From Lineus longissimus (lineage: Eukaryota > Nemertea > Pilidiophora > Heteronemertea > Lineidae): a stretch of 64,000 nucleotides of DNA. This document shows positions 1-64,000 of this stretch, one piece after another (positions within the stretch are counted from its first letter, which is position 1; each line of letters begins with the position of its first letter). The position numbers were made by a program, and so were the translations under genes. The stretch spans positions 14,987,501 to 15,051,500 of the forward strand of contig NC_088323.1 in the NCBI RefSeq assembly GCF_910592395.1. The letters are read 5' to 3'. Under the pieces are notes generated by a model. That model worked only from the letters and a program-made list of their open reading frames with translations, made no database searches and was not told the DNA's origin.

Positions 1-906
1 CAGGTCTCACAAGCCGGTGCGGAGGCCAGGCCTACCTGCCTCCAAAAATGACGCGACGTCATTTCATGCATACCCCTGTTCCAGCGGCTGTAGACTTGGC
101 AGTACGTTACTCTCACACAAACCAATACATTTCTGAATAGCATGTCTCTTGTATTGTAGAATACATCTGACCAAGTTTGACCAAGTGATCAGGTGTTAAT
201 CTTGAAGTTATAAGGCATAGAGGTGAAATTTTTTCAAATTTGCGTTATACAGGGTGTCTCATGCATTGTGCTACATCAGTCTATGCATGACTGTATGTCT
301 AGGCGACGTTGGTCTTTTTGAATTAGAATATAAATCTTAATTACACTTGGGTCTTGGGATCATTATGCTTATCTCCGGGCAAAAATACCTATCCTTCTCC
401 TGTTGTGTTTAGTTTCCCACATTCTCCCCACTTATTTTCTATACTGCGACAGCGTCTCTTGGGTCAACTGCCATGATGGCATCATCCTAACTATATCCCC
501 CCTCTCCCACCCACCAACTACTCGCCATCAATCATTGACATTGTGTGCTAGCCAACTGCTTCTTCGGTAAACTGCCATGATGGCATCATCCTAACTATAT
601 AACCCCCCCCCCCCCCCCCCACCGAGTCTTCTCGCTCACCAGCCCTATTAACGGAGAGCTCCCTATCAAGGCCTGAGCCTTCCTCATATTAGATTCATGT
701 TCATGCCGAAAATTGGTCTAAAACGTGGACGAAAAGAGTGCATTATCGAGTGTTGGAGAGGTCACGTGATGATTGGAGGAGAAACCTGAGCGAAAACAAT
801 ACTAACTCCAGCTCCCAGAGGGAGGAGCTGGAGTCATAAAAAGAAAAAAATACTTCAACGAAGCTTCTTTTACCGTCTTAACTCTCTCAACAGCGGCCAT
901 TAGTCA
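1..906. other. Non-coding flank, no gene seen
   Basis: No convincing gene on either strand. A segment beginning AACTGCCATGATGGCATCAT occurs twice about 100 bp apart (near 467 and 569), each copy followed by a C-rich tract; the second runs into a homopolymer of about 18 C. The rest is unique AT-rich sequence. Confidence 0.6.
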
Positions 907-1014
907 GACCATAAGCCCCTGAATGCTAATTAGCGGGATTATCGGGCTAGAAAATCCCAATGTTTAGCCCGATAATCCCGCTAATTAGCATTCAGATTTC
1001 AGGGGCCTATGGTC
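907..1014. repeat. Foldback (long inverted repeat)
   Basis: Two arms of about 43 and 50 bp pair almost perfectly around a loop of about 14 bp. The left arm starts GACCATAAGCCCCTGAATGC and the right arm ends AGGGGCCTATGGTC. The right arm has an extra 7 bp (ATTTCAG) that looks like a local duplication. This is probably a foldback or MITE-type element. No clear target duplication was identified. Confidence 0.75.
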
Positions 1015-1311
1015 AGACCCGTCAGAATGAGAAAAGACGTAGTCGAACCGAGTACGTAATAAACACACTGCATGCCCTTAAACCATAACATGAATTGCTT
1101 TTAAAACACTACCATGATAACAAGTACCCTTTGCGGTTGATGAAAAACATATTTTAAAGCCAAATCCATCGACGGAAATTGGTTAAAATCTCAAATGAAT
1201 TTGGAGGCCGTTTCGAAACCAACTTGATTTCGAAGACGGTTTAAAAATAGGTTTAGAGATTACATCCTCGCGAAAACATGTCATTGCATGTTACATATGC
1301 AAACCTCTGAC

Positions 1312-4300
1312 AAAAAAATTCAAATTCAAATTAGTTTATTAATCAAAAGGCCCGGAGGGCAAAGGTACACATGGTACAATAGAAATACAATGATTTTGAT
1401 TGAAAGTACATAAGACATACAAAGGATACATGACAAAAGTAACAATATAAAGTCTACTACCGGGGTCAAACCTGGAGTAGATACTAGTAGGTGGGAGAGA
1501 GGAGGTCCTTATTTTATGCGATCAGAAAAGCATTTCTGTAAAAATGATGATAGCTTCTGACAAATTCCAGGGTCCTCATTTGAAAGAAGCCAGATAAACT
1601 TATTTCCTGGTGAGAGACCTGAAAAGTTGATGTTGTTCTCATTGATAACTGAGAAAAAATCGTTCCTTGAAGCATCATATTTTGGGCAGGCAGTTAGAAA
1701 GTGAACCTCGTCTTCTATTGAAGTCCCATCACAAGAACACACCCTCTCTTCAACTTTAAGTTTTTTGTATCTACCTCTTTCAATGGCTAGATCGTGACAG
1801 CTAATGCGGAAACAACAAAGGGATCTTCTTAAAGAAAAACTTGAAATTGAAGTCAGATATTTCTCACAGCAGAGTTGCGTTTTGAAGGACCTATAAGTGC
1901 GTAATTTGTTTTTAGCATTTGGATTCCGAGAATCATCCCAAATTTCTAGCTTCCACTTTCTGTAAAATTCTTCCCCTAATTTATGAACAAGACTGGAGGT
2001 TGAAACACTTTCAGCATTGTTTGCATCCAGATTCAGACAACCACAAATAAATTTTATACAAGAAAACCAAGACTGTTTTCCTTTGTTGTCTAGATCCTTA
2101 CTAACTTGTAAGGCACTGGTTAAAATAGACTTCGAACTAATTTCCCCATCCACTGTGTTGAGAGACAAGGATTCAAGCCTTAGCCAGAAAGAGAACATAG
2201 ATTTGGCTATCATTAAATACAGTGGATGTCTGCCCAACTCGCCATACACGGCCAGATTTGTGGCATTTGTGTTAACACCCAGTACATATTTACAGAACTT
2301 CATGTGAAGGTTCTCACAGGGGAGATTTTCGAATCCCTTATCAATCTTAAATTCTCTCTCTCTTTTAACTTTTGAGGACATAGGGTTAAAACATCCCCAA
2401 ATATCACTGCCATATAAAAGTATTGGCTGTATAGTGTGGTCAAATATATGGAGTAAGGTTGAGACATTTGGAAGCTGAGAGCTAAAGATACGCCTTAATT
2501 TAAAAAAAGCTTTAAGGGCTTTGTTATGAAGATCACGCTTTGCCTCAGCAAAAACGCCGGAGGCTTGAAAAGTAATACCAAGATATTTGTATTTACCAAC
2601 ATTTTCCAGCTGGTGTTGACCAATCATGAAGACAGATTTATCAATTCTTCCTGCCTTATTAAATATGAGAACTTTTGTCTTCTTAACATTTATAGTCATA
2701 CCCCAAGAGGAGCAGAAATTATTCAAGCCATTCAAAGCTTTTTGGAGACCGCTGGCAGTTTCTGAGAGTATAACAATATCGTCAGCATACATAAGGCAGT
2801 GCAGCTTGAGATCTTTTAAGGAGACAGGATCACTAGAGTCATCAAGTAGACTTTCTAGGTCATTTATGAAAATCTTAAAAAGATTTGGACTAAGGACATC
2901 TCCTTGGTGTACCCCTATAGCAGAAGGGAAAGAGTTAGATAACTTGTTTGAGGATTTGGCACACAGATTGACTTTTTTATACATTGATTTTATGCTATCA
3001 TAAAATTTACCATTTACCCCACTTTGCTTTAGTTTTAAGAAAAGTGCCGGATGGAGAACAGAGTCAAAAGCTTGTTTAAAATCGACGAAACAGGTGTATA
3101 GTTTACCCTTGTTAGAATTAGTATACTTCTCAATCAGGGTTTTTAACACAAACATATGGTCAGAAGTACGCGACTTCTTGGAGAAGCCAATTTGAGCTGG
3201 GTTTATAATTCTATTTACAGACAAGAATTCTGTTAGCCTATTATTTAATATGGTGTTATACATTTTTCCTAAGGTATTCATAACAGTAATCCCTCTAAAA
3301 TTAGAGGGGTCTACTACACTTCCACTCTTATGAATTGCAGTAATATATCCTTCACCCCATTGTTTTGGGTAGTGAGAGCTAGAGAAAACTAAGTTAAAGA
3401 TTTTCTGATAGCAAGGTAACATGTTTGTCGCGCTATGCTTTAGCATTTCGTTGGAGATACAGTCCAGACCGTGAGCTTTATTGTTTTTGAGAGACTTTAG
3501 GCAGGACAGAATTTCATCAGTGCCGATTTCCTTGTCCAGAATATCACTTCCAGTATCAGGATTCGACTTGAGAAGTGATAGTTTGTCAGCTAAGGACTTA
3601 TTTAGATTAATAAGGTCAGCTGGTACTTCATTCAATTTACGGAGATAATCTTCCCATTCATTTAGAGGAATTTTTGACATTTTATTTTTGCCTTCCCCGC
3701 CATTCTCACTTTCGCCCTTCAGTTTATTAAGAAGACCCCAATACTGAGAAGGGTTATTTTCAAATAGGTTATCAAGTTGCGACATAAGTTTATTGTAGTG
3801 AGACCGTTTTTGTTTTTTGATAGCTGTTTTGTAGTCTCTCATAGATTTAAACAATGAGCAGCGCAACCTATGGTTTTTTGGAGAGAGGGCAAACGCGGAG
3901 CTTAGCTCGTCAATACGTTCCCTCTGCACCATTAAAGAAGCATTGTACCAAGATTTACCTTGCTTTTTACCAGATGAAGACCCTTTCCTTTTCAAACACA
4001 GGTCGGCTGTTTTTTTCAAGATATCACTAGTTTGCGAAGCGAGGGACTCCACCTGGTCAGCAGAGCAATCAGAACTCTGATCAGAGCTCAAAAAGTTTTG
4101 AATTTTGTCTTTTATTAAGGGGTGATTGAAATGCGATGCGTAATTTGCAATACAAGCATTACTAAACTTGAACCCGGGTTTTGCAGATTTATAAGTTTTC
4201 ACAGAGTCTACAGGGAGCTCCACTGACCAGTTAGCAACGATTCTTGAAACAATCATACAATGATCAGAATTGACACTTGAAAAGTCCATTACTGAAAAAT

Positions 4301-5114
4301 ATAGAACAGACTGCAGCAACTCCTCAGAACAAATGGCATAATCAATAACACTACTGCCCAAGGGGCCATGATAGGTGAATTTACCCTGATAGTCTCCAAG
4401 AGTTCGGCCATTAAGAATCCTAAGTTGCGAGGAAATACAGAAGTCCAATAGAAGTTTACCCCTACTACAGGACTTGTGTAAGTCCTCTGACCACCGTTTT
4501 GGTAAATCAGCATTGTCAGCCACATAATTTAGATCATCAACTGGGACATGAGCCAGATCATCATCCAATATAAAATCAAGTTCAATATTTGTTCGTGCAT
4601 TGATATCACCTTTCAACAGAATGTGTCCTCTTTTGGAAAAACTACAGCAATCGTTTTGAATGAGCTGTAATATATCGTAATTTAACCCAAGTGAGTATGA
4701 AGTTGATGCAGGAGGGTTATGAATGAAGCAGACAAAAGTGTCCTCTCCCAAATTGAAAAACCTTTTGTCAAGGAGGACCCATTGAAAGTTTGGATTCGTG
4801 TTTTTCAAAAAGGTGACACCGTTTTGACATCCATTCCTAACATAAACAATTATTCCACCATGATCTCTGGTGGCTTTTGCAGCCCTTTTCCTAAAGACAT
4901 GCTGGTGAATATAGCCAGGCAAGTCAACAGCTGATTCAGAGTTTGTGTGAGTCTCGAGAAGACCACAGATGTCAACGCTAGTAAAGGTTTTTAAGAATGA
5001 GGGGTCCTTCAATTTATCATAATTCTTAGATTGTAGGCCATTGACATTCCAGCATCCAATGGAAAGACCCCGTTTAGTAGAGACTTTAGAGATCGATTTC
5101 TGGTTTAAAACCAT
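1312..5114 (-). mobile_element. Non-LTR retrotransposon (LINE), ORF2 region and 3' tail
   Basis: A minus-strand LINE. It contains one long ORF with endonuclease and reverse transcriptase, then about 190 bp of 3' untranslated sequence ending in a TTTGAA-type simple repeat (plus strand 1312-1340), as is usual for LINE 3' ends. No ORF1 (gag-like) is visible upstream of 5114, so the copy may be 5'-truncated or belong to a one-ORF lineage. The sequence 5115-5330 holds two copies of CACCGCC(T/C)GAGGGCTTGA, which may be 5' leader. The ORF is unbroken over 1201 codons, which argues for recent insertion. Confidence 0.88.
1509..5114 (-). CDS. LINE ORF2: endonuclease-reverse transcriptase
   Basis: Encodes 1201 residues that would nick target DNA and copy the element RNA by target-primed reverse transcription. 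Residues ~16-300 form an apurinic-type endonuclease (exonuclease-endonuclease-phosphatase fold). Its signatures are N25 in WNVNG, E54 in LLETHT, D170/N172 in GDINART and D284/H285 in NSDHC. Residues ~530-860 are the reverse transcriptase, with catalytic D678 (FVDF) and YADD at 776-779. A C-terminal Cys/His cluster (CSCDG...HFLTACP, ~1140-1160) resembles the C-terminal zinc-binding motif of several LINE clades. The layout fits the Jockey/I/CR1 groups; I cannot assign the clade. The start chosen is the first ATG, 17 residues before the endonuclease fold. No internal stops. Confidence 0.9.
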   Translation of the reverse strand: MVLNQKSISKVSTKRGLSIGCWNVNGLQSKNYDKLKDPSFLKTFTSVDICGLLETHTNSESAVDLPGYIHQHVFRKRAAKATRDHGGIIVYVRNGCQNGVTFLKNTNPNFQWVLLDKRFFNLGEDTFVCFIHNPPASTSYSLGLNYDILQLIQNDCCSFSKRGHILLKGDINARTNIELDFILDDDLAHVPVDDLNYVADNADLPKRWSEDLHKSCSRGKLLLDFCISSQLRILNGRTLGDYQGKFTYHGPLGSSVIDYAICSEELLQSVLYFSVMDFSSVNSDHCMIVSRIVANWSVELPVDSVKTYKSAKPGFKFSNACIANYASHFNHPLIKDKIQNFLSSDQSSDCSADQVESLASQTSDILKKTADLCLKRKGSSSGKKQGKSWYNASLMVQRERIDELSSAFALSPKNHRLRCSLFKSMRDYKTAIKKQKRSHYNKLMSQLDNLFENNPSQYWGLLNKLKGESENGGEGKNKMSKIPLNEWEDYLRKLNEVPADLINLNKSLADKLSLLKSNPDTGSDILDKEIGTDEILSCLKSLKNNKAHGLDCISNEMLKHSATNMLPCYQKIFNLVFSSSHYPKQWGEGYITAIHKSGSVVDPSNFRGITVMNTLGKMYNTILNNRLTEFLSVNRIINPAQIGFSKKSRTSDHMFVLKTLIEKYTNSNKGKLYTCFVDFKQAFDSVLHPALFLKLKQSGVNGKFYDSIKSMYKKVNLCAKSSNKLSNSFPSAIGVHQGDVLSPNLFKIFINDLESLLDDSSDPVSLKDLKLHCLMYADDIVILSETASGLQKALNGLNNFCSSWGMTINVKKTKVLIFNKAGRIDKSVFMIGQHQLENVGKYKYLGITFQASGVFAEAKRDLHNKALKAFFKLRRIFSSQLPNVSTLLHIFDHTIQPILLYGSDIWGCFNPMSSKVKREREFKIDKGFENLPCENLHMKFCKYVLGVNTNATNLAVYGELGRHPLYLMIAKSMFSFWLRLESLSLNTVDGEISSKSILTSALQVSKDLDNKGKQSWFSCIKFICGCLNLDANNAESVSTSSLVHKLGEEFYRKWKLEIWDDSRNPNAKNKLRTYRSFKTQLCCEKYLTSISSFSLRRSLCCFRISCHDLAIERGRYKKLKVEERVCSCDGTSIEDEVHFLTACPKYDASRNDFFSVINENNINFSGLSPGNKFIWLLSNEDPGICQKLSSFLQKCFSDRIK

Positions 5115-7569
5115 AAGTTACATGTATTTCAAAGTATCCGAATATAAACACAAGAAGCACTACTTAAAATACCAATTAAAATTTTTAAAAGAAAACCACA
5201 CCGCCTGAGGGCTTGAGCACCAATTTTGTGCTGTTGTTTTTCTAAACACACCGCCCGAGGGCTTGAATAAAAACACTCACATATATAATATGATACCCGA
5301 GTTATGAAATACAAATAAACACATGCCTAAAAATATTTTAAGTACATGAACATGGTAGTATACAGGGCACCAAGGTGACATCAACAGTAAGGCCTTGATA
5401 GTTGAACTGCTACATACATGTAGTTTATGAACTCTGTGGGGTTGATTGATGTATAGTTCTACAACTATGCTATCAGCTAAGTCAGGAGAGGAGGCCTGTA
5501 TACTACAAATTGACAGGGTAAAAATTTGATAAAACTACTAATAAATGTGTACATAAAAGTAATACCAAGTATTAATAAAATGCATCAATCGAGTAGCTTG
5601 CATACAAAACCCACTACTTGGTTTAGATATACTGAAGTCTACCACCAAATACATGTAGTATCAGGTAAAAGCGAGTCATACTGCACTACCAGTTACCATT
5701 GCGACCGTAGTTGTACATGTGATCACGGTTCCTGTTTTGCTTGAAACTGACAGATTGATTGGCATACTGGCTATACTGCGATTGGGAACGATTGTTATTG
5801 TCACTGTCACTATTATAGCGGTAATGATTGACAACGACGGCGCCATTTTGTGCAAAAGGGCGCACATTTTAACATCATCAAAATTGCCGTGACGAAAAAA
5901 GAGCATCAGGATATATTTTTTTATCTTTCTGAAATTACAAAAGAATCTTATCAATCACCAATGGAATGACCCTATTGAGAAATTTGATGTAATTTTTGTT
6001 TTTATTCAATAGTTATCGGTCACCTCCTCACATATTGCTGCCAGGGGTGAAAGACTTGGGTAGAGAACGACTCTCTGGTGTGGAGATTGATTACTGCACG
6101 TGACAATAATATTGATGGTGGAAGATGCCGGCTTTGCGATTTTCTCGTCAATAATGTCTAAATATGACTTTATTTCTTAGTTGATTTCGAATTTGGTGCA
6201 TATGAACACTGTACAGCTACATAAAGAATACATTAATTTGGTAGATTCTGTAGATACATGTTGACTTTTTATAAAATTTGCACATAGTCGTAGCGTTTTT
6301 CCGGGTTCTTTGATATGCAAATGTACATTTCCACGTCATGACGTGCTTTCATCTACGCGGTATTTCTGATATCCTTGCATCGACGTATATGTGGCGTACA
6401 TCCGATTGTCTCAGTCAATATACGTCTTGGAACTGGCTATTCGAACCGTCACGGTGCATGGGGCCATTGTTTCCGGTCTTATTCGCACCGTCAGAAACAA
6501 CCAATGAGAGCGCTTCTTACAAATGACCCGGATCACCCGCCCTTTCCAAATCACGCCTAGCCAGGCCCTATTGCATATAATGTTCTGTAGAGGCATGGAT
6601 TATTTATACCTCCATGGTAGAGGGGATGATAGGGTGTGGGTGTGGCGAAGACAGAAACGAACATGCACATGCACCCCCCCCCCCCGTCCACCCTTAGAGG
6701 AGAATGCCAAACGAACTTGGACCACCCACATTGACATGCACCCCCCCCCCCCCCCGATATGCATGCCCTGGCTCCTATGGCTATTACATCTTGTATGATG
6801 CTGCTTCTGACAGGGCCGGGCCTGGCTGGAAGTCAAGGACCCTACCCACACCCGGAGCCAGGAGTAAAGGCACTTCCAACACTCGTCACAAACAAACACC
6901 ACCTCAATCATGAATTAGGCCTACTTTCCTGTTACCAACCATCACCCATGTCACCATGGTGCGATCTATTTATTCACTCCGTATTATTCGCACCATCACG
7001 GTACGGTACCTTTCTCTCACCGTAACGGTGTGATCTATTTTTTACTGTGCAGTAATTCGCCCCGTCGCGGTACGACCAATCACTGCTGAATGTATAATTC
7101 GCACCGTGACAGTACGGCCAATCATAACCACCGTCGTATTCACACCGTCACGGTACGAATAGCCACGGCCATACGTCTATGGTTCATTCGACTATTCATG
7201 ACCATGTTCATAGGCCTTTTCGACACAAGACAAATCAGATCCTTAAAAAATCAAATGTGCACATTCAGAACATGTCGTCAGAAGGCCTATGCCGAATTTG
7301 GACAATGCCATGAGCCACTATTAACCCTTTGTACCAGGAGAAACATAGAGACATATCTTGACGACTTCTTTGATGTCCAGGACGGCGACGCGATGATGTT
7401 TAATATCATGAGACTTGTATAGCGCTAAATCCAACAGGTTTCAGTCGCAAAACGTTCACATTATTACCCCTAGCTGTTGGCCTGTACATTCCTGATTCAA
7501 GCTCATCTCTCTGGGAGTATCACAGGTCCGAGCTGCAGCTGCAACAAAAAAGTACCATTCATAGTTTGC
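5115..7569. other. Intergenic region upstream of VPS50, no confirmed gene
   Basis: No ORF here shows a recognisable domain. The short VPS50 first coding exon (about 15-20 residues) and the promoter should lie here or between 7760 and 8079, but I could not place them with confidence. A CG-containing segment with GGCGCCATTTTG is at ~5837. Long C-runs near 6668 and 6742 flank a short duplicated stretch. Confidence 0.45.
6440..7165. repeat. Dispersed CACCGTNACGGTG palindromes with CCAAT motifs
   Basis: About seven variants of the near-palindrome CACCGTCACGGT(G/A) occur near 6446, 6486, 6990, 7019, 7058, 7100 and 7142. Three are followed within ~15 bp by CCAAT (about 6500, 7075, 7120). They may be remnants of a repeat or a cluster of protein-binding sites upstream of VPS50. 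Function is inferred only from repetition and position. Confidence 0.4.
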
Positions 7570-7760
7570 CATCCCTGCCAGCTAGGTACCCATTTACTCC
7601 TGGTAAGGCTGGTTGGAGAGAAGCAAGTAGGGGCCTAGGGTAAAGTGCTTGCCCACAAAGACGAAACAGTGGTGACCCTTCTGGCTCCGAGAATCAAACC
7701 CAGGACCTGCTGATCATGAACCCGGTGCTCTAATAATCATCACCAGAAAACGATCTTTGT
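7570..7760 (-). mobile_element. SINE-like fragment
   Basis: The stretch GTACCCATTTACTCCTGG, then a segment ending AGTGCTTGCCCACAAAG, then a degenerate minus-strand tRNA-like B box (ATCAAACCCAGGACCTGCTG) resembles a widespread class of animal SINEs with a tRNA-derived head. Similarity is from memory of the motif pattern. The 5' and 3' ends are not defined. Confidence 0.5.
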
Positions 7761-8079
7761 ACTGGTGGACGCTGTTTAGGATGCCTGCTGCTGGATCCAC
7801 CCATGCGAGCAAGGAAATCGACAGTATATCACATGGATAACGATAGTGATACTCAGTGTTTCAATTGAGCTCGAGACACCAAATATTATTTAAAGCTGGT
7901 ACATCACGGGAAGTATTTCAACCAACACGAGATGCTCCAAGTTTAGAAATTGAGACACTTGTCCTCAATTTCAACTTACTCATACTGGAAAGCTGAAAGA
8001 GGAGGCAACTTGAAATTTTGTCTGGAAACACAAAAATTTGTCTTAATGAACCTTTACTGTTCCTTTATCCAATTTGCAG

Positions 8080-8160
8080 CCTGATGTCAAGTCGCCCGTC
8101 GATGACCTTTCACCTCAACACTTCGCTGCTGATCCTGCGGTCTCAAAGTTCAAAGTTCAC
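8080..8160 (+). CDS. VPS50: VPS50 coding exon (first one found)
   Basis: Residues 1-27 of the visible protein, starting [13 protein letters not shown]. Acceptor TTTGCAG and donor GTGAGT; both flanking introns are phase 0. It contains no in-frame ATG, so translation must begin in an exon further upstream. This is the least conserved part of the gene and is supported mainly by phase and the splice signals. Confidence 0.7.
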
Positions 8161-11100
8161 GTGAGTATGGCTGCCCTAAAATGGCGGTCGCACTATTCCG
8201 AACATAACAGACTAAACGTGACTTTCAGTTTTTATATAAAGATTTAAAACTTTTTATGACCAGGAAGAAGAGAATTATAATGCTGCTTCTTCGGAAAGTT
8301 CATCACATTTGCAGATCTATTTTAGTTTGGAATGTAACGAAATTACCAATTATTCCACTCTTGTCTCTCGGTATTTCCTCACAGGCTCAGACCAGTCAGG
8401 AGTTCCCAAACGACCCCCAAGCTGACCAAGAAGCGATAGATAGCATTGAAAAGGATTATTTCAATGGAGATGACTTTGACGCAAGTCGCGCTGAATTGGA
8501 TGTAAGTCTTGTTACCTTGTTTTGCCCTGTCAGAATAACTGGACTTCTGTACGGTAAAAAGCGTGTGTACAAATTCCTTGGGCAGGGCGTAAAAGCTGCT
8601 GTATATGTTGACTATGCGCCACCCATGAGAGGAGTGTGCAATATATCGCCACTCTTTAATGGGAATTAACATCATGACGTAACTAGCTATAAAATGCAGA
8701 AGTGGCAATAGAATGTACAATGTCGGCCCTCATTTCATCAATTTCAGAAACTCCCTGATGTTCTTGAGCTCCAAGCGATTGATGAGGACAGGAGCAAACT
8801 ACGCGGTCAGCTCCGGGCCGTCTCCAAGAAGGTGTCTGAGTTAGTCCTGGAGAACCACCCCGCATATGCTGCGGAGTTGATCCGAGTCATGGAGTTACAG
8901 CAGTCACTCCAGACGGCAAGCGTTGTCTGCGCGAATGGCAGAAGGTGAGTGCTGTACAACCGCAATCAGGGATGTGAAATTTCTGATTTTAGGTGGATTT
9001 CAGAACTTTTTCTCATACTTTATGCTGAATTTGGTAACTGGCAGGAAAGAGCACTTTCTCACCTCTCTGTGAATCTTTGAATTTTTTAAAATTTTGCCAA
9101 AAATAAGCGTTTTAGAGCTTTTTTTGTGGAAGTGAGTGCTGTTCAAAGGACAAGATTTTTACAAGAAAAAGTTTCAGATTTTTTTCTGGAGTTCTTTGCA
9201 TTCTTCAGCATTGTTGTCTGTAGCATTCATGTATTTTAAGTGATTCCTCCTTGTTCAACATTCGTCAAGAAATAACTGTACAGAGCCGAAAATGTCAAAA
9301 TTCAATGTAATACACCCAAAGGTTGTTTGTGCTCAAGAGCCCAAGCGATGTCTGTGCTCCAGAGCCCCAAACGATGTTTGTGCTCCAGAGCCCAAACGAT
9401 ATTTGTGCTCCAGAGCCCAAACGATGTTTGCGCTTCAGAGCCCAAGCGATATTTGTGCTCCAGAGCCCCAAACGATGTTTGCGCTTCAGAGCCCAGGCGA
9501 TGTTTGTGCTCCAGAGCCCCAAATGATGTTTGTGCTTCAGAGCCCAGGCGATGTTCGTGCTCCAGGGCCCCAAACGATGTTTGTGCTCCAAAGCCCCAAA
9601 CGATGTTTGTGCTTCAGAGCCCAAACAATGCGGACAAATTATGAATGGACTTTAGTCATGTACATTTTATAATTCTGAAATTTTACACCATTCGGTTAAT
9701 ACCTCTTATCCGGCTTTGTTTGTCCTGTGTCAAGGTATTTGTCCAATGCGAAAGAGGACTTCACCACAGCCAGCCTGGGCCTCCTTGCCAACTATAGGAA
9801 GAGACAGCAGTTGGTTGGACTTCTCAAATCGCTGAAGACCATCAAAACTCTGGTACAGTAGAACCTCTCTATTAAGGACACCCTCGGGACTGACCAGTGC
9901 TGTCCTTAATAGAGAGGTGACCTGATTAGAGAGGTCAAATTGAATGGAAACAACCAATTTGGGATCAAAACTAGTGTCCTTAATAGAGAGGTTGTCCTTA
10001 ATAAATAATAGAGAGGTTGTCCTTAATAAGGAGGTTGTCCTTAATAGAGAGGTTGTCCGTAATAGAGAGGTGCCCACTATGGGAGGTTTCACTGTATGTT
10101 TAGAAGGCATATTTGTTCAGCTGCTTGACTTGGAAGCGATACAAGTCAAAACAAAAAAATAACTCTATGACATGTCATCAACCCTTTATTGTTTGCCTCA
10201 TCGGAGCACTCTTATTAGTAAACAACCTTGGTAAACAGCCTGGGTTTGTATTTTAAGGTAAATTAGAAATTATTGGATTGTACTTATAATTCCCTCGTTG
10301 TTGATGAACTGAATGTGTTTCTGTTTTCAGCAAAGGACAGACATCCGACTTCGTGAGATGTTGGAAGAGGAGGATTATCCTGGAGCCATCCAGTTGTGTT
10401 TAGAGTGTCAAAAAGCTGCCAGCACATTCAGACACTTCCATTGCATCAGGTAACTATAGAGTGTCAAAAAGCTATAAGCACATTCAGACACTTCCATTGC
10501 ATCAGGTAACTATAGAGTGTCAAAAAGCTGCCAGCACATTCAGACACTTCCACTGCATCAGGTAACTATAGAGTGTCAAAAAGCTGCAAGCACATTCAGA
10601 CACTTCCATTACATCAGGTAAGTATAGAGTGTCAAAAAGCTGCAAGCACATTCAGACACTTCCACTGCATCAGTTAAGTATAGAGTGTCAAAAAGCTGCC
10701 AGCACATTCAGACACTTCCATTGCATCAGGTAACTATAGAGTGTCAAAAAGCTGCCAGCACATTCAGACACTTCCACTGCATCAGGTAAGTATAGAGTGT
10801 CAAAAAGCTGCCAGCACATTCAGACACTTCCATTGCATCAGGTAACTATAGAGTGTCAAAAAGCTGCCAGCACATTCAGACAGTTCCATTGCATCAGGTA
10901 ACTATAGAGTGTCAAAAAGCTGCAAGCACATTCAGACACTTCCATTGCATCAGGTAACTATAGTAATGTTCACCGTGCTAAGAATTTGTTCATATTACTC
11001 CTCTCAGATTTCTGCCTGAAATTCATGAGAACCCTTCCCATCCGGTCGTGCCGACTATTAGGGAAATGGCAGTTGGTTGATGCTTTTGCTGCGAGTGACG

Positions 11101-14100
11101 TGCTAGGCATGTCATGTGCATGTCACCACATGTCACCACATGTCACCACATGTCACCACATGTCACCACATGTCACCACATGTCACCACATGTCACCAAA
11201 GCTTTGTGTACCTGGTGCATGCGCAGTTTGAGAGAAGGTGTTTTTTTGTGGAGACTAGTTTCGGACAGTCGGTGTTCAGTTTGTGTTCTTGGGACGTTTT
11301 CATTCGGGAGTTTTATTTGAGGCAAAGTTATATTTATAAAGTCTTGACACGAATTGCTAAACGGGACATGAGCCTGGCCAGCCAGCATTCATTCAGGGTT
11401 TCATGTTTTATCACGAGGAGACTCGAGACGTGTGTTCAGCTGCATGGGTTGCATCATCCGTACATGTTAGAGGTAACGCCCGTGGTTATGGAGACAAAGC
11501 AGTAGTGGTTTCCCACAAGACGGAGAGTCGTGTCGTGAGTTTATCGTGAGAGAACTGAGCATCTTTTCAACCTTGGCGTCATACATTTCTAAAATTGGAA
11601 CACATCAGGTCTTGGTGGCTGCCTTTCCATTCTTCCTCACATCAATTCTTTTCTCCCCTTGCAGTGAGCTGAGTTCAAAACTCAAGGACACTTTGGAAAT
11701 GATCGAAGAGGCGCTGGATGTGGCTCTGTCTAAAACATGTAACAACTTTGATACGCGTCATTACGAGAAGGTCCAGACTGCTTATAGGCTGCTGGGAAAA
11801 ACACAGGTAAGTTGTCTTGGAAGATTTTGCCATGTCTGGTTAGGGTCCTGTATCTGACCTGCTGGGTAATGGGTTCGATACATTGAGTGATATGAATAAA
11901 GACCAGCAAATGCTTTTATCTAAAACTCCATGTACATTTACACTAGGCCTTTCTGTACAAAATTGTAGTAAAAGCATTTACTTGTCTTTATTCATATCAC
12001 CCCTTGTCTTTCTTCGTGTATCTCCGCAAATGTGTCAAGTTTGATTCAAAAATACCATCATTTCCATCAGAAAAAAATCCGCCCCTATCCAGCCCCTCGA
12101 AAGAATTCAACGAAGGGCTCCAATGAAGAAAGTTGTTTTGACTTGATTTGCTCATCTAATACCTGGAAAATATGTTTTTGCTCGAAGTTAGATTAACCAA
12201 CCTTTGAAGAATTTGGTCCAGTAATTTTCGTACTGTAGCCCAATAGGATTTATGGACATTTACTTCTTTAAAAAACCTTTAAGTATACAGCAGTATCAGA
12301 TGAAGTGTGTCACCACCCCTAAAAACTTGTTGGTAATCGAGGTTTTTACTTGTTTTGGCGCCAAATCTTTGAAAGTTCATCAAAATCGTCTTTATTGTTT
12401 GTTGCAGACTGCCATGGACCAGCTGAATATGCACTTTGCTAGCGCCATTCATAACACCGCGTTCACAATCGTCATCGGTTATGTTGAACTCTGCTCAGGG
12501 ACGGAAGACAGCAACTTTCAGAAAAGACAATATCTGGATTTATGCGAGGTGAGGAGTAATTCTTTAAAGGGTAACTCGTGTCAAATTTCACCATATAATG
12601 TTTTAGCTGTTTTTGACAAATGACTACGTCACTTTCTCATCAATCGGTAAGGTTTTCGAATCGAAATGCACATTTGCTAGAAATTGATGGTTTAACTCCC
12701 GCCCGGACGGCTCACTTCGATGCCGTTTTCGTTGATGACGTCACAACATGAACATTTTCGCGGTCGCAGTGGTTTACATTCAGCGATTTTATAATAAATC
12801 TAATCAAAAATGGACAATTTTAGCTTTACATTTGTGATCAAATTTTAAAAACGGACGTATTTCCGCAAAGTTGTAAATCACATCATAGTATCACTTTAAG
12901 TAGCCTAAAAGCCTAGTGGTAAACGGCTTATACCATTTGTTTGTACTTCAGTAGTCAACTTCTTGAAAATGATACGCACTACTGCTGTTCCAGCACCTTA
13001 GCAAAATTACCATTTTTGCAGATTAAATGATATAATATCAAAAATATGTAAGGCGAGCCAATATATTTTTGATGATACAATAGAACCTGTCTATTAAGGA
13101 CACCCTCGAGGCTGACAAATGCTGTCCTTGTTAGAGAGGTGTCCTTATTAGAGAGGTCAAGTTGAATGGAAGCAACCAATTCGGGACAAAACTAGTGTCC
13201 TTAATAGAAAGGGTTCCTTAATAGAGGGGTGTCCACTAAAGGAGGTTCTACTGTATCTAATAATATTGAGTGTCTAAACCAGTTTCATTTGTATATGCAG
13301 CACATCAGTCCGGACTTGTTTACACCATGTCTGATTGACTTGTGCAAGGCATTATGGGAAGTCATGAAGAGTTATTATCAGACGATGTTATGGCATGAAA
13401 AACATGACTTGGAGCCGACGGATCAAGGTTCGTTGATATGCATTTATTGGACGGGTATTTGTTGATTTTCGAAAAAATAGATATCGTGTAATATCTGGAG
13501 AATAACACCTCCTACAAGTGAAGAGTGAATGCTGAAGGTGATGAAAAAGAATCATATAGAAAAAAATAACTTGTTGATTGAAAAATTGACAGATCTCTTT
13601 GTTAGTTTTTCCTTTTGAAAAAATGTCTGCTAAAACGTTTAACCCGTCTTGGTGGAGGAATACTCCCTGGAGAATAAAACCTCCGAGTAGAGACCGAACG
13701 CTGGAGAAGAAAAATCATGTTGAAAAGAGCCATTTTATCAATCAAAACTGATCGTTTTATAAAATGAAATTATCTTTCCACAGAGTCTGGCAGCAGCAAT
13801 GTTGAAGCTGCATTCAATCGGCGTTACATCAAGCAGAAGCTGGAACATGGTCTTGGGCGGATATGGCAGGATGTCCAGCAAAAAGTTCGACTATATGTGC
13901 TTAAGACTGATCTATCATACTTCAAGTTTGACGAGTTTATCAAAGTTTTAGATTTGCTGAATAGGTAAGTAGGGTGGCTACAGACTGGAATCCTGTCCTT
14001 GTTGGAGTTTGCGAGTCTTGGATTATGTTTTCAAAGCTTAGATTAAATTAATTAAATTAAATTACCATATTTTATAGTGCCCTTTCCAGGTAAAACGAGC

Positions 14101-17100
14101 TCTAAGGCACTTTACATTGGTAAAACATTGGTGTAAAACATAAGAAATTTAAAACAATGGTAATAAAGGAAAATATAAAAACAAAAAAACAAAAAAAACT
14201 AGAGCACTTTACATTAGTAAAACATTGGTGTAAAACATAAGAAATTTAAAACAATGGTAATAAAGAGAAATATAAAAACTAAGACTTTACCCATTTAAAA
14301 AATATTTCGAACATAAATGAGTTTTGATGGCCTGCATAACATAACATAACATAACATAATTATGAAATATAAAGTCAGTCAATTTCTGATAAGGAAAACC
14401 TAGGTTGTGATTGTTGGCCCTGTCATGTAGCTTGGCTTATTGGATGTCCCAAGGTATGTTACTGGAGAACTATACTGCTCGATTGTACGCAACCTATTAA
14501 AGGACCACTTGTTTATGAAGACCAGGGTGTCTTGCCCCAGTCGTATAGTTTAAGGCATTGATACAGAACTACCGGTATTGGGTGTCTCAGAAAAACCGCC
14601 AGGGTGGAGCTAAAATGTGGATCAATATTTTAGCTCCACCCGAGCGGTTTGGATGAGACAATCAACACTGACAGTGAGGTATCAATTTCTATTCTAAAAC
14701 GTCTCAAATTAAATATCGAATAATGTGGTTTGAAATACTTTTGAAATGCTTCCACATTTTGCACCAACCCAGGTGTTTATGGAAGCCTAACCATAACCGC
14801 TGAATTCAAAACGAGGCTTTGTTTGCGCATAGTGCATTTACACTGTAATGTGCGGTTTATTCTATAAAACCCAGGTGTTTTAGAATTATGTGTCATAATC
14901 CATCTGTGAGAATTGTATGCCTCTAGAAAAACGAGTTTAATTCCAACCAGAAAGAAATTCTGTTTGTAAAAATGTCCAGAGTAGTTTCGGGCAGAGGCGG
15001 AGTTTTGTATTGTCTTTAACAGTCACCTTAGAAAATCTTCAGACGAGCAACCAGTGGAGACTGGCTCCGTGACTGAATTCTGTCACGTCTTAAGCTGGTG
15101 TAATGTACAAAGCAGTCACCTCAGAAAGTCCTTTAGGTGGAGCAACCGTTGATTTTGTTGTGAGGTTGCAGCTTGCTTACATTATACTTTAAATTCTCTT
15201 TCTTTAGGCTCATAGAAATTGGCGAAGAATTCTGTGGTAGTAAATCCGAGGCTTTACAGGAATCGATACGAACGCAAAGTCTGAACTATTTCAAGAGTTA
15301 CCACCGGGCGCGGATGGACGAGCTGCGCATGTTCCTGGAGAATGAGGGATGGGAACTCTGTCCGGTCAAATCCAGTTTCGCTACGACTCAGTTGCAGGTA
15401 TTGTTAAATTGTAAATTCCTAATTTCACTCCTGTCAGTAAATATCTTAAAGGGTTAGTATATAGTATTTAAAATCATTTGAAATACAGTTATCCTATAAG
15501 ACACCAGAGAGATAACTCAAAAGTGATCGAATTTCTGTGCAGAAAAATTGCTATGTAGAATATATCTGCCATGTCGTGGCGCTTTATAATGTAGAACATT
15601 CTCAAAGTGCTTTATGTCTATTGCCCGGTCTAAGCTGCTTGAAACATTTCAGTAGAACTCGGATGACCTGCTAAAACAGCACTTCAACCTGAGCAGGTCT
15701 GTCTCTTACCTGAGTGGAGTTAGGCCTATTAGGTAAAGAGACGTGTCTAGAGTCTCACACCGACATTGGGGGTTGAACCAGGGACCTCTTGGTCGCTAGT
15801 TTAGAGACCCAAGCTACTCCATCACCGTGGATGTATTTGGCCTGATATCCACTCATGAGTTTCTGGATAACAAGACCTTTTCACCCCCATATCTCTGTAT
15901 AGACTCCTCTAAGTAATGCATCAGAAGAGTCCATTTGGGAAAGTTGGGGTGTATTGGTTGGTCTCTCTGGTAGGGTCATTTCGTGTGATTGTTTTAACTT
16001 TTCCGTTCTGATTTTCAGGAGTTTCGTTTCTTGCGACATAAGTGTAATAAGATGAGTCCGGCTGGTCAAACCATCTCCTCCCAGTCTGTTGACCCTGAGA
16101 AACCGGTCCGGCCAAATTACGGCTATTTCCAAAAATATCTCGATGTCGGGAATCCTTTTGATGTTCAGATCGAGGATGAGGAGACTGAAGACGTTTTGGC
16201 GACCAACGGGGTAGGTAAAAACAAAGCGGACAACTCTCTATTAATACAACCTCTCTAGTAAGGACACTAGTTTTGATTCCAAACTGGTTGTTTCCATTCA
16301 ATGTGACCTCTCTAATCAGGACATCTCTCTATTAAGGACAACCTCTCTAGTAAGGACACTAGTTTTGATTCCAAACTGTTTGTTTCCATTCAATGTGACT
16401 TCTCTAATCAGGACATCTCTCTATTAAGGACAACCTCTCTAGTAAGGACACTAGTTTTGATTCCAAACTGGTTGTTTCCATTCAATGTGACCTCTCTAAT
16501 CAGGACACCTCACTATTAAGGACAGCACTTGTCAGTAACAAGGATGTCCTTAACAGAGAGGTTCGACTGTATTGGACATTGGGGGTGTTCACACGAACCA
16601 AACTTATCTAGATTAATCTGGACCGGTCCAGATTGGTCTGCTTTGTAAACGTGTGCCATTGTGATCTGATTTGGTCGGTTTGGTTCACAGTGGTGTAATA
16701 GGTGTACCGTACCCTCGCCACTTTTGGTCCACTTTTTTGCATTGTGTTAAAATGGGGCACATAATTTACTTCTTGCAAATTCATGACATTGCGAGCGATG
16801 ATATCTGGTCTTGCCTGGTTTGGTTTGTTGTGTTTTCTTCAAGGATTTTGCAAATAACCTCGATTTGTAAAAGAAACGTAAAATTGCAAAACACACTTTT
16901 TTGGTCATTTCATGATCCGCCAACATTTTGAAAATATTTTGATTAGAAAACTATGACGACGTCTTTTCTTTTTTTATGTGGGCAATTTTTATTTTACGCA
17001 AAACGTGATTTTTCACAAATTGTACAAAAACGAAAACACGAACATTTGGTGTTTTTCACGAATTAAATTTTGATGTAATTTCAGTATGGAGGTGGGCGAG

Positions 17101-20100
17101 GCCGCCAAAACTCGATGGAAGAGATTGAAAGTGACAGTGATGAGGATGTCCCCGACGAACTGAAACAGGACTTCATTGATGAGAATACGGGTGACACGCC
17201 GAGTAGGCCAATGTATCGACGACGGAAACTCAGTAATAAATCTGGTGCAAGGCTCCCTCCAATTATCACCAACACAACTCTCACTCTGCTCAGGCTTTTT
17301 GGTTAGTTTGCTGTTAGTTTGCTGTTTGCTGTTGTTTGTTTGTAGTTTGTTGTTTGTTTGCTCTTTGCTGTTTGCTGTTGTTTGTTGTTTGTTTGTTGTA
17401 GTTTGTTTGTTGTTGTTTGTTTGCTCTTTGCTGTTTGTTGTTCGTTTGTTTGTTTGTTAAGTATCACCAGAAGTGAAGTATCATCTTTACGATACACATG
17501 CCCTCTTCCCTCCAAATTCTCGAGCAAAATGAGTAGACCTCTCTATGTGATGTTGCCAGTTCTTATCTTGGTCACGATCAGCCTACTGTTGTCTACCAAG
17601 GTCACGTTCCTCGCCTCTGGCAGTCTCCTTTCACTTAATTTTCAAACTTCTCCTCAGAGCGGGTCGTTGCTGATAGACTCTCATGAAGAGATAACGCCAA
17701 AATCTATATCCGTAATAGAAGGGGTGTCCTGCTACAGAGGTGTCTGCTAAGGGAGGTTCCACTGTACTTGTGTAACCAATACCTTATCTATTTCCGTGTT
17801 TATTTTCAGGTAAATACATGCAGATGATGAACGTGTTAAAACCCATTGCATTTGATGTGATGATCTGTATGTCAAAGCTATTCGACTACTATCTATACGC
17901 TGTAAGTAAACAAAAAAACACCCAAACAGACCTGTGCCTTTTATTGTTATGTTTTTTGTATTAAAGGGACAATATAGGCATTGACAAACGACACAAACAA
18001 AGTTAGCTTGCTAAAGTTAGCTCTTTTAAAATGCTAAATGTCACCCCTTCCAGCAAACCCATTTCAAATCTCTGAAACCTCGTACCCATGGCTTGTTCTG
18101 ATGCAATGCTCATGCTCCCATATACGGAATAAACATCATTGCCCGAGGTTACATCACTAGGGTATGTATTGAGAGCTATTGCACAGTGACACATCGCTGT
18201 CCTGTTCGTGATGTGATGTCATGGAATAGGCCCGCTCTGTTCGTGATGTGATGTCATGGAATAGTCCCGCTCTGTTCATGATGTGACGTCATGAAATAGG
18301 CCCGCTCTGTTTGTGATGTGACGTCATGAAATAGGCCCGCTCTGTTCATGATGTGACGTCATGAAATAGGCCCGCTCTGTTCGTGATGTGATGTCATGGA
18401 ATAGGCCCGCTCTGTTCATGATGTGACGTCATGGAATAGGCCCGCTCTGTTCATGATGTGACGTCATGAAATAGGCCCGCTCTGTTCGTGATGTGATGTC
18501 ATGGAATAGGCCCGCTCTGTTCATGATGTGACGTCATGGAATAGGCCCGCTCTGTTCATGATGTGACGTCATGAAATAGGCCCGCTTTGTTCATGATGTG
18601 CTGCCGTCCCGACCCCGTTAACCCGTTACATTTCGTTGATGAATGAGTAACGTGATGTAATGTTCTTCTTCAGGTCTACAGCTTCTTTGCCATTGACGCA
18701 GTAAGTCATCACAAATAATATTGATTCGGGGTTAAAGGGCAAATCCATTCATGTTAATTGTTTTTTCTAGTGGCTCTGGTAAAAAGAAATAAACAATACC
18801 GTAGTGCAGTTATCATGCAAGCAAATTTGCTAAAACCTGGCAGGAGTTTTTGTATATAGGTCTACACAATGGCGTTGCTGATTTGTTTTCTCCAGAGCAT
18901 ATATCAATGCGATAGGGAGCACCAGATAAGCTTTCTCACAATAGGTGGCTCTGGTGTACTAATGAGTATAGGAAATTGACTTCAAACAAGATCATTGGCA
19001 ACAACCAACACTGAAAGTGACATAACAATTTCAATTCCCAAACAGGGCATTGAAATGCAACTTTGAGAGAGATTTTTGACTTTTTCGACATTTTGGACCA
19101 ACACAAGCGATTTTGACAAAAAGCGCTGTGGCTAAAAACAAGTTGGAGTGTATCAACAAGCAAGCTGTCTAAGATTTCCAGAAGATTATCAAAATGATCC
19201 TGAATATTTTTTTAAATTGTCATTTCTTCAATTCAGAGCGAATCTTCTGGGCGTTCTTTGGGCAGCCGCTTAAGGACGACGTTAAAACGGATCGAGGATA
19301 ATCTCATTCTGCTGGAGCCGCAGTTTGGGGCGCCCCCACCTACGGCTGAGGAGATAAGGGTAAGAGTAGTGGTCCAGCTTCATAGCCGAGTGGTTAACAC
19401 TGCTGGCTACCACGCAAAAGGGCCCGGGTTCGATCGTGGGGAGAACCCAGAGCCTAGTGGTTAACACTGCTGGCTACCACGCAATAGGGCCCGGGTTCGA
19501 TCGTGGGGAGAACCCAGAGCCTAGTGGTTAACACTGCTGGCTACCACATAAAAGGGCCCGGGTTCGATCGTGGGGAGAACCCAGAGCCTAGTGGTTAACA
19601 CTGCTGGCTACCACCATAGGGCCCGGGTTCGATCGTGGGGAGAACCAAGGATTGTATTTCTGGATGAACCGGCGTGGCTTTCAAGGGACTAAAATTTCTT
19701 GCTCTTTACTGTCCTTGCGAATGAGACTTTAAACCATGGTTCCTTGTATCTGGTGTCCATGCCAGAACCAGTTAAAGACTCCACCAAGTAAGAAACATGA
19801 ATAGCTTGCGTTGACTTAACCTCTCGCCGTAGTCGGATTCACTAGGCCATTAAACCCAATTGGCGCATAACTGTAGTGGCATGCATAAACGCACATCCCG
19901 CCTTGGAGGAGGAATACTCCCTGGAGAAAATCACCTCCGAGTGCGGAGCGAATGCTGAAGAAGAAGAGGTACTGCTCTGAGTCCCACAGTTTCACAAAAC
20001 TTTCGACGTTGTCGTGGTCATAGTCTCTTACCGTGCAACGACAGACCAACCAGGAAGGCATCATAATGCATACAGTGATTTTATTAAATCCAGAAGGCAT

Positions 20101-23100
20101 GAGCCTCAGTTAAAAATACACAATAAAATTTCAATACAAAACATATGTTTTGTGATACTAATAGATGGCACTACCTGTTGGAGTCAATAAAGTATTGCTA
20201 AAAGAACTTAATGTTTCCACAACTGCTGAAAAAGGTTGGCATAATCCTCTGGTTGGATATGTAACCATCTCAAATAAACCAATGTTAGGCTACACCAATT
20301 ATTATATCTGTGTAGCGGGCAGATTTGCCAAAAATCAATTGTACTTGTAGGTGGGAGGAATAAAAATAAAAATAACAACTTGGCCTGAATAAAATTAAAA
20401 TAATAAAGGTTCTCTGTCATCGGAATGAATATTAGGGCGAGAAATATTCCAAATTTTTATTCTAAAAATGGCAAAAGCAATGTAGGAGGTCCCGCTATAC
20501 AGATAAATAATTGGTGTGGCCTCAAATATGACATATAACACTTGTTGTTTCAAAAAATGTGCACACGTCGAACAGAATGACGAAAAAACCTTGTTACACA
20601 TGAATTTGTCTGTCACATGCGGGTGATGAAAAACTGTAAACACTGTTTCAAATTATGAAAAACTACGTGAAAAGTGAAACATTTCCTCTGCTGAGGGCAT
20701 CATTGGCAAGCATGTCGGCGACAGATTGCGCATAACCAATAGTTACCTGGTTGTTTTTGACATGACTGCCCGACAGTTCATCACGTGGGGGTGACCCTGA
20801 AAACATCTGAAATCATCCTAAAAATGATGTTGTCGTTTATCATCGTCATTTTGTTTGTTGTGTGCGCTTGGTTTAACTGACAGCTAGGTCTCAAAACACA
20901 CTGCTCCAACAAATATTGAATGCAATATTATACAGACCAATTTTTTAATTTGAATTAATAAGAATATGACAACCTGATAATGAATTCAAGAAAAATGACA
21001 TTGTCATAACTTCTGTATCAACAACTGATTGATGAGAATTTACAACTCGCGGCTAAAACTGCAAAATATTCGCGCCAATTTAGTTTTGCAATTTGCGAAC
21101 ATTTCTTAGACATTCAAACTTTTCATGAAAATATTTTGGGGGACTGCGCAACTAACTCTTGTTTTTCCACTCAAGAAATACATTTTCTTAATGTTTATTT
21201 CCACTAATCATTGTTATTTGCAAATCTGCCACCAGCCCATAAAATAGGTTTACATTTTATCAACTGAGCTATATCCATACAATAGGTTGACTTTTGATCA
21301 ACTCTACTACATCCCTTGAATAGGTTTACATTTATCAACTGAGCTATATCCCATACAATATGTTGACTTTTGATCAACGCTACTATATCCCTTGAAAAGG
21401 TTCAAATTTTATCAACTCAGCTATATTCATACAATAGGTTGACTTTTGCTCAACTCTACTATATCCCTTGAAAAGGTTCACATTTTATCAACTCAGCTAT
21501 ATCCATACAATAGATTGACTTTTGATCAACTCTACTATATCCCTTGAAAAGGTTCAAATTTTATCAACTCAGCTATATCCAAACAATAGGTTGACTTTTG
21601 ATCAACTCTACTATATCCCTTGAAAAGGTTCACATTTTATCAACTCAGCTATATCCCATACAATAGGTTGACTTTGATCAACTCTACTACATCCCTTGAA
21701 TAGGTTTACATTTCATCAACTCAGCTATATCCATACAATAGGTTGACTTTTGATCAACTCTACTATATCCCTTGAATAGGTTTACATCTTATCAACTCAG
21801 CTATATTCATACAATAGATTGACTTTTGATCAACTCTACTATATCCCTTGAATAGGTTTGCATCTTATCAACTCAGCTATATTCATACAATAGGTTGACT
21901 TTTGATCAACTCTACTATATCCCTTTAATAGGTTTACATCTTATCAACTCAGCTATATTCATACAATAGGTTGACTCTTGATCAACTCTACTATATCCCT
22001 TGAAAAGGTTCACATTTTATCAACTCAGCTATATCCATACAATAGGTTGACTTTTGATCAACTCAGCTATATCCATACAATAGGTTGATTATTCAAATTC
22101 AAAGTAAAGACAATAAACGGTCATAAGACATTAAAATCAAGATGCACCCGAGTTGAATGAGGCGTTGTTTACATTATCATAGACTACTCAGAGCCAATCT
22201 TACAGTGCACAAATAGTGAGAGCTCTGGAATGATATAACATAACTGTAATACATAGAATGATATCATCATCATCATCATCATCATCAAAATCATCATTAT
22301 CATCATCATGGGGGACTCATGAAACACCCATGAGTCAATAAATACACATGACAGTGCATTGCAGTCCAGAGTGAGGCAAAGACACTGCAATGCACTGCCT
22401 ATCATGTGTCAGCACATGGTTCGGGCCTACTCAAAAACAGAAACACACTTTTGCAGCATTTTTGGGCTCAAAGTTACAAATAAAAGACATTTCAGAGCGA
22501 TTTTTCAAATTCAATCACCATATAAAGGAATACATGGTCAGTGTAGTACAGTAGCACCTCGCTGTACTGTCAAGGACATCCTCGCGACTGCCAAGTGCTG
22601 TCTTTGATAGAAAAGTATCCTGATTAGAGAGGTCAAATTATATGGAAACTGCCACTTTGGCACCAAAACTAGTGTCCTTTATAGAGAGGTTGTCCTTTTT
22701 ACAGAGGTGTCCGCTTGTAAAATAAGGAATAGCAATAAGCCTAGTCACAATTCTCTTTTTGTTATTGTTTCAGAGTAAAGTGGCACACCCCCACCTCTCT
22801 CCCATTGTTGACCTGACAAGTGCTGAAGGAATGCATGGGTTGGGAGAGAGAATCATTGCTGTTGAATCACTGTGAGTATTTTCAAAAAGATTGGCCAAAT
22901 ATCCATAAACTTTGTTTCCAATTGAAAGTAGGGAGCAAGGGTTGCTGGGAGTATCAAGGCTAAGATTGTATCTGTTATATTACAACTTTTTCCAGGCTTT
23001 TACGAGTGTTCAAATCCTTTTTATCAAGCCATAGCCATTTTATTTTGCGGTTTTTGAAATTGCATCGCAAAGCGTTTCAAAAAACAGTAATTTCAACTAG

Positions 23101-26100
23101 ATTTTCTTTTTCGGCCCAGATATTTCACAGTTATCTCTAAAATTAAAATACACTTGAACATTTCAGGGGTTACAGTATGTTGGTGATCCTGTGTTACTTT
23201 TTTTCAGCGTATTTTTGGCGGACCAATTCCAGTTCCTGCAGCCGCACCTCGAGGGGATGATTCCCCAGAACAAGAAGGCGTTCCTACAACAGTTCTATTC
23301 GCAGACGGTCGGCGTCACGCCCGAACTCCGTCAACCGGTTTACACAGCCGTCGCAGCACGGTCGATTGATTACGATCAGCTAATTCAACTGATGGCGAGC
23401 GTCCGATGGGACATAAAGGACATCATGTCGCAACACAGTACATATGTCGATCAGGTTTTACGAGTGAGTTGATTCACCTGTGGAATCAGTAACAAGCTCT
23501 GCGAGGGTCTTCCACCTCGCAGAGGCAAGGCTAGCCACCTCACCGAGGAAGTCCACCCGTGCCAAATTTATATTAGTTTACACTATAAGTGTTCAGTATT
23601 TTCAAAATTTTAAATTCTCAAATACAGTGGAACCTCCCTTAGCGGACACCTCTCTATTAAGAACAACCTCTCTATTAAGGACACTTGTTTCGGTCCAAAA
23701 TTGGTGGTTTCCCTTCAATTTGACCACTATAATGATGAAACCTCTCTATTAAGGACAGCAGTTCTCAGTCCTGAGGGTGTCCGTAATAGAGAGGTTCCAG
23801 CTTTTATCCATTCTCTCTATTTGTGTCAAGCACTTACTTCGCAAAAGCAGGTTACATTTGTATGTGTGAACTTTCGTTGGGCTGGTGATAATGTTCCCCA
23901 ATTAGTTTTGCTTAATTTTTGTTCCTTATTCCAGGATTTCCACATTTTTGCCATGAAGTTGGACAACTTGTCGAAAAGGGTACCGATGCCCGTCGTTGTT
24001 TCATGCTGTCTCTGGGAGCTGTGTATCACGCTCGCGAATACCACCTTTGTTGAAGGGTAAGTTATCAAGTGGAGAATATTCAGGCCTTTCAGTTATATTG
24101 AGTTCACAGTATGTGGTAACTACGAATAGAAAATCTGATTGAAATAACTGTTACAAGCTTACATAAACAAATGAAATGCCAAAGTGTGTCATTTTACTTT
24201 AGCGCGCCACAGCAATATTGGGCAAACATTTCCAGCTTTATTGTAACTTCACAACTGCAGAGATTAACCCTTTCGCTGTGGAAGTTTCTTTTGACCAGCG
24301 CTGCCATGTGCTGACAGTTGATACCAATAATGAACAGTGGAGCTTACTTTTAGCGAACAGTCAAAACTATTCAAAATTTTTCGCCATCTGTACTATTAGG
24401 ATGAAACTAATCCTCCTCAAGTGCGTTGGGAGAGAAAGTGCTGGTGAATTGATATTTTGGTAGGGTATGACGTGCTATGCCTGTCACCTGACTAATATAA
24501 GACCAAGTGTCATGACATGCTGTGCTTGCATCCACGGCAAAAGTAGAGTTCAGCCCTCTTTAAAAAATAAACTTGCAACACTGCACCAAAAACAAAAAGA
24601 ATCTGGAACCGGAACTTAAACTTAACGTCACAGAAAGCACAGTAAAACATACAGTTTTCTGTTGCACAACTCAAGTTTAAAATAAATGACTTAACTACCG
24701 CTCATGACAACAAAACTTAGAAATAATACAGGAAGCGTTACGAATATAAACAGTCATTTTGCAAATACATTACATAGAATTCATGAAATACACAAGCGCA
24801 AGACAAAAAATACCGAGTCAGACAGCACATTCTTATCAAACTAGCACCTCGAGCTTCGAAAAAATTTAAAGCTCAACTCGCTGCGGAAAATCGTGACATT
24901 TTTGGAGGTGTATTTTTTCTGGAGATTTTAGTGATGCTTAGACAAACGCTGACTTGAAGGCGCAAAACTTTCAACTATAATTCGATCATTACAGGCTTTC
25001 GTTGTTTGTTTTCTTTATTGGTTATTTCCATGAAATCGACACACGCCGCCTGAGAAAATTGGCCTTATTTAGCAGATTCGTGATGGTTGAAACAATACAC
25101 ATATCTCTCAGTATTCTCATATGACAAACTGAGGACACACGTAATTAACATGCAGCGTTTGGGAAAATTTAAACACACACTAATTGCAAACAGATGGATT
25201 GGTGTCACCTGGTGTTAGAAATAGGAAACAGATGCAGTTGGACAAATAGTAAATATAATTGAACAACAGAAACAACGTGATATTTAGTCTATCACCAAGT
25301 GAAATGAGCTAATTTACCGACTTTTTGAAGCGTTTTACTACACCAAGTGGCCCATGCCTCCTCCCCAATGGCTGCATCTCCCAAGTGGCCTATGCCTCCT
25401 CCCCAATGGCTGCATCCCCCCAATGGCTGCATCTCCCAAGTGGCCCATGCCTCCACTCAAATGACTGCATCCCCCCCCCCCCCCAATGGCTGCATCTCCC
25501 AAGTGGCCCATGCCTACACTCAAATGACTGCATCCCCCCAATGGCTGCGTCTCCCAAGTGGCCTATGCCTCCACTCAAATGGCTGCATCTCCCAATGGCT
25601 GCATCTCCCAAGTGGCCCATGCCTCCACTCAAATGGCTGCATCCCCCCAATGGCTGCATCTCCCAAGTGGCCTATGCCTCCACTCAAATGGCTGCATCTC
25701 CCAATGGCTGCATCTCCCAAGTGGCCCATGCCTCCACTCAAATGGCTGCATCCCCCCAATGGCTGCATCTCCCAAGTGGCCCATGCCTCCACTCAAATGG
25801 CTGCATCCCCCCAATGGCTGCGTCTCCCAAGTGGCCTATGCCTCCACTCAAATGGCTGCATCCCCCCAATGGCTGCATCTCCCAAGTGGCCCATGCCTCC
25901 ACTCAAATGACTGAATCCCCCCAATGGCTGCATCTCCCAAGTGGCCCATGCCTCCACTCAAATGGCTGAATCCCCCCAATGGCTGCATCTCCCAAGTGGC
26001 CCATGCCTCCACTCAAATGGCTGAATCTCCCCAATGGCTGCATCTCCCAAGTGGCCCATGCCTCCACTCAAATGGCTGAATCCCCCCAATGGCTGCATCT

Positions 26101-29100
26101 CCCAAGTGGCCCATGCCTCCACTCAAATGGCTGAATCTCCCCAATGGCTGCATCTCCCAAGTGGCCCATGCCTCCACTCAAATGGCTGAATCTCCCCAAT
26201 GGCTGCATCTCCCAAGTGGCCCATGCCTCCACTCAAATGACTGAATCCCCCCAATGGCTGCATCTCCCAAGTGGCCCATGCCTCCACTCAAATGGCTGCA
26301 TCTCCCCAGTGGCTGCATCTCCCAAGTGGCCCATGCCTCCACTCAAATGGCTGCATCTCCCCAATGGCTGCATCTCCCAAGTGGCCCATGCCTCCACTCA
26401 AATGGCTGCATCCCCCCAATGGCTGCGTCTCCCAAGTGGCCTATGCCTCCACTCAAATGGCTGCATCTCCCCAATGGCTGCATCTCCCAAGTGGCCCATG
26501 CCTCCACTCAAATGGCTGCATCTCCCCAATGGCTGCATCTCCCAAGTGGCCGATGCCTCCACTCAAATGGCTGCATCTCCCCAGTAGCTGCATCTCCCAA
26601 GTGGCCCATGCCTCCTCCCCAATGGCTGAATCTCCTTAATGGCTGCATCTCCCAAGGTCATGGTGTGAAATTTCTCAGTACACTTTTACATACAGAGTTT
26701 CTCTTACAGTAAATTGAAACCCTTTCTTCTAGAGGCATGACATTTTCACAGATGAATAAATGATACATAAGTGAAATGATTGGCAAAAAAAATCATCGTG
26801 TCAACGTAAATGAGTGGTCTTGTATTAAAATACATTGTGTTACATGTAGTTCAAGCATTGTACTAGGTCCCAGGTAGTGTACTGGGGACTGAAAAAACGT
26901 GACGTAGCCGAAAATCACCAACTGAGTGCTGACAAGATTTGTCCAACTTGTTACTTCACCTAGTGACTCTGCCTCCTCACTTCTCCAATGCCAGTGGCTC
27001 CACCGCGCAATTATTAGGACAATACTCAAAACATGCAGCATGTTACCATCAAAAACTAACCAACAACTTAATCCAGGATTTGGCTGACAGAGCTAGCATC
27101 AGGACAAATGTCCCCCCCCCTCAAGATTGCGTTTCCTGATATTTGGGGCCATCTTAAGAATGCTTGAGTTCTCCGAACTTCCTTCAACCTTACTGTCCTG
27201 GTTTTAAAGGCAGCGATAGAATTTCTAATGCTGTTGCGTCATTCGGATCCAAATCCAGGCGACATGGTGGTTTGCCGAGGTTTGCATTCACATTTCTTGG
27301 TGGCTCTTGGTTCAATTCCTCCTTGTAAAGTCCACCAACAAAGGCCTTCATATGTGCTGCCACCTTGTGAGATTTAGCTGCATTAATGTTAACCCCTTGT
27401 AGCAGGTTGACCTTGGGCATCCAGAATATTGGGATGGATCCACGTGAGAGATAGTACTCCAGCTGAGAGTACAGTATGTAGGCCATCTCGACCAGGGGGC
27501 GCTCATGGTCAAGGAAGTCTTTCACATTGTGCATAAAGACAGTTTTCAGAAGATAACTTGTGAGGAATTTGTCGACAAAATGTAACATGCCGTCATCTTT
27601 CACGACAACTTGACAAACGACCGGATCCCTGAGACATTTTGCCAAGATGTAGGCATTCTTTACCCTGGGTTGTAAGTCCTTGATGTGCGCGACCTCAAGC
27701 TGAGAAAATGTGACACGGTAGAGTTTCTCACGTTCAGCTTCTTTGAAAGTCTTCCCGAATGAGCTGTCCTTGTGTGGAGGTCTTACAACCAACTGGTAGC
27801 CCTGTTTCTTGAGGTCATCATATCCCATCATCCAGGTTTTCTGAATGGCATCATCCGGCCAGTCATTTACTGGAAGCACGGGTACAAGGTCTATCGACAC
27901 CACCAGACTGCGCTGTTCGTCCTCCTTCCATCTCAATTGGATGACCGTGCTTGCACTGCCACCACCAGCAACAGCTGAAGGGGTTGAAACGATCATGTCA
28001 TCACTTGAATCAATGTAAGACCAAAGAAGAGAATGCACCAACTTACTGCTATTTAATTCATGATTATTGATGTCGCACCTTCTGTAACCATGGCAAACAT
28101 CTGTAATGTCAGTTATGTGAATATCACTTGTGAGCTTGACTGTGAAGTCAAATTCATCAGGGAATCCCACCTTGGTTAATTCGGCTGAACCTCCAGTGAG
28201 TGTCACAATCCATTGGTTGTGTTGAAGGATCGCCCTAATTTTGGTGTCAATGGTTACGTTCAGCTCATTCAGTTTATCCTGATTTAGGCTCTGGACCGAA
28301 CCCAAACCTGGGAATTTGATCAAACTGGAAGTGGAAATTCTTTTCCTCTCTTCTACTTCATGCGGTGAAAGGGCCATTCTGAAGATGTCCCAGTTAATGT
28401 CTTCACTAAAAGAAAGATTGTGGTGATCCCTCAAATCCTCTGCATGTTGGTTTAATCCAGTAATCAAGAGATACTTGTAAATATCAATAGATCCACTTTG
28501 AGATAAACATTGTGCAAGTTCGACATTGCTGAGGAAAGACAATGTTGCACCCAATGAGTGGAGCATTCGGACACATTCAAAATGACTATGTGAGATAGCT
28601 GTGGCTAAAGGAGACTGTCCGTTATGACCTACAAAGTCTAAACCTGGTGTTTTGTTCATTTTCTCTAGAAAAATTACAACCTCTTTCTGTCCATATCTCA
28701 CTGCCAGCAGTAACCATCTTTCAATGGTTTTCTTAAGGTCGGCTTCATCAGTGATATTTTTCAAAAAGTATTCAATGACATTAATCTGTCCGTGTATCAC
28801 ACAGTTGTCCCGAGAAGAAAATCCATCATTATCCTTACTCGCGATGTCTGCGCCATGTTCAAGTAGAATCTGGACAATTTCTGTTTGACCTACTGTTGCC
28901 GCTTGGTTTAACGGAGATTTCCCCTTGTTATTATCTTTACTCTCTATGTCAGCTTTCTGTTGGTGCAATGTCTCCATCGAGTTTTCACAATCTATAGTTG
29001 TGTGGAGTGGGCTGTGGCTGCTCAGAACACTTGCCTCGGTCATTTCACCTCTTTCTAAAAGAAGTTTCACAACACTCCCATGTCCATTCTCTGATGCAAT

Positions 29101-32100
29101 CCAAAGGGGAGAACTCCCTTCATCTGATTTACTCTCTATCAGTGCTCCTCTGTCTAGGAGGAGTCTCACAACACTCTCATGTCCATTATATGATGCAATC
29201 CAAAGGGGAGAAGTCCCTTTATCTGATTTACTCTCTATTAGTGCTCCTCTGTCTAGAAGGAGTTTCACAACACTCTCATGTCCATTCTGTGATGCAATCC
29301 AAAGGGGAGAAGTCCCTTTATCTGATTTACTCTCTATTAGTGCTCCTCTGTCTAGGAGGAGTTTCACAACACTCTCATGTCCATTACATGATGCAGTCCA
29401 AAGGGGAGAACGCCCATTATCTGATTTACTCTCTATTAGTGCTCCTCTGTCTAGGAGGAGTTTCACAACACTCTCATGTCCATTCTGTGATGCAATCCAA
29501 AGGGGAGAACTCACTTTATCTGATTTACTCTCTATTAGTGCTCCTCTGTCTAGGAGTAGTCTCACAACACTCTCATGTCCATTATATGATGCAGTCCAAA
29601 GGGGCGAACGCCCCTTATCTGATTTACTCTCTATTAATGCTCCTCTGTCTAGGAGGAGTTTCACAACACTCTCATGTCCATTCTGTGATGCAATCCAAAG
29701 GGGAGAACTCCCTTTATCTGATTTACTCTCTATTAGTGCTCCTCTGTCTAGGAGGAGTCTCACAACACTCTCATGTCCATTATATGATGCAGCCCAAAGG
29801 GAAGAAAGCCCATTAACTGATTTACTCTCTATTTGTGCTCCTCTGTCTAGGAGGAGTTTCACTACACTCTCATGTCCATTCCATGATGCAGTCCAAAGGG
29901 GAGATTGCCCATAACCAAATTTAACCTCAATCGATAGACCACATATATAGAGAATTTCTACGAAAATGTGATAACCCCTCCTTGATGCAGTATAAAGGAT
30001 CAAGTACCGATTCAGGTACAGGCGCAGGACCAGGACCAGGACCAAGCCCGCGACAATGAACCTGATAATGAACAAGTCAGAGGATCCATTATCATCCATT
30101 GCATCAGTCACTGTTTTCTCCTTCACATCTAAGCCTTTTTATCAAACAGGAATTAATTATCAGTGTCAGATAAGCCTTCTTTGGCTGGCGAATTGTGTAA
30201 TTCGGTGCCGGGTAAATGAAATATATATATAATCCTTCTGTGGTTAAAGTGGGCTTTACCAGGTCTTCCTTCACAATCTTGAACTTGAGGCCAGCTCAGC
30301 TCTGTAAATCAAATAATTACAAAACCTAACACATTTGTTTATTATTTTTTCAGGTATAGATTAGAGATTTAATCCATGCTTGCTTTTTTAAAAGATCAAA
30401 CCGTCTTTTTCATCATTTTTTCGGTTGCTCGTTCAACAACATTCATTGCAGGTCACTGCTACAAATATATATATCTCGATTGCAAAAACCCTTCATCAAA
30501 TGGTATCATGGCCCAAGCCTTAGGAGATTATCAAATTTAGATAGGAAAAGGCATTGGTTAAAAAAATTAAAAAGAAGAAAATTTTTCATGCAGCAGCAGG
30601 CTGTTGTGCAGTGCTATACAGATGTCTTCTTCTGCATTCTGATTGTTTTAGATGCACACCAAACAGACATTGGCAACAGATTCGGCTGTCCAAGGGAGGT
30701 CTCCCTCCGAGCCCAAGAGCTTTGTGATCAGGGTGGTGTCCTTTGGTCAGTATTTTGCTCTATTCAGCTGCCCTTTGTATGTACTGTGTCGATGCATTAA
30801 GCTGGTTGAGGGGTCCCTGTGCTAAAGCCTATTTTAGGCCCATGTTTGACAGACCGGGCTCAACCTAATTGCGTCGACACAGTAAATGTGTGTTGAAAAG
30901 AGTTTGCAAAAATGCAAAAACTAGTTACAAGCGTCATTACAAAGAATGAGGGTCGTGGATTTTAGGGTTCACATTATGGGGTTAAAGCAAGAACATAGCA
31001 CTTGACTCTTACCTTTGTGTTCTTTAATGCATCTAGGATTCGTTCTTCTTAAGTTTATGCTGGCATCTATGTGAATTCGTGGGGGTAAATCTTGTTGACA
31101 ATCATTTGCAGCCTCTATCAAGGTCAGATATGTGTTCCTTTGACTTCGATTGACTCGCGTATTCTGCTTTTATTGATGAGTTATAACTGTTTGAAGAATA
31201 TAAAACGTGGTGGTTAGCATGATGGTTTGTTTAAGGATAGGTATTTCTGAGGTCGAGGTTTGTTCTTCTTCTGTTTCATAAGTAAACAATTTTTCGGAAG
31301 ACCGGGTATATTTTGCAAGCCTCTCGCTGAACAAGCATGATTTTTGCCATGTTTGGAGAGCCACTTGCCGAACAGCACTGAAAATCAACCCAGTTTGGCA
31401 AGCCCCGCTTTAAATATCAATGAGTTCGGCTCTCCATTTGGGCAAAAAAGGACTTTAGGACTTTCGAACTTTCGGGGTCTTCCTACGTCTAAACATTTTG
31501 CAGATTTACGAGATGAGTTTGTAAATAAAATTCAAAAATATTGTGGCAGAGTTCGTATCACTGGATTGAGGTTAGTCCTTATGAATAAGGAGTACTTGTC
31601 AATCCCACAGCTGTCCACCAAAAATGTAGCGGTAAAAGGGCTTATAATATTTGTCACCGTATAAACTTCGCAACTCTGAACTCGAACCCAAAGACTAAAC
31701 CAACTAAGATATTTACATTATTTATTATCCACGTCCCTCTAACCTCATATCTACAACCGACACTAAAATATTACAAAAATAAGGCGCACAATAAAATATC
31801 AACAAGAGATCATATAAAAGAATCTTACCATGCTGTAAGGTCAAGGGTGAAGTCAATTAGAAATGCTCTGGCGCTTTTCAAGAGAAATATCTTGTTTAGC
31901 TACAGAGGGTAAAGGTTGGTTTTCTGGATCTGCCAGGACTTACTAAAAACATATGAACATCATCATTTATACCTAATTGCACACACCCCTAATGGGTAAA
32001 TAGCCTAGCCCAAATATCAGGCTCTGAGCCAACTAGCACTCAGTAATTAAGGAAATAACCAATCAGTACACAGCAGCATCAATACAAGATTATCAGACAG

Positions 32101-34639
32101 GGCCAAGGGCAGGGGCCTAGTAACCAGCTGCTAATCAGGAAGATCATGAAAGGGGTCAAACAGCTTAAAAGATAGAGATTATAAAACAATGGAAAGGGGC
32201 AATTAAGAAGGAAGGTGTTGAAACTTATAATGGTTAACGATCCTGGGTGTCTGGGTTCACCAGGGCTAGAGAGAAACACAGAAATAATAATTACAGATAT
32301 AGTAAGCAATTCCTAATATTGTCACATTGATAAATTACCTGTATTTATGAAATTCCAAATTAATTGGACCTGTAATAAGACGGATATGATGAAGTCGTCA
32401 TCCAAGTCGTAGGCACCACCAAAACTTGGAATACGACGTCATAATTTCCTCCTTATGCACAGGTCCGATCTGGAACTTTAAAATCCTTGTACAGTGGAAC
32501 CTCCCTTAGTGGACACCTCTCTATTAAGGACAACCTCTCTATTAAAGACACTAGTTTTGGTCCCAAGTGGGTTCTTTACCATTCAATTTAACCTCTCTAA
32601 TCAGGACACCTCTCAATGGACACATTCTGGACTGACAAGATAGTGCTGTCCTTAATAGAGTGGTGTCCTGATTAGAGAGGTCAAATTGAATTGAAACAGC
32701 CAATTCGGGGCCAAAACTAGTGTCCTTAATAGAGAGGTTGTCTTTAATTTAGAGGTGTCTGCTAAGGGGGGTTCCTTTGTACAGAGTCAAGAATCTACAC
32801 AGTACACATGCCATAGTTGAAAGGACAGATGGACATCTGATGCCACAACAACTTGACCGAAAAGAGGCTGCGTTCAGACGTTCGCGATGAGGGCATATTG
32901 AAATGGCCTTATTATGTAAATGTTGAAACGTGTCAAATGAAACAGCCAAAATAAACAAACCATGCAAATGCCCCACTCATTTAAATTTTCCAATTTCTTC
33001 AGATAGGCGAGCGCCAAAACATTTACAACAGAGGGGCGAACATTTGATGCTGTTAGACTTGGCGCTAGGGCGGATACCTGAAAGTTTGCAACAGATGGAT
33101 GGGCGGTGATGCTGCGATGATTGTCCCAATGCAAAAATGGTGTCCTCTTTGAAAACCCATTCATTTGAATCTTTCCTATTTACGACAGTAGATTGGGGCG
33201 TATCCCTGAATGTAAATACAGCCCATTCATTCTTTTAAAACCCATTCATTTTAATTTTTCCAATCTCTTCAGAAATTCGAGCGCCCATAAATTTCCATCA
33301 GATGAGCAGGCGGGGATGCTGTGATGCTGGGGTGGATACCTGAATATGAATACAGTGATAATTGTATCACTGCAAAAACGGTATCCTCTCTATAAAAAAC
33401 CCATTCATTCGAATCTTTCCAATTTCTTCAGATATGCTAGCGCCAAAAAGTGTACAACAGAAGGTAGGGCGTTGATGTTGTTAGACTTCCAGCAGTTTTT
33501 GATGAAGCTTGAGAAGTTGACAGAACTGCGCCCAATCCCAGAACGCGAATATGTTGAAACCTACATCAAGGCCTACTACCTTCCCGAGGACCAGTTAGAG
33601 ACCTGGGTCAAAGACCACAAGGTAATTATAGCTTAGTTCAAACGCTTTAATCAATGGAAAAATTCATTCTGAGCGCAACTGCTCTAGAGAAATGATGATT
33701 TGGTGCAGAATATTAGCCCGTATGCTAATTGCATATGTAAAACACGTCACATCATGACGACGCTATACTTCTGGAGATTTATGCAACGTCATTTTTCGTG
33801 ACATTTCTTCAATGACGCGAAACCCCTGTTCAAAAAGGTGTCGTAAAATATCCTATGCTGTTGTATCGGGTCTTTTTCTCGCGCGGCTGTGGCCGGAATG
33901 AACTTTTGAATGTATCAAGTAGCTGGGACTTGATGTAACAATCAATTTGAGGAAGGTTTGATATAATTTCGAGAGCAATTGTGAAAATGAGAGCGATTTT
34001 CAAATTTCTGAACATCTTGAACTAATCTAAAGTCTTTTCTCCCTGTTGACTCTTTCTTGTTATAAAACTGAAAGATAGACATATAGATGCAAGTTTCAAT
34101 CTTGGAATAATGGATGACCCATGCTAGACTCTATGGTATTTCTCACAAATATTAGAATAACTCCTTATAAAAAACAAACTTGGAATCATGGATGATCCAT
34201 AGTAGACTCTTACAACTCTATTACTCACAAATATAAGAAAAACTATAAAAAAACAAACTTTGAAGTTTTGGCCCAGTCGCCCAAAAGGAGCTTATGAAAG
34301 CGACTATAGGGATATATAGTGGAACCTCCCTTAGCGGACCCCTCTCTATTAAGGACACCATTTCTAGTAAGGACACTAGTTTTAGTCAATAAAATTAGTT
34401 GTTTCCATTCAATTTCACCCCTCTAATCAGGACACCTCTCTATTCAGGACAGCACTTGTCAGTTCCGAGGGGTGTCCTTAATAGAGAGGTTTTACTGTAC
34501 ATGTAAAGTCATTTCCTCTTTTCTCTGTTTCCAGGAATACACCACAAAGCAGATCATATCGCTCGTCAATTGTCTACCGCACATCAACAAGAGAGCGCGA
34601 CAACGCATCATCGGGGTCATTGAGGAAACACGTCGATAA
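8080..34639 (+). CDS. VPS50: VPS50 / syndetin (CCDC132), EARP complex subunit; 20 coding exons, 5' end missing
   Basis: Syndetin is the subunit that distinguishes EARP (VPS50-51-52-53) from GARP; it tethers vesicles for endosomal recycling to the plasma membrane. I joined 20 exons: 8080-8160, 8385-8501, 8748-8944, 9735-9852, 10331-10449, 11665-11806, 12408-12548, 13301-13427, 13784-13964, 15208-15397, 16019-16210, 17085-17301, 17810-17901, 18674-18700, 19237-19359, 22774-22871, 23208-23463, 23935-24056, 33432-33621, 34535-34639. Every junction has GT/AG and matching phase. The total is 2835 nt, 944 residues plus stop; human syndetin is about 964. The family match runs end to end: N-terminal VPS54_N-like coiled-coil region, acidic linker at residues ~510-570, and C-terminal Syndetin_C domain from ~600. 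Recognisable stretches are [41 protein letters not shown] and [17 protein letters not shown]. The first exon carrying the ATG was not located. Confidence 0.95.
8385..8501 (+). CDS. VPS50: VPS50 exon, residues 28-66
   Basis: Acceptor CTCACAG, donor GTAAGT, phase 0 on both sides. It contains [18 protein letters not shown], a strongly conserved N-terminal syndetin segment. Confidence 0.9.
8748..8944 (+). CDS. VPS50: VPS50 exon, residues 67-132
   Basis: Acceptor ATTTCAG, donor GTGAGT; ends in phase 2 with the Arg codon of NGRR split by the intron. Predicted coiled coil with [16 protein letters not shown]. Confidence 0.95.
9305..9627. repeat. Minisatellite, ~26-bp unit
   Basis: About 12 tandem copies of GTTTGTGCTCCAGAGCCCAA with CGAT spacers lie in the intron before the 9735 exon. 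Several frames are open on both strands because the unit lacks stops; these are not genes. Confidence 0.9.
9735..9852 (+). CDS. VPS50: VPS50 exon, residues 132-171
   Basis: Encodes [20 protein letters not shown] through SLKTIKTL, highly conserved in syndetin. The acceptor is GTCAAG, weak in pyrimidines. The donor is GTACAG; its T is the first base of the TA next to a MITE inserted at 9856. Confidence 0.95.
9854..10096. mobile_element. TA-flanked MITE inserted at a VPS50 splice donor
   Basis: The element has CAGT...ACTG ends with GAACCTC(T/C)CT-type inverted termini. It is flanked by TA at 9854-9855 and 10095-10096, the pattern of Tc1/mariner-related MITEs. Internally it repeats TCCTTAATAGAGAGGT in both orientations. 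It starts at intron position +4 of the 9852 donor. Confidence 0.85.
10331..10449 (+). CDS. VPS50: VPS50 exon, residues 172-211
   Basis: Starts [20 protein letters not shown] and ends FRHFHCIS with the Ser codon split by the intron. Acceptor TTTTCAG, donor GTAACT. The last 48 bases plus the donor are the first unit of a 56-bp tandem array. Reading past this donor meets TAA at once, so the first donor is the one that maintains the protein. Confidence 0.95.
10402..10961 (+). repeat. 56-bp tandem array made of exon 3' end plus splice donor
   Basis: Ten copies start at 10402, 10458, 10514, 10570, 10626, 10682, 10738, 10794, 10850 and 10906. Each holds the last 48 exon bases (AGAGTGTCAAAAAGCTG...CATCAG) followed by GTAACTAT or GTAAGTAT. 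Copy 5 has TTAAGT and has lost its GT. The rest form a ladder of candidate 5' splice sites. Confidence 0.95.
11109..11198. repeat. 10-bp microsatellite (CATGTCACCA)n
   Basis: About nine uninterrupted copies of CATGTCACCA lie within the intron between the 10331 and 11665 exons. No coding role. Confidence 0.9.
11665..11806 (+). CDS. VPS50: VPS50 exon, residues 211-258
   Basis: Acceptor CTTGCAG, donor GTAAGT. Encodes [20 protein letters not shown] and YRLLGKTQ; ends in phase 0. Confidence 0.95.
12408..12548 (+). CDS. VPS50: VPS50 exon, residues 259-305
   Basis: Acceptor GTTGCAG, donor GTGAGG, phase 0 on both sides. Encodes [17 protein letters not shown] and [10 protein letters not shown]. Confidence 0.95.
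13074..13255. mobile_element. TA-type MITE copy in VPS50 intron
   Basis: Same family as the 9854 element. It begins TACAATAGAACCTGTCTATT and ends GGAGGTTCTACTGTA, with internal GTCCTTAATAGAAAGG and CTAGTGTCC motifs. Confidence 0.85.
13301..13427 (+). CDS. VPS50: VPS50 exon, residues 306-348
   Basis: Acceptor TATGCAG, weak donor GTTCGT, ends in phase 1. Encodes [19 protein letters not shown] and WHEKHD. Confidence 0.93.
13784..13964 (+). CDS. VPS50: VPS50 exon, residues 348-408
   Basis: Acceptor TTCCACAG, donor GTAAGT, ends in phase 2. Encodes [20 protein letters not shown] and [12 protein letters not shown]. Confidence 0.95.
14060..14290. repeat. Direct repeat of ~105 bp
   Basis: The block GCACTTTACATT(G/A)GTAAAA...AAACAATGGTAATAAAG occurs twice in a row in the VPS50 intron. 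A short (ATAAC)n run follows near 14337-14360. Confidence 0.75.
14582..14662. repeat. Inverted repeat / hairpin
   Basis: AGGGTGGAGCTAAAAT pairs with ATTTTAGCTCCACCC, flanked by AACCG/CGGTT and GTCTCA/TGAGAC. A stem of over 25 bp with a short loop, probably a small foldback element. Confidence 0.75.
15208..15397 (+). CDS. VPS50: VPS50 exon, residues 408-471
   Basis: Acceptor TCTTTAG, donor GTATTG. Encodes [20 protein letters not shown] and [17 protein letters not shown], among the best conserved syndetin segments. Confidence 0.95.
15690..15835 (-). mobile_element. tRNA-derived SINE-like fragment
   Basis: The minus strand reads GGAGTAGCTTGGGTCTCTAA (A-box-like) and then CCCTGGTTCAACCCC (B-box-like) about 30 bp later. 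This pol III promoter spacing suggests a tRNA-derived SINE head. No intact cloverleaf was found. Confidence 0.5.
16019..16210 (+). CDS. VPS50: VPS50 exon, residues 472-535
   Basis: Acceptor ATTTTCAG, donor GTAGGT, phase 0 on both sides. Encodes the variable linker and then the conserved [20 protein letters not shown]. Confidence 0.93.
16228..16571. mobile_element. MITE copy with internal triplication
   Basis: TA-type MITE of the 9854 family in which a ~111-bp block (ACAACCTCTCTAGTAAGGAC ... AATCAGGACATCTCTCTATT) is repeated three times. It ends GAGAGGTTCGACTGTA. Confidence 0.8.
17085..17301 (+). CDS. VPS50: VPS50 exon, residues 536-608
   Basis: Acceptor ATTTCAG, donor GTTAGT, ends in phase 1. 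Carries the acidic run [15 protein letters not shown] and then [15 protein letters not shown], matching the linker and the start of the C-terminal domain in syndetin. Confidence 0.93.
17302..17460. repeat. T/G-rich simple repeat (GTTTGTT)n
   Basis: Starts directly at the donor of the preceding exon. The intron begins with GTTAGTTTGCTG repeats that run for about 160 bp. Confidence 0.85.
17705..17766. mobile_element. MITE end fragment
   Basis: Half of the TA-type MITE: CCGTAATAGAAGGGGTGTCC to AGGGAGGTTCCACTGTA. Only one terminus is seen. Confidence 0.75.
17810..17901 (+). CDS. VPS50: VPS50 exon, residues 608-638
   Basis: Acceptor TTTTCAG, donor GTAAGT. Encodes [17 protein letters not shown] and LFDYYLYA, the start of Syndetin_C. 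Confidence 0.96.
18202..18600. repeat. 35-bp minisatellite carrying TGACGTCA
   Basis: About 11 copies of a 35-bp unit (CTCTGTTCATGATG then TGACGTCATGAAATAGGCCCG). Seven copies hold the exact palindromic CRE octamer TGACGTCA; the others have TGATGTCA. It lies in the intron just before a 27-nt microexon. Confidence 0.92.
18674..18700 (+). CDS. VPS50: VPS50 27-nt microexon, residues 639-647
   Basis: Encodes VYSFFAIDA, aligning with IYTFFGRND in the human protein. Acceptor CTTCAG and donor GTAAGT are both good and phase 0, so skipping it would keep the frame and delete nine residues. Confidence 0.9.
19237..19359 (+). CDS. VPS50: VPS50 exon, residues 648-688
   Basis: Acceptor AATTCAG, donor GTAAGA, phase 0. 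Encodes [16 protein letters not shown], conserved, then a variable proline-rich end. Confidence 0.94.
19378..19648 (+). repeat. Tandem tRNA-like units (~67 bp x 4)
   Basis: Four head-to-tail copies start near 19381, 19451, 19517 and 19585. Each has an A-box-like AGCC(G/T)AGTGGTTAAC and a B-box-like GGGTTCGATCGTGGGG. They resemble tRNA-Ser/Leu halves with pol III promoter spacing but lack a matching acceptor stem, so they are probably amplified SINE heads, not functional tRNAs. Confidence 0.75.
19660..21230. other. VPS50 intron, no gene seen
   Basis: Unique AT-rich intron sequence. A short motif GGAGGAATACTCCCTGGAGAA near 19907 also occurs at ~13652, so it is a dispersed repeat. Short ORFs here show no recognisable domain. 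Confidence 0.6.
21236..22090. repeat. ~77-bp tandem array
   Basis: About 11 copies of a unit combining AATAGGTTGACTTTTGATCA, ACTCTACTATATCCCTTGAA and ATTTTATCAACTCAGCTATA. Variants differ by single bases. Located in the intron between the 19237 and 22774 exons. Confidence 0.92.
22088..22130 (-). mobile_element. Possible LINE 3'-tail remnant
   Basis: The minus strand reads ...TTTATTG...ACTTTGAATTTGAAT, like the TTTGAA tail of the LINE at 1312. Too short to be sure. Confidence 0.3.
22260..22310. repeat. (ATC)n microsatellite
   Basis: Runs of ATC/CAT trinucleotides with two interruptions. Confidence 0.85.
22547..22719. mobile_element. TA-type MITE copy, diverged
   Basis: TACAGTAGCACCTCGCTGTA start, internal GATTAGAGAGGTCAAATT and CTAGTGTCCTTTATAG, end GTGTCCGCTTGTA. 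Same family as the 9854 element. Confidence 0.8.
22774..22871 (+). CDS. VPS50: VPS50 exon, residues 689-721
   Basis: Acceptor GTTTCAG, donor GTGAGT, ends in phase 2. Encodes [16 protein letters not shown] and [11 protein letters not shown]. Confidence 0.94.
23208..23463 (+). CDS. VPS50: VPS50 exon, residues 721-806
   Basis: Largest exon. Acceptor TTTTCAG, donor GTGAGT. Encodes [28 protein letters not shown] and [17 protein letters not shown], all syndetin signatures. Confidence 0.97.
23623..23798. mobile_element. TA-type MITE copy
   Basis: Starts TACAGTGGAACCTCCCTTAG, contains CTCTCTATTAAGGACA motifs, and ends TCCGTAATAGAGAGGTTCCA. Intronic. Confidence 0.82.
23935..24056 (+). CDS. VPS50: VPS50 exon, residues 807-847
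   Basis: Acceptor TTCCAG, donor GTAAGT, ends in phase 2. Encodes [16 protein letters not shown] and [16 protein letters not shown]. Confidence 0.95.
24057..25324. other. Start of the 9.4-kb VPS50 intron, no gene seen
   Basis: AT-rich intron sequence with no ORF carrying a recognisable domain and no clear repeat family. Confidence 0.6.
25325..26660. repeat. 55-bp minisatellite array
   Basis: About 24 copies of a 55-bp unit (CCAAGTGGCCCATGCCTCCA, CTCAAATGGCTGCATC, C-run, AATGGCTGCATCTC). Because 55 is not a multiple of three, every plus-strand frame cycles through the same three peptides and stays open for over 100 codons; these ORFs are artefacts of the repeat. Confidence 0.95.
26661..27189. 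other. Intron sequence 3' of the nested gene
   Basis: No gene seen. It lies just downstream of the stop codon of the minus-strand nucleotidyltransferase gene and probably includes its 3' UTR. Confidence 0.5.
27190..30099 (-). CDS. Membrane-anchored ankyrin-repeat / Mab21-cGAS-like nucleotidyltransferase protein
   Basis: A single-exon gene of 969 residues inside a VPS50 intron, opposite strand. The start is the first in-frame ATG (G at -3 and at +4); the frame stays open a little further upstream, so a spliced 5' exon is possible. Residues 9-29 ([20 protein letters not shown] region) form one hydrophobic segment. Residues ~60-355 are nine near-identical 33-residue ankyrin repeats ([19 protein letters not shown]); a few diverged repeats follow to ~450. 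After a helical linker, residues ~590-940 match the Mab21/cGAS nucleotidyltransferase fold: GGS at 636-638, then DEFDF with E649 and D651, and SIDLVPVL with D737. Those are the positions of the metal-binding triad in cGAS and cGAS-like receptors. No cGAS-type zinc ribbon is visible. An immune cyclic-dinucleotide synthase is an inference; a catalytically silent Mab21 protein is the alternative. Confidence 0.88.
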   Translation of the reverse strand: MDDNGSSDLFIIRFIVAGLVLVLVLRLYLNRYLILYTASRRGYHIFVEILYICGLSIEVKFGYGQSPLWTASWNGHESVVKLLLDRGAQIESKSVNGLSSLWAASYNGHESVVRLLLDRGALIESKSDKGSSPLWIASQNGHESVVKLLLDRGALIESKSDKGRSPLWTASYNGHESVVRLLLDRGALIESKSDKVSSPLWIASQNGHESVVKLLLDRGALIESKSDNGRSPLWTASCNGHESVVKLLLDRGALIESKSDKGTSPLWIASQNGHESVVKLLLDRGALIESKSDKGTSPLWIASYNGHESVVRLLLDRGALIESKSDEGSSPLWIASENGHGSVVKLLLERGEMTEASVLSSHSPLHTTIDCENSMETLHQQKADIESKDNNKGKSPLNQAATVGQTEIVQILLEHGADIASKDNDGFSSRDNCVIHGQINVIEYFLKNITDEADLKKTIERWLLLAVRYGQKEVVIFLEKMNKTPGLDFVGHNGQSPLATAISHSHFECVRMLHSLGATLSFLSNVELAQCLSQSGSIDIYKYLLITGLNQHAEDLRDHHNLSFSEDINWDIFRMALSPHEVEERKRISTSSLIKFPGLGSVQSLNQDKLNELNVTIDTKIRAILQHNQWIVTLTGGSAELTKVGFPDEFDFTVKLTSDIHITDITDVCHGYRRCDINNHELNSSKLVHSLLWSYIDSSDDMIVSTPSAVAGGGSASTVIQLRWKEDEQRSLVVSIDLVPVLPVNDWPDDAIQKTWMMGYDDLKKQGYQLVVRPPHKDSSFGKTFKEAEREKLYRVTFSQLEVAHIKDLQPRVKNAYILAKCLRDPVVCQVVVKDDGMLHFVDKFLTSYLLKTVFMHNVKDFLDHERPLVEMAYILYSQLEYYLSRGSIPIFWMPKVNLLQGVNINAAKSHKVAAHMKAFVGGLYKEELNQEPPRNVNANLGKPPCRLDLDPNDATALEILSLPLKPGQ
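29010..29920 (-). repeat. 99-bp tandem repeat coding ankyrin motifs
   Basis: Nine 99-bp units in the nested gene, each one ankyrin repeat, nearly identical in DNA. Two variants largely alternate (QNGHESVVK and YNGHESVVR), suggesting a 198-bp higher-order unit. Antisense frames are also open over this block but are shadows. Confidence 0.92.
30127..30781. other. Intron sequence 5' of the nested gene
   Basis: Probably the promoter and leader side of the nested minus-strand gene. A TTAG acceptor-like site lies just before the open frame (near 30132 on the minus strand). No other gene seen. Confidence 0.4.
30782..30884. repeat. Small MITE-like inverted-repeat element (103 bp)
   Basis: The left end TACTGTGTCGATGCATTAA matches the inverted right end TTGCGTCGACACAGTA over ~16 bp. 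Short, with no coding capacity. Confidence 0.65.
30885..32489. other. VPS50 intron, no gene seen
   Basis: Contains a segment (31340-31440) with TTTGGCAAGCCCCG and GGCTCTCCA motifs that recur in a related form at 44280-44420. No domain-bearing ORF. Confidence 0.55.
32490..32781. mobile_element. TA-type MITE, long copy with both ends
   Basis: Begins TACAGTGGAACCTCCCTTAG and ends CTAAGGGGGGTTCCTTTGTA. The two halves are inverted copies of each other (CTCTCTATTAAGGACA versus TGTCCTTAATAGAG), a large foldback form of the family. Confidence 0.85.
32965..33420 (+). repeat. Decayed tandem copies of VPS50 exon 19 acceptor and exon start
   Basis: TTCCAATTTCTTCAG plus an exon-like start (GCGAGCGCCAAAA...) occurs at ~32988, and TTCCAATCTCTTCAG plus GAGCGCCCAT at ~33258. 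A partial copy lies at ~33170. The true acceptor is at 33431. Flanks such as AACCCATTCATT and GTGTCCTCT also repeat, so the unit is about 150-260 bp and includes intron and exon. Confidence 0.8.
33432..33621 (+). CDS. VPS50: VPS50 exon, residues 847-910
   Basis: Acceptor TTCTTCAG, donor GTAATT. Encodes [20 protein letters not shown] and [19 protein letters not shown]. Follows the 9.4-kb intron. Confidence 0.97.
34315..34499. mobile_element. TA-type MITE copy in last VPS50 intron
   Basis: TATAGTGGAACCTCCCTTAG start, AATAGAGAGGTTTTACTGTA end; the middle carries CTAATCAGGACACCTCTC. Confidence 0.85.
34535..34639 (+). CDS. VPS50: VPS50 terminal exon, residues 911-944 and stop
   Basis: Acceptor TTTCCAG. 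Encodes [19 protein letters not shown], ends ...ETRR and TAA at 34637-34639, matching the syndetin C-terminus. Confidence 0.96.
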   Translation, partial: EYTTKQIISLVNCLPHINKRARQRIIGVIEETRR

Positions 34640-35399
34640 CACGTTTACATAAACGATATCTTGGCCCTAAATGTATTGATATTTCTGAGCTTTCAGACAA
34701 CGCGCACGTAAATACCTTGACGGAGAATACAGCATGCAATCAATTTCAAACTGAAGTTGATCGGGGAATTTCAAAATGTTTTCATACCATTCGTGTACAT
34801 TAGAATCTTCCTCAATAGCGACCGCCTCTGTTACAAGGACATCTCTCTTATAAGGACACTGATTTTTGGTCCCAAATTTGAAATCGACAATGAGAGTACT
34901 AGCTGGCTTTTGATTTTGAAATGTTCACATACCATTCGTGTACAGTGGAATCTTCCTCAATAGTAGACACCTCTGTAATCAGGACAGCTCTCTTTAAGGG
35001 GACAGCATTACTCAGTCCCAAAGGTGTCCTTAAAGGAAGAATACGGGCAGGAGCCAGGAAGAACAGATAAAGTTACACAAAATTGCTAGGTGACGCTCTG
35101 ATCTCACAGTACATCAAAACTATTTGCGCTTGTATCAGCAATATAGTGATGTTGTTTAATCGAACACAACCTGGACCCTAAATGGGTAAAAAAGTCACAC
35201 AAAGACAGAAAGTTTTATCCCCTATCTCCTGCCTATACTCCCCCTTTAAACTGTGATTAATGAAAAGACAGAAAATTCTATCTTTAAAAATTATATTTGA
35301 ACATTGTACAGTTAGTGTCTTAAAGTTTATCTGTAGAAACCATCAGTTTTGAACTGATTTCTTTAATGCATAATATCTGTTGTACTATATTTGCAGCTG
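34640..35399. other. VPS50 3' flank with degraded MITE pieces
   Basis: Probably includes the 3' UTR; no clear AATAAA close by. Two diverged MITE ends (ATTAGAATCTTCCTCAATAG at ~34799 and CAGTGGAATCTTCCTCAATA at ~34943) and TGTCCTTAAAGG at ~35025 are remnants of the TA-type family. Confidence 0.55.
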
Positions 35400-36400
35400 A
35401 CTATGCACATCCTGTATCCCACTTCCCCCTGCTCAAGCGATATCATGATTTGGCAGGATTGCAGAGAGCTCTATACTGTGTGCATGAGTTTAAGCCAGCC
35501 ATGAGCTGTCTTTAACATATATACCTATGTGTAGGGCCCCTTGTTGGCTTAAACCAGTGTACACAGTTAATAGAAGTCGGCCAGAGTATGGGACTGCCGA
35601 GAGCTCTATACTATGTGCATGGTTTAAGCCAGCCATGAGTTGTCTGAATGATGTAAAGACCTATGTGTTGGGGCCTTTTGTTGGCTTAAACCAGTGCACA
35701 CAGTCAATAGAAGTCGGCCAGAGTATGGGACTGCCGAGAGCTCTATACTATGTGCATGGTTTAAGCCATCCATGAGTTGTCTGAATGATGTAAAGACCTA
35801 TGTGTAGGGGCATTTTGTTGGCTTAAACCAGTGCACACAGTCAATAGAGGTCGGCCAGAGTATGAGACTGCCGAGAGCTCTATACTATGTGCATGGTTTA
35901 AGCCAGCCATGAGTTGTCTGAATGATGTAAAGACCTATGTGTAGGGGCATTTTGTTGGCTTAAACCAGTGCACACAGTCGATAGAAGTCGGCCAGAGTAT
36001 GGGACTGTCGAGAGCTCTATACTGTGTGCATGGGGTTAAGCCAACCATGGGCCATCTTAATTACCATATACACCTATGTGTAGGGGCATTTTGTTGGCTT
36101 AAACCAGTGCACACAGTCGATAGAAGTCGGCCAGAGTATGGGACTGTCGAGAGCTCTATGCTGTGTGCATGGGGTTAAGCCAACCATGTGCCATCTTAAT
36201 TACCATATACACCTATGTGTAGGGGCATTTTGTTGGCTTAAACCAGTGCGCACAGTCGATAGAAGTCGGCCAGAGTATGAGACTGCCGAGAGCTCTATAC
36301 TGTGTGCATGGTTTAAGCCGGCCATGAGTTGTCTGAATGATGTAAAGACCTATGTGTTGGGGCCTTTTGTTGGCTTAAACTGGTACACACAGTTGATAGG
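35400..36400. repeat. 137-139-bp tandem array with internal inverted repeat
   Basis: About seven copies; CTATGTGT recurs at 35525, 35661, 35798, 35935, 36074, 36213 and 36350. Each unit holds GGCTTAAACCAGTGCACAC and, about 70 bp later, its inverted partner GTGTGCATGGTTTAAGCC, so each could form a hairpin. Confidence 0.92.
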
Positions 36401-37380
36401 AAGTGAAAGCACTCGGTTTGTAAATACATGCTATTGTGCATGTGACCCATCAGATTAAAGCAGGTTGAAGTTTGTCTGGCCTAGTATCGGGCGATCACTG
36501 ACAATACAGGATATGACATGAAGTGCTTCACCCTTAAGATACCAGTGTATAAATACCCCTTGGCTACACTCGGTATAGACCAGTAAAGGCCATTTTTCTG
36601 TCCCAGGATACGATACCAGAGAATAGCAATGCTCAAATATACACAATGTACTATTATACCCAAATTCAAATTCAAATTTGATTAAAAATCAAACATATCA
36701 CAGAGTGACACGTATGCGGCAAGATAAGGACTGCATATTGGGTACAAACACAGGAAGTGCTATAAATTACAAAATATTTAATGAAAACTACTATGATAGG
36801 GTCCCATCTTTCTCAAATTAAACATATTACATGTATTCACAAAGTTAAGAACATGAATCAAAACCTCGTTATCGTGACTTCCAAGTATTTTATAAAAAAC
36901 ATCAACAGATGTACAAGGGTGAACTCCCGTACAGGAAGAACACACATTACCACTCATTTATGAAAACGGATTTTTTTTCGTTTATGTGTCTGTAATGTCA
37001 TGTCTGTATCGCCAGAAGAAAGGGTTAAGACTGAGCAGACGTTCTGTATGTATAAATATACCGTGGACCTACATGTATTTGCCGAGACGGAGTCATGTGA
37101 TGAGGAAAACTGGGATACATGGCCGACGGTCGCCACCGGAGGGGCAGAGCACAGTAGGCCGACTGGAGATCATGGGTTTACCAAATAATTGACTTCCTCT
37201 TCCTTGTAATATTGTGCATTGTATATTGACCTTGTTTCATGTCAAAAAGTAATATATGTAATACATTGTAATTATATACTTGTTAATATCAAGAATTACT
37301 GGTAAAGAAGTAATAAATATTGTAAAGGAAAGTAACTTGTTTCTCAAATCAATGGAACTATTTGAATATTTGATCAGCGA
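36401..37380. other. Flank with possible LINE-tail remnant; no gene confirmed
   Basis: 36657-36690 (CAAATTCAAATTCAAATTTG) resembles the 3' end of a minus-strand LINE. A 62-codon plus-strand ORF at 37000-37188 and an overlapping one show no recognisable domain. AT-rich sequence with AATAAA at ~37311 follows. Confidence 0.45.
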
Positions 37381-37384
37381 TATG

Positions 37385-39330
37385 GAGATTAGAAAAAAGC
37401 CTCAGTCTTGATTTTTGGAGATCACTCATGGGACCTCAGCTGTGAGGTCTAGTTTGAGGTCCAGTTTGCCTGAGGGATCCCAGGTGTGAGGTTGAGATAG
37501 TAAAAACATATAAATCTTGATATGAGCTCATTCAAGGACCTCAGCTGTGAGGCCTAGTTTGACTTGGGTGTCCTAAGAGTGAGATTGTGATAGGAAACAC
37601 ATCGCAGTAGTGATTTTGGAGTTCACTCGGATACCTGAGCTGTGAGGTCCTGATTGACTGAGGGATCCCAGGTGTAAGGCTGAGATAGGAAAAAAAAATC
37701 TTGATACATGGTTTCCTTGGAGTTCATTCAGGTACCTGACTTGGGGACTGTGTCACTCAATACAGCATTTCTTGACTGACAGTATAGAAGAGACCACCAG
37801 CCCAGATGGGGTTAATATCGCCATAAAAGTTAAATACTCTCCCAAACGATGACAATTCCAACATGGAGTTCCAGAGTGTTAAAATGAGTTAAGACGAATA
37901 AGGAGCTGGCATTTTGAACCGGGAAATGGAGTCAAAAAGGGTTAAAGTGACTTGTAAATCAAGGACGATACCGCGGTGACGTCACGGCTTTTCCAAGATG
38001 GCACTGCATATTGTAAACAAACTCGATCCACGGCATTTTGAACTGGGAAATGGAGTCAGAAAGGGTTAAAGAGACTTGCAAATGAATGAAATGGAGTCAG
38101 AAAGGGTTAAAGTGACTTGTAGCTGAATCGGGAGCCAGCATTTGAATAGGGAAATGGACTTATAGAGGGTTGAAATGAAAAGACGAATAAGGAACTGGCA
38201 TTTTGAACTGGGAAATGGAGTCAGAAAGGGTTAAAGTGACTTGCAAATGAATGAAATGGAGTCAGAAAGGGTTAAAGTGACTTGTAGCTGAATCGGGAGC
38301 CAGCATTTGAATAGGGAAATGGACTTATAGAGGGTTAAAATGAGTTAAGCGAATAAGGAACTGGCATTTCGAACTGGGAAATGGAGTCAGAAAGGGTTAA
38401 AGAGACTTGCAAATGAATGAAATGGAGTCAGAAAGGGTTAAAGTGACTGTAAATGAATCGGGAAATGGAGTTATAAAGGGTTAAAACGAGTTAAGCGAAT
38501 AAGGAGCTGGTATTTTGAACCGGGAAATGGGTCAGAAAGGGTTTAAGTCACTGATAGTTGAATCGCGAGCTTGGTAGGAAAGGGTTAAAACCACCAAGTT
38601 GAGTTATCGGACTGTGGAGGGTTAATATTTGAAAGAAATTTGAATTGGGAACTGGGAAATGCTTAGCCCATTTCGTACCCAAACACACCATGTTTAAAAA
38701 TGGGTACGAATAACGAACTGGGAACTGGGAACTGGGAACTAGGAACTGGGAGCCAACTTCACAGACTCCCCCCCCCCCCCCCCCTCTGTGTGCAATCATT
38801 GCTCATCAATGTAAAAAGTCTGAATCTTTAAGGTTTTCTTGGAGTTCATTCAGGGACCTCAGCTGTGAGGCCTAGTTTGACTCGGGTGTCCTAGGAGTGA
38901 GATTGAGATAGGAAACACATCGCAGAAGTGATTTTGGAGTTCACTCGGGGTCCTGAGCTGTGAGGTCCTGATTGACTGAGGGATCCCAGGTGTGAGGTTG
39001 AGATAGTAAAAACATTTAAATCTTGATACGAGATTTTCTTGGAATTCCTTCAGGGACCTCAGCTGTGAGGCCTAATTTGACTTGGGTGTCCTAGGAGTGA
39101 GATTGAGATAGGAAAACACATCGCAGTAATGATTTTGGAGTTCACGTGGTGACCTGAGCTGTGAGGGTCAGATTGACTGAGGGATCCCAGGTGTGAGGTT
39201 GCGTTAGGAAAAAGATATAAATCTTGATATGAGGTTTTCTTGGAGTTCATTCAGGTACCTCAGCTGTGAGGTCGAGTTTGACTTTGGGGTACCACGAGGG
39301 ACTTTGTCACTCAATACAGCTTTTCTTGAC
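37385..39330. repeat. Two interleaved degenerate repeat families
   Basis: Outer blocks (37385-37750 and 38825-39330) repeat GACCTCAGCTGTGAGGCCTA and GGATCCCAGGTGTGAGG. The inner block (37880-38720) repeats AACTGGGAAATGGAGTCAGA and AAGGGTTAAAGTGACTTG about ten times. A C-run lies at ~38768-38785. No coding content. Confidence 0.85.
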
Positions 39331-40104
39331 GGACAGTATAGAAGAGACCACCAGCCCAGATGGAGTTATTGCCATAGAGCATATTTCTATCAATACTAGT
39401 ATTGGGAGAAATACATTTGTGGATTCCTTCTAGGGACTACATGTATATTAATTAACCAGGCCTTCCAGGATCGCTAACAACCATGCAAATTTCCCGCCTT
39501 CAGGTCAAGGCTGCACGCTGCACACGCCGGTGTAAAAGTAACCCACGACCTACCTAGCTGGAGTCCGCCGGACTCTAACTCCTGGGAATCTAAGTCCTAC
39601 GGTCCTGGACGGCTAGGAGCTGGAGTCCTAGGACTTAGGTTACTAGCAACCAATGTCCTTGGACCGTGACTCCTTAGGAATGTAGGTCCAAAATCTAGTA
39701 ATCTCCGTCCTAGGTGGACTTCCATTACTAGAACAAACTAGTATTCCAAGTCCTATGCAAAACTACAGTAGATTTTCAAGGAAGATACATTACTCTACTC
39801 AAAGTGCCTGCACCTAATTTTCATTCGCAGTGAGGTGTTGCAGCTTACCGATTTTCTATGGCAATGGCTTTTACAATTTCATTCGCCTTGTACTGTACAT
39901 GTATGTACATAAAGAAATCAACAAGTCATTCTGTTTAACCAGATTCTGTATTTAATGCAAGTATTCAGACACAAGGGTTGACATAAATACTAGTATCATA
40001 CCCTGCTCTTGAATTGGGCTCTCAAATCACTGTTTTTAACCAGAATTGATACATATTGTGGTATTGATAATGTGTTGACAGTGACATGAAGACTGGAACG
40101 TAGT

Positions 40105-40329
40105 TTATTTCTTTTCATTCTCAGACGGCCCCTCATGCCATATCTTTAAGTTCGCCCCGTTTATTGAGGATTTCAAGTGGATACCATCCTCGTTCGTTAA
40201 CAAGTATCCCCCGCTCTTGGTCTTGCTCCTTATGACATACGGGCCCAGCCAAGGTAACGCAGATTTTCCCCCTTTTCGATCCGATCGTACCAAATTTTTC
40301 TTCAGGACCTTAGTTCCAACGGGGATATC
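40105..40329 (-). CDS. Integrase exon 8, C-terminal domain and stop
   Basis: Acceptor GTTGCAG. DIPVGTKVLKKNLVRSDRKG and WLGPYVI resemble the SH3-like integrase C-terminal domain; ends at TAA. Confidence 0.83.
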   Translation of the reverse strand, partial: DIPVGTKVLKKNLVRSDRKGGKSALPWLGPYVIRSKTKSGGYLLTNEDGIHLKSSINGANLKIWHEGPSENEKK

Positions 40330-40514
40330 CTGCAACAAAAAGAAATATGAAGTTTGAGAACAGAAGTTTGCAATACATGTAAGGTGCCACTTGCCTTAGA
40401 CAATAGCTTCTTTGCAACATTTCCCTTCTTCAGATCAGTGACGTCATCTTCGCATGGTCAAATGAAGCAACATTTTCATGAATGATACATGAATACGTTT
40501 TGTCTAACACTCAC

Positions 40515-40722
40515 GTTTTGAGAGATCCTCCTCTTGTTGTAATGCGTTTCTTGTCGCCCCTGGGCCTTCTTGATGTTTTTAAGCACTTTCTGCCCTATAG
40601 ACTCTCGCATTCTAGTAACTCTCTTATTGACCTCTGCATGTTGTTCACTCCCACTTGGTCGGGGTTCGTCTGCTTCGGCGTTTCCCTCAGGTTCATCCAC
40701 ATCTTCAGGAAGAATGGGTTCC
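40515..40722 (-). CDS. Integrase exon 7, linker
   Basis: Acceptor ATTTTAG, donor GTGAGT, ends in phase 0. An acidic linker (EDVDEPEGNAEADEP), then basic sequence before the C-terminal domain. Confidence 0.8.
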
Positions 40723-40972
40723 CTAAAATGAATAATGATTGAACTTGCGCGACACATAATAAGAGTGATTCAAGGATATTGTAACCACTTATAGCTACAC
40801 ACGCAGCGCTTAAAACAATATTGATAACCAGTTAGTACTTGGAAACTGGTAAGTACATGTCAGAACGAATCACTTACTTATTATCAATCTAAGCTGAATT
40901 TAAGACTTTTTTGGTGTCAAAAGTTTGGGTCAATTTTCCTTTCCTTTTAGACAACAGAAGACCAATAATTAC

Positions 40973-41120
40973 CTGCCATACATGAGGAAAAAGGGAGAAA
41001 ATCCCGTTGAGGTGTGCTTTGAGGTGTTGTACGCGAACACGACTTGAGGCAATTGGTTCTCCCAGTCATCACCTGGCTCCATCTTTAGTAGCATTGCTTC
41101 CAATGTCCGATTGAAACGTT
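40973..41120 (-). CDS. Integrase exon 6
   Basis: Acceptor CTCCAG, donor GTAATT. Completes the catalytic Glu (ERFNRTLEAML) and encodes VVFAYNTSKHTSTGFSPFFL, typical of gypsy-type integrase. Confidence 0.87.
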
Positions 41121-41253
41121 CTGGAGAAAAAAATACAACAAATGAAGCGAAATTAATTTACGTATAAAACAGAATTAGAATATGTGGCCTTGTAATGTAT
41201 TGTCTGCATTTATATAGCGCTAACAAGTTAACCTGCTCAAGTCCTTTACTTAC

Positions 41254-41390
41254 CAGTTAATCCATTCGACTGAGGGTGGTAAGCCGTGGTTCGGTGGTGC
41301 GACATTTCTAAAGCAGTCACTATGCCCTTCACAATCTCGTTGTTGAATTCCTGCCCTTGATCGGAGATCAAAACCCTTGCGAAACCAAAA
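41254..41390 (-). CDS. Integrase exon 5, DDE core
   Basis: Acceptor TTTCAG, donor GTAAGT. LISDQGQEFNNEI supplies the second Asp; it ends in TAYHPQSNGLT plus the first base of the catalytic Glu codon. Confidence 0.87.
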
Positions 41391-41652
41391 CTGAAATAAA
41401 GAATACGAATACGGAATTATGTATTTTTGTGCGTATGTCTATTGATGAACAGTCCTGTCCCTGAGTAAGGCATGATGGGTTATACTTACATGTAGCTGCC
41501 AAAGTAGCGCTAATTTGACTATCGCCTATGTCTTAAGTTATAGTAATGTCTTATGCCTATGTCCTATCAACATGATGAAGGAGAAAGGAAAATTATTTAT
41601 TTGTCTGATTTCATTCTCTATTCATTGTTCAAATTTAGTCTATAAAACTTAC

Positions 41653-41810
41653 CACAAGAATGACTTGAAAAGCACCTTCGCAACACCTTCTGCATGTTTT
41701 GACGGTAGTGGGTTCGCCTGGGCCCACTTGGAGAAGTAACAGGTCGTCGTGCATATGTATTTATTGCCATTCCTCGACTCTTCTAGAGGCCCGATAAGAT
41801 CGATACCAAT
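41653..41810 (-). CDS. Integrase exon 4, DDE core
   Basis: Acceptor ATTTCAG, donor GTAAGT, ends in phase 2. IGIDLIGPLEE supplies the first catalytic Asp; FSKWAQANPLPSK follows. Confidence 0.85.
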
Positions 41811-41994
41811 CTGAAATCACAAAAAGGGGACAAAACGAAAGTAGAGTTAGAACGCAGATAATCAATTGTAGCGTCTTGCCCAGTAGGACACCACTGCATT
41901 ACGAGATATTACATTGTATTCAAATGCAAGATACTATCGCTATTTATATGAGCATACTGCAGTTAGTTATAAACAATGAAGAGTGTAAACTCGC

Positions 41995-42181
41995 CGTTCT
42001 ATAGCATTGCGCTTTAGCGACAGGGATCGGGTGAAGAGGCGGGCGACCATATTCATTTTGCGGTTTACCAGCTGGCATCTTGGGCATTTCTTCAGAAAGG
42101 CATTAACGTCGGCTACAAGGTTTTGCCACCAATAGCGCTTTTCAACTTTGTCCAAGGTTTTATCCCTTCCTAAATGCCCAC
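41995..42181 (-). CDS. Integrase exon 3, H2C2 zinc domain, frameshifted
   Basis: GHLGRDKTLDKVEKRYWWQN and CPRCQLVNRK are in frame. RPPLHPIPV and onward is in the next frame, indicating a one-base loss. The only donor that fits the next exon's phase is G|GCGAGT. Confidence 0.7.
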
Positions 42182-42354
42182 CTGAAATGTTGGAATGGTA
42201 GTTGAAAAGAGGAAAGATTTTCGGTACCACGATCATTTCACCAAAGTTGCCTTCAAATTAAATTTCGCTTATTTGATATAAGTGTTCAAGTGTATCCTTA
42301 GAACAGTAAGCACATCAGTAAACACTACGCATAAATTAACCATCTATCGCTTAC

Positions 42355-42529
42355 CAAAGGCCGACGAATGGAGATTCGCAAGCGCGTCATCGATCTGTTT
42401 TGGCGTCATAAGGACCTTGCGCCAAGGACTTTCGTGTAATTCCCCATCTTGGTCAGCATCATCGTAAGTGCCTGGGACGTCGTTTATCTTGTTTTTCAGT
42501 CGCCGATACATGAGTTCACCGCGTTCAAG
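42355..42529 (-). CDS. Integrase exon 2
   Basis: Acceptor TTTACAG, donor GTAAGC, ends in phase 1. Carries GELMYRR and the first His of the zinc-binding domain (NLHSSAFG). Confidence 0.8.
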
Positions 42530-42879
42530 CTGTAAAAAGACGTATATGCTGGTGTTAACGTGAAAGCATTCATAGTTGTTGCTTCCCAGTCTAGTTTTTT
42601 TTTAGAAATTTGAAATTTTTTTGCTTGCAACAAAATTGCCGGTTTGGGATGAACACTGTAGTCGTGCGTACACACATTAAAATGTATTGAAATCTAGATC
42701 AGCAACACCGAATTTGTTGTACATATTTGTCGAAAAAGTGTACCATTAGATTTCGCGCTGGAGAGGAAAAGGCCTATGCTATGGCATGGGGTCTATATAT
42801 TGATTGAATTTGAAACATCATAACCAAAATCCTACGCAGCGCATCAATAGCCTTCTCAAAAATAAGCTTCCTCCAGTCA

Positions 42880-43130
42880 TCCGGACCTATTTTCCTAGGA
42901 AAAAAAGTCCCCAAGACCTCCTTTCCTAGGAATCTAACTCCCCTGGACCTTCTTTTCTAGGAATCCAAGTCCCAAGACCTGCTTTCCTAGGAATCCAAGT
43001 CCCCCAGACCAGCTTTCCTCGGAATCCAAGTCCCCAAGACCTGCTTTCCTCGGAATCCAAGTCCCCCAGACCAGCTTTCCTTGGAATCTAAGTCCTCAGA
43101 TCTGCTTTCCTAGGAATCCAAGTTCAAACT
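42880..43130. repeat. ~31-bp tandem repeat inside Ginger-like element
   Basis: About seven copies of TTTCCTAGGAATCCAAGTCC with AAGACC or CAGACC spacers in the first intron of the integrase. The same motif is found near both element ends. Confidence 0.85.
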
Positions 43131-43133
43131 TAC

Positions 43134-43262
43134 CTTAAAATTGTTCTTTGCTGCTCGGCGGATGGACCGCTTCCTCGAAAGACTGCAACGAGCTGGATAG
43201 GCATGGTCCCGTAAATAGCGAAAAATAATGTGCGGGTCATGAGGTGTTCTTTCGGTTGACAT
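43134..43262 (-). CDS. Integrase exon 1 (start)
   Basis: 43 codons from ATG (MSTERTPHDPHIIFRYL), donor GTAAGT, phase 0. No earlier in-frame ATG looks better. Confidence 0.75.
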
Positions 43263-43404
43263 CTCGGCAGGAATGAAGGCCAATACAAGTTTCCACTTGC
43301 GTTTTATAGGCCTAGGCTACACTGATGATCATGATTGAATGTTGAGTCACTCGAATGATTGTAATCGATTATGCAAGATGTAATGAAGAGAAATAAACAA
43401 AAAA

Positions 43405-43478
43405 AGAATAGACCGAGCGGGACTCGAACCAGCGGTTTCTGCTTACTAGGCAGGGACCATGACCACTACACTATGGGG
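43405..43478 (-). other. tRNA-Thr(AGT)-like sequence within the transposon
   Basis: The minus strand has an A-box ATAGTGTAGTGGTCATGG, an anticodon arm CTGC-CTAGTAA-GCAG (anticodon AGT), a T-arm with loop TTCGAGT, and a T-run terminator just after. The acceptor strands do not pair, so it is probably a tRNA-derived pseudogene or SINE head, not a functional tRNA. Confidence 0.55.
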
Positions 43479-43792
43479 ATTGGCTGGCAGACATCCCAAA
43501 ACTTTAAATATTTGAACGCATGTTCTATTATATACCGTAGTACATGCGTATGTAATTTAAGTGGGTACGGACATTGGTTACGGGGACCTCAATTTCTGTC
43601 ACTGTTGTAAAAGAAATCTAAGTCCCCCAGTAATCAAAGTCCTACCTTCCTTTTATATATATAGGAATCGTAGCCCAGGAAGGGAAGTCCGGTTAGGACA
43701 ACCGTTCCCAAGGAACGTAGGGCCCCCATTCCTTGGGAACCAAGGTCCGTAGGACCTTGATTCCGGGCGGACTTGCATTTCTTTTACACCGG

Positions 43793-44436
43793 TGCCAATC
43801 AAAATTAGTTTCCTCGGCATGTGACCTGAGACGGCCAATCAGCGTTGGTGTTGCCCCGCGTCCTTTCATTCCAATTTTTTATTTCTATAAATGCCCAAGG
43901 GCTAATTAATATTCATAAGTTAGTAACACTGTAACCTCGTACCCAGTGTAACACATGAGCAGAAATCCCAATGTAAAATGACACGAGAATCCCTGGGGAC
44001 GAGGTTGCTGACACCGGGACCATTCGGTTATCTGAGACCGTGTGCATCTGTCAGTATTTTCAGATTATGCACAAAAGGGTTTTCAGATTATGCACAAAAG
44101 GGTTTTCAGATTATGCACAAAACTTCAATGATCGAACGTACGCACTCCGCAATCGAGTGCCATTGCCGTCATTTCGCTTCAGAGGAATTTGGTTACTCTA
44201 AAGGAAAAACCGCAGTAACAGACCATTTTCAGATCAATACGCCATTATGCATATTCATGAGTAGGCGTGGTTTATTCATCGGCTTGCCAAACAGGAAAGA
44301 AATTTTGCTCTGTTTGGCAAGCCCGGCTGGCCGAACAGGGTGGCTTTTTAGTGCTGTTTGGCAAGCGGCTCTCCAATCAGGACAAAAAAAGATGCCTGTT
44401 CGGCGAGCGGCTTGCCAAATAGACCCGCCAATTTTT
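43793..44436. other. Spacer between transposon and satellite array
   Basis: Holds three tandem copies of TTTTCAGATTATGCACAAAA (44060-44122) and a cluster of CTGTTTGGCAAGC / GCTTGCCAAACAG inverted motifs (44280-44425). A 157-codon ORF spanning these repeats has no recognisable domain. Confidence 0.6.
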
Positions 44437-44447
44437 TATTCGGCACT

Positions 44448-44672
44448 GTGAACAATATAACCTGCACACCACGCACATTTCTATGTGTGCATTTCCATGA
44501 TGGAACCTGTGCAGCCTTAGACTTACTCGATGTCAGAACAGCTTCCTCGTCAATCTATGCTGGTTATGCCTTGTTGTCAGATAATGAACTGGACCACACG
44601 GCAGATGATTATCGTGCTCCACTTGCGGATGGTGGTGGGGAAGATGTCTTTATCTGGATAGGTATATCCTGA
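44448..44672 (+). CDS. Array ORF copy 1 (unknown protein or exon)
   Basis: Reads CTPRTFLCVHFHDGTCAALD to GGGEDVFIWIG. Not recognised. It ends at TGGATAG-GTATAT, which could be a splice donor, so it may be an exon remnant. Copy 1 has Gly where most copies have Asp (SIYAGYALL), and DNEL. Confidence 0.4.
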   Translation: MNNITCTPRTFLCVHFHDGTCAALDLLDVRTASSSIYAGYALLSDNELDHTADDYRAPLADGGGEDVFIWIGIS

Positions 44673-45009
44673 AATTTGATAGGTTGAAGTCAGATGTATT
44701 ATAATTAATTTAGCAGGTCTCCAGCATTTTCCTGGAATTTGGTATTTTTTTGCAAAGAGACAGGAAAAGTTGAGAAAATTAACACCTTGTAGCCTAACCC
44801 CTTAACTCCCCCCCCCGTAGGCCATGCAAATCTTATGACCCCAAACTTAATCAACATGCTTAGCAGGATCTATAATTCTTTCATAAAACACAGCAAACCA
44901 GATTCCCAGCTGTCTAAACGAAAATTATAAAATGTTACTTCAGGTCACCTATGGCTGAAATCCAATGGTTGAAAATAATGTGGCTCGCCTTATAAATACC
45001 GGCAAATTT

Positions 45010-46345
45010 TGGTTTTCTTTGACAATCAATTCGTTTTTGGTATGTACGTTGGGGGCGACTAGAGGAAGGTTTCTTTCGAAAACCGGCTCGTTCTGATTCT
45101 CAATATAGTCACCAGGGCGGCGTGCTTGAAATCGGTTTCCATCAATTTCGATGAGAACCGTTTGTCCGATTAACTTCATTTTTCGTATGTACGTTAAGGG
45201 TGACTAGAGGAAGGTTCCTTTCGAAAACGGGCTCGTTCCGATCATCAATATGGCCACCAGGGTGGCGTGCTTGAAATCGGTTTCCATCAATTTCGAGGAG
45301 AACCGTTCGCCGATCAAATTCATTTTTGGTAGGTACGTTGGGGGTGACTAGAGGAAGGCTCCTTTCGAAAACCGGCTCGTTCTGATTCTCAATATGGCCA
45401 CCAGGGTGGCGTGCTTGAAATCGGTTTCCGTCAATTTTGATGAGAACCGTTTGTCCGATCAAATTCATTTTTGGTATGTACGTTGAGCGTGACTAGAGCG
45501 AGGTTCCTTTCGAAAACCTGCTCGTTCTGATTCTCAATATAGTCACCAGGGCGGCGTGCTTGAAATCGGTTTCCGTCAATTTTGATGAGAACGTTCGTCC
45601 GATCAAATTCGTTTTTGGTATGTACGTTGGGGGTGACTAGAGGAAGGTTCCTTTCGAAAACCGGCTCATTCTGATTCTAAATATGGTCACCAGGGCGGCG
45701 TGCTTGAAATCGGTTTCCGTCAATTTCGAGGAGAACCGTTTGTCCGATTAAATTCATTTTTGGTATGTACGTTGGGGTGACTAGAGCGAGGTTCCTTTCG
45801 AAAACGGGCTCGTTCCGATTATCAATATGGCCACTAGGGCGGCGTGCTTGAAATCGGTTTCCATCAATTTCGAGGAGAACCGTTCGCCGATCAAATTCAT
45901 TTTTGGTATGTACGTTGGGGGTGACTAGAGGAAGGTTCCTTTCAAAAACCGGTGTGCAAGGGATAGTAGTCCTAGGGCTGATAGTCCGTGTAACAATAGC
46001 CCGCATTGCTAAATGTTTTGGTTAGGGTTAGCGGTATAATAGATCATGCTGCTTAATTGATCAAATACAATGCTACCGGACTATGACTCCAGGGGGACTA
46101 TATCCGCTGTCACAGGCTCGTTCTGATTCTCAATATAGTCACCAGGGCGGCGTGCTTGAAATCGGTTTCCGTCAATTTCGAGGAGAACCGTTTGTCCGAT
46201 TAAATTCATTTTTGGTATGTAGGTTGGGGGTGACTAGAGGAATGTTCCTTTCAAAAACCTGCTCGTTCTGATTCTCAATATGCTCACCAGGGCAACGTGC
46301 TTGAAATAGGTTTCCGTCAATTTCGAGGAGAACGGCTTGGAGGAT
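45010..46345 (-). repeat. 138-bp VNTR, expanded block in unit 1
   Basis: About ten copies of a ~138-bp unit (46 codons). The minus strand reads FERNLPLVTPNVHTKNE and EIDGNRFQARRPG in frame across several copies. Other units keep only one to three copies (near 47750, 49290, 50940, 52790, 54480). Interrupted at 45953-46114 by a small element. Confidence 0.88.
45953..46114. mobile_element. Small MITE inserted in the VNTR (162 bp)
   Basis: Inverted ends TGTGCAAGGGATAGTAGTCC and GGACTATATCCGCTGTCACA interrupt an otherwise regular 138-bp repeat at CCGG|...|GG. It is rich in AGTCC/GGACT motifs, like the subterminal regions of the Ginger-like element. Confidence 0.65.
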
Positions 46346-47156
46346 GGAATCAATTTTTAGTGGGCGTAGACCTAATGCAGTTTTGTAAGGGGAAGGTTCC
46401 TTTCGAAAATCAGCGCGATTCGAAATTCAATATGGCCGCCACGCTCACATACTCAAAATAGGTTTCCACAATTTTTATTTCCATATGCAAACTAGCCACT
46501 CCACTAAGCCAACTTCACCATTATCTCACCTTCAACCTTAATAGGCTGAGGGGTTATGCTCGCTTTGCGATGCTATTTTTGGAGTTTCTGAAACCTCGAG
46601 CGCTACTCAATAGGCGGCTAACAAGAAACTACGCATTTTACTGTTGTTCCCGTCTTATGTGTACACTGAACTCGAGATGTGCCTGTTGAAATGCCGTCCA
46701 GTGCCAGTTGGTGCGTTTTTCGCTGATTTGTGCAAAATTCAACATATCTCAAAAGTTCAATGGTTGACCCTCGATTTTATTTTTTTTTGTGTAGCATAAG
46801 CAACTGTCTTTCACGGGAGAATGGTCTCTGTAAGAATTATACAAGAAGAAATGTATAATATTTGGGGTTTTCTGTGATTGTCCGGCCCAATTGGCAATAT
46901 TGCCATTTGGGATGGTGAACAGAGCTAGGAGCAAATGTGACGCTTATGATTTATTTAAAGAAAAACATCCTGCAGAATCAGGGGAATCGGGCGTTTCCTG
47001 TGACATACGACACAAATGGGTTGTCCTCATGCATTCACTTTGGAAACGCATTTTAAAATAGATGTTACGTCCTGTTAATGGGGCACGTCATCATCACGTA
47101 CATTCGGGAAAACCTCCCTAACAGGACCCAATTTCACTGTCTGAATTTTTTTTTAT

Positions 47157-47389
47157 TCGGCACTGTGAATAATATAACCTGCACACCACGCACATTTCTA
47201 TGTGTGCATTTCCATGATGGAACCTGTGCAGCCTTAGACTTACTAGATGTCAGAACAGCTTCCTCGTCAATCTATGCTGATTATGCCTTGTTGTCAGATG
47301 ATGAACTGGACTACACGGCAGATGATTATCGTGCTCCACTTGCGGATGGTGGTGGGGAAGATGTCCTTATCTGGATAGGTATATCCTGA
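47157..47389 (+). CDS. Array ORF copy 2
   Basis: Same 74-codon core as copy 1, with an optional upstream extension to 47078. Unrecognised protein; ends in GGGEDVLIWIGIS. Confidence 0.35.
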
Positions 47390-48703
47390 AATTTGATAGG
47401 TTGAAGTCAGATGTATTATAATTAATTTCGCAGGTCTCCAGCATTTTCCTTGAACTTGGTATTTTTTGGCAAAGAGACAGGAAAAGTTGAGAAAATTAAC
47501 ACCTTGTAGCCTAACCCCTTAACCCCCCCCCCCCCCTCGTAGGCCATGCAAATCTTATGACCCCAAACTTAATCAACATGCTTAGCAGGATCTATAATTC
47601 TTTCATAAAACACAGCAAACCCGATTCCCAGCTGTCTAAACGAAAATTATAAAATGTTACTTCAGGTCACCTGTGGCTGAAATCCAATGGTTGAAAATAA
47701 TGTGGCTCGCCTTATAAATACCGGCAAATTTTGGTTTTCTTTGACAATAAATTCATTTTTGGTATGTACGTTGGGGGTGACTAGAGGAAGGTTCCTTTTG
47801 AAAACCGGCTCATTCTGATTCTAAATATGGTCACCAGGGCGGCGTGCTTGAAATCGGTTTCCGTCAATTTCGAGGAGAACGGCTTAGAGGATGGAATCAG
47901 TTCTTAGTGGGCGTAGACCTAATGCAGTTTTGTAAGGGGAAGGTTCCTTTCGAAAATCATCGCGATTCGAAATTCAATATGGCCGCCACGCTCACATACT
48001 CAAAATAGGTCTCCACAATTTTAATTTCCATATGCAAACTAGCCACTCCACTAAGCCAACTTCACCATTATCTCACCTTCAACCTTAATAGGCTGAGGGG
48101 TTATGCTCGCTTTGCGATGCTATTTTTGGAGTTTCTGAAACCTCGAGCGCTACTCAATAGGCGGCTAACAAGAAACTACGCATTTTACTGTTGTTCCCGT
48201 CTTATGTGTACACTGAACTCGAGATGTGCCTGTTGAAATGCCGTCCAGTGCCAGTTGGTGCGTTTTTCGCTGATTTGTGCAAAATTCAACATATCTCAAA
48301 AGTTCAATGGTTGACCCTCGATTTTATTTTTTTTTGTGTAGCATAAGCAACTGTCTTTCACGGGAGAATGGTCTCTGTAAGAATTATACAAGAAGAAATG
48401 TATAATATTTGGGGTTTTCTGTGATTGTCCGGCCCAATTGGCAATATTGCCATTTGGGATGGTGAACAGAGCTAGGAGCAAATGTGACGCTTATGATTTA
48501 TTTAAAGAAAAACATCCTGCAGAATCAGGGGAATCGGGCGTTTCCTGTGACATACGACACAAATGGGTTGTCCTCATGCATTCACTTTGGAAACGCATTT
48601 TAAAATAGATGTTACGTCCTGTTAATGGGGCACGTCATCATCACGTACATTCGGGAAAACCTCCCTAACAGGACCCAATTTCACTGTCTGAATTTTTTTT
48701 TAT

Positions 48704-48936
48704 TCGGCACTGTGAATAATATAACCTGCACACCACGCACATTTCTATGTGTGCATTTCCATGATGGAACCTGTGCAGCCTTAGACTTACTAGATGTCAG
48801 AACAGCTTCCTCGTCAATCTATGCTGATTATGCCTTGTTGTCAGATAATGAACTGGACTACACGGCAGATGATTATCGTGCTCCACTTGCGGATGGTGGT
48901 GGGGAAGATGTCTTTATCTGGATAGGTATATCCTGA
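48704..48936 (+). CDS. Array ORF copy 3
   Basis: Same core, with DNEL and DYTADDY variants. Upstream extension to 48625 possible. Confidence 0.35.
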
Positions 48937-50347
48937 AATTTGATAGGTTGAAGTCAGATGTATTATAACTAATTTAGCAGGTCTCCAGCATTTTCCTGGA
49001 ATTTGGTATTTTTTGGCAAAGAGACAGAAAAAGTTGAGAAAATTAACACCTTGTAGCCTAACCCCTTAACTCCCCCCCCCCCGTAGGCCATGCAAATCTT
49101 ATGACCCCAAACTTAATCAACATGCTTAGCAGGATCTATAATTCTTTCATAAAACACAGCAAACCCGATTCCCAGCTGTCTAAACGAAAATTATACAATG
49201 TTACTTCAGGTCAGCTATGGCTGAAATCCAATGGTTGAAAATAATGTGGCTCGCCTTATAAATACCGGCAAATTTTGGTTTTCTTTGACAATCAATTCAT
49301 TTTTGGTATGTACGTTGGGGGTGACTAGAGGAAGGTTTCTTTCGAAAACCGGCTCATTTTGATTCTCATTATGGTCGACAGGGCGGCGTGCTTGAAATAG
49401 GTTTCCATCAATTTCGAGGAGAACGTTCGTCCGATCAAATTCGTTTTTGGTATGTACGTTGAGCGTCTCACCAAGGCAACGTGCTTGAAATCGGTTTCCG
49501 TCAATTTCGAGGAGAACGGCTTGGAGGATGGAATCAATTTTTAGTGGGCGTAGGCCTAATGCAGTTTTGTAAGGGGAGGTTCCTTTCGAAAATCAGCGCG
49601 ATTCGAAATTCAATATGGCCGCCACGCTCACATACTCAAAATAGGTTTCCACAATTTTAATTTCCATATGCAAACTAGCCACTCCACTAAGCCAACTTCA
49701 CCATTATCTCACCTTCAACCTTAATAGGCTGAGGGGTTATGCTCGCTTTGCGATGCTATTTTTGGAGTTTCTGAAACCTCGAGCGCTACTCAATAGGCAG
49801 CTAACAAGAAACTACACATTTTACTGTTGTTGCCGACGTATGTGTACACTGAACTCGAGATGTGCCTGTTGAAATGCCGTCCAGTGCCAGTTGGTGCGTT
49901 TTTCGCTGATTTGTGCAAAATTCAACATATCTCAAAAGTTCAATGGTTGACCCTCGATTTTATTTTTTTTTGTGTAGCATAAGCAACTGTCTTTCACGGG
50001 AGAATGGTCTCTGTAAGAATTATACAAGAAGAAATGTATAATATTTGGGGTTTTCTGTGATTGTCCGACCCAAATGGCAATATTGCCATTTGGGATGGTG
50101 AGCAGAGCTAGGAGCAAATGTTACGCTTATGATTTATTTAAAGAAATAAAATGCCCGATTGAACATCCTGCAGAATCAGGGGAATCGGGCGTTTCCAGTG
50201 ATATACGACACAAGTGGGTTGTCCTCATGCATTCACTTTGGAAACGCATTTTAAAACAGATGTTACGTCCTGTTAATGGGGCAAGTCATCATCACGTACA
50301 TTCGGGAAAACCTCCCTAACAAGACCCAATTCCACTTTTTTTTATTC

Positions 50348-50578
50348 GGCACTGTGAATAATATAACCTGCACACCACACACATTTCTATATGTGCATTT
50401 CCATGATGGAACCTGTGCAGCCTTAGACTTACTAGATGTCAGAACAGCTTCCTCGTCAATCTATGCTGATTATTCCGTGTTGTCAGATGATGAACTGGAC
50501 CACACGGCAGATGATTATCGTGCTCCACTTGCGGATGGTGGTGGGGAAGATGTCTTTATCTGGATAGGTATATCCTGA
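50348..50578 (+). CDS. Array ORF copy 4
   Basis: Same core; variants CTPHTFLYVHFHDGT and SIYADYSVLSDDEL. Most diverged copy, still open. Confidence 0.35.
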   Translation, partial: GTVNNITCTPHTFLYVHFHDGTCAALDLLDVRTASSSIYADYSVLSDDELDHTADDYRAPLADGGGEDVFIWIGIS

Positions 50579-52196
50579 AATTTGATAGGTTGAAGTCAGA
50601 TGTATTATAATTAATTTAGCAGGTCTCCAGTATTTTCCTGGAACTTGGTATTTTTTGGCAAAGAGACAGGAAAAGTTGAGAAATTAACACCTTGTAGCCT
50701 AACCCCTTCACCCCCCCCCCCCCCCGTAGGCCATGCAAATCTTATGACCCCAAACTTAATCAACATGCTTAGCAGGATCTATAATTCTTTCATAAAACAC
50801 AGCAAACCCAATTCCCAGCTGTCTAAACGAAAATTATAAAATGTTACTTCAGGTCACCTATGGCTGAAATCCAATGGTTGAAAATAATGTGGCTCGCCTT
50901 AAATACCGGCAAATTTTTGTTTTCTTTGACAATCAATTCATTTTTGGTATGTACGTTGGGGGTGACTAGAGGAAGGTTCCTTTCGAAAACCGGCTCATTC
51001 TGATTTTAAATATGGTCACCAGGGCGGCGTGCTTGAAATAGGTTTCCGTCAATTTCGAGGAGAACGTTCGTCCGATCAAATTCGTTTTTGGTATGTATGT
51101 TGGGGGTGACTAGAGGAAGGTTCCTTTCGAAAACCAGCTCATTCTGATTCTCAATATGGCCACTAGGGTGGCGTGCTTGAAATCGGTTTCCGTCAATTTC
51201 GAGGAGAACCGTTCGCCGATCAAATTCATTTTTGGTATGTACGTTGGGGGTGACTAGAGGAAGGTTCCTTTCGAAAACCAGCTCGTTCTGATTCTCAATA
51301 TGCTCACCAGAGCAACGTGCTTGAAATCGGTTTCCGTCAATTTCGAGGAGAACGGCTTGGAGGATGGAATCAATTTTTAGTGGGCGTAGGCCTAATGCAG
51401 TTTTGTAAGGGGAAGGTTCCTTTCGAAAATCAGCGCAATTCGAAATTCAATATGGCCGCCACGCTCACATACTCAAAATAGGTTTCCACAATTTTAATTT
51501 CCATATGCAAACTAGCCACTCCACTAAGCCAACTTCACCATTATCTCACCTTCAACCTTAATAGGCTGAGGGGTTATGCTCGCTTTGCGATGCTATTTTT
51601 GGAGTTTCTGAAACCTCGAGCGCTACTCAATAGGCGGCTAACAAGAAACTACACATTTTACTGTTGTTGCCGACGTATGTGTACACTGAACTCGAGATGT
51701 GCCTGTTGAAATGCCGTCCAGTGCCAGTTGGTGCGTTTTTCGCTGATTTGTGCAAAATTCAACATATCTCAAAAGTTCAATGGTTGACCCTCGATTTTAT
51801 TTTTTTATGTAGCATAAGCAACTGTCTTTCACGGGAGAATGGTCTCTGTAAGAATTATACAAGAAGAAATGTATAATATTTGGGGTTTTCTGTGATTGTC
51901 CGACCCAATTGGCAATATTGCCATTTGGGATGGTGAACAGAGCTAGGAGCAAATGCAACGCTTATGATTTATTTAAAGAAATAAAATGCCCGATTGAACA
52001 TCCTGCAGAATCAGGGGAATCGGGCGTTTCCAGTGATATACGACACAAGTGGGTTGTCCTCATGCATTCACTTTGGAAACGCATTTTAAAATAGATGTTA
52101 CGTCCCGTTAATGGGGCACGTCATCATCACGTACATTCGGGAAAACCTCCCTAACAAGACCCAATTCCACTGTCTGAAATTATTTTATTCGGCACT

Positions 52197-52421
52197 GTGA
52201 ATAATATAACCTGCACACCACGCACATTTCTATGTGTGCATTTCCATGATGGAACCTGTGCAGCCTTAGACTTACTAGATGTCAGAACAGCTTCCTCGTC
52301 AATCTATGCTGATTATGCCTTGTTGTCAGATGATGAACTGGACTACACGGCAGATGATTATCGTGCTCCACTTGCGGATGGTGGTGGGGAAGATGTCCTT
52401 ATCTGGATAGGTATATCCTGA
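52197..52421 (+). CDS. Array ORF copy 5
   Basis: Same core; ends GGGEDVLIWIGIS like copy 2. Confidence 0.35.
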   Translation: MNNITCTPRTFLCVHFHDGTCAALDLLDVRTASSSIYADYALLSDDELDYTADDYRAPLADGGGEDVLIWIGIS

Positions 52422-53885
52422 AATTTGATAGGTTGAAGTCAGATGTATTATAATTAATTTAGCAGGTCTCCAGCATTTTCCTGGAACTTGGTATTTTTTG
52501 GCAAAGAGACAGGAAAAGTTGAGAAAATTAACACCTTGTAGCCTAACCCCTTAACCCCCCCCCCCCCCCCGTAGGCCATGCAAATCTTATGACCCCAAAC
52601 TTGATCAACATGCTTAGCAGGATCTATAATTCTTTCATAAAACACAGCAAACCCGATTCCCAGCTGTCTAAACGAAAATTATACAATGGTACTTCAGGTC
52701 ACCTATGGCTGAAATCCAATGGTTGAAAATAATGTGGCTCGCCTTATAAATACCGGCAAATTTTTGTTTTCTTTGACAATCAATTCATTTTTGGTATGTA
52801 CGTTGGGGGTGACTAGAGGAAGGTTCCTTTTGAAAACCGGCTCATTCTGATTCTAAATATGGTCACCAGGGCGGCGTGCTTGAAATAGGTTTCCGTCAAT
52901 TTCGAGGAGAACGTTCGTCCGATCAAATTCGTTTTTGGTATGTACGTTGGGGGTGACTAGAGGAAGGTTCCTTTCGAAAACCGGCTCGTTCTGATTCTCA
53001 ATATGCTCACCAGGGCAACGTGCTTGAAATCGGTTTCCGTCAATTTCGAGGAGAACGGCTTAGAGGATGGAATCAGTTTTTAGTGGGCGTAGGCCTAATG
53101 CAGTTTTGTAAGGGGAAGGTTCCTTTCGAAAATCATCGCGATTCGAAATTCAATATGGCCGCCACGCTCACATACTCAAAATAGGTTTCCACAATTTTAA
53201 TTTCCATATGCAAACTAGCCACTCCACTAAGCCAACTTCACCATTATCTCACCTTCAACCTTAATAGGCTGAGGGGTTATGCTCGCTTTGCAATGCTATT
53301 TTTGGAGTTTCTGAAACCTCGAGCGCTACTCAATAGGCGGCTAACAAGAAACTACGCATTTTACTGTTGTTCCCGTCTTATGTGTACACTGAACTCGAGA
53401 TGTGCCTGTTGAAATGCCGTCCAGTGCCAGTTGGTGCGTTTTCGCTGATTTGTGCAAAATTCAACATATCTCAAAAGTTCAATGGTTGACCCTCGATTTT
53501 ATTTTTTTTTGTGTAGCATAAGCAACTGTCTTTCACGGGAGAATGGTCTCTGTAAGAATTATACAAGAAGAAATGTATAATATTTGGGGTTTTCTGTGAT
53601 TGTCCGGCCCAATTGGCAATATTGCCATTTGGGATGGTGAACAGAGCTAGGAGCAAATGTGACGCTTATGATTTATTTAAAGAAAAACATCCTGCAGAAT
53701 CAGGGGAATCGGGCGTTTCCTGTGACATACGACACAAATGGGTTGTCCTCATGCATTCACTTTGGAAACGCATTTTAAAATAGATGATACGTCCTGTTAA
53801 TGGGGCACGTCATCATCACGTACATTCGGGAAAACCTCCCTAACAGGACCCAATTTCACTGTCTGAATTTTTTTTTATTCGGCAC

Positions 53886-54111
53886 TGTGAATAATATAAC
53901 CTGCACACCACGCACATTTCTATGTGTGCATTTCCATGATGGAACCTGTACAGCCTTAGACTTACTAGATGTCAGAACAGCTTCCTCGTCAATCTATGCT
54001 GATTATGCCTTATTGTCAGATGATGAACTGGACCACACGGCAGATGATTATCGTGCTCCACTTGCGGATGGTGGTGGGGAAGATGTCTTTATCTGGATAG
54101 GTATATCCTGA
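53886..54111 (+). CDS. Array ORF copy 6
   Basis: Same core; DGTCTALDLLD variant. Upstream extension to 53800 possible. Confidence 0.35.
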
Positions 54112-54878
54112 AATTTGATAGGTTGAAGTCAGATGTATTATAATTAATTTAGCAGGTCTCCAGCATTTTCCTGGAATTTGGTATTTTTTGGCAAAGAGAC
54201 AGAAAAAGTTGAGAAAATTAACACCTTGTAGCCTAACCCCTCAACTCCCCCCCCCCCCCCCCGTAGGCCATGCAAATCTTATGACCCCAAACTTAATCAA
54301 CATGCTTAGCAGGATCTATAATTCTTTCATAAAACACGGCAAACCCGATTCCCAGCTGTCTAAACGAAAATTATAAAATGTTTCTTCAGGTCAGCTATGG
54401 CTGAAATCCAATGGTTGAAAATAATGTGGCTCGCCTTATAAATACCGGCAAATTTTGGTTTTCTTTGACAATCAATTCAATTTTGGTATGTACGTTGGGG
54501 GCGACTAGAGGAAGGTTTCTTTCGAAAACCGGCTCATTTTGATTCTCAATATGGTCACCAGGGCGGCGTGCTTGAAATAGGTTTCCGTCAATTTCGAGGA
54601 GAACGTTCGTCCGATCAAATTCGTTTTTGGTATGTACGTTGAGCGTGACTAGAGGAGGGTTGCTTTCGAAAACCAGCTCGTTCTGATTCTCAATATGCTC
54701 ACCAGGGCAACGTGCTTGAAATCGGTTTCCGTCAATTTCGAGGAGAACGGCTTAGAGGATGGAATCAATTTTTAGTGGGCGTAGGCCTAATGCAGTTTTG
54801 TAAGGGGAAGGTTCCTTTCGAAAATCAGCGCGATTCGAAATTCAATATGGCCGCCACGCTCGCATACTCAAAATAGGT

Positions 54879-56263
54879 TTCCGAGACAAGACCACAATTG
54901 ATTTTTTAAGCCTTTTAGCAGTTAAATTGTCAATGTTTGACCGCGACGCATCAAAGAACGCGTGGTGTTGTGAATCTGAAATTTAGATTATGTTATTCCG
55001 GACAGTCGGGCAAGTAAATGGTGAAAAATAAAATGGTGATTGACCACGGAAATTTTTTTTTAATCGACAAATTAGACAGACTTTGATATTTCCACTCTTT
55101 TCAGCCAACTGGCAGAAAAAACTCAAAACACGCCCCCTATTACCAAATTAGCAAAATTCGAAATTAATTTTTTCATCAAATAATTTCTTTATATCTGTAG
55201 ACTTGCCACAACAAATATTTTTTCAATACCTCTCCAAATATGTACTTGAGAGTAAAAAACATGCACTCGTCTAATAGATAGGCCTGGACCCTCCAACCTA
55301 TGAATATTCATTAGTGGTCTTGTCTCAATGAAGGTACATTTCAGGGGTTAACATTTTGCGATTTTTTTCAAACTAATGTACATGACATCCCACAACTCTC
55401 CAACAAAGGAAAGTCATATCTGGACATTTTTGGAGAAATGAGAGACATTTCAAAGAGTGGTACAACTGTGCCAAAGCGACGAAAGAGGACAAAATCGACA
55501 AAAAGTCATGATTTTGCACCCAACAGCACCAAATTCAAAGACCTGCCCTGGCCAGAATAAGCAAGCTATGGAGCTGAAACTTTAGGATGTGATTTAGGAA
55601 TATCTTTGCTGCTTAGGGAACAACTTTCAGAATCAAGGCCTAAGTAGTTTCAAAGAAATTACAAAATGAATGGCAACACAACAAGACTTGTAAAAATGAA
55701 ACCGAACTTAGACCGGGGTTAGGTTGACTCTTATTTGGGTCAAATTAAGTTTTTTTCTCATTATTTTAGCTTGTTTTGACCTTAAATCATCAGCAATACA
55801 ATATTCTAAATGAATTAGAGTGATTTGAGCACATTCAAATTTTTCACTATATTGACCCAAAATGTAGTGTAAATAGAGACAAGACCACAATTGATTTTTT
55901 AAGCCTTTTAGCAGTTAAATTGTCAATGTTTGACCGCGACGCATCAAAGAACGCGTGGTGTTGTGAATCTGAAATTTAGATGAAATTTTTTTTTAATCGA
56001 CAAATTAGACAGACTTTGATATTTCCACTCTTTTCAGCCAACTGGCAGAAAAAACTCAAAACACGCCCCCTATTACCAAATTAGCAAAATTCGAAATTAA
56101 TTTTTTCATCAAATAATTTCTTTATATCTGTAGACTTGCCACAACAAATATTTTTTCAATACCTCTCCAAATATGTACTTGAGAGTAAAAAACATGCACT
56201 CGTCTAATAGATAGGCCTGGACCCTCCAACCTATGAATATTCATTAGTGGTCTTGTCTCTTCC
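54879..56263. mobile_element. 1.38-kb insertion with GAGACAAGACCAC inverted ends
   Basis: Interrupts unit 6 at TTCC, which is duplicated on both sides (54879-54882, 56260-56263). The insertion 54883-56259 begins GAGACAAGACCAC and ends GTGGTCTTGTCTC. Inside, a 444-bp copy (54883-55326) and a 384-bp copy (55876-56259) of one sequence lie in direct orientation, each with the same 13-bp inverted ends, around 549 bp of unrelated sequence. No transposase ORF. Confidence 0.85.
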
Positions 56264-56958
56264 ACAATTTTAATTTCCATACGCAAACTAGCCACTCCAC
56301 TAAGCCAACTTCACCATTATCTCACCTTCAACCTTAATAGGCTGAGGGGTTATGCTCGCTTTGCGATGCTATTTTTGGAGTTTCTGAAACCTCGAGCGCT
56401 ACTCAATAGGCGGCTAACAAGAAACTACGCATTTACTGTTGTTGCCGACGTATGTGTACACTGAACTCGAGATGTGCCTGTTGAAATGCCGTCCAGTGCC
56501 AGTTGGTGCGTTTTTCGCTGATTTGTGCAAAATTCAACATATCTCAAAAGTTCAATGGTTGACCCTCAATTTTATTTTTTTTTGTGTAGCATAAGCAACT
56601 GTCTTTCACGGGAGAATGGTCTCTGTAAGAATTATACAAAAAGAAATGTATAATATTTGGGGTTTTCTGTGATTGTCCGGCCCAATTGGCAATATTGCCA
56701 TTTGGGATGGTGAACAGAGCTAGGAGCAAATGTGACGCTTATGATTTATTTAAAGAAAAACATCCTGCAGAATCAGGGGAATCGGGCGTTTCCTGTGACA
56801 TACGACACAAATGGGTTGTCCTCATGCATTCACTTTGGAAACGCATTTTAAAATAGATGTTACGTCCTGTTAATGGGGCACGTCATCATCGCGTACATTC
56901 GGGAAAAGCTCCCTAACGAGACCCAATTGCACTGTCTGAAATTATTTTATTCGGCACT

Positions 56959-57183
56959 GTGAATAATATAACCTGCACATCACGCACATTTCTATGTGTG
57001 CATTTCCATGATGGAACCTGTTCAGCCTTAGACTTACTCGATGTCAGAACAGCTTCCTCGTCAATCTATGCTGATTATGCCTTGTTGTCAGATGATGAAC
57101 TGGACCACACGGCAGATGATTATCGTGCTCCACTTGCGGATGGTGGTGGGGAAGATGTCTTTATCTGGATAGGTATATCCTGA
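56959..57183 (+). CDS. Array ORF copy 7
   Basis: Same core; CTSRTFLCVHFHDGTCSALD variant. First copy in the 3.65-kb hybrid unit. Confidence 0.35.
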   Translation: MNNITCTSRTFLCVHFHDGTCSALDLLDVRTASSSIYADYALLSDDELDHTADDYRAPLADGGGEDVFIWIGIS

Positions 57184-59629
57184 AATTTGATAGGTTGAAG
57201 TCAGATGTATTATAATTAATTTAGCAGGTTTCCAGCATTTTCCTGGAATTTGGAATTTTTTGGCAAAGAGACAGAAAAAGTTGAGAAAATTAACACCTTG
57301 TAGCCTAACCCCTTAACTCCCCCCCCCCGTAGGCCATGCAAATCTTATGACCACAAACTTAATCAACATGCTTAGCAGGATCTATAATTCTTTCATAAAA
57401 CACAGCAAACCAGATTCCCAGCTGTCTAAACGAAAATTATAAAATGTTACTTCAGGTCACCTATGGCTGAAATCCAATGGTTGAAAATAATGTGGCTCGC
57501 CTTAAATACCGGCAAATTTTGGTTTTCTAATGAGAAAAGCTTTATAACCATAAAAACTTCAATAAGTATCAAATGACACACAATGTCATCTCTTATACTC
57601 TCACCAACTCTGTCTCACTCTTAAGTAATTCATGTATTATTTGACTGCTTTCATTACTTATTGCATTCTTTCATCCATTTTCACCATTTGCACTGCACAT
57701 ACGAAAATTTAAATGATTCAAAAAGATGTCCAGCATGCAGTGCCCCCCCCCCCCCCCCCCCCCCCCACTCAGCAAATTTAGGGGGGGGGGCGCTGCTCGT
57801 ACCAATATTCTAAAATGACCTCCCCCTTTCTAGGGGATTGCCATCTAAATTTTGACCCCCTTTCTCGGGGACTTTTTAACCCATTTATATCATGTCATCT
57901 CCATTATTTATGAGTTTTTATACTGAAAACAAGCTAAAATGAGTAAAGTGTCACACATTTTCATGAAAAACAACCCTTTTAACGAGTTGCAAGAACTCTT
58001 TCTGAAAAGGTACCCCCTTTTCTCATTTTCTCGGGGATTTGACACCCTAGATTTTAACACAAAATGACCCCCGTCCCCTAGAAAACTGGAACGCGCACGC
58101 GGCCCCTAAACTATCTGAATGGGGGGGGGGGCTGTGCTGGTATACATTTGAATAACACATTACAATCATCCCCCCCCCCCCATCAAATGGATTGACACCC
58201 ATTTATCAGTTGGCCCAAAAAAGCGTTGTAAACTTCGTCCGGGATCTGAGCGACTTATTCAACATGCAAGCTACAAATAACTTAATGTATTGTGGGATAG
58301 AGTACGCCTACCTGACCTTAGAAACCCAGTTCTTTTGTTTTTCCAGTTGTGGGTGTAGGAGATAGAGGGGTTAGCATTTTTGTGAATGACTTCATCATTG
58401 GATTGTTTTTTGGGGGCCACCTCGAGACTGTCAAGTGGAAGGAAGCCTATTTAATTCAATGTGCGATTTACATAGATCACCCTGGTGTAAAATGGCATAA
58501 ACGATAGACATATTGCTCCTGTCTGACTTACCTCTCTAGCTATTCTGTTTAAACTATCCCAGCCGCAAGAAATTGAAATTTTTTTTGTTTATCTCATGTA
58601 TCTCTCTAATGAAAGGCATGAATCAAGACTGATGTAGGTTTATGTCACTCGCATGGAAAGACCTTTCGGGACACTCATCATGTGACCACTGACTGTTCAA
58701 GAGATAGGCCTACTTTGAAGTGCCAAGCGCTATATATATCCGGAATGAGGTGCTCCAGAAGATATGGATGTTATTGACCAAGAGTGAAGGCTGACGCTCA
58801 CCATATCTAGTCTTTCGGTTCATTTCTGAGATAGTTAGCAAAACATGGCTTGGTGAAATAGTTCACAAGCCACGTAAGGCCATGCTTGAAAAAATTGAAA
58901 TGATTATGGTAAAATGAAGCTGATAGCACCCCGGATCTGAATTCCAAAGCACTTCTTTGCCAACACCCAAAATCCTGATGAAACTCTTGTAATAAGACAT
59001 CACTTTTGATGCAAAAACTGTTGAGTTGCACAGAAAACTTGTGTGCACTCGAAACAGCCCAAGTTGATATAGTGCTTTTGCATCGACACAAAAACTGTCA
59101 AGGAGAAGGGGGCCTCCAGGTCTCCAAAAGTTAAATGACGATGGTTTCTTGTAAATTCTCTCTTATCTAGTCATTTAGTTTATTAGTTTATCAGCTGTTA
59201 TCAACTGCTGGCAAAAATTTATAAGCAGGCAGAACAGAAAATTCTAAGATTTTGAAAATACCCCAGTTTGACGAACAGAAAATTTTTGCAGCACAGGTAT
59301 AAAAGCTTCGAAAATCAATGTATGAATGATCATCAATATATGTCATAGAAGCAGTCCACATTGTGTGTTTTGATATTGACGTCATTTTCATGTATGTCAA
59401 GGTGGTCTATTATTTCTAAAGTGTTTGTCATATCTTTCTGGTAAAATGTATGGTGTGGTATTGGTAATGTTGCCCACTACAGCTGGTCGGCATTTGGGTC
59501 AGAGTTGTTGGGTCTTCATGACTTCACTACCTCTCTGCTGCCAATGCACTTCCTCTGTCTCGGCCCTGGGCCGAAGAAACTGTGGGGGAAATATTCTTAT
59601 AGGAACGACAGTATGACAAGATCAAAGAA

Positions 59630-59830
59630 ATGCTGATGGTGCGGGCAGTAAGTAACGTAGCAGCTGGGTTGTTGTTGCTGCTGGTGATCGCGTCAAGAAT
59701 CAAACGCCGAATTGGCAGAGGCACTGCACCTGTTGTTTTGACAGTCATAGAGAGGTTGCACACCATTACGACTCCAACTCTGACTTCAACTGAATTCGAG
59801 GCTGACAGTCTAGTGAAATCTTCAATTTAA
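59630..59830 (+). CDS. Small hydrophobic ORF (66 aa), unknown
   Basis: MLMVRAVSNVAAGLLLLLVI, then RIKRRIGRG and a Thr-rich tail. One possible membrane segment. Identical in the second hybrid unit, but the surrounding DNA is also nearly identical, so this is not evidence of selection. An antisense frame is open too. Confidence 0.25.
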   Translation: MLMVRAVSNVAAGLLLLLVIASRIKRRIGRGTAPVVLTVIERLHTITTPTLTSTEFEADSLVKSSI

Positions 59831-60610
59831 ATAAATTATTGAATGCTAAGCTAACAAGGGTTTATAATATGTCACCCGAGTTTTCAGTTTCAGCTTTTTT
59901 TCTCCCCCATAGGGGGTGTTTCTTGAAAACCATGAAACTTCCCTTCCACTCTGTAACTTCTCAACGATAATATATTCTGCCGTGCCTTTAAGCCTTATCT
60001 AACATCTATCAGACGCAACTCGTCATATCCACATACAAAAATTACCAGCCACGAAACCCAAGCTGCCTTGTCTGCAATCCAAATCATAAGCTTTGACGAG
60101 ACCCCACACGTCATACCTCAAAAGATGTGATCAAAACTTAATTACCCTATCGTACAAAAGTGAGTACGACCTAACGAGTTGATCCACTTAGGTTTTTATG
60201 GGGGGTGTTGCTTTCACGTCAAATAAAAACCTGGCCTTAACTGAAGGCTCACTGATCATTTAATAGCCCGCTAGGAGCATGCCAAATTCAAATGTCTCGC
60301 ATGAATCATCATCAAGGACTTAAAGCTGGGCCATCACTCAGCTCCTAGGACACTTCCTTGATCACTCAATTAAAATGGTTAAATCTCAATTATAAGGGTA
60401 AAACCTTACAACTCCTCCACAGAAATTCGTAGCAGAGAAGTTCCATTGGGTAGGCCTAATCTCATCTGTTGATGATCCAACTCATTGAAATCTCAGTCGT
60501 GTCCACATGGCATTTTGCTGTTAATGGGGCACGTCATCATCACGTACATTCGGAAAAAAACTCCATAACGAGACCCAATTCCACTGTCTGAAATTTTTTT
60601 ATTCGGCACT

Positions 60611-60835
60611 GTGAATAATATAACCTGCACACCACGCACATTTCTATGTGTGCATTTCCATGATGGAACCTGTGCAGCCTTAGACTTACTAGATGTCAGA
60701 ACAGCTTCCTCGTCAATCTATGCTCATTATGCCTTGTTGTCAGATGATGAACTGGACCACACGGCAGATGATTATCGTGCTCCACTTGCGGATGGTGGTG
60801 GGGAAGATGTCTTTATCTGGATAGGTATATCCTGA
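60611..60835 (+). CDS. Array ORF copy 8
   Basis: Same core; SIYAHYALLSDDEL variant. In the last, window-truncated unit. Confidence 0.35.
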   Translation: MNNITCTPRTFLCVHFHDGTCAALDLLDVRTASSSIYAHYALLSDDELDHTADDYRAPLADGGGEDVFIWIGIS

Positions 60836-63293
60836 AATTTGATAGGTTGAAGTCAGATGTATTATAATTAATTTAGCAGGTCTCCAGCATTTTCCTGGAA
60901 TTTGGTATTTTTTTGCAAAGAGACAGGAAAAGTTGAGAAAATTAACACCTTGTAGCCTAACCCCTTAACTCCCCCCCCCCCCCGTAGGCCATGCAAATCT
61001 TATGACCCCAAACTTAATCAACATGCTTAGCAGGATCTATAATTCTTTCATAAAACACAGCAAACCAGATTCCCAGCTGTCCAAACGAAAATTATAAAAT
61101 GTTACTTCAGGTCACCTATGGCTGAAATCCAACGGTTGAAAATAATGTGGCTCGCCTTAAATACCGGCAAATTTTGGTTTTCTAATGAGAAAAGCTTTAT
61201 AACCACAAAAACTTCATTAAGTATCAAATGACACACAATGTCATCTCTTATACTCTCACCAACTCTGTCTCACTCTTAAGTAATTCATATATTATTTGAC
61301 TGCTTTCATTACTTATTGCATTCTTTCATCCATTTTCACCACTTGCACTGCACATACAAAAATTTAAATGATTCAAAAAGATGTCCAGCATGCAGTGCTC
61401 CCTCCCCCCCCCCCCCCCCCCACTCAGCAAATTTAAGGGGGGCCGCTGCTCGTACCAATATTCTGAAATGACCCCCCCCCTTTCTAGGGGAGTGCCATCT
61501 AAATTTTGACCCACTTTCTCGGGGACTTTTTAACCCATTTATATCATGTCATCTCCACTATTTATGAGTTTTTATACGGAAAACAAGCTAAAATGAGTAA
61601 AGTGTCACACATTTTCGTGAAAAACAACCCTTTTGACGAGTTGCAAGAACTCTTTCTGAAAAGGTACCCCCTTTTCTCATTTTCTCGGGGATTTGACACC
61701 CTAGATTTTAACACAAAATGACCCCCGTCCCCTAGAAAACTGGAACGCGCACGCGGCCCCCTAAACTATCTGAATTGGGGGGGGGGGGGGCTGTGCTGGT
61801 ATACATTTGAATAACACATTACAATCATCCCCCCCCCCCCTCCCCCCCAATCAAATGGATTGACACCCATTTATCAGTTGGCCCAAAAAAGCGTTGTAAA
61901 CTTCGTCCGGGATCTGAGCGACTTATTCAACATGCAAGCTACAAATAACTTAATGTATTGTGGGATAGAGTACGCCTACCTGGCCTTAGAAACCCAGTTC
62001 TTTTGTTTTTCCAGTTGTCGGTGTAGGAGATAGAGGGCTTAGCATTTTTGTGAATGACTTCATCATTGGATTGTTTTTTGGGGGCCACCTCGACACTGTC
62101 AAGTGGAAGGAAGCCTATTTAATTCAATGTGCGATTTACATAGATCACCCTGGTGTAAAATGGCATAAACGATAGACATATTGCTCCTGTCTGACTTACC
62201 TCTCTAGCTATTCTGTTTAAACTATCCCAGCCGCAAGAAATTGAAATTTTTTTTGTTTATCTCATGTATCTCTCTGATGAAAGGCATGAATCAAGACTGA
62301 TGTAGGTTTATGTCACTCGCATGGAAAGACCTTTCGGGACACTCATCATGTGACCACTGACTGTTCAAGAGATAGGCCTACTTTGAAGTGCCAAGCGCTA
62401 TATATATCCAGAATGAGGTGCTCCAGAAGATATGGATGTTATTGACAAAGAGTGAAGGCTGACGCTCACCTTATCTAGTCTTTCGGTTCATTTCTGAGAT
62501 AGTTACCAAAACATGGCTTGGTGAAATAGTTCACAAGCCACGTAAGGCCATGCTTGAAAAAATTGAGATGATAATGGTAAAATGAAGCTGAAAGCACCCC
62601 GGATCTGAATTCCAAAGCATTTCTTTACCAACACCCAAAATCCTGATGAAACTCTTGTAATAAGACATCACTTTTGATGCAAAAACTGTTGAGTTGCACA
62701 GAAAACTTGCGTGCACCCGAAACAGCCCAAGTTGATATAGTGCTTTTGCATCGATACAAAAACTGTCAAGGAGAAGGAGGCCTCCAGGTCTCCAAAAGTT
62801 AAATGACGATGGTTTCTTGTAAATTCTCTCTTATCTAGTCATTCAGTTTATTAGTTTATCAGCTGTTACCAACCGCTGGCAAAAATTTATAAGCTGGCAG
62901 AACAGAAAATTCTAAAATTTTGAAAATACCCCAGTTTGACGAACAGAAATCTTTTGCAGCACAGGTATAAAAGCTTCGAAAATCAATGTATGATCATCAA
63001 TATATGTCATAGAAGCAGTCCACATTGTGTGTTTTGATATTGACGTCATTTTCATGTATGTCAAGGTGGTCTATTATTTCTTAAGTGTTTGTCATATCTT
63101 TCTGGCAAAATGTATGGTGTGGTATTGGTAATGTTGCCCACTACAGCTGGTCGGCATTTGGGTCAGAGTTGTTGGGTCTTCATGACTTCACCACCTCTCT
63201 GCTGCCTATGAACTTCCTCTGTCTCGGCCCTGGGCCGAAGAAACTGTGGGGGAAATATTCTTATAGGAACGACAGTATGACAAGATCAAAGAA

Positions 63294-63494
63294 ATGCTGA
63301 TGGTGCGGGCAGTAAGTAACGTAGCAGCTGGGTTGTTGTTGCTGCTGGTGATCGCGTCAAGAATCAAACGCCGAATTGGCAGAGGCACTGCACCTGTTGT
63401 TTTGACAGTCATAGAGAGGTTGCACACCATTACGACTCCAACTCTGACTTCAACTGAATTCGAGGCTGACAGTCTAGTGAAATCTTCAATTTAA
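63294..63494 (+). CDS. Small hydrophobic ORF, second copy
   Basis: Same 66-residue product as the first copy. The frame just upstream differs between copies, so a longer gene is not supported. Confidence 0.25.
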   Translation: MLMVRAVSNVAAGLLLLLVIASRIKRRIGRGTAPVVLTVIERLHTITTPTLTSTEFEADSLVKSSI

Positions 63495-64000
63495 ATAAAT
63501 TATTGAATGCTAAGCTAACAAGGGTTTATAATATGTCACCCGAGTTTTCAGTTTCAGCTTTTTTTCTCCCCCATAGGGGGTGTTTCTTGAAAACCATGAA
63601 ACTTCCCTTCCACTCTGTAACTTCTCAACGATAATATATTCTGCCGTGCCTTTAAGCCTTATCTAACATCTATCAGACGCAACTCGTCATATCCACATAC
63701 AAAAATTACCAGCCACGAAACCCAAGCTGCCTTGTCTGCAATCCAAATCATAAGCTTTGACGAGACCCCACACGTCATACCTCAAAAGATGTGATCAAAA
63801 CTTAATTACCCTATCGTACAAAAGTGAGTACGACCTAACGAGTTGATCCACTTAGGTTTTTATGGGGGGTGTTGCTTTCACGTCAAATAAAAACCTGGCC
63901 TTAACTGAAGGCTCACTGATCATTTAATAGCCCGCTAGGAGCATGCCAAATTCAAATGTCTCGCATGAATCATCATCAAGGACTTAAAGCTGGGCCATCA

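Follow-up and report, generated by a model that had tools for sequence, protein, structure and literature searches.

The window analysed here, a 64,000-nucleotide stretch of contig NC_088323.1 from the nemertean Lineus longissimus (NCBI RefSeq GCF_910592395.1), carries on its minus strand a single open frame at positions 27190..30099, encoding a 969-amino acid protein that fuses ankyrin repeats to a cGAS-like enzyme. The frame is open from 30138, its first ATG lies at 30099 and its stop at 27190-27192, and a protein search returned a 969-amino acid protein with 100% identity. The gene sits antisense within an intron of VPS50 (24058..33432 on the plus strand): of the flanking VPS50 exons, both on the plus strand and placed with human VPS50 as the query, one ends at 24057 and the next starts at 33433. 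A sequence-only reading of this DNA had given the same coordinates, without the strand, and had placed the gene inside VPS50, both correctly; its description of the frame as intronless stands for the 969 uninterrupted codons, but the public gene models of two relatives (P0003 and P0005) have N-termini that extend past their open frames, so an upstream exon is possible for the VPS50-intron copy too. The fusion itself is confirmed, and chance is excluded because the same enzyme recurs at 30 further Lineus loci and in coral and mussel proteins.

The enzyme region spans residues 578-969 (27193..28368), as delimited by Pfam and a family profile, and contains a Mab-21 domain (PF03281, 2e-8) and a helical Mab-21_C domain (PF20266, 8.7e-7; 27376..27579), both above the Pfam cut-off. 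The GGS, E-x-D and later D picked out in the sequence-only reading are G636-G637-S638 (28186..28194), in the activation loop; E649-F650-D651 (28147..28155), which aligns with the first two metal-binding acids; and D737 (27889..27891), the third acid, 85 residues past the ExD pair. Gly637 occupies the position of Ser213 in cGAS, so the loop motif here is GG. Further downstream, R795-V-T-F-S799 (27703..27717) aligns with the WRLSFS stretch of cGAS, and S848-Y849, in the Mab-21_C domain, with its SY. We also considered K821 as the counterpart of cGAS K414 and rejected it, the pairing being unsupported in the profile alignment.

Searched alone against the PDB, the enzyme region gave no significant match (best E-value 0.2), so a structural match needs a family profile. 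The profile used (A3), in which each Mab-21 domain was detected in 12 of 13 members, matched cGLR1 (8gjw) at 1.6e-15 over profile positions 33-330 of 381 and cGAS structure entries at 3.1e-12 to ~1e-8 over both lobes, with the GS, ExD, D, RxSFS and SYxLKT elements all lining up; MB21D2 was also matched (3.6e-7). Together with both Mab-21 domains, these matches bear out the earlier assignment to cGAS and the cGAS-like receptors (cGLRs). Structure predictions were most informative elsewhere in the protein. A full-length single-sequence model was good over the ankyrin repeats only, while a 610-residue model built with 14 aligned sequences was fair over the ankyrin repeats and the helical lobe (the latter mostly 61-91 pLDDT), with blocks of the catalytic lobe at 29-65 pLDDT. 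Among the best 50 matches each from Foldseek and VIA-align, all fell on the ankyrin part, and are hence uninformative on the enzyme, and none was to cGAS.

The final criteria for cGLRs in Li et al. (2023; PMC9980059) comprise a G[S/G] loop and an [E/D]h[E/D]-X50-90-[E/D] triad, a pattern that the VPS50-intron copy fits with GG, EFD, 85 residues and D737; it departs from the first-round form, h[QT]GS, at the serine (Gly637). The homology over the nucleotidyltransferase core and C-terminal helical bundle asked of a cGLR is likewise present (PF03281, PF20266 and the 8gjw alignment). The sequence-only reading had proposed that the architecture was undescribed. This must be given up: ankyrin-cGLR fusions from Stylophora pistillata and others are described in PMC9980059, and the same combination of ankyrin repeats and Mab-21 enzyme is found in coral (P0010, P0012) and mussel (P0024) proteins, so the architecture is not new. 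These coral and mussel proteins share only 21-27% local identity with the enzyme of the VPS50-intron copy, and the Lineus sequences group as a clade of their own, a few of them with a hydrophobic N-terminus. In PMC9980059, 87% of animal cGLRs are single-domain proteins, and the sections consulted offer no mechanism for activation via attached repeats. The ankyrin/cGLR literature matches listed in our search also included PMC10732462, PMC8195603 and a cGLR review (PMC10855445).

Ahead of the repeats, residues 9-27 (30019..30075) form a hydrophobic segment, preceded by acidic residues and followed by an arginine, with a top 19-residue Kyte-Doolittle mean of 2.69 and sufficient length to span a bilayer; the single-sequence model places a low-confidence helix at residues 6-36. 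Four of the five copies in the C16 cluster (the VPS50-intron copy, L012, L013 and L016) have such an N-terminus, with a conserved start ahead of the segment, whereas L014 lacks it, and none was seen in the other enzyme-bearing frames examined. The membrane segment is thus a trait of one cluster's copies and not of the whole family, which leaves the anchor proposed earlier plausible for this protein and its nearest neighbours alone. There, it may hold the protein in a membrane, and the repeats and enzyme would then lie on the cytosolic side. By title, none of the matches listed in a literature search for membrane-held cGLRs dealt with that subject (a cGAS-STING review, PMC12467401, was among them), which is weak evidence of absence. 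A serious alternative, to which we give somewhat less than an even chance, is that the protein is active but soluble, an ordinary cytosolic ankyrin-cGLR whose hydrophobic stretch arose by chance from low-complexity sequence and is translated from an upstream ATG or removed by splicing. The N-termini of the four copies differ and look repetitive by eye, the L014 exception belongs to the same cluster, and the public model of L016 does not start until residue 64 of the open frame, within the hydrophobic stretch; yet hydrophobicity is retained in all four copies with the conserved start, though the sequence varies.

At least 31 enzyme loci, including the VPS50-intron copy, are present in the Lineus genome, a lower bound given that 47 of 459 candidates were scored, and ankyrin repeats lie in the same frame at 29 of the 30 further loci. 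Five additional places on C17 match Mab-21 and fall outside the 31 (285028, 396669, 600376, 625901 and 911577). The catalytic positions G, G/S, E, D and D are retained at every one of the 31 loci and in all six outside sequences aligned. In a tree with eight outside sequences, the Lineus sequences placed (29/29, with L034 and L041 left out) formed one clade with support of 0.715. Between the VPS50-intron copy and one member each of three other subfamilies, dN/dS is 0.16-0.24 at a dS of 1.3-1.9; within its own clade, the ratio is 0.83-1.16 for the six pairs that include it versus 0.59-0.80 for the 15 that do not, and 0.45-1.02 in eight recent pairs from other clades. For the high within-clade ratio, relaxed constraint fits as well as diversification.

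Disruption in relatives had been named beforehand as grounds for abandoning the proposal; the majority of copies are intact, and in-frame stops interrupt the matched stretches of several others, e.g., on C7, C13 and C17. Those stops, the ratio of 0.83-1.16 to its nearest relatives and a C-terminal tail shorter than that of L016 would suit a young duplicate heading for loss. We regard this as unlikely for the VPS50-intron copy, which keeps an intact 969-codon frame and its catalytic residues, and duplication followed by diversification can yield an equal ratio.

The ankyrin region covers residues ~28-555 (28435..30018), with degenerate first and last repeats, and is matched by Ank_2 at 6e-82. 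A home-made 33-residue profile counts 11 repeats, and inspection by eye finds ~15 when degenerate ones are included; ~12, following a hydrophobic N-terminus, had first been reported. Part of the array (29048..29904) was recently amplified: its 8.7 copies of a 99-bp unit (91% matches) keep the phase of the 33-residue repeat, and across the enzyme loci, arrays range from 3 to 67 units. Selection was compared between repeat positions 2, 3, 5, 13, 14, 26 and 33, the randomised positions of DARPins, and the remaining positions at 20 of the 31 loci, those with fewer than five units or ten usable pairs being dropped. Pooled dN/dS was 2.45 at the seven positions (bootstrap over 20 loci 2.02-3.10), a set holding only ~3.8 synonymous sites per unit, versus 0.81 elsewhere; random seven-position sets matched the observed dN in 8 of 20000 draws and the observed ratio in 301 of 20000. 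Among pairs of at least 85% identity, the ratio was 2.39 versus 1.15, a value matched by 2847 of 20000 random sets and so not exceptional there. In two L042 ankyrin frames with no detected enzyme, dN/dS at the seven positions was 0.151/0.038 and 0.459/0.146, and at the others 0.066/0.073 and 0.138/0.179; the excess thus also occurs in arrays with no detected enzyme, and repeat diversification is not specific to enzyme-bearing ones. These comparisons give a hint of diversifying selection on ankyrin repeat surfaces.

The STING receptor expected of a cGAS-STING pathway is represented in the same genome by STING-like ligand-binding exons, matched piecewise only. STING_LBD pieces occur at three places, once on C9 and twice on C11; one exceeds the cut-off alone (27.4 versus 27), and manual joining of two pieces from C9 raises the score to 49.1 bits (5.5e-13), with profile positions 1-101 of 182 covered. 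A literature search joining STING, Nemertea and cGAS found no paper.

Both lobes and the catalytic residues of cGLR1 (8gjw, 8gjy) and cGAS align with the family profile, whereas the matched solved chains, of 350-520 residues, have no ankyrin repeats, and the enzyme region of the VPS50-intron copy is acidic, not basic. The zinc thumb with which cGAS binds DNA consists of a histidine and three cysteines, and it has no counterpart in the A3-cGAS profile alignments, where other residues stand opposite its first two cysteines. The enzyme region of the VPS50-intron copy has a pI of 6.36 and a net charge of -4, and net charge is negative at 24 of the 31 loci, while nucleic-acid sensing cGLRs have a pI above 8.5 according to PMC9980059. 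Because of its low pI, the protein is less likely to sense nucleic acid. A cGAS-like nucleic-acid sensor whose repeats serve localisation only is therefore quite improbable here, even with cGLR1 and cGAS as the closest solved relatives; three of the 31 enzyme regions exceed pI 8.5, and some family members may thus bind nucleic acid. We also think it improbable that the protein lacks enzyme activity (a pseudo-enzyme) or is a scaffold outside immunity, which may be true of Mab21-like developmental proteins: MB21D2 is among the profile matches, glycine replaces the loop serine at seven of the 31 loci, and nucleotide-signal synthesis by Mab21L1-related proteins is not understood according to PMC9980059, but the loop glycine and three acids persist at all 31 loci, and the published criteria accept G[S/G].

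On balance, then, the VPS50-intron copy is probably a catalytically competent ankyrin-fused cGLR of a nemertean multigene family, controlled by its repeat stack and signalling to STING-like proteins, with a possible membrane hold in four copies. Binding of a protein, of some other ligand that is not nucleic acid, or of an adaptor to the stack would most likely regulate the enzyme, whose product, a nucleotide second messenger, would be sensed by STING-like proteins of the worm in a putative immune role. RNase L, an immune protein whose sensor half is an ankyrin stack, cleaves RNA in response to a nucleotide messenger. It is among the structural matches listed for the ankyrin part; the Lineus enzyme half would instead make the messenger, and the likeness is one of analogy only. 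Repertoires of NLR-type receptors, like the Lineus family, comprise numerous clustered genes whose repeat arrays vary. They differ in that NACHT/NB-ARC is absent from the Pfam result of the VPS50-intron copy, the one protein so compared, and in that repeat diversification in Lineus extends beyond enzyme-bearing arrays.

What is new here is the occurrence in one genome of at least 31 ankyrin-cGLR-type loci with uniform catalytic residues, alongside STING-like exons and the hydrophobic N-termini of the C16 cluster. A bolder and rather doubtful proposal is that they form a germline cGLR repertoire, in which tandemly amplified ankyrin arrays have diversified for many protein ligands and the common enzyme passes a nucleotide signal to several STINGs, one cluster, including this gene, being membrane-based. 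If true, such a repertoire would follow the strategy of NLRs, its output being a diffusible messenger. The findings raise the questions of whether a cGLR can operate at a membrane and whether cGAS-like enzymes can sense proteins rather than nucleic acid by means of ankyrin stacks; with this many loci, uniform catalytic residues and such a range of array sizes, these questions become testable.

In the Lineus longissimus genome, the window occupies 14987501-15051500 of contig C16. One uninterrupted frame on its minus strand, 30099 to 27190, encodes 969 residues. After eight residues, each acidic or small, comes a hydrophobic segment (9-27) whose mean hydropathy is 2.69; the ankyrin repeats follow, numbering 11 under a home-made profile, and a Mab-21/cGAS-like enzyme starts near residue 578, matched above cut-off by both PF03281 (2e-8) and PF20266 (8.7e-7). 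Within the ankyrin array, a 99-bp unit runs for 8.7 copies in phase with the frame, and its 91% matches point to recent amplification of part of the array. The C-terminal tail of P0002, the public protein model of the relative L016, is matched in other frames directly past the focal stop (27071-27203), so the focal protein ends about 45 residues before P0002. As the sequence-only reading had it, the gene is nested in VPS50, lying antisense within the intron between 24057 and 33433. This nesting looks incidental, because the nearest relatives found in a six-frame genome search lie about 70 kb off on both sides.

Several other features occupy the window. A 55-bp minisatellite of 23.5 copies (25355-26656) lies directly downstream of the focal gene in the same intron. 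At 10401-10963, about 10 copies of a 56-bp unit match the end of the VPS50 exon 10331-10447 and still encode the same 15 residues, or nearly so; the exon end seems to have turned into a minisatellite. On the minus strand, 1509-5117 is a 1202-codon open frame that resembles, by eye, a LINE endonuclease/reverse transcriptase, and short 17-18 bp repeats of the CCTCTCTAATAAGGACA kind are scattered in both orientations at several places across 13123-34858.

The catalytic residues read from the sequence, GGS, E-x-D and a later D, are all present in the frame: the activation loop is T-G-G-S, followed by E649-F-D651 and, 85 residues further on, D737. A profile built from 13 enzyme regions matched cGAS-like receptor 1 (cGLR1; 8gjw, 1.6e-15) and 4jlx (3.1e-12), 4k8v (1.8e-11) and 7ftn (1.2e-8), which we take to be pig, mouse and human cGAS, respectively; cGLR1 and cGAS are alignable to this profile along both lobes. 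The focal enzyme sequence alone gave no significant match in the PDB (best E 0.2), and the catalytic lobe is of low confidence in predicted structures of the focal protein. A loop glycine stands where cGAS has Ser213; this Gly is found in seven of the 31 Lineus loci, all in one clade on C16 (the contig of the focal gene), C7 and C6 (tree support 1.0), and Ser in the other 24. In Li et al. (PMC9980059), the final selection of cGLRs used G[S/G] and [E/D]h[E/D]-X50-90-[E/D], a pattern the focal enzyme carries; owing to the Gly, it lacks the stricter GS form.

The architecture had been put forward as a candidate for an undescribed immune module, but it is not new. According to the same paper (PMC9980059), 87% of cGLRs lack an extra domain and ankyrin or TPR modules are present in some; Stylophora has cGLRs in which the enzyme is joined to ankyrin repeats and death domains, sharing the ankyrin and enzyme parts with the focal gene. 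Sequence searches likewise recovered ankyrin plus Mab-21 proteins in Stylophora pistillata, Desmophyllum pertusum and Mytilus edulis; the ankyrin-cGLR architecture is therefore already known. Another fusion is that of TRADD-N proteins carrying a Mab-21-like domain (PMC8195603).

In the Lineus genome, the six-frame search returned at least 98 matching stretches for the focal protein, and at least 31 loci, focal window included, are spread over 13 contigs, clustered on C16, C17, C12 and C8. An enzyme match was found in 30 of 31 fetched regions. The remaining one, L042 (C5:23602703-23612702), has ankyrin repeats only, with arrays of 33 and 9 scored units related to the family arrays and no enzyme detected in the fetched stretch. 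Enzyme and repeats share one open frame in 30 of 31 loci, with 3 to 67 repeats (L035 and L039 extend to the limit of the sequence fetched). L015 on C7 is the one locus that departs from this, and it carries an in-frame stop; such stops also fall within matched stretches on C12, C13, C17 and C5. For L021 and L019, the public models P0003 and P0005, respectively, have starts that lie outside the open frames, so some members have upstream exons. The catalytic positions (G, G/S, E, D, D) and an Arg counterpart in the cGAS alignment are conserved in 31/31 loci; S848, Y849 and K852 in 30/31 (gap in L041); and the last Ser of an SFS stretch in 27/31 (Pro in L034 and L038, Ala in L040, gap in L041). 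At L041 (C8:20318126-20328125), the enzyme is picked up as four partial matches, which in part cover one profile stretch more than once, unlike at other loci. The Lineus sequences form one group (support 0.715, 29 placed). A genome search for Mab-21 gave 26 matches in total, focal copy included; five further places lie on C17, and a match on C9 (154.8 bits) is apparently a Mab21 orthologue.

The focal copy gives dN/dS of 0.16-0.24 against L018, L021 and L019 at a dS of 1.3-1.9, which is near saturation, and these values argue for lasting constraint. Among recent relatives, dN/dS is higher: 0.83-1.16 in six pairs including the focal copy, 0.59-0.80 in the 15 pairs from its clade that exclude it, while eight recent pairs from other clades give 0.45-1.02. 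Thus, the family is maintained, whereas the focal copy itself may be relaxed or diversifying.

The proposed membrane anchor is plausible for the focal copy and its nearest neighbours. Strongly hydrophobic N-termini recur in three neighbours on C16, L012, L013 and L016 (maxima 3.18, 2.72 and 3.20), but the fourth, L014, lacks one (0.22). The four hydrophobic copies begin TDAMDD or TDAMDA, and their hydrophobic parts differ and look repetitive; that of L012 (C16:15087509-15094508) is a low-complexity sequence of about 160 residues. Over about 900 upstream bases, the focal copy is 94.9% identical to L016 and 93.7% to L012. Outside this cluster, the maximum stayed at or below 1.61 in every N-terminus examined from the enzyme-bearing frames (L039 left out). 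Since L028, L029, L032 and L036 were scanned from an internal Met and L035 from the stretch edge, and a C7 stretch matches the focal N-terminus (query 1-110, 63%), the feature cannot be called absent elsewhere. By the positive-inside rule, the acidic residues before the segment and Arg after it would favour cytosolic repeats and enzyme.

The focal enzyme region is acidic (pI 6.36, net charge -4), and among 31 Lineus enzyme regions net charge is negative in 24 and pI exceeds 8.5 in three (L015, L020, L022). In Li et al. (PMC9980059), nucleic-acid sensing cGLRs have pI >8.5, and acidic auto-active ones are proposed to answer other ligands. In all 20 loci used, dN at the ankyrin positions corresponding to the ligand-facing ones of designed ankyrin proteins exceeds whole-unit dS. 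These positions are more variable than the remainder of the unit. The same excess occurs in two ankyrin frames without a detected enzyme, so it may be a general trait of young ankyrin arrays in this genome.

STING ligand-binding pieces lie at C9:12268712 and at two places on C11. One C11 piece alone passes the Pfam cut-off (27.4 vs 27), two hand-joined C9 pieces reach 49.1 bits, and one C11 piece reads FGNGLAWSYFFGYL, which resembles human STING; Lineus thus probably possesses STING and may have more than one copy of it. At L009 and L011 (C11, 2.02-2.04 Mb), two STING-like exons on opposite strands are separated by about 12 kb; their neighbouring frames are closely alike, and the two are perhaps duplicated STING-like genes. 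A literature search returned nothing linking STING and cGAS to Nemertea.

Overall, the focal gene is a real and probably active member of the known ankyrin-cGLR kind, its function being inferred throughout. The ankyrin-cGLRs of Lineus are a large, variable nemertean branch, within which a membrane-held subgroup is the possible new element.
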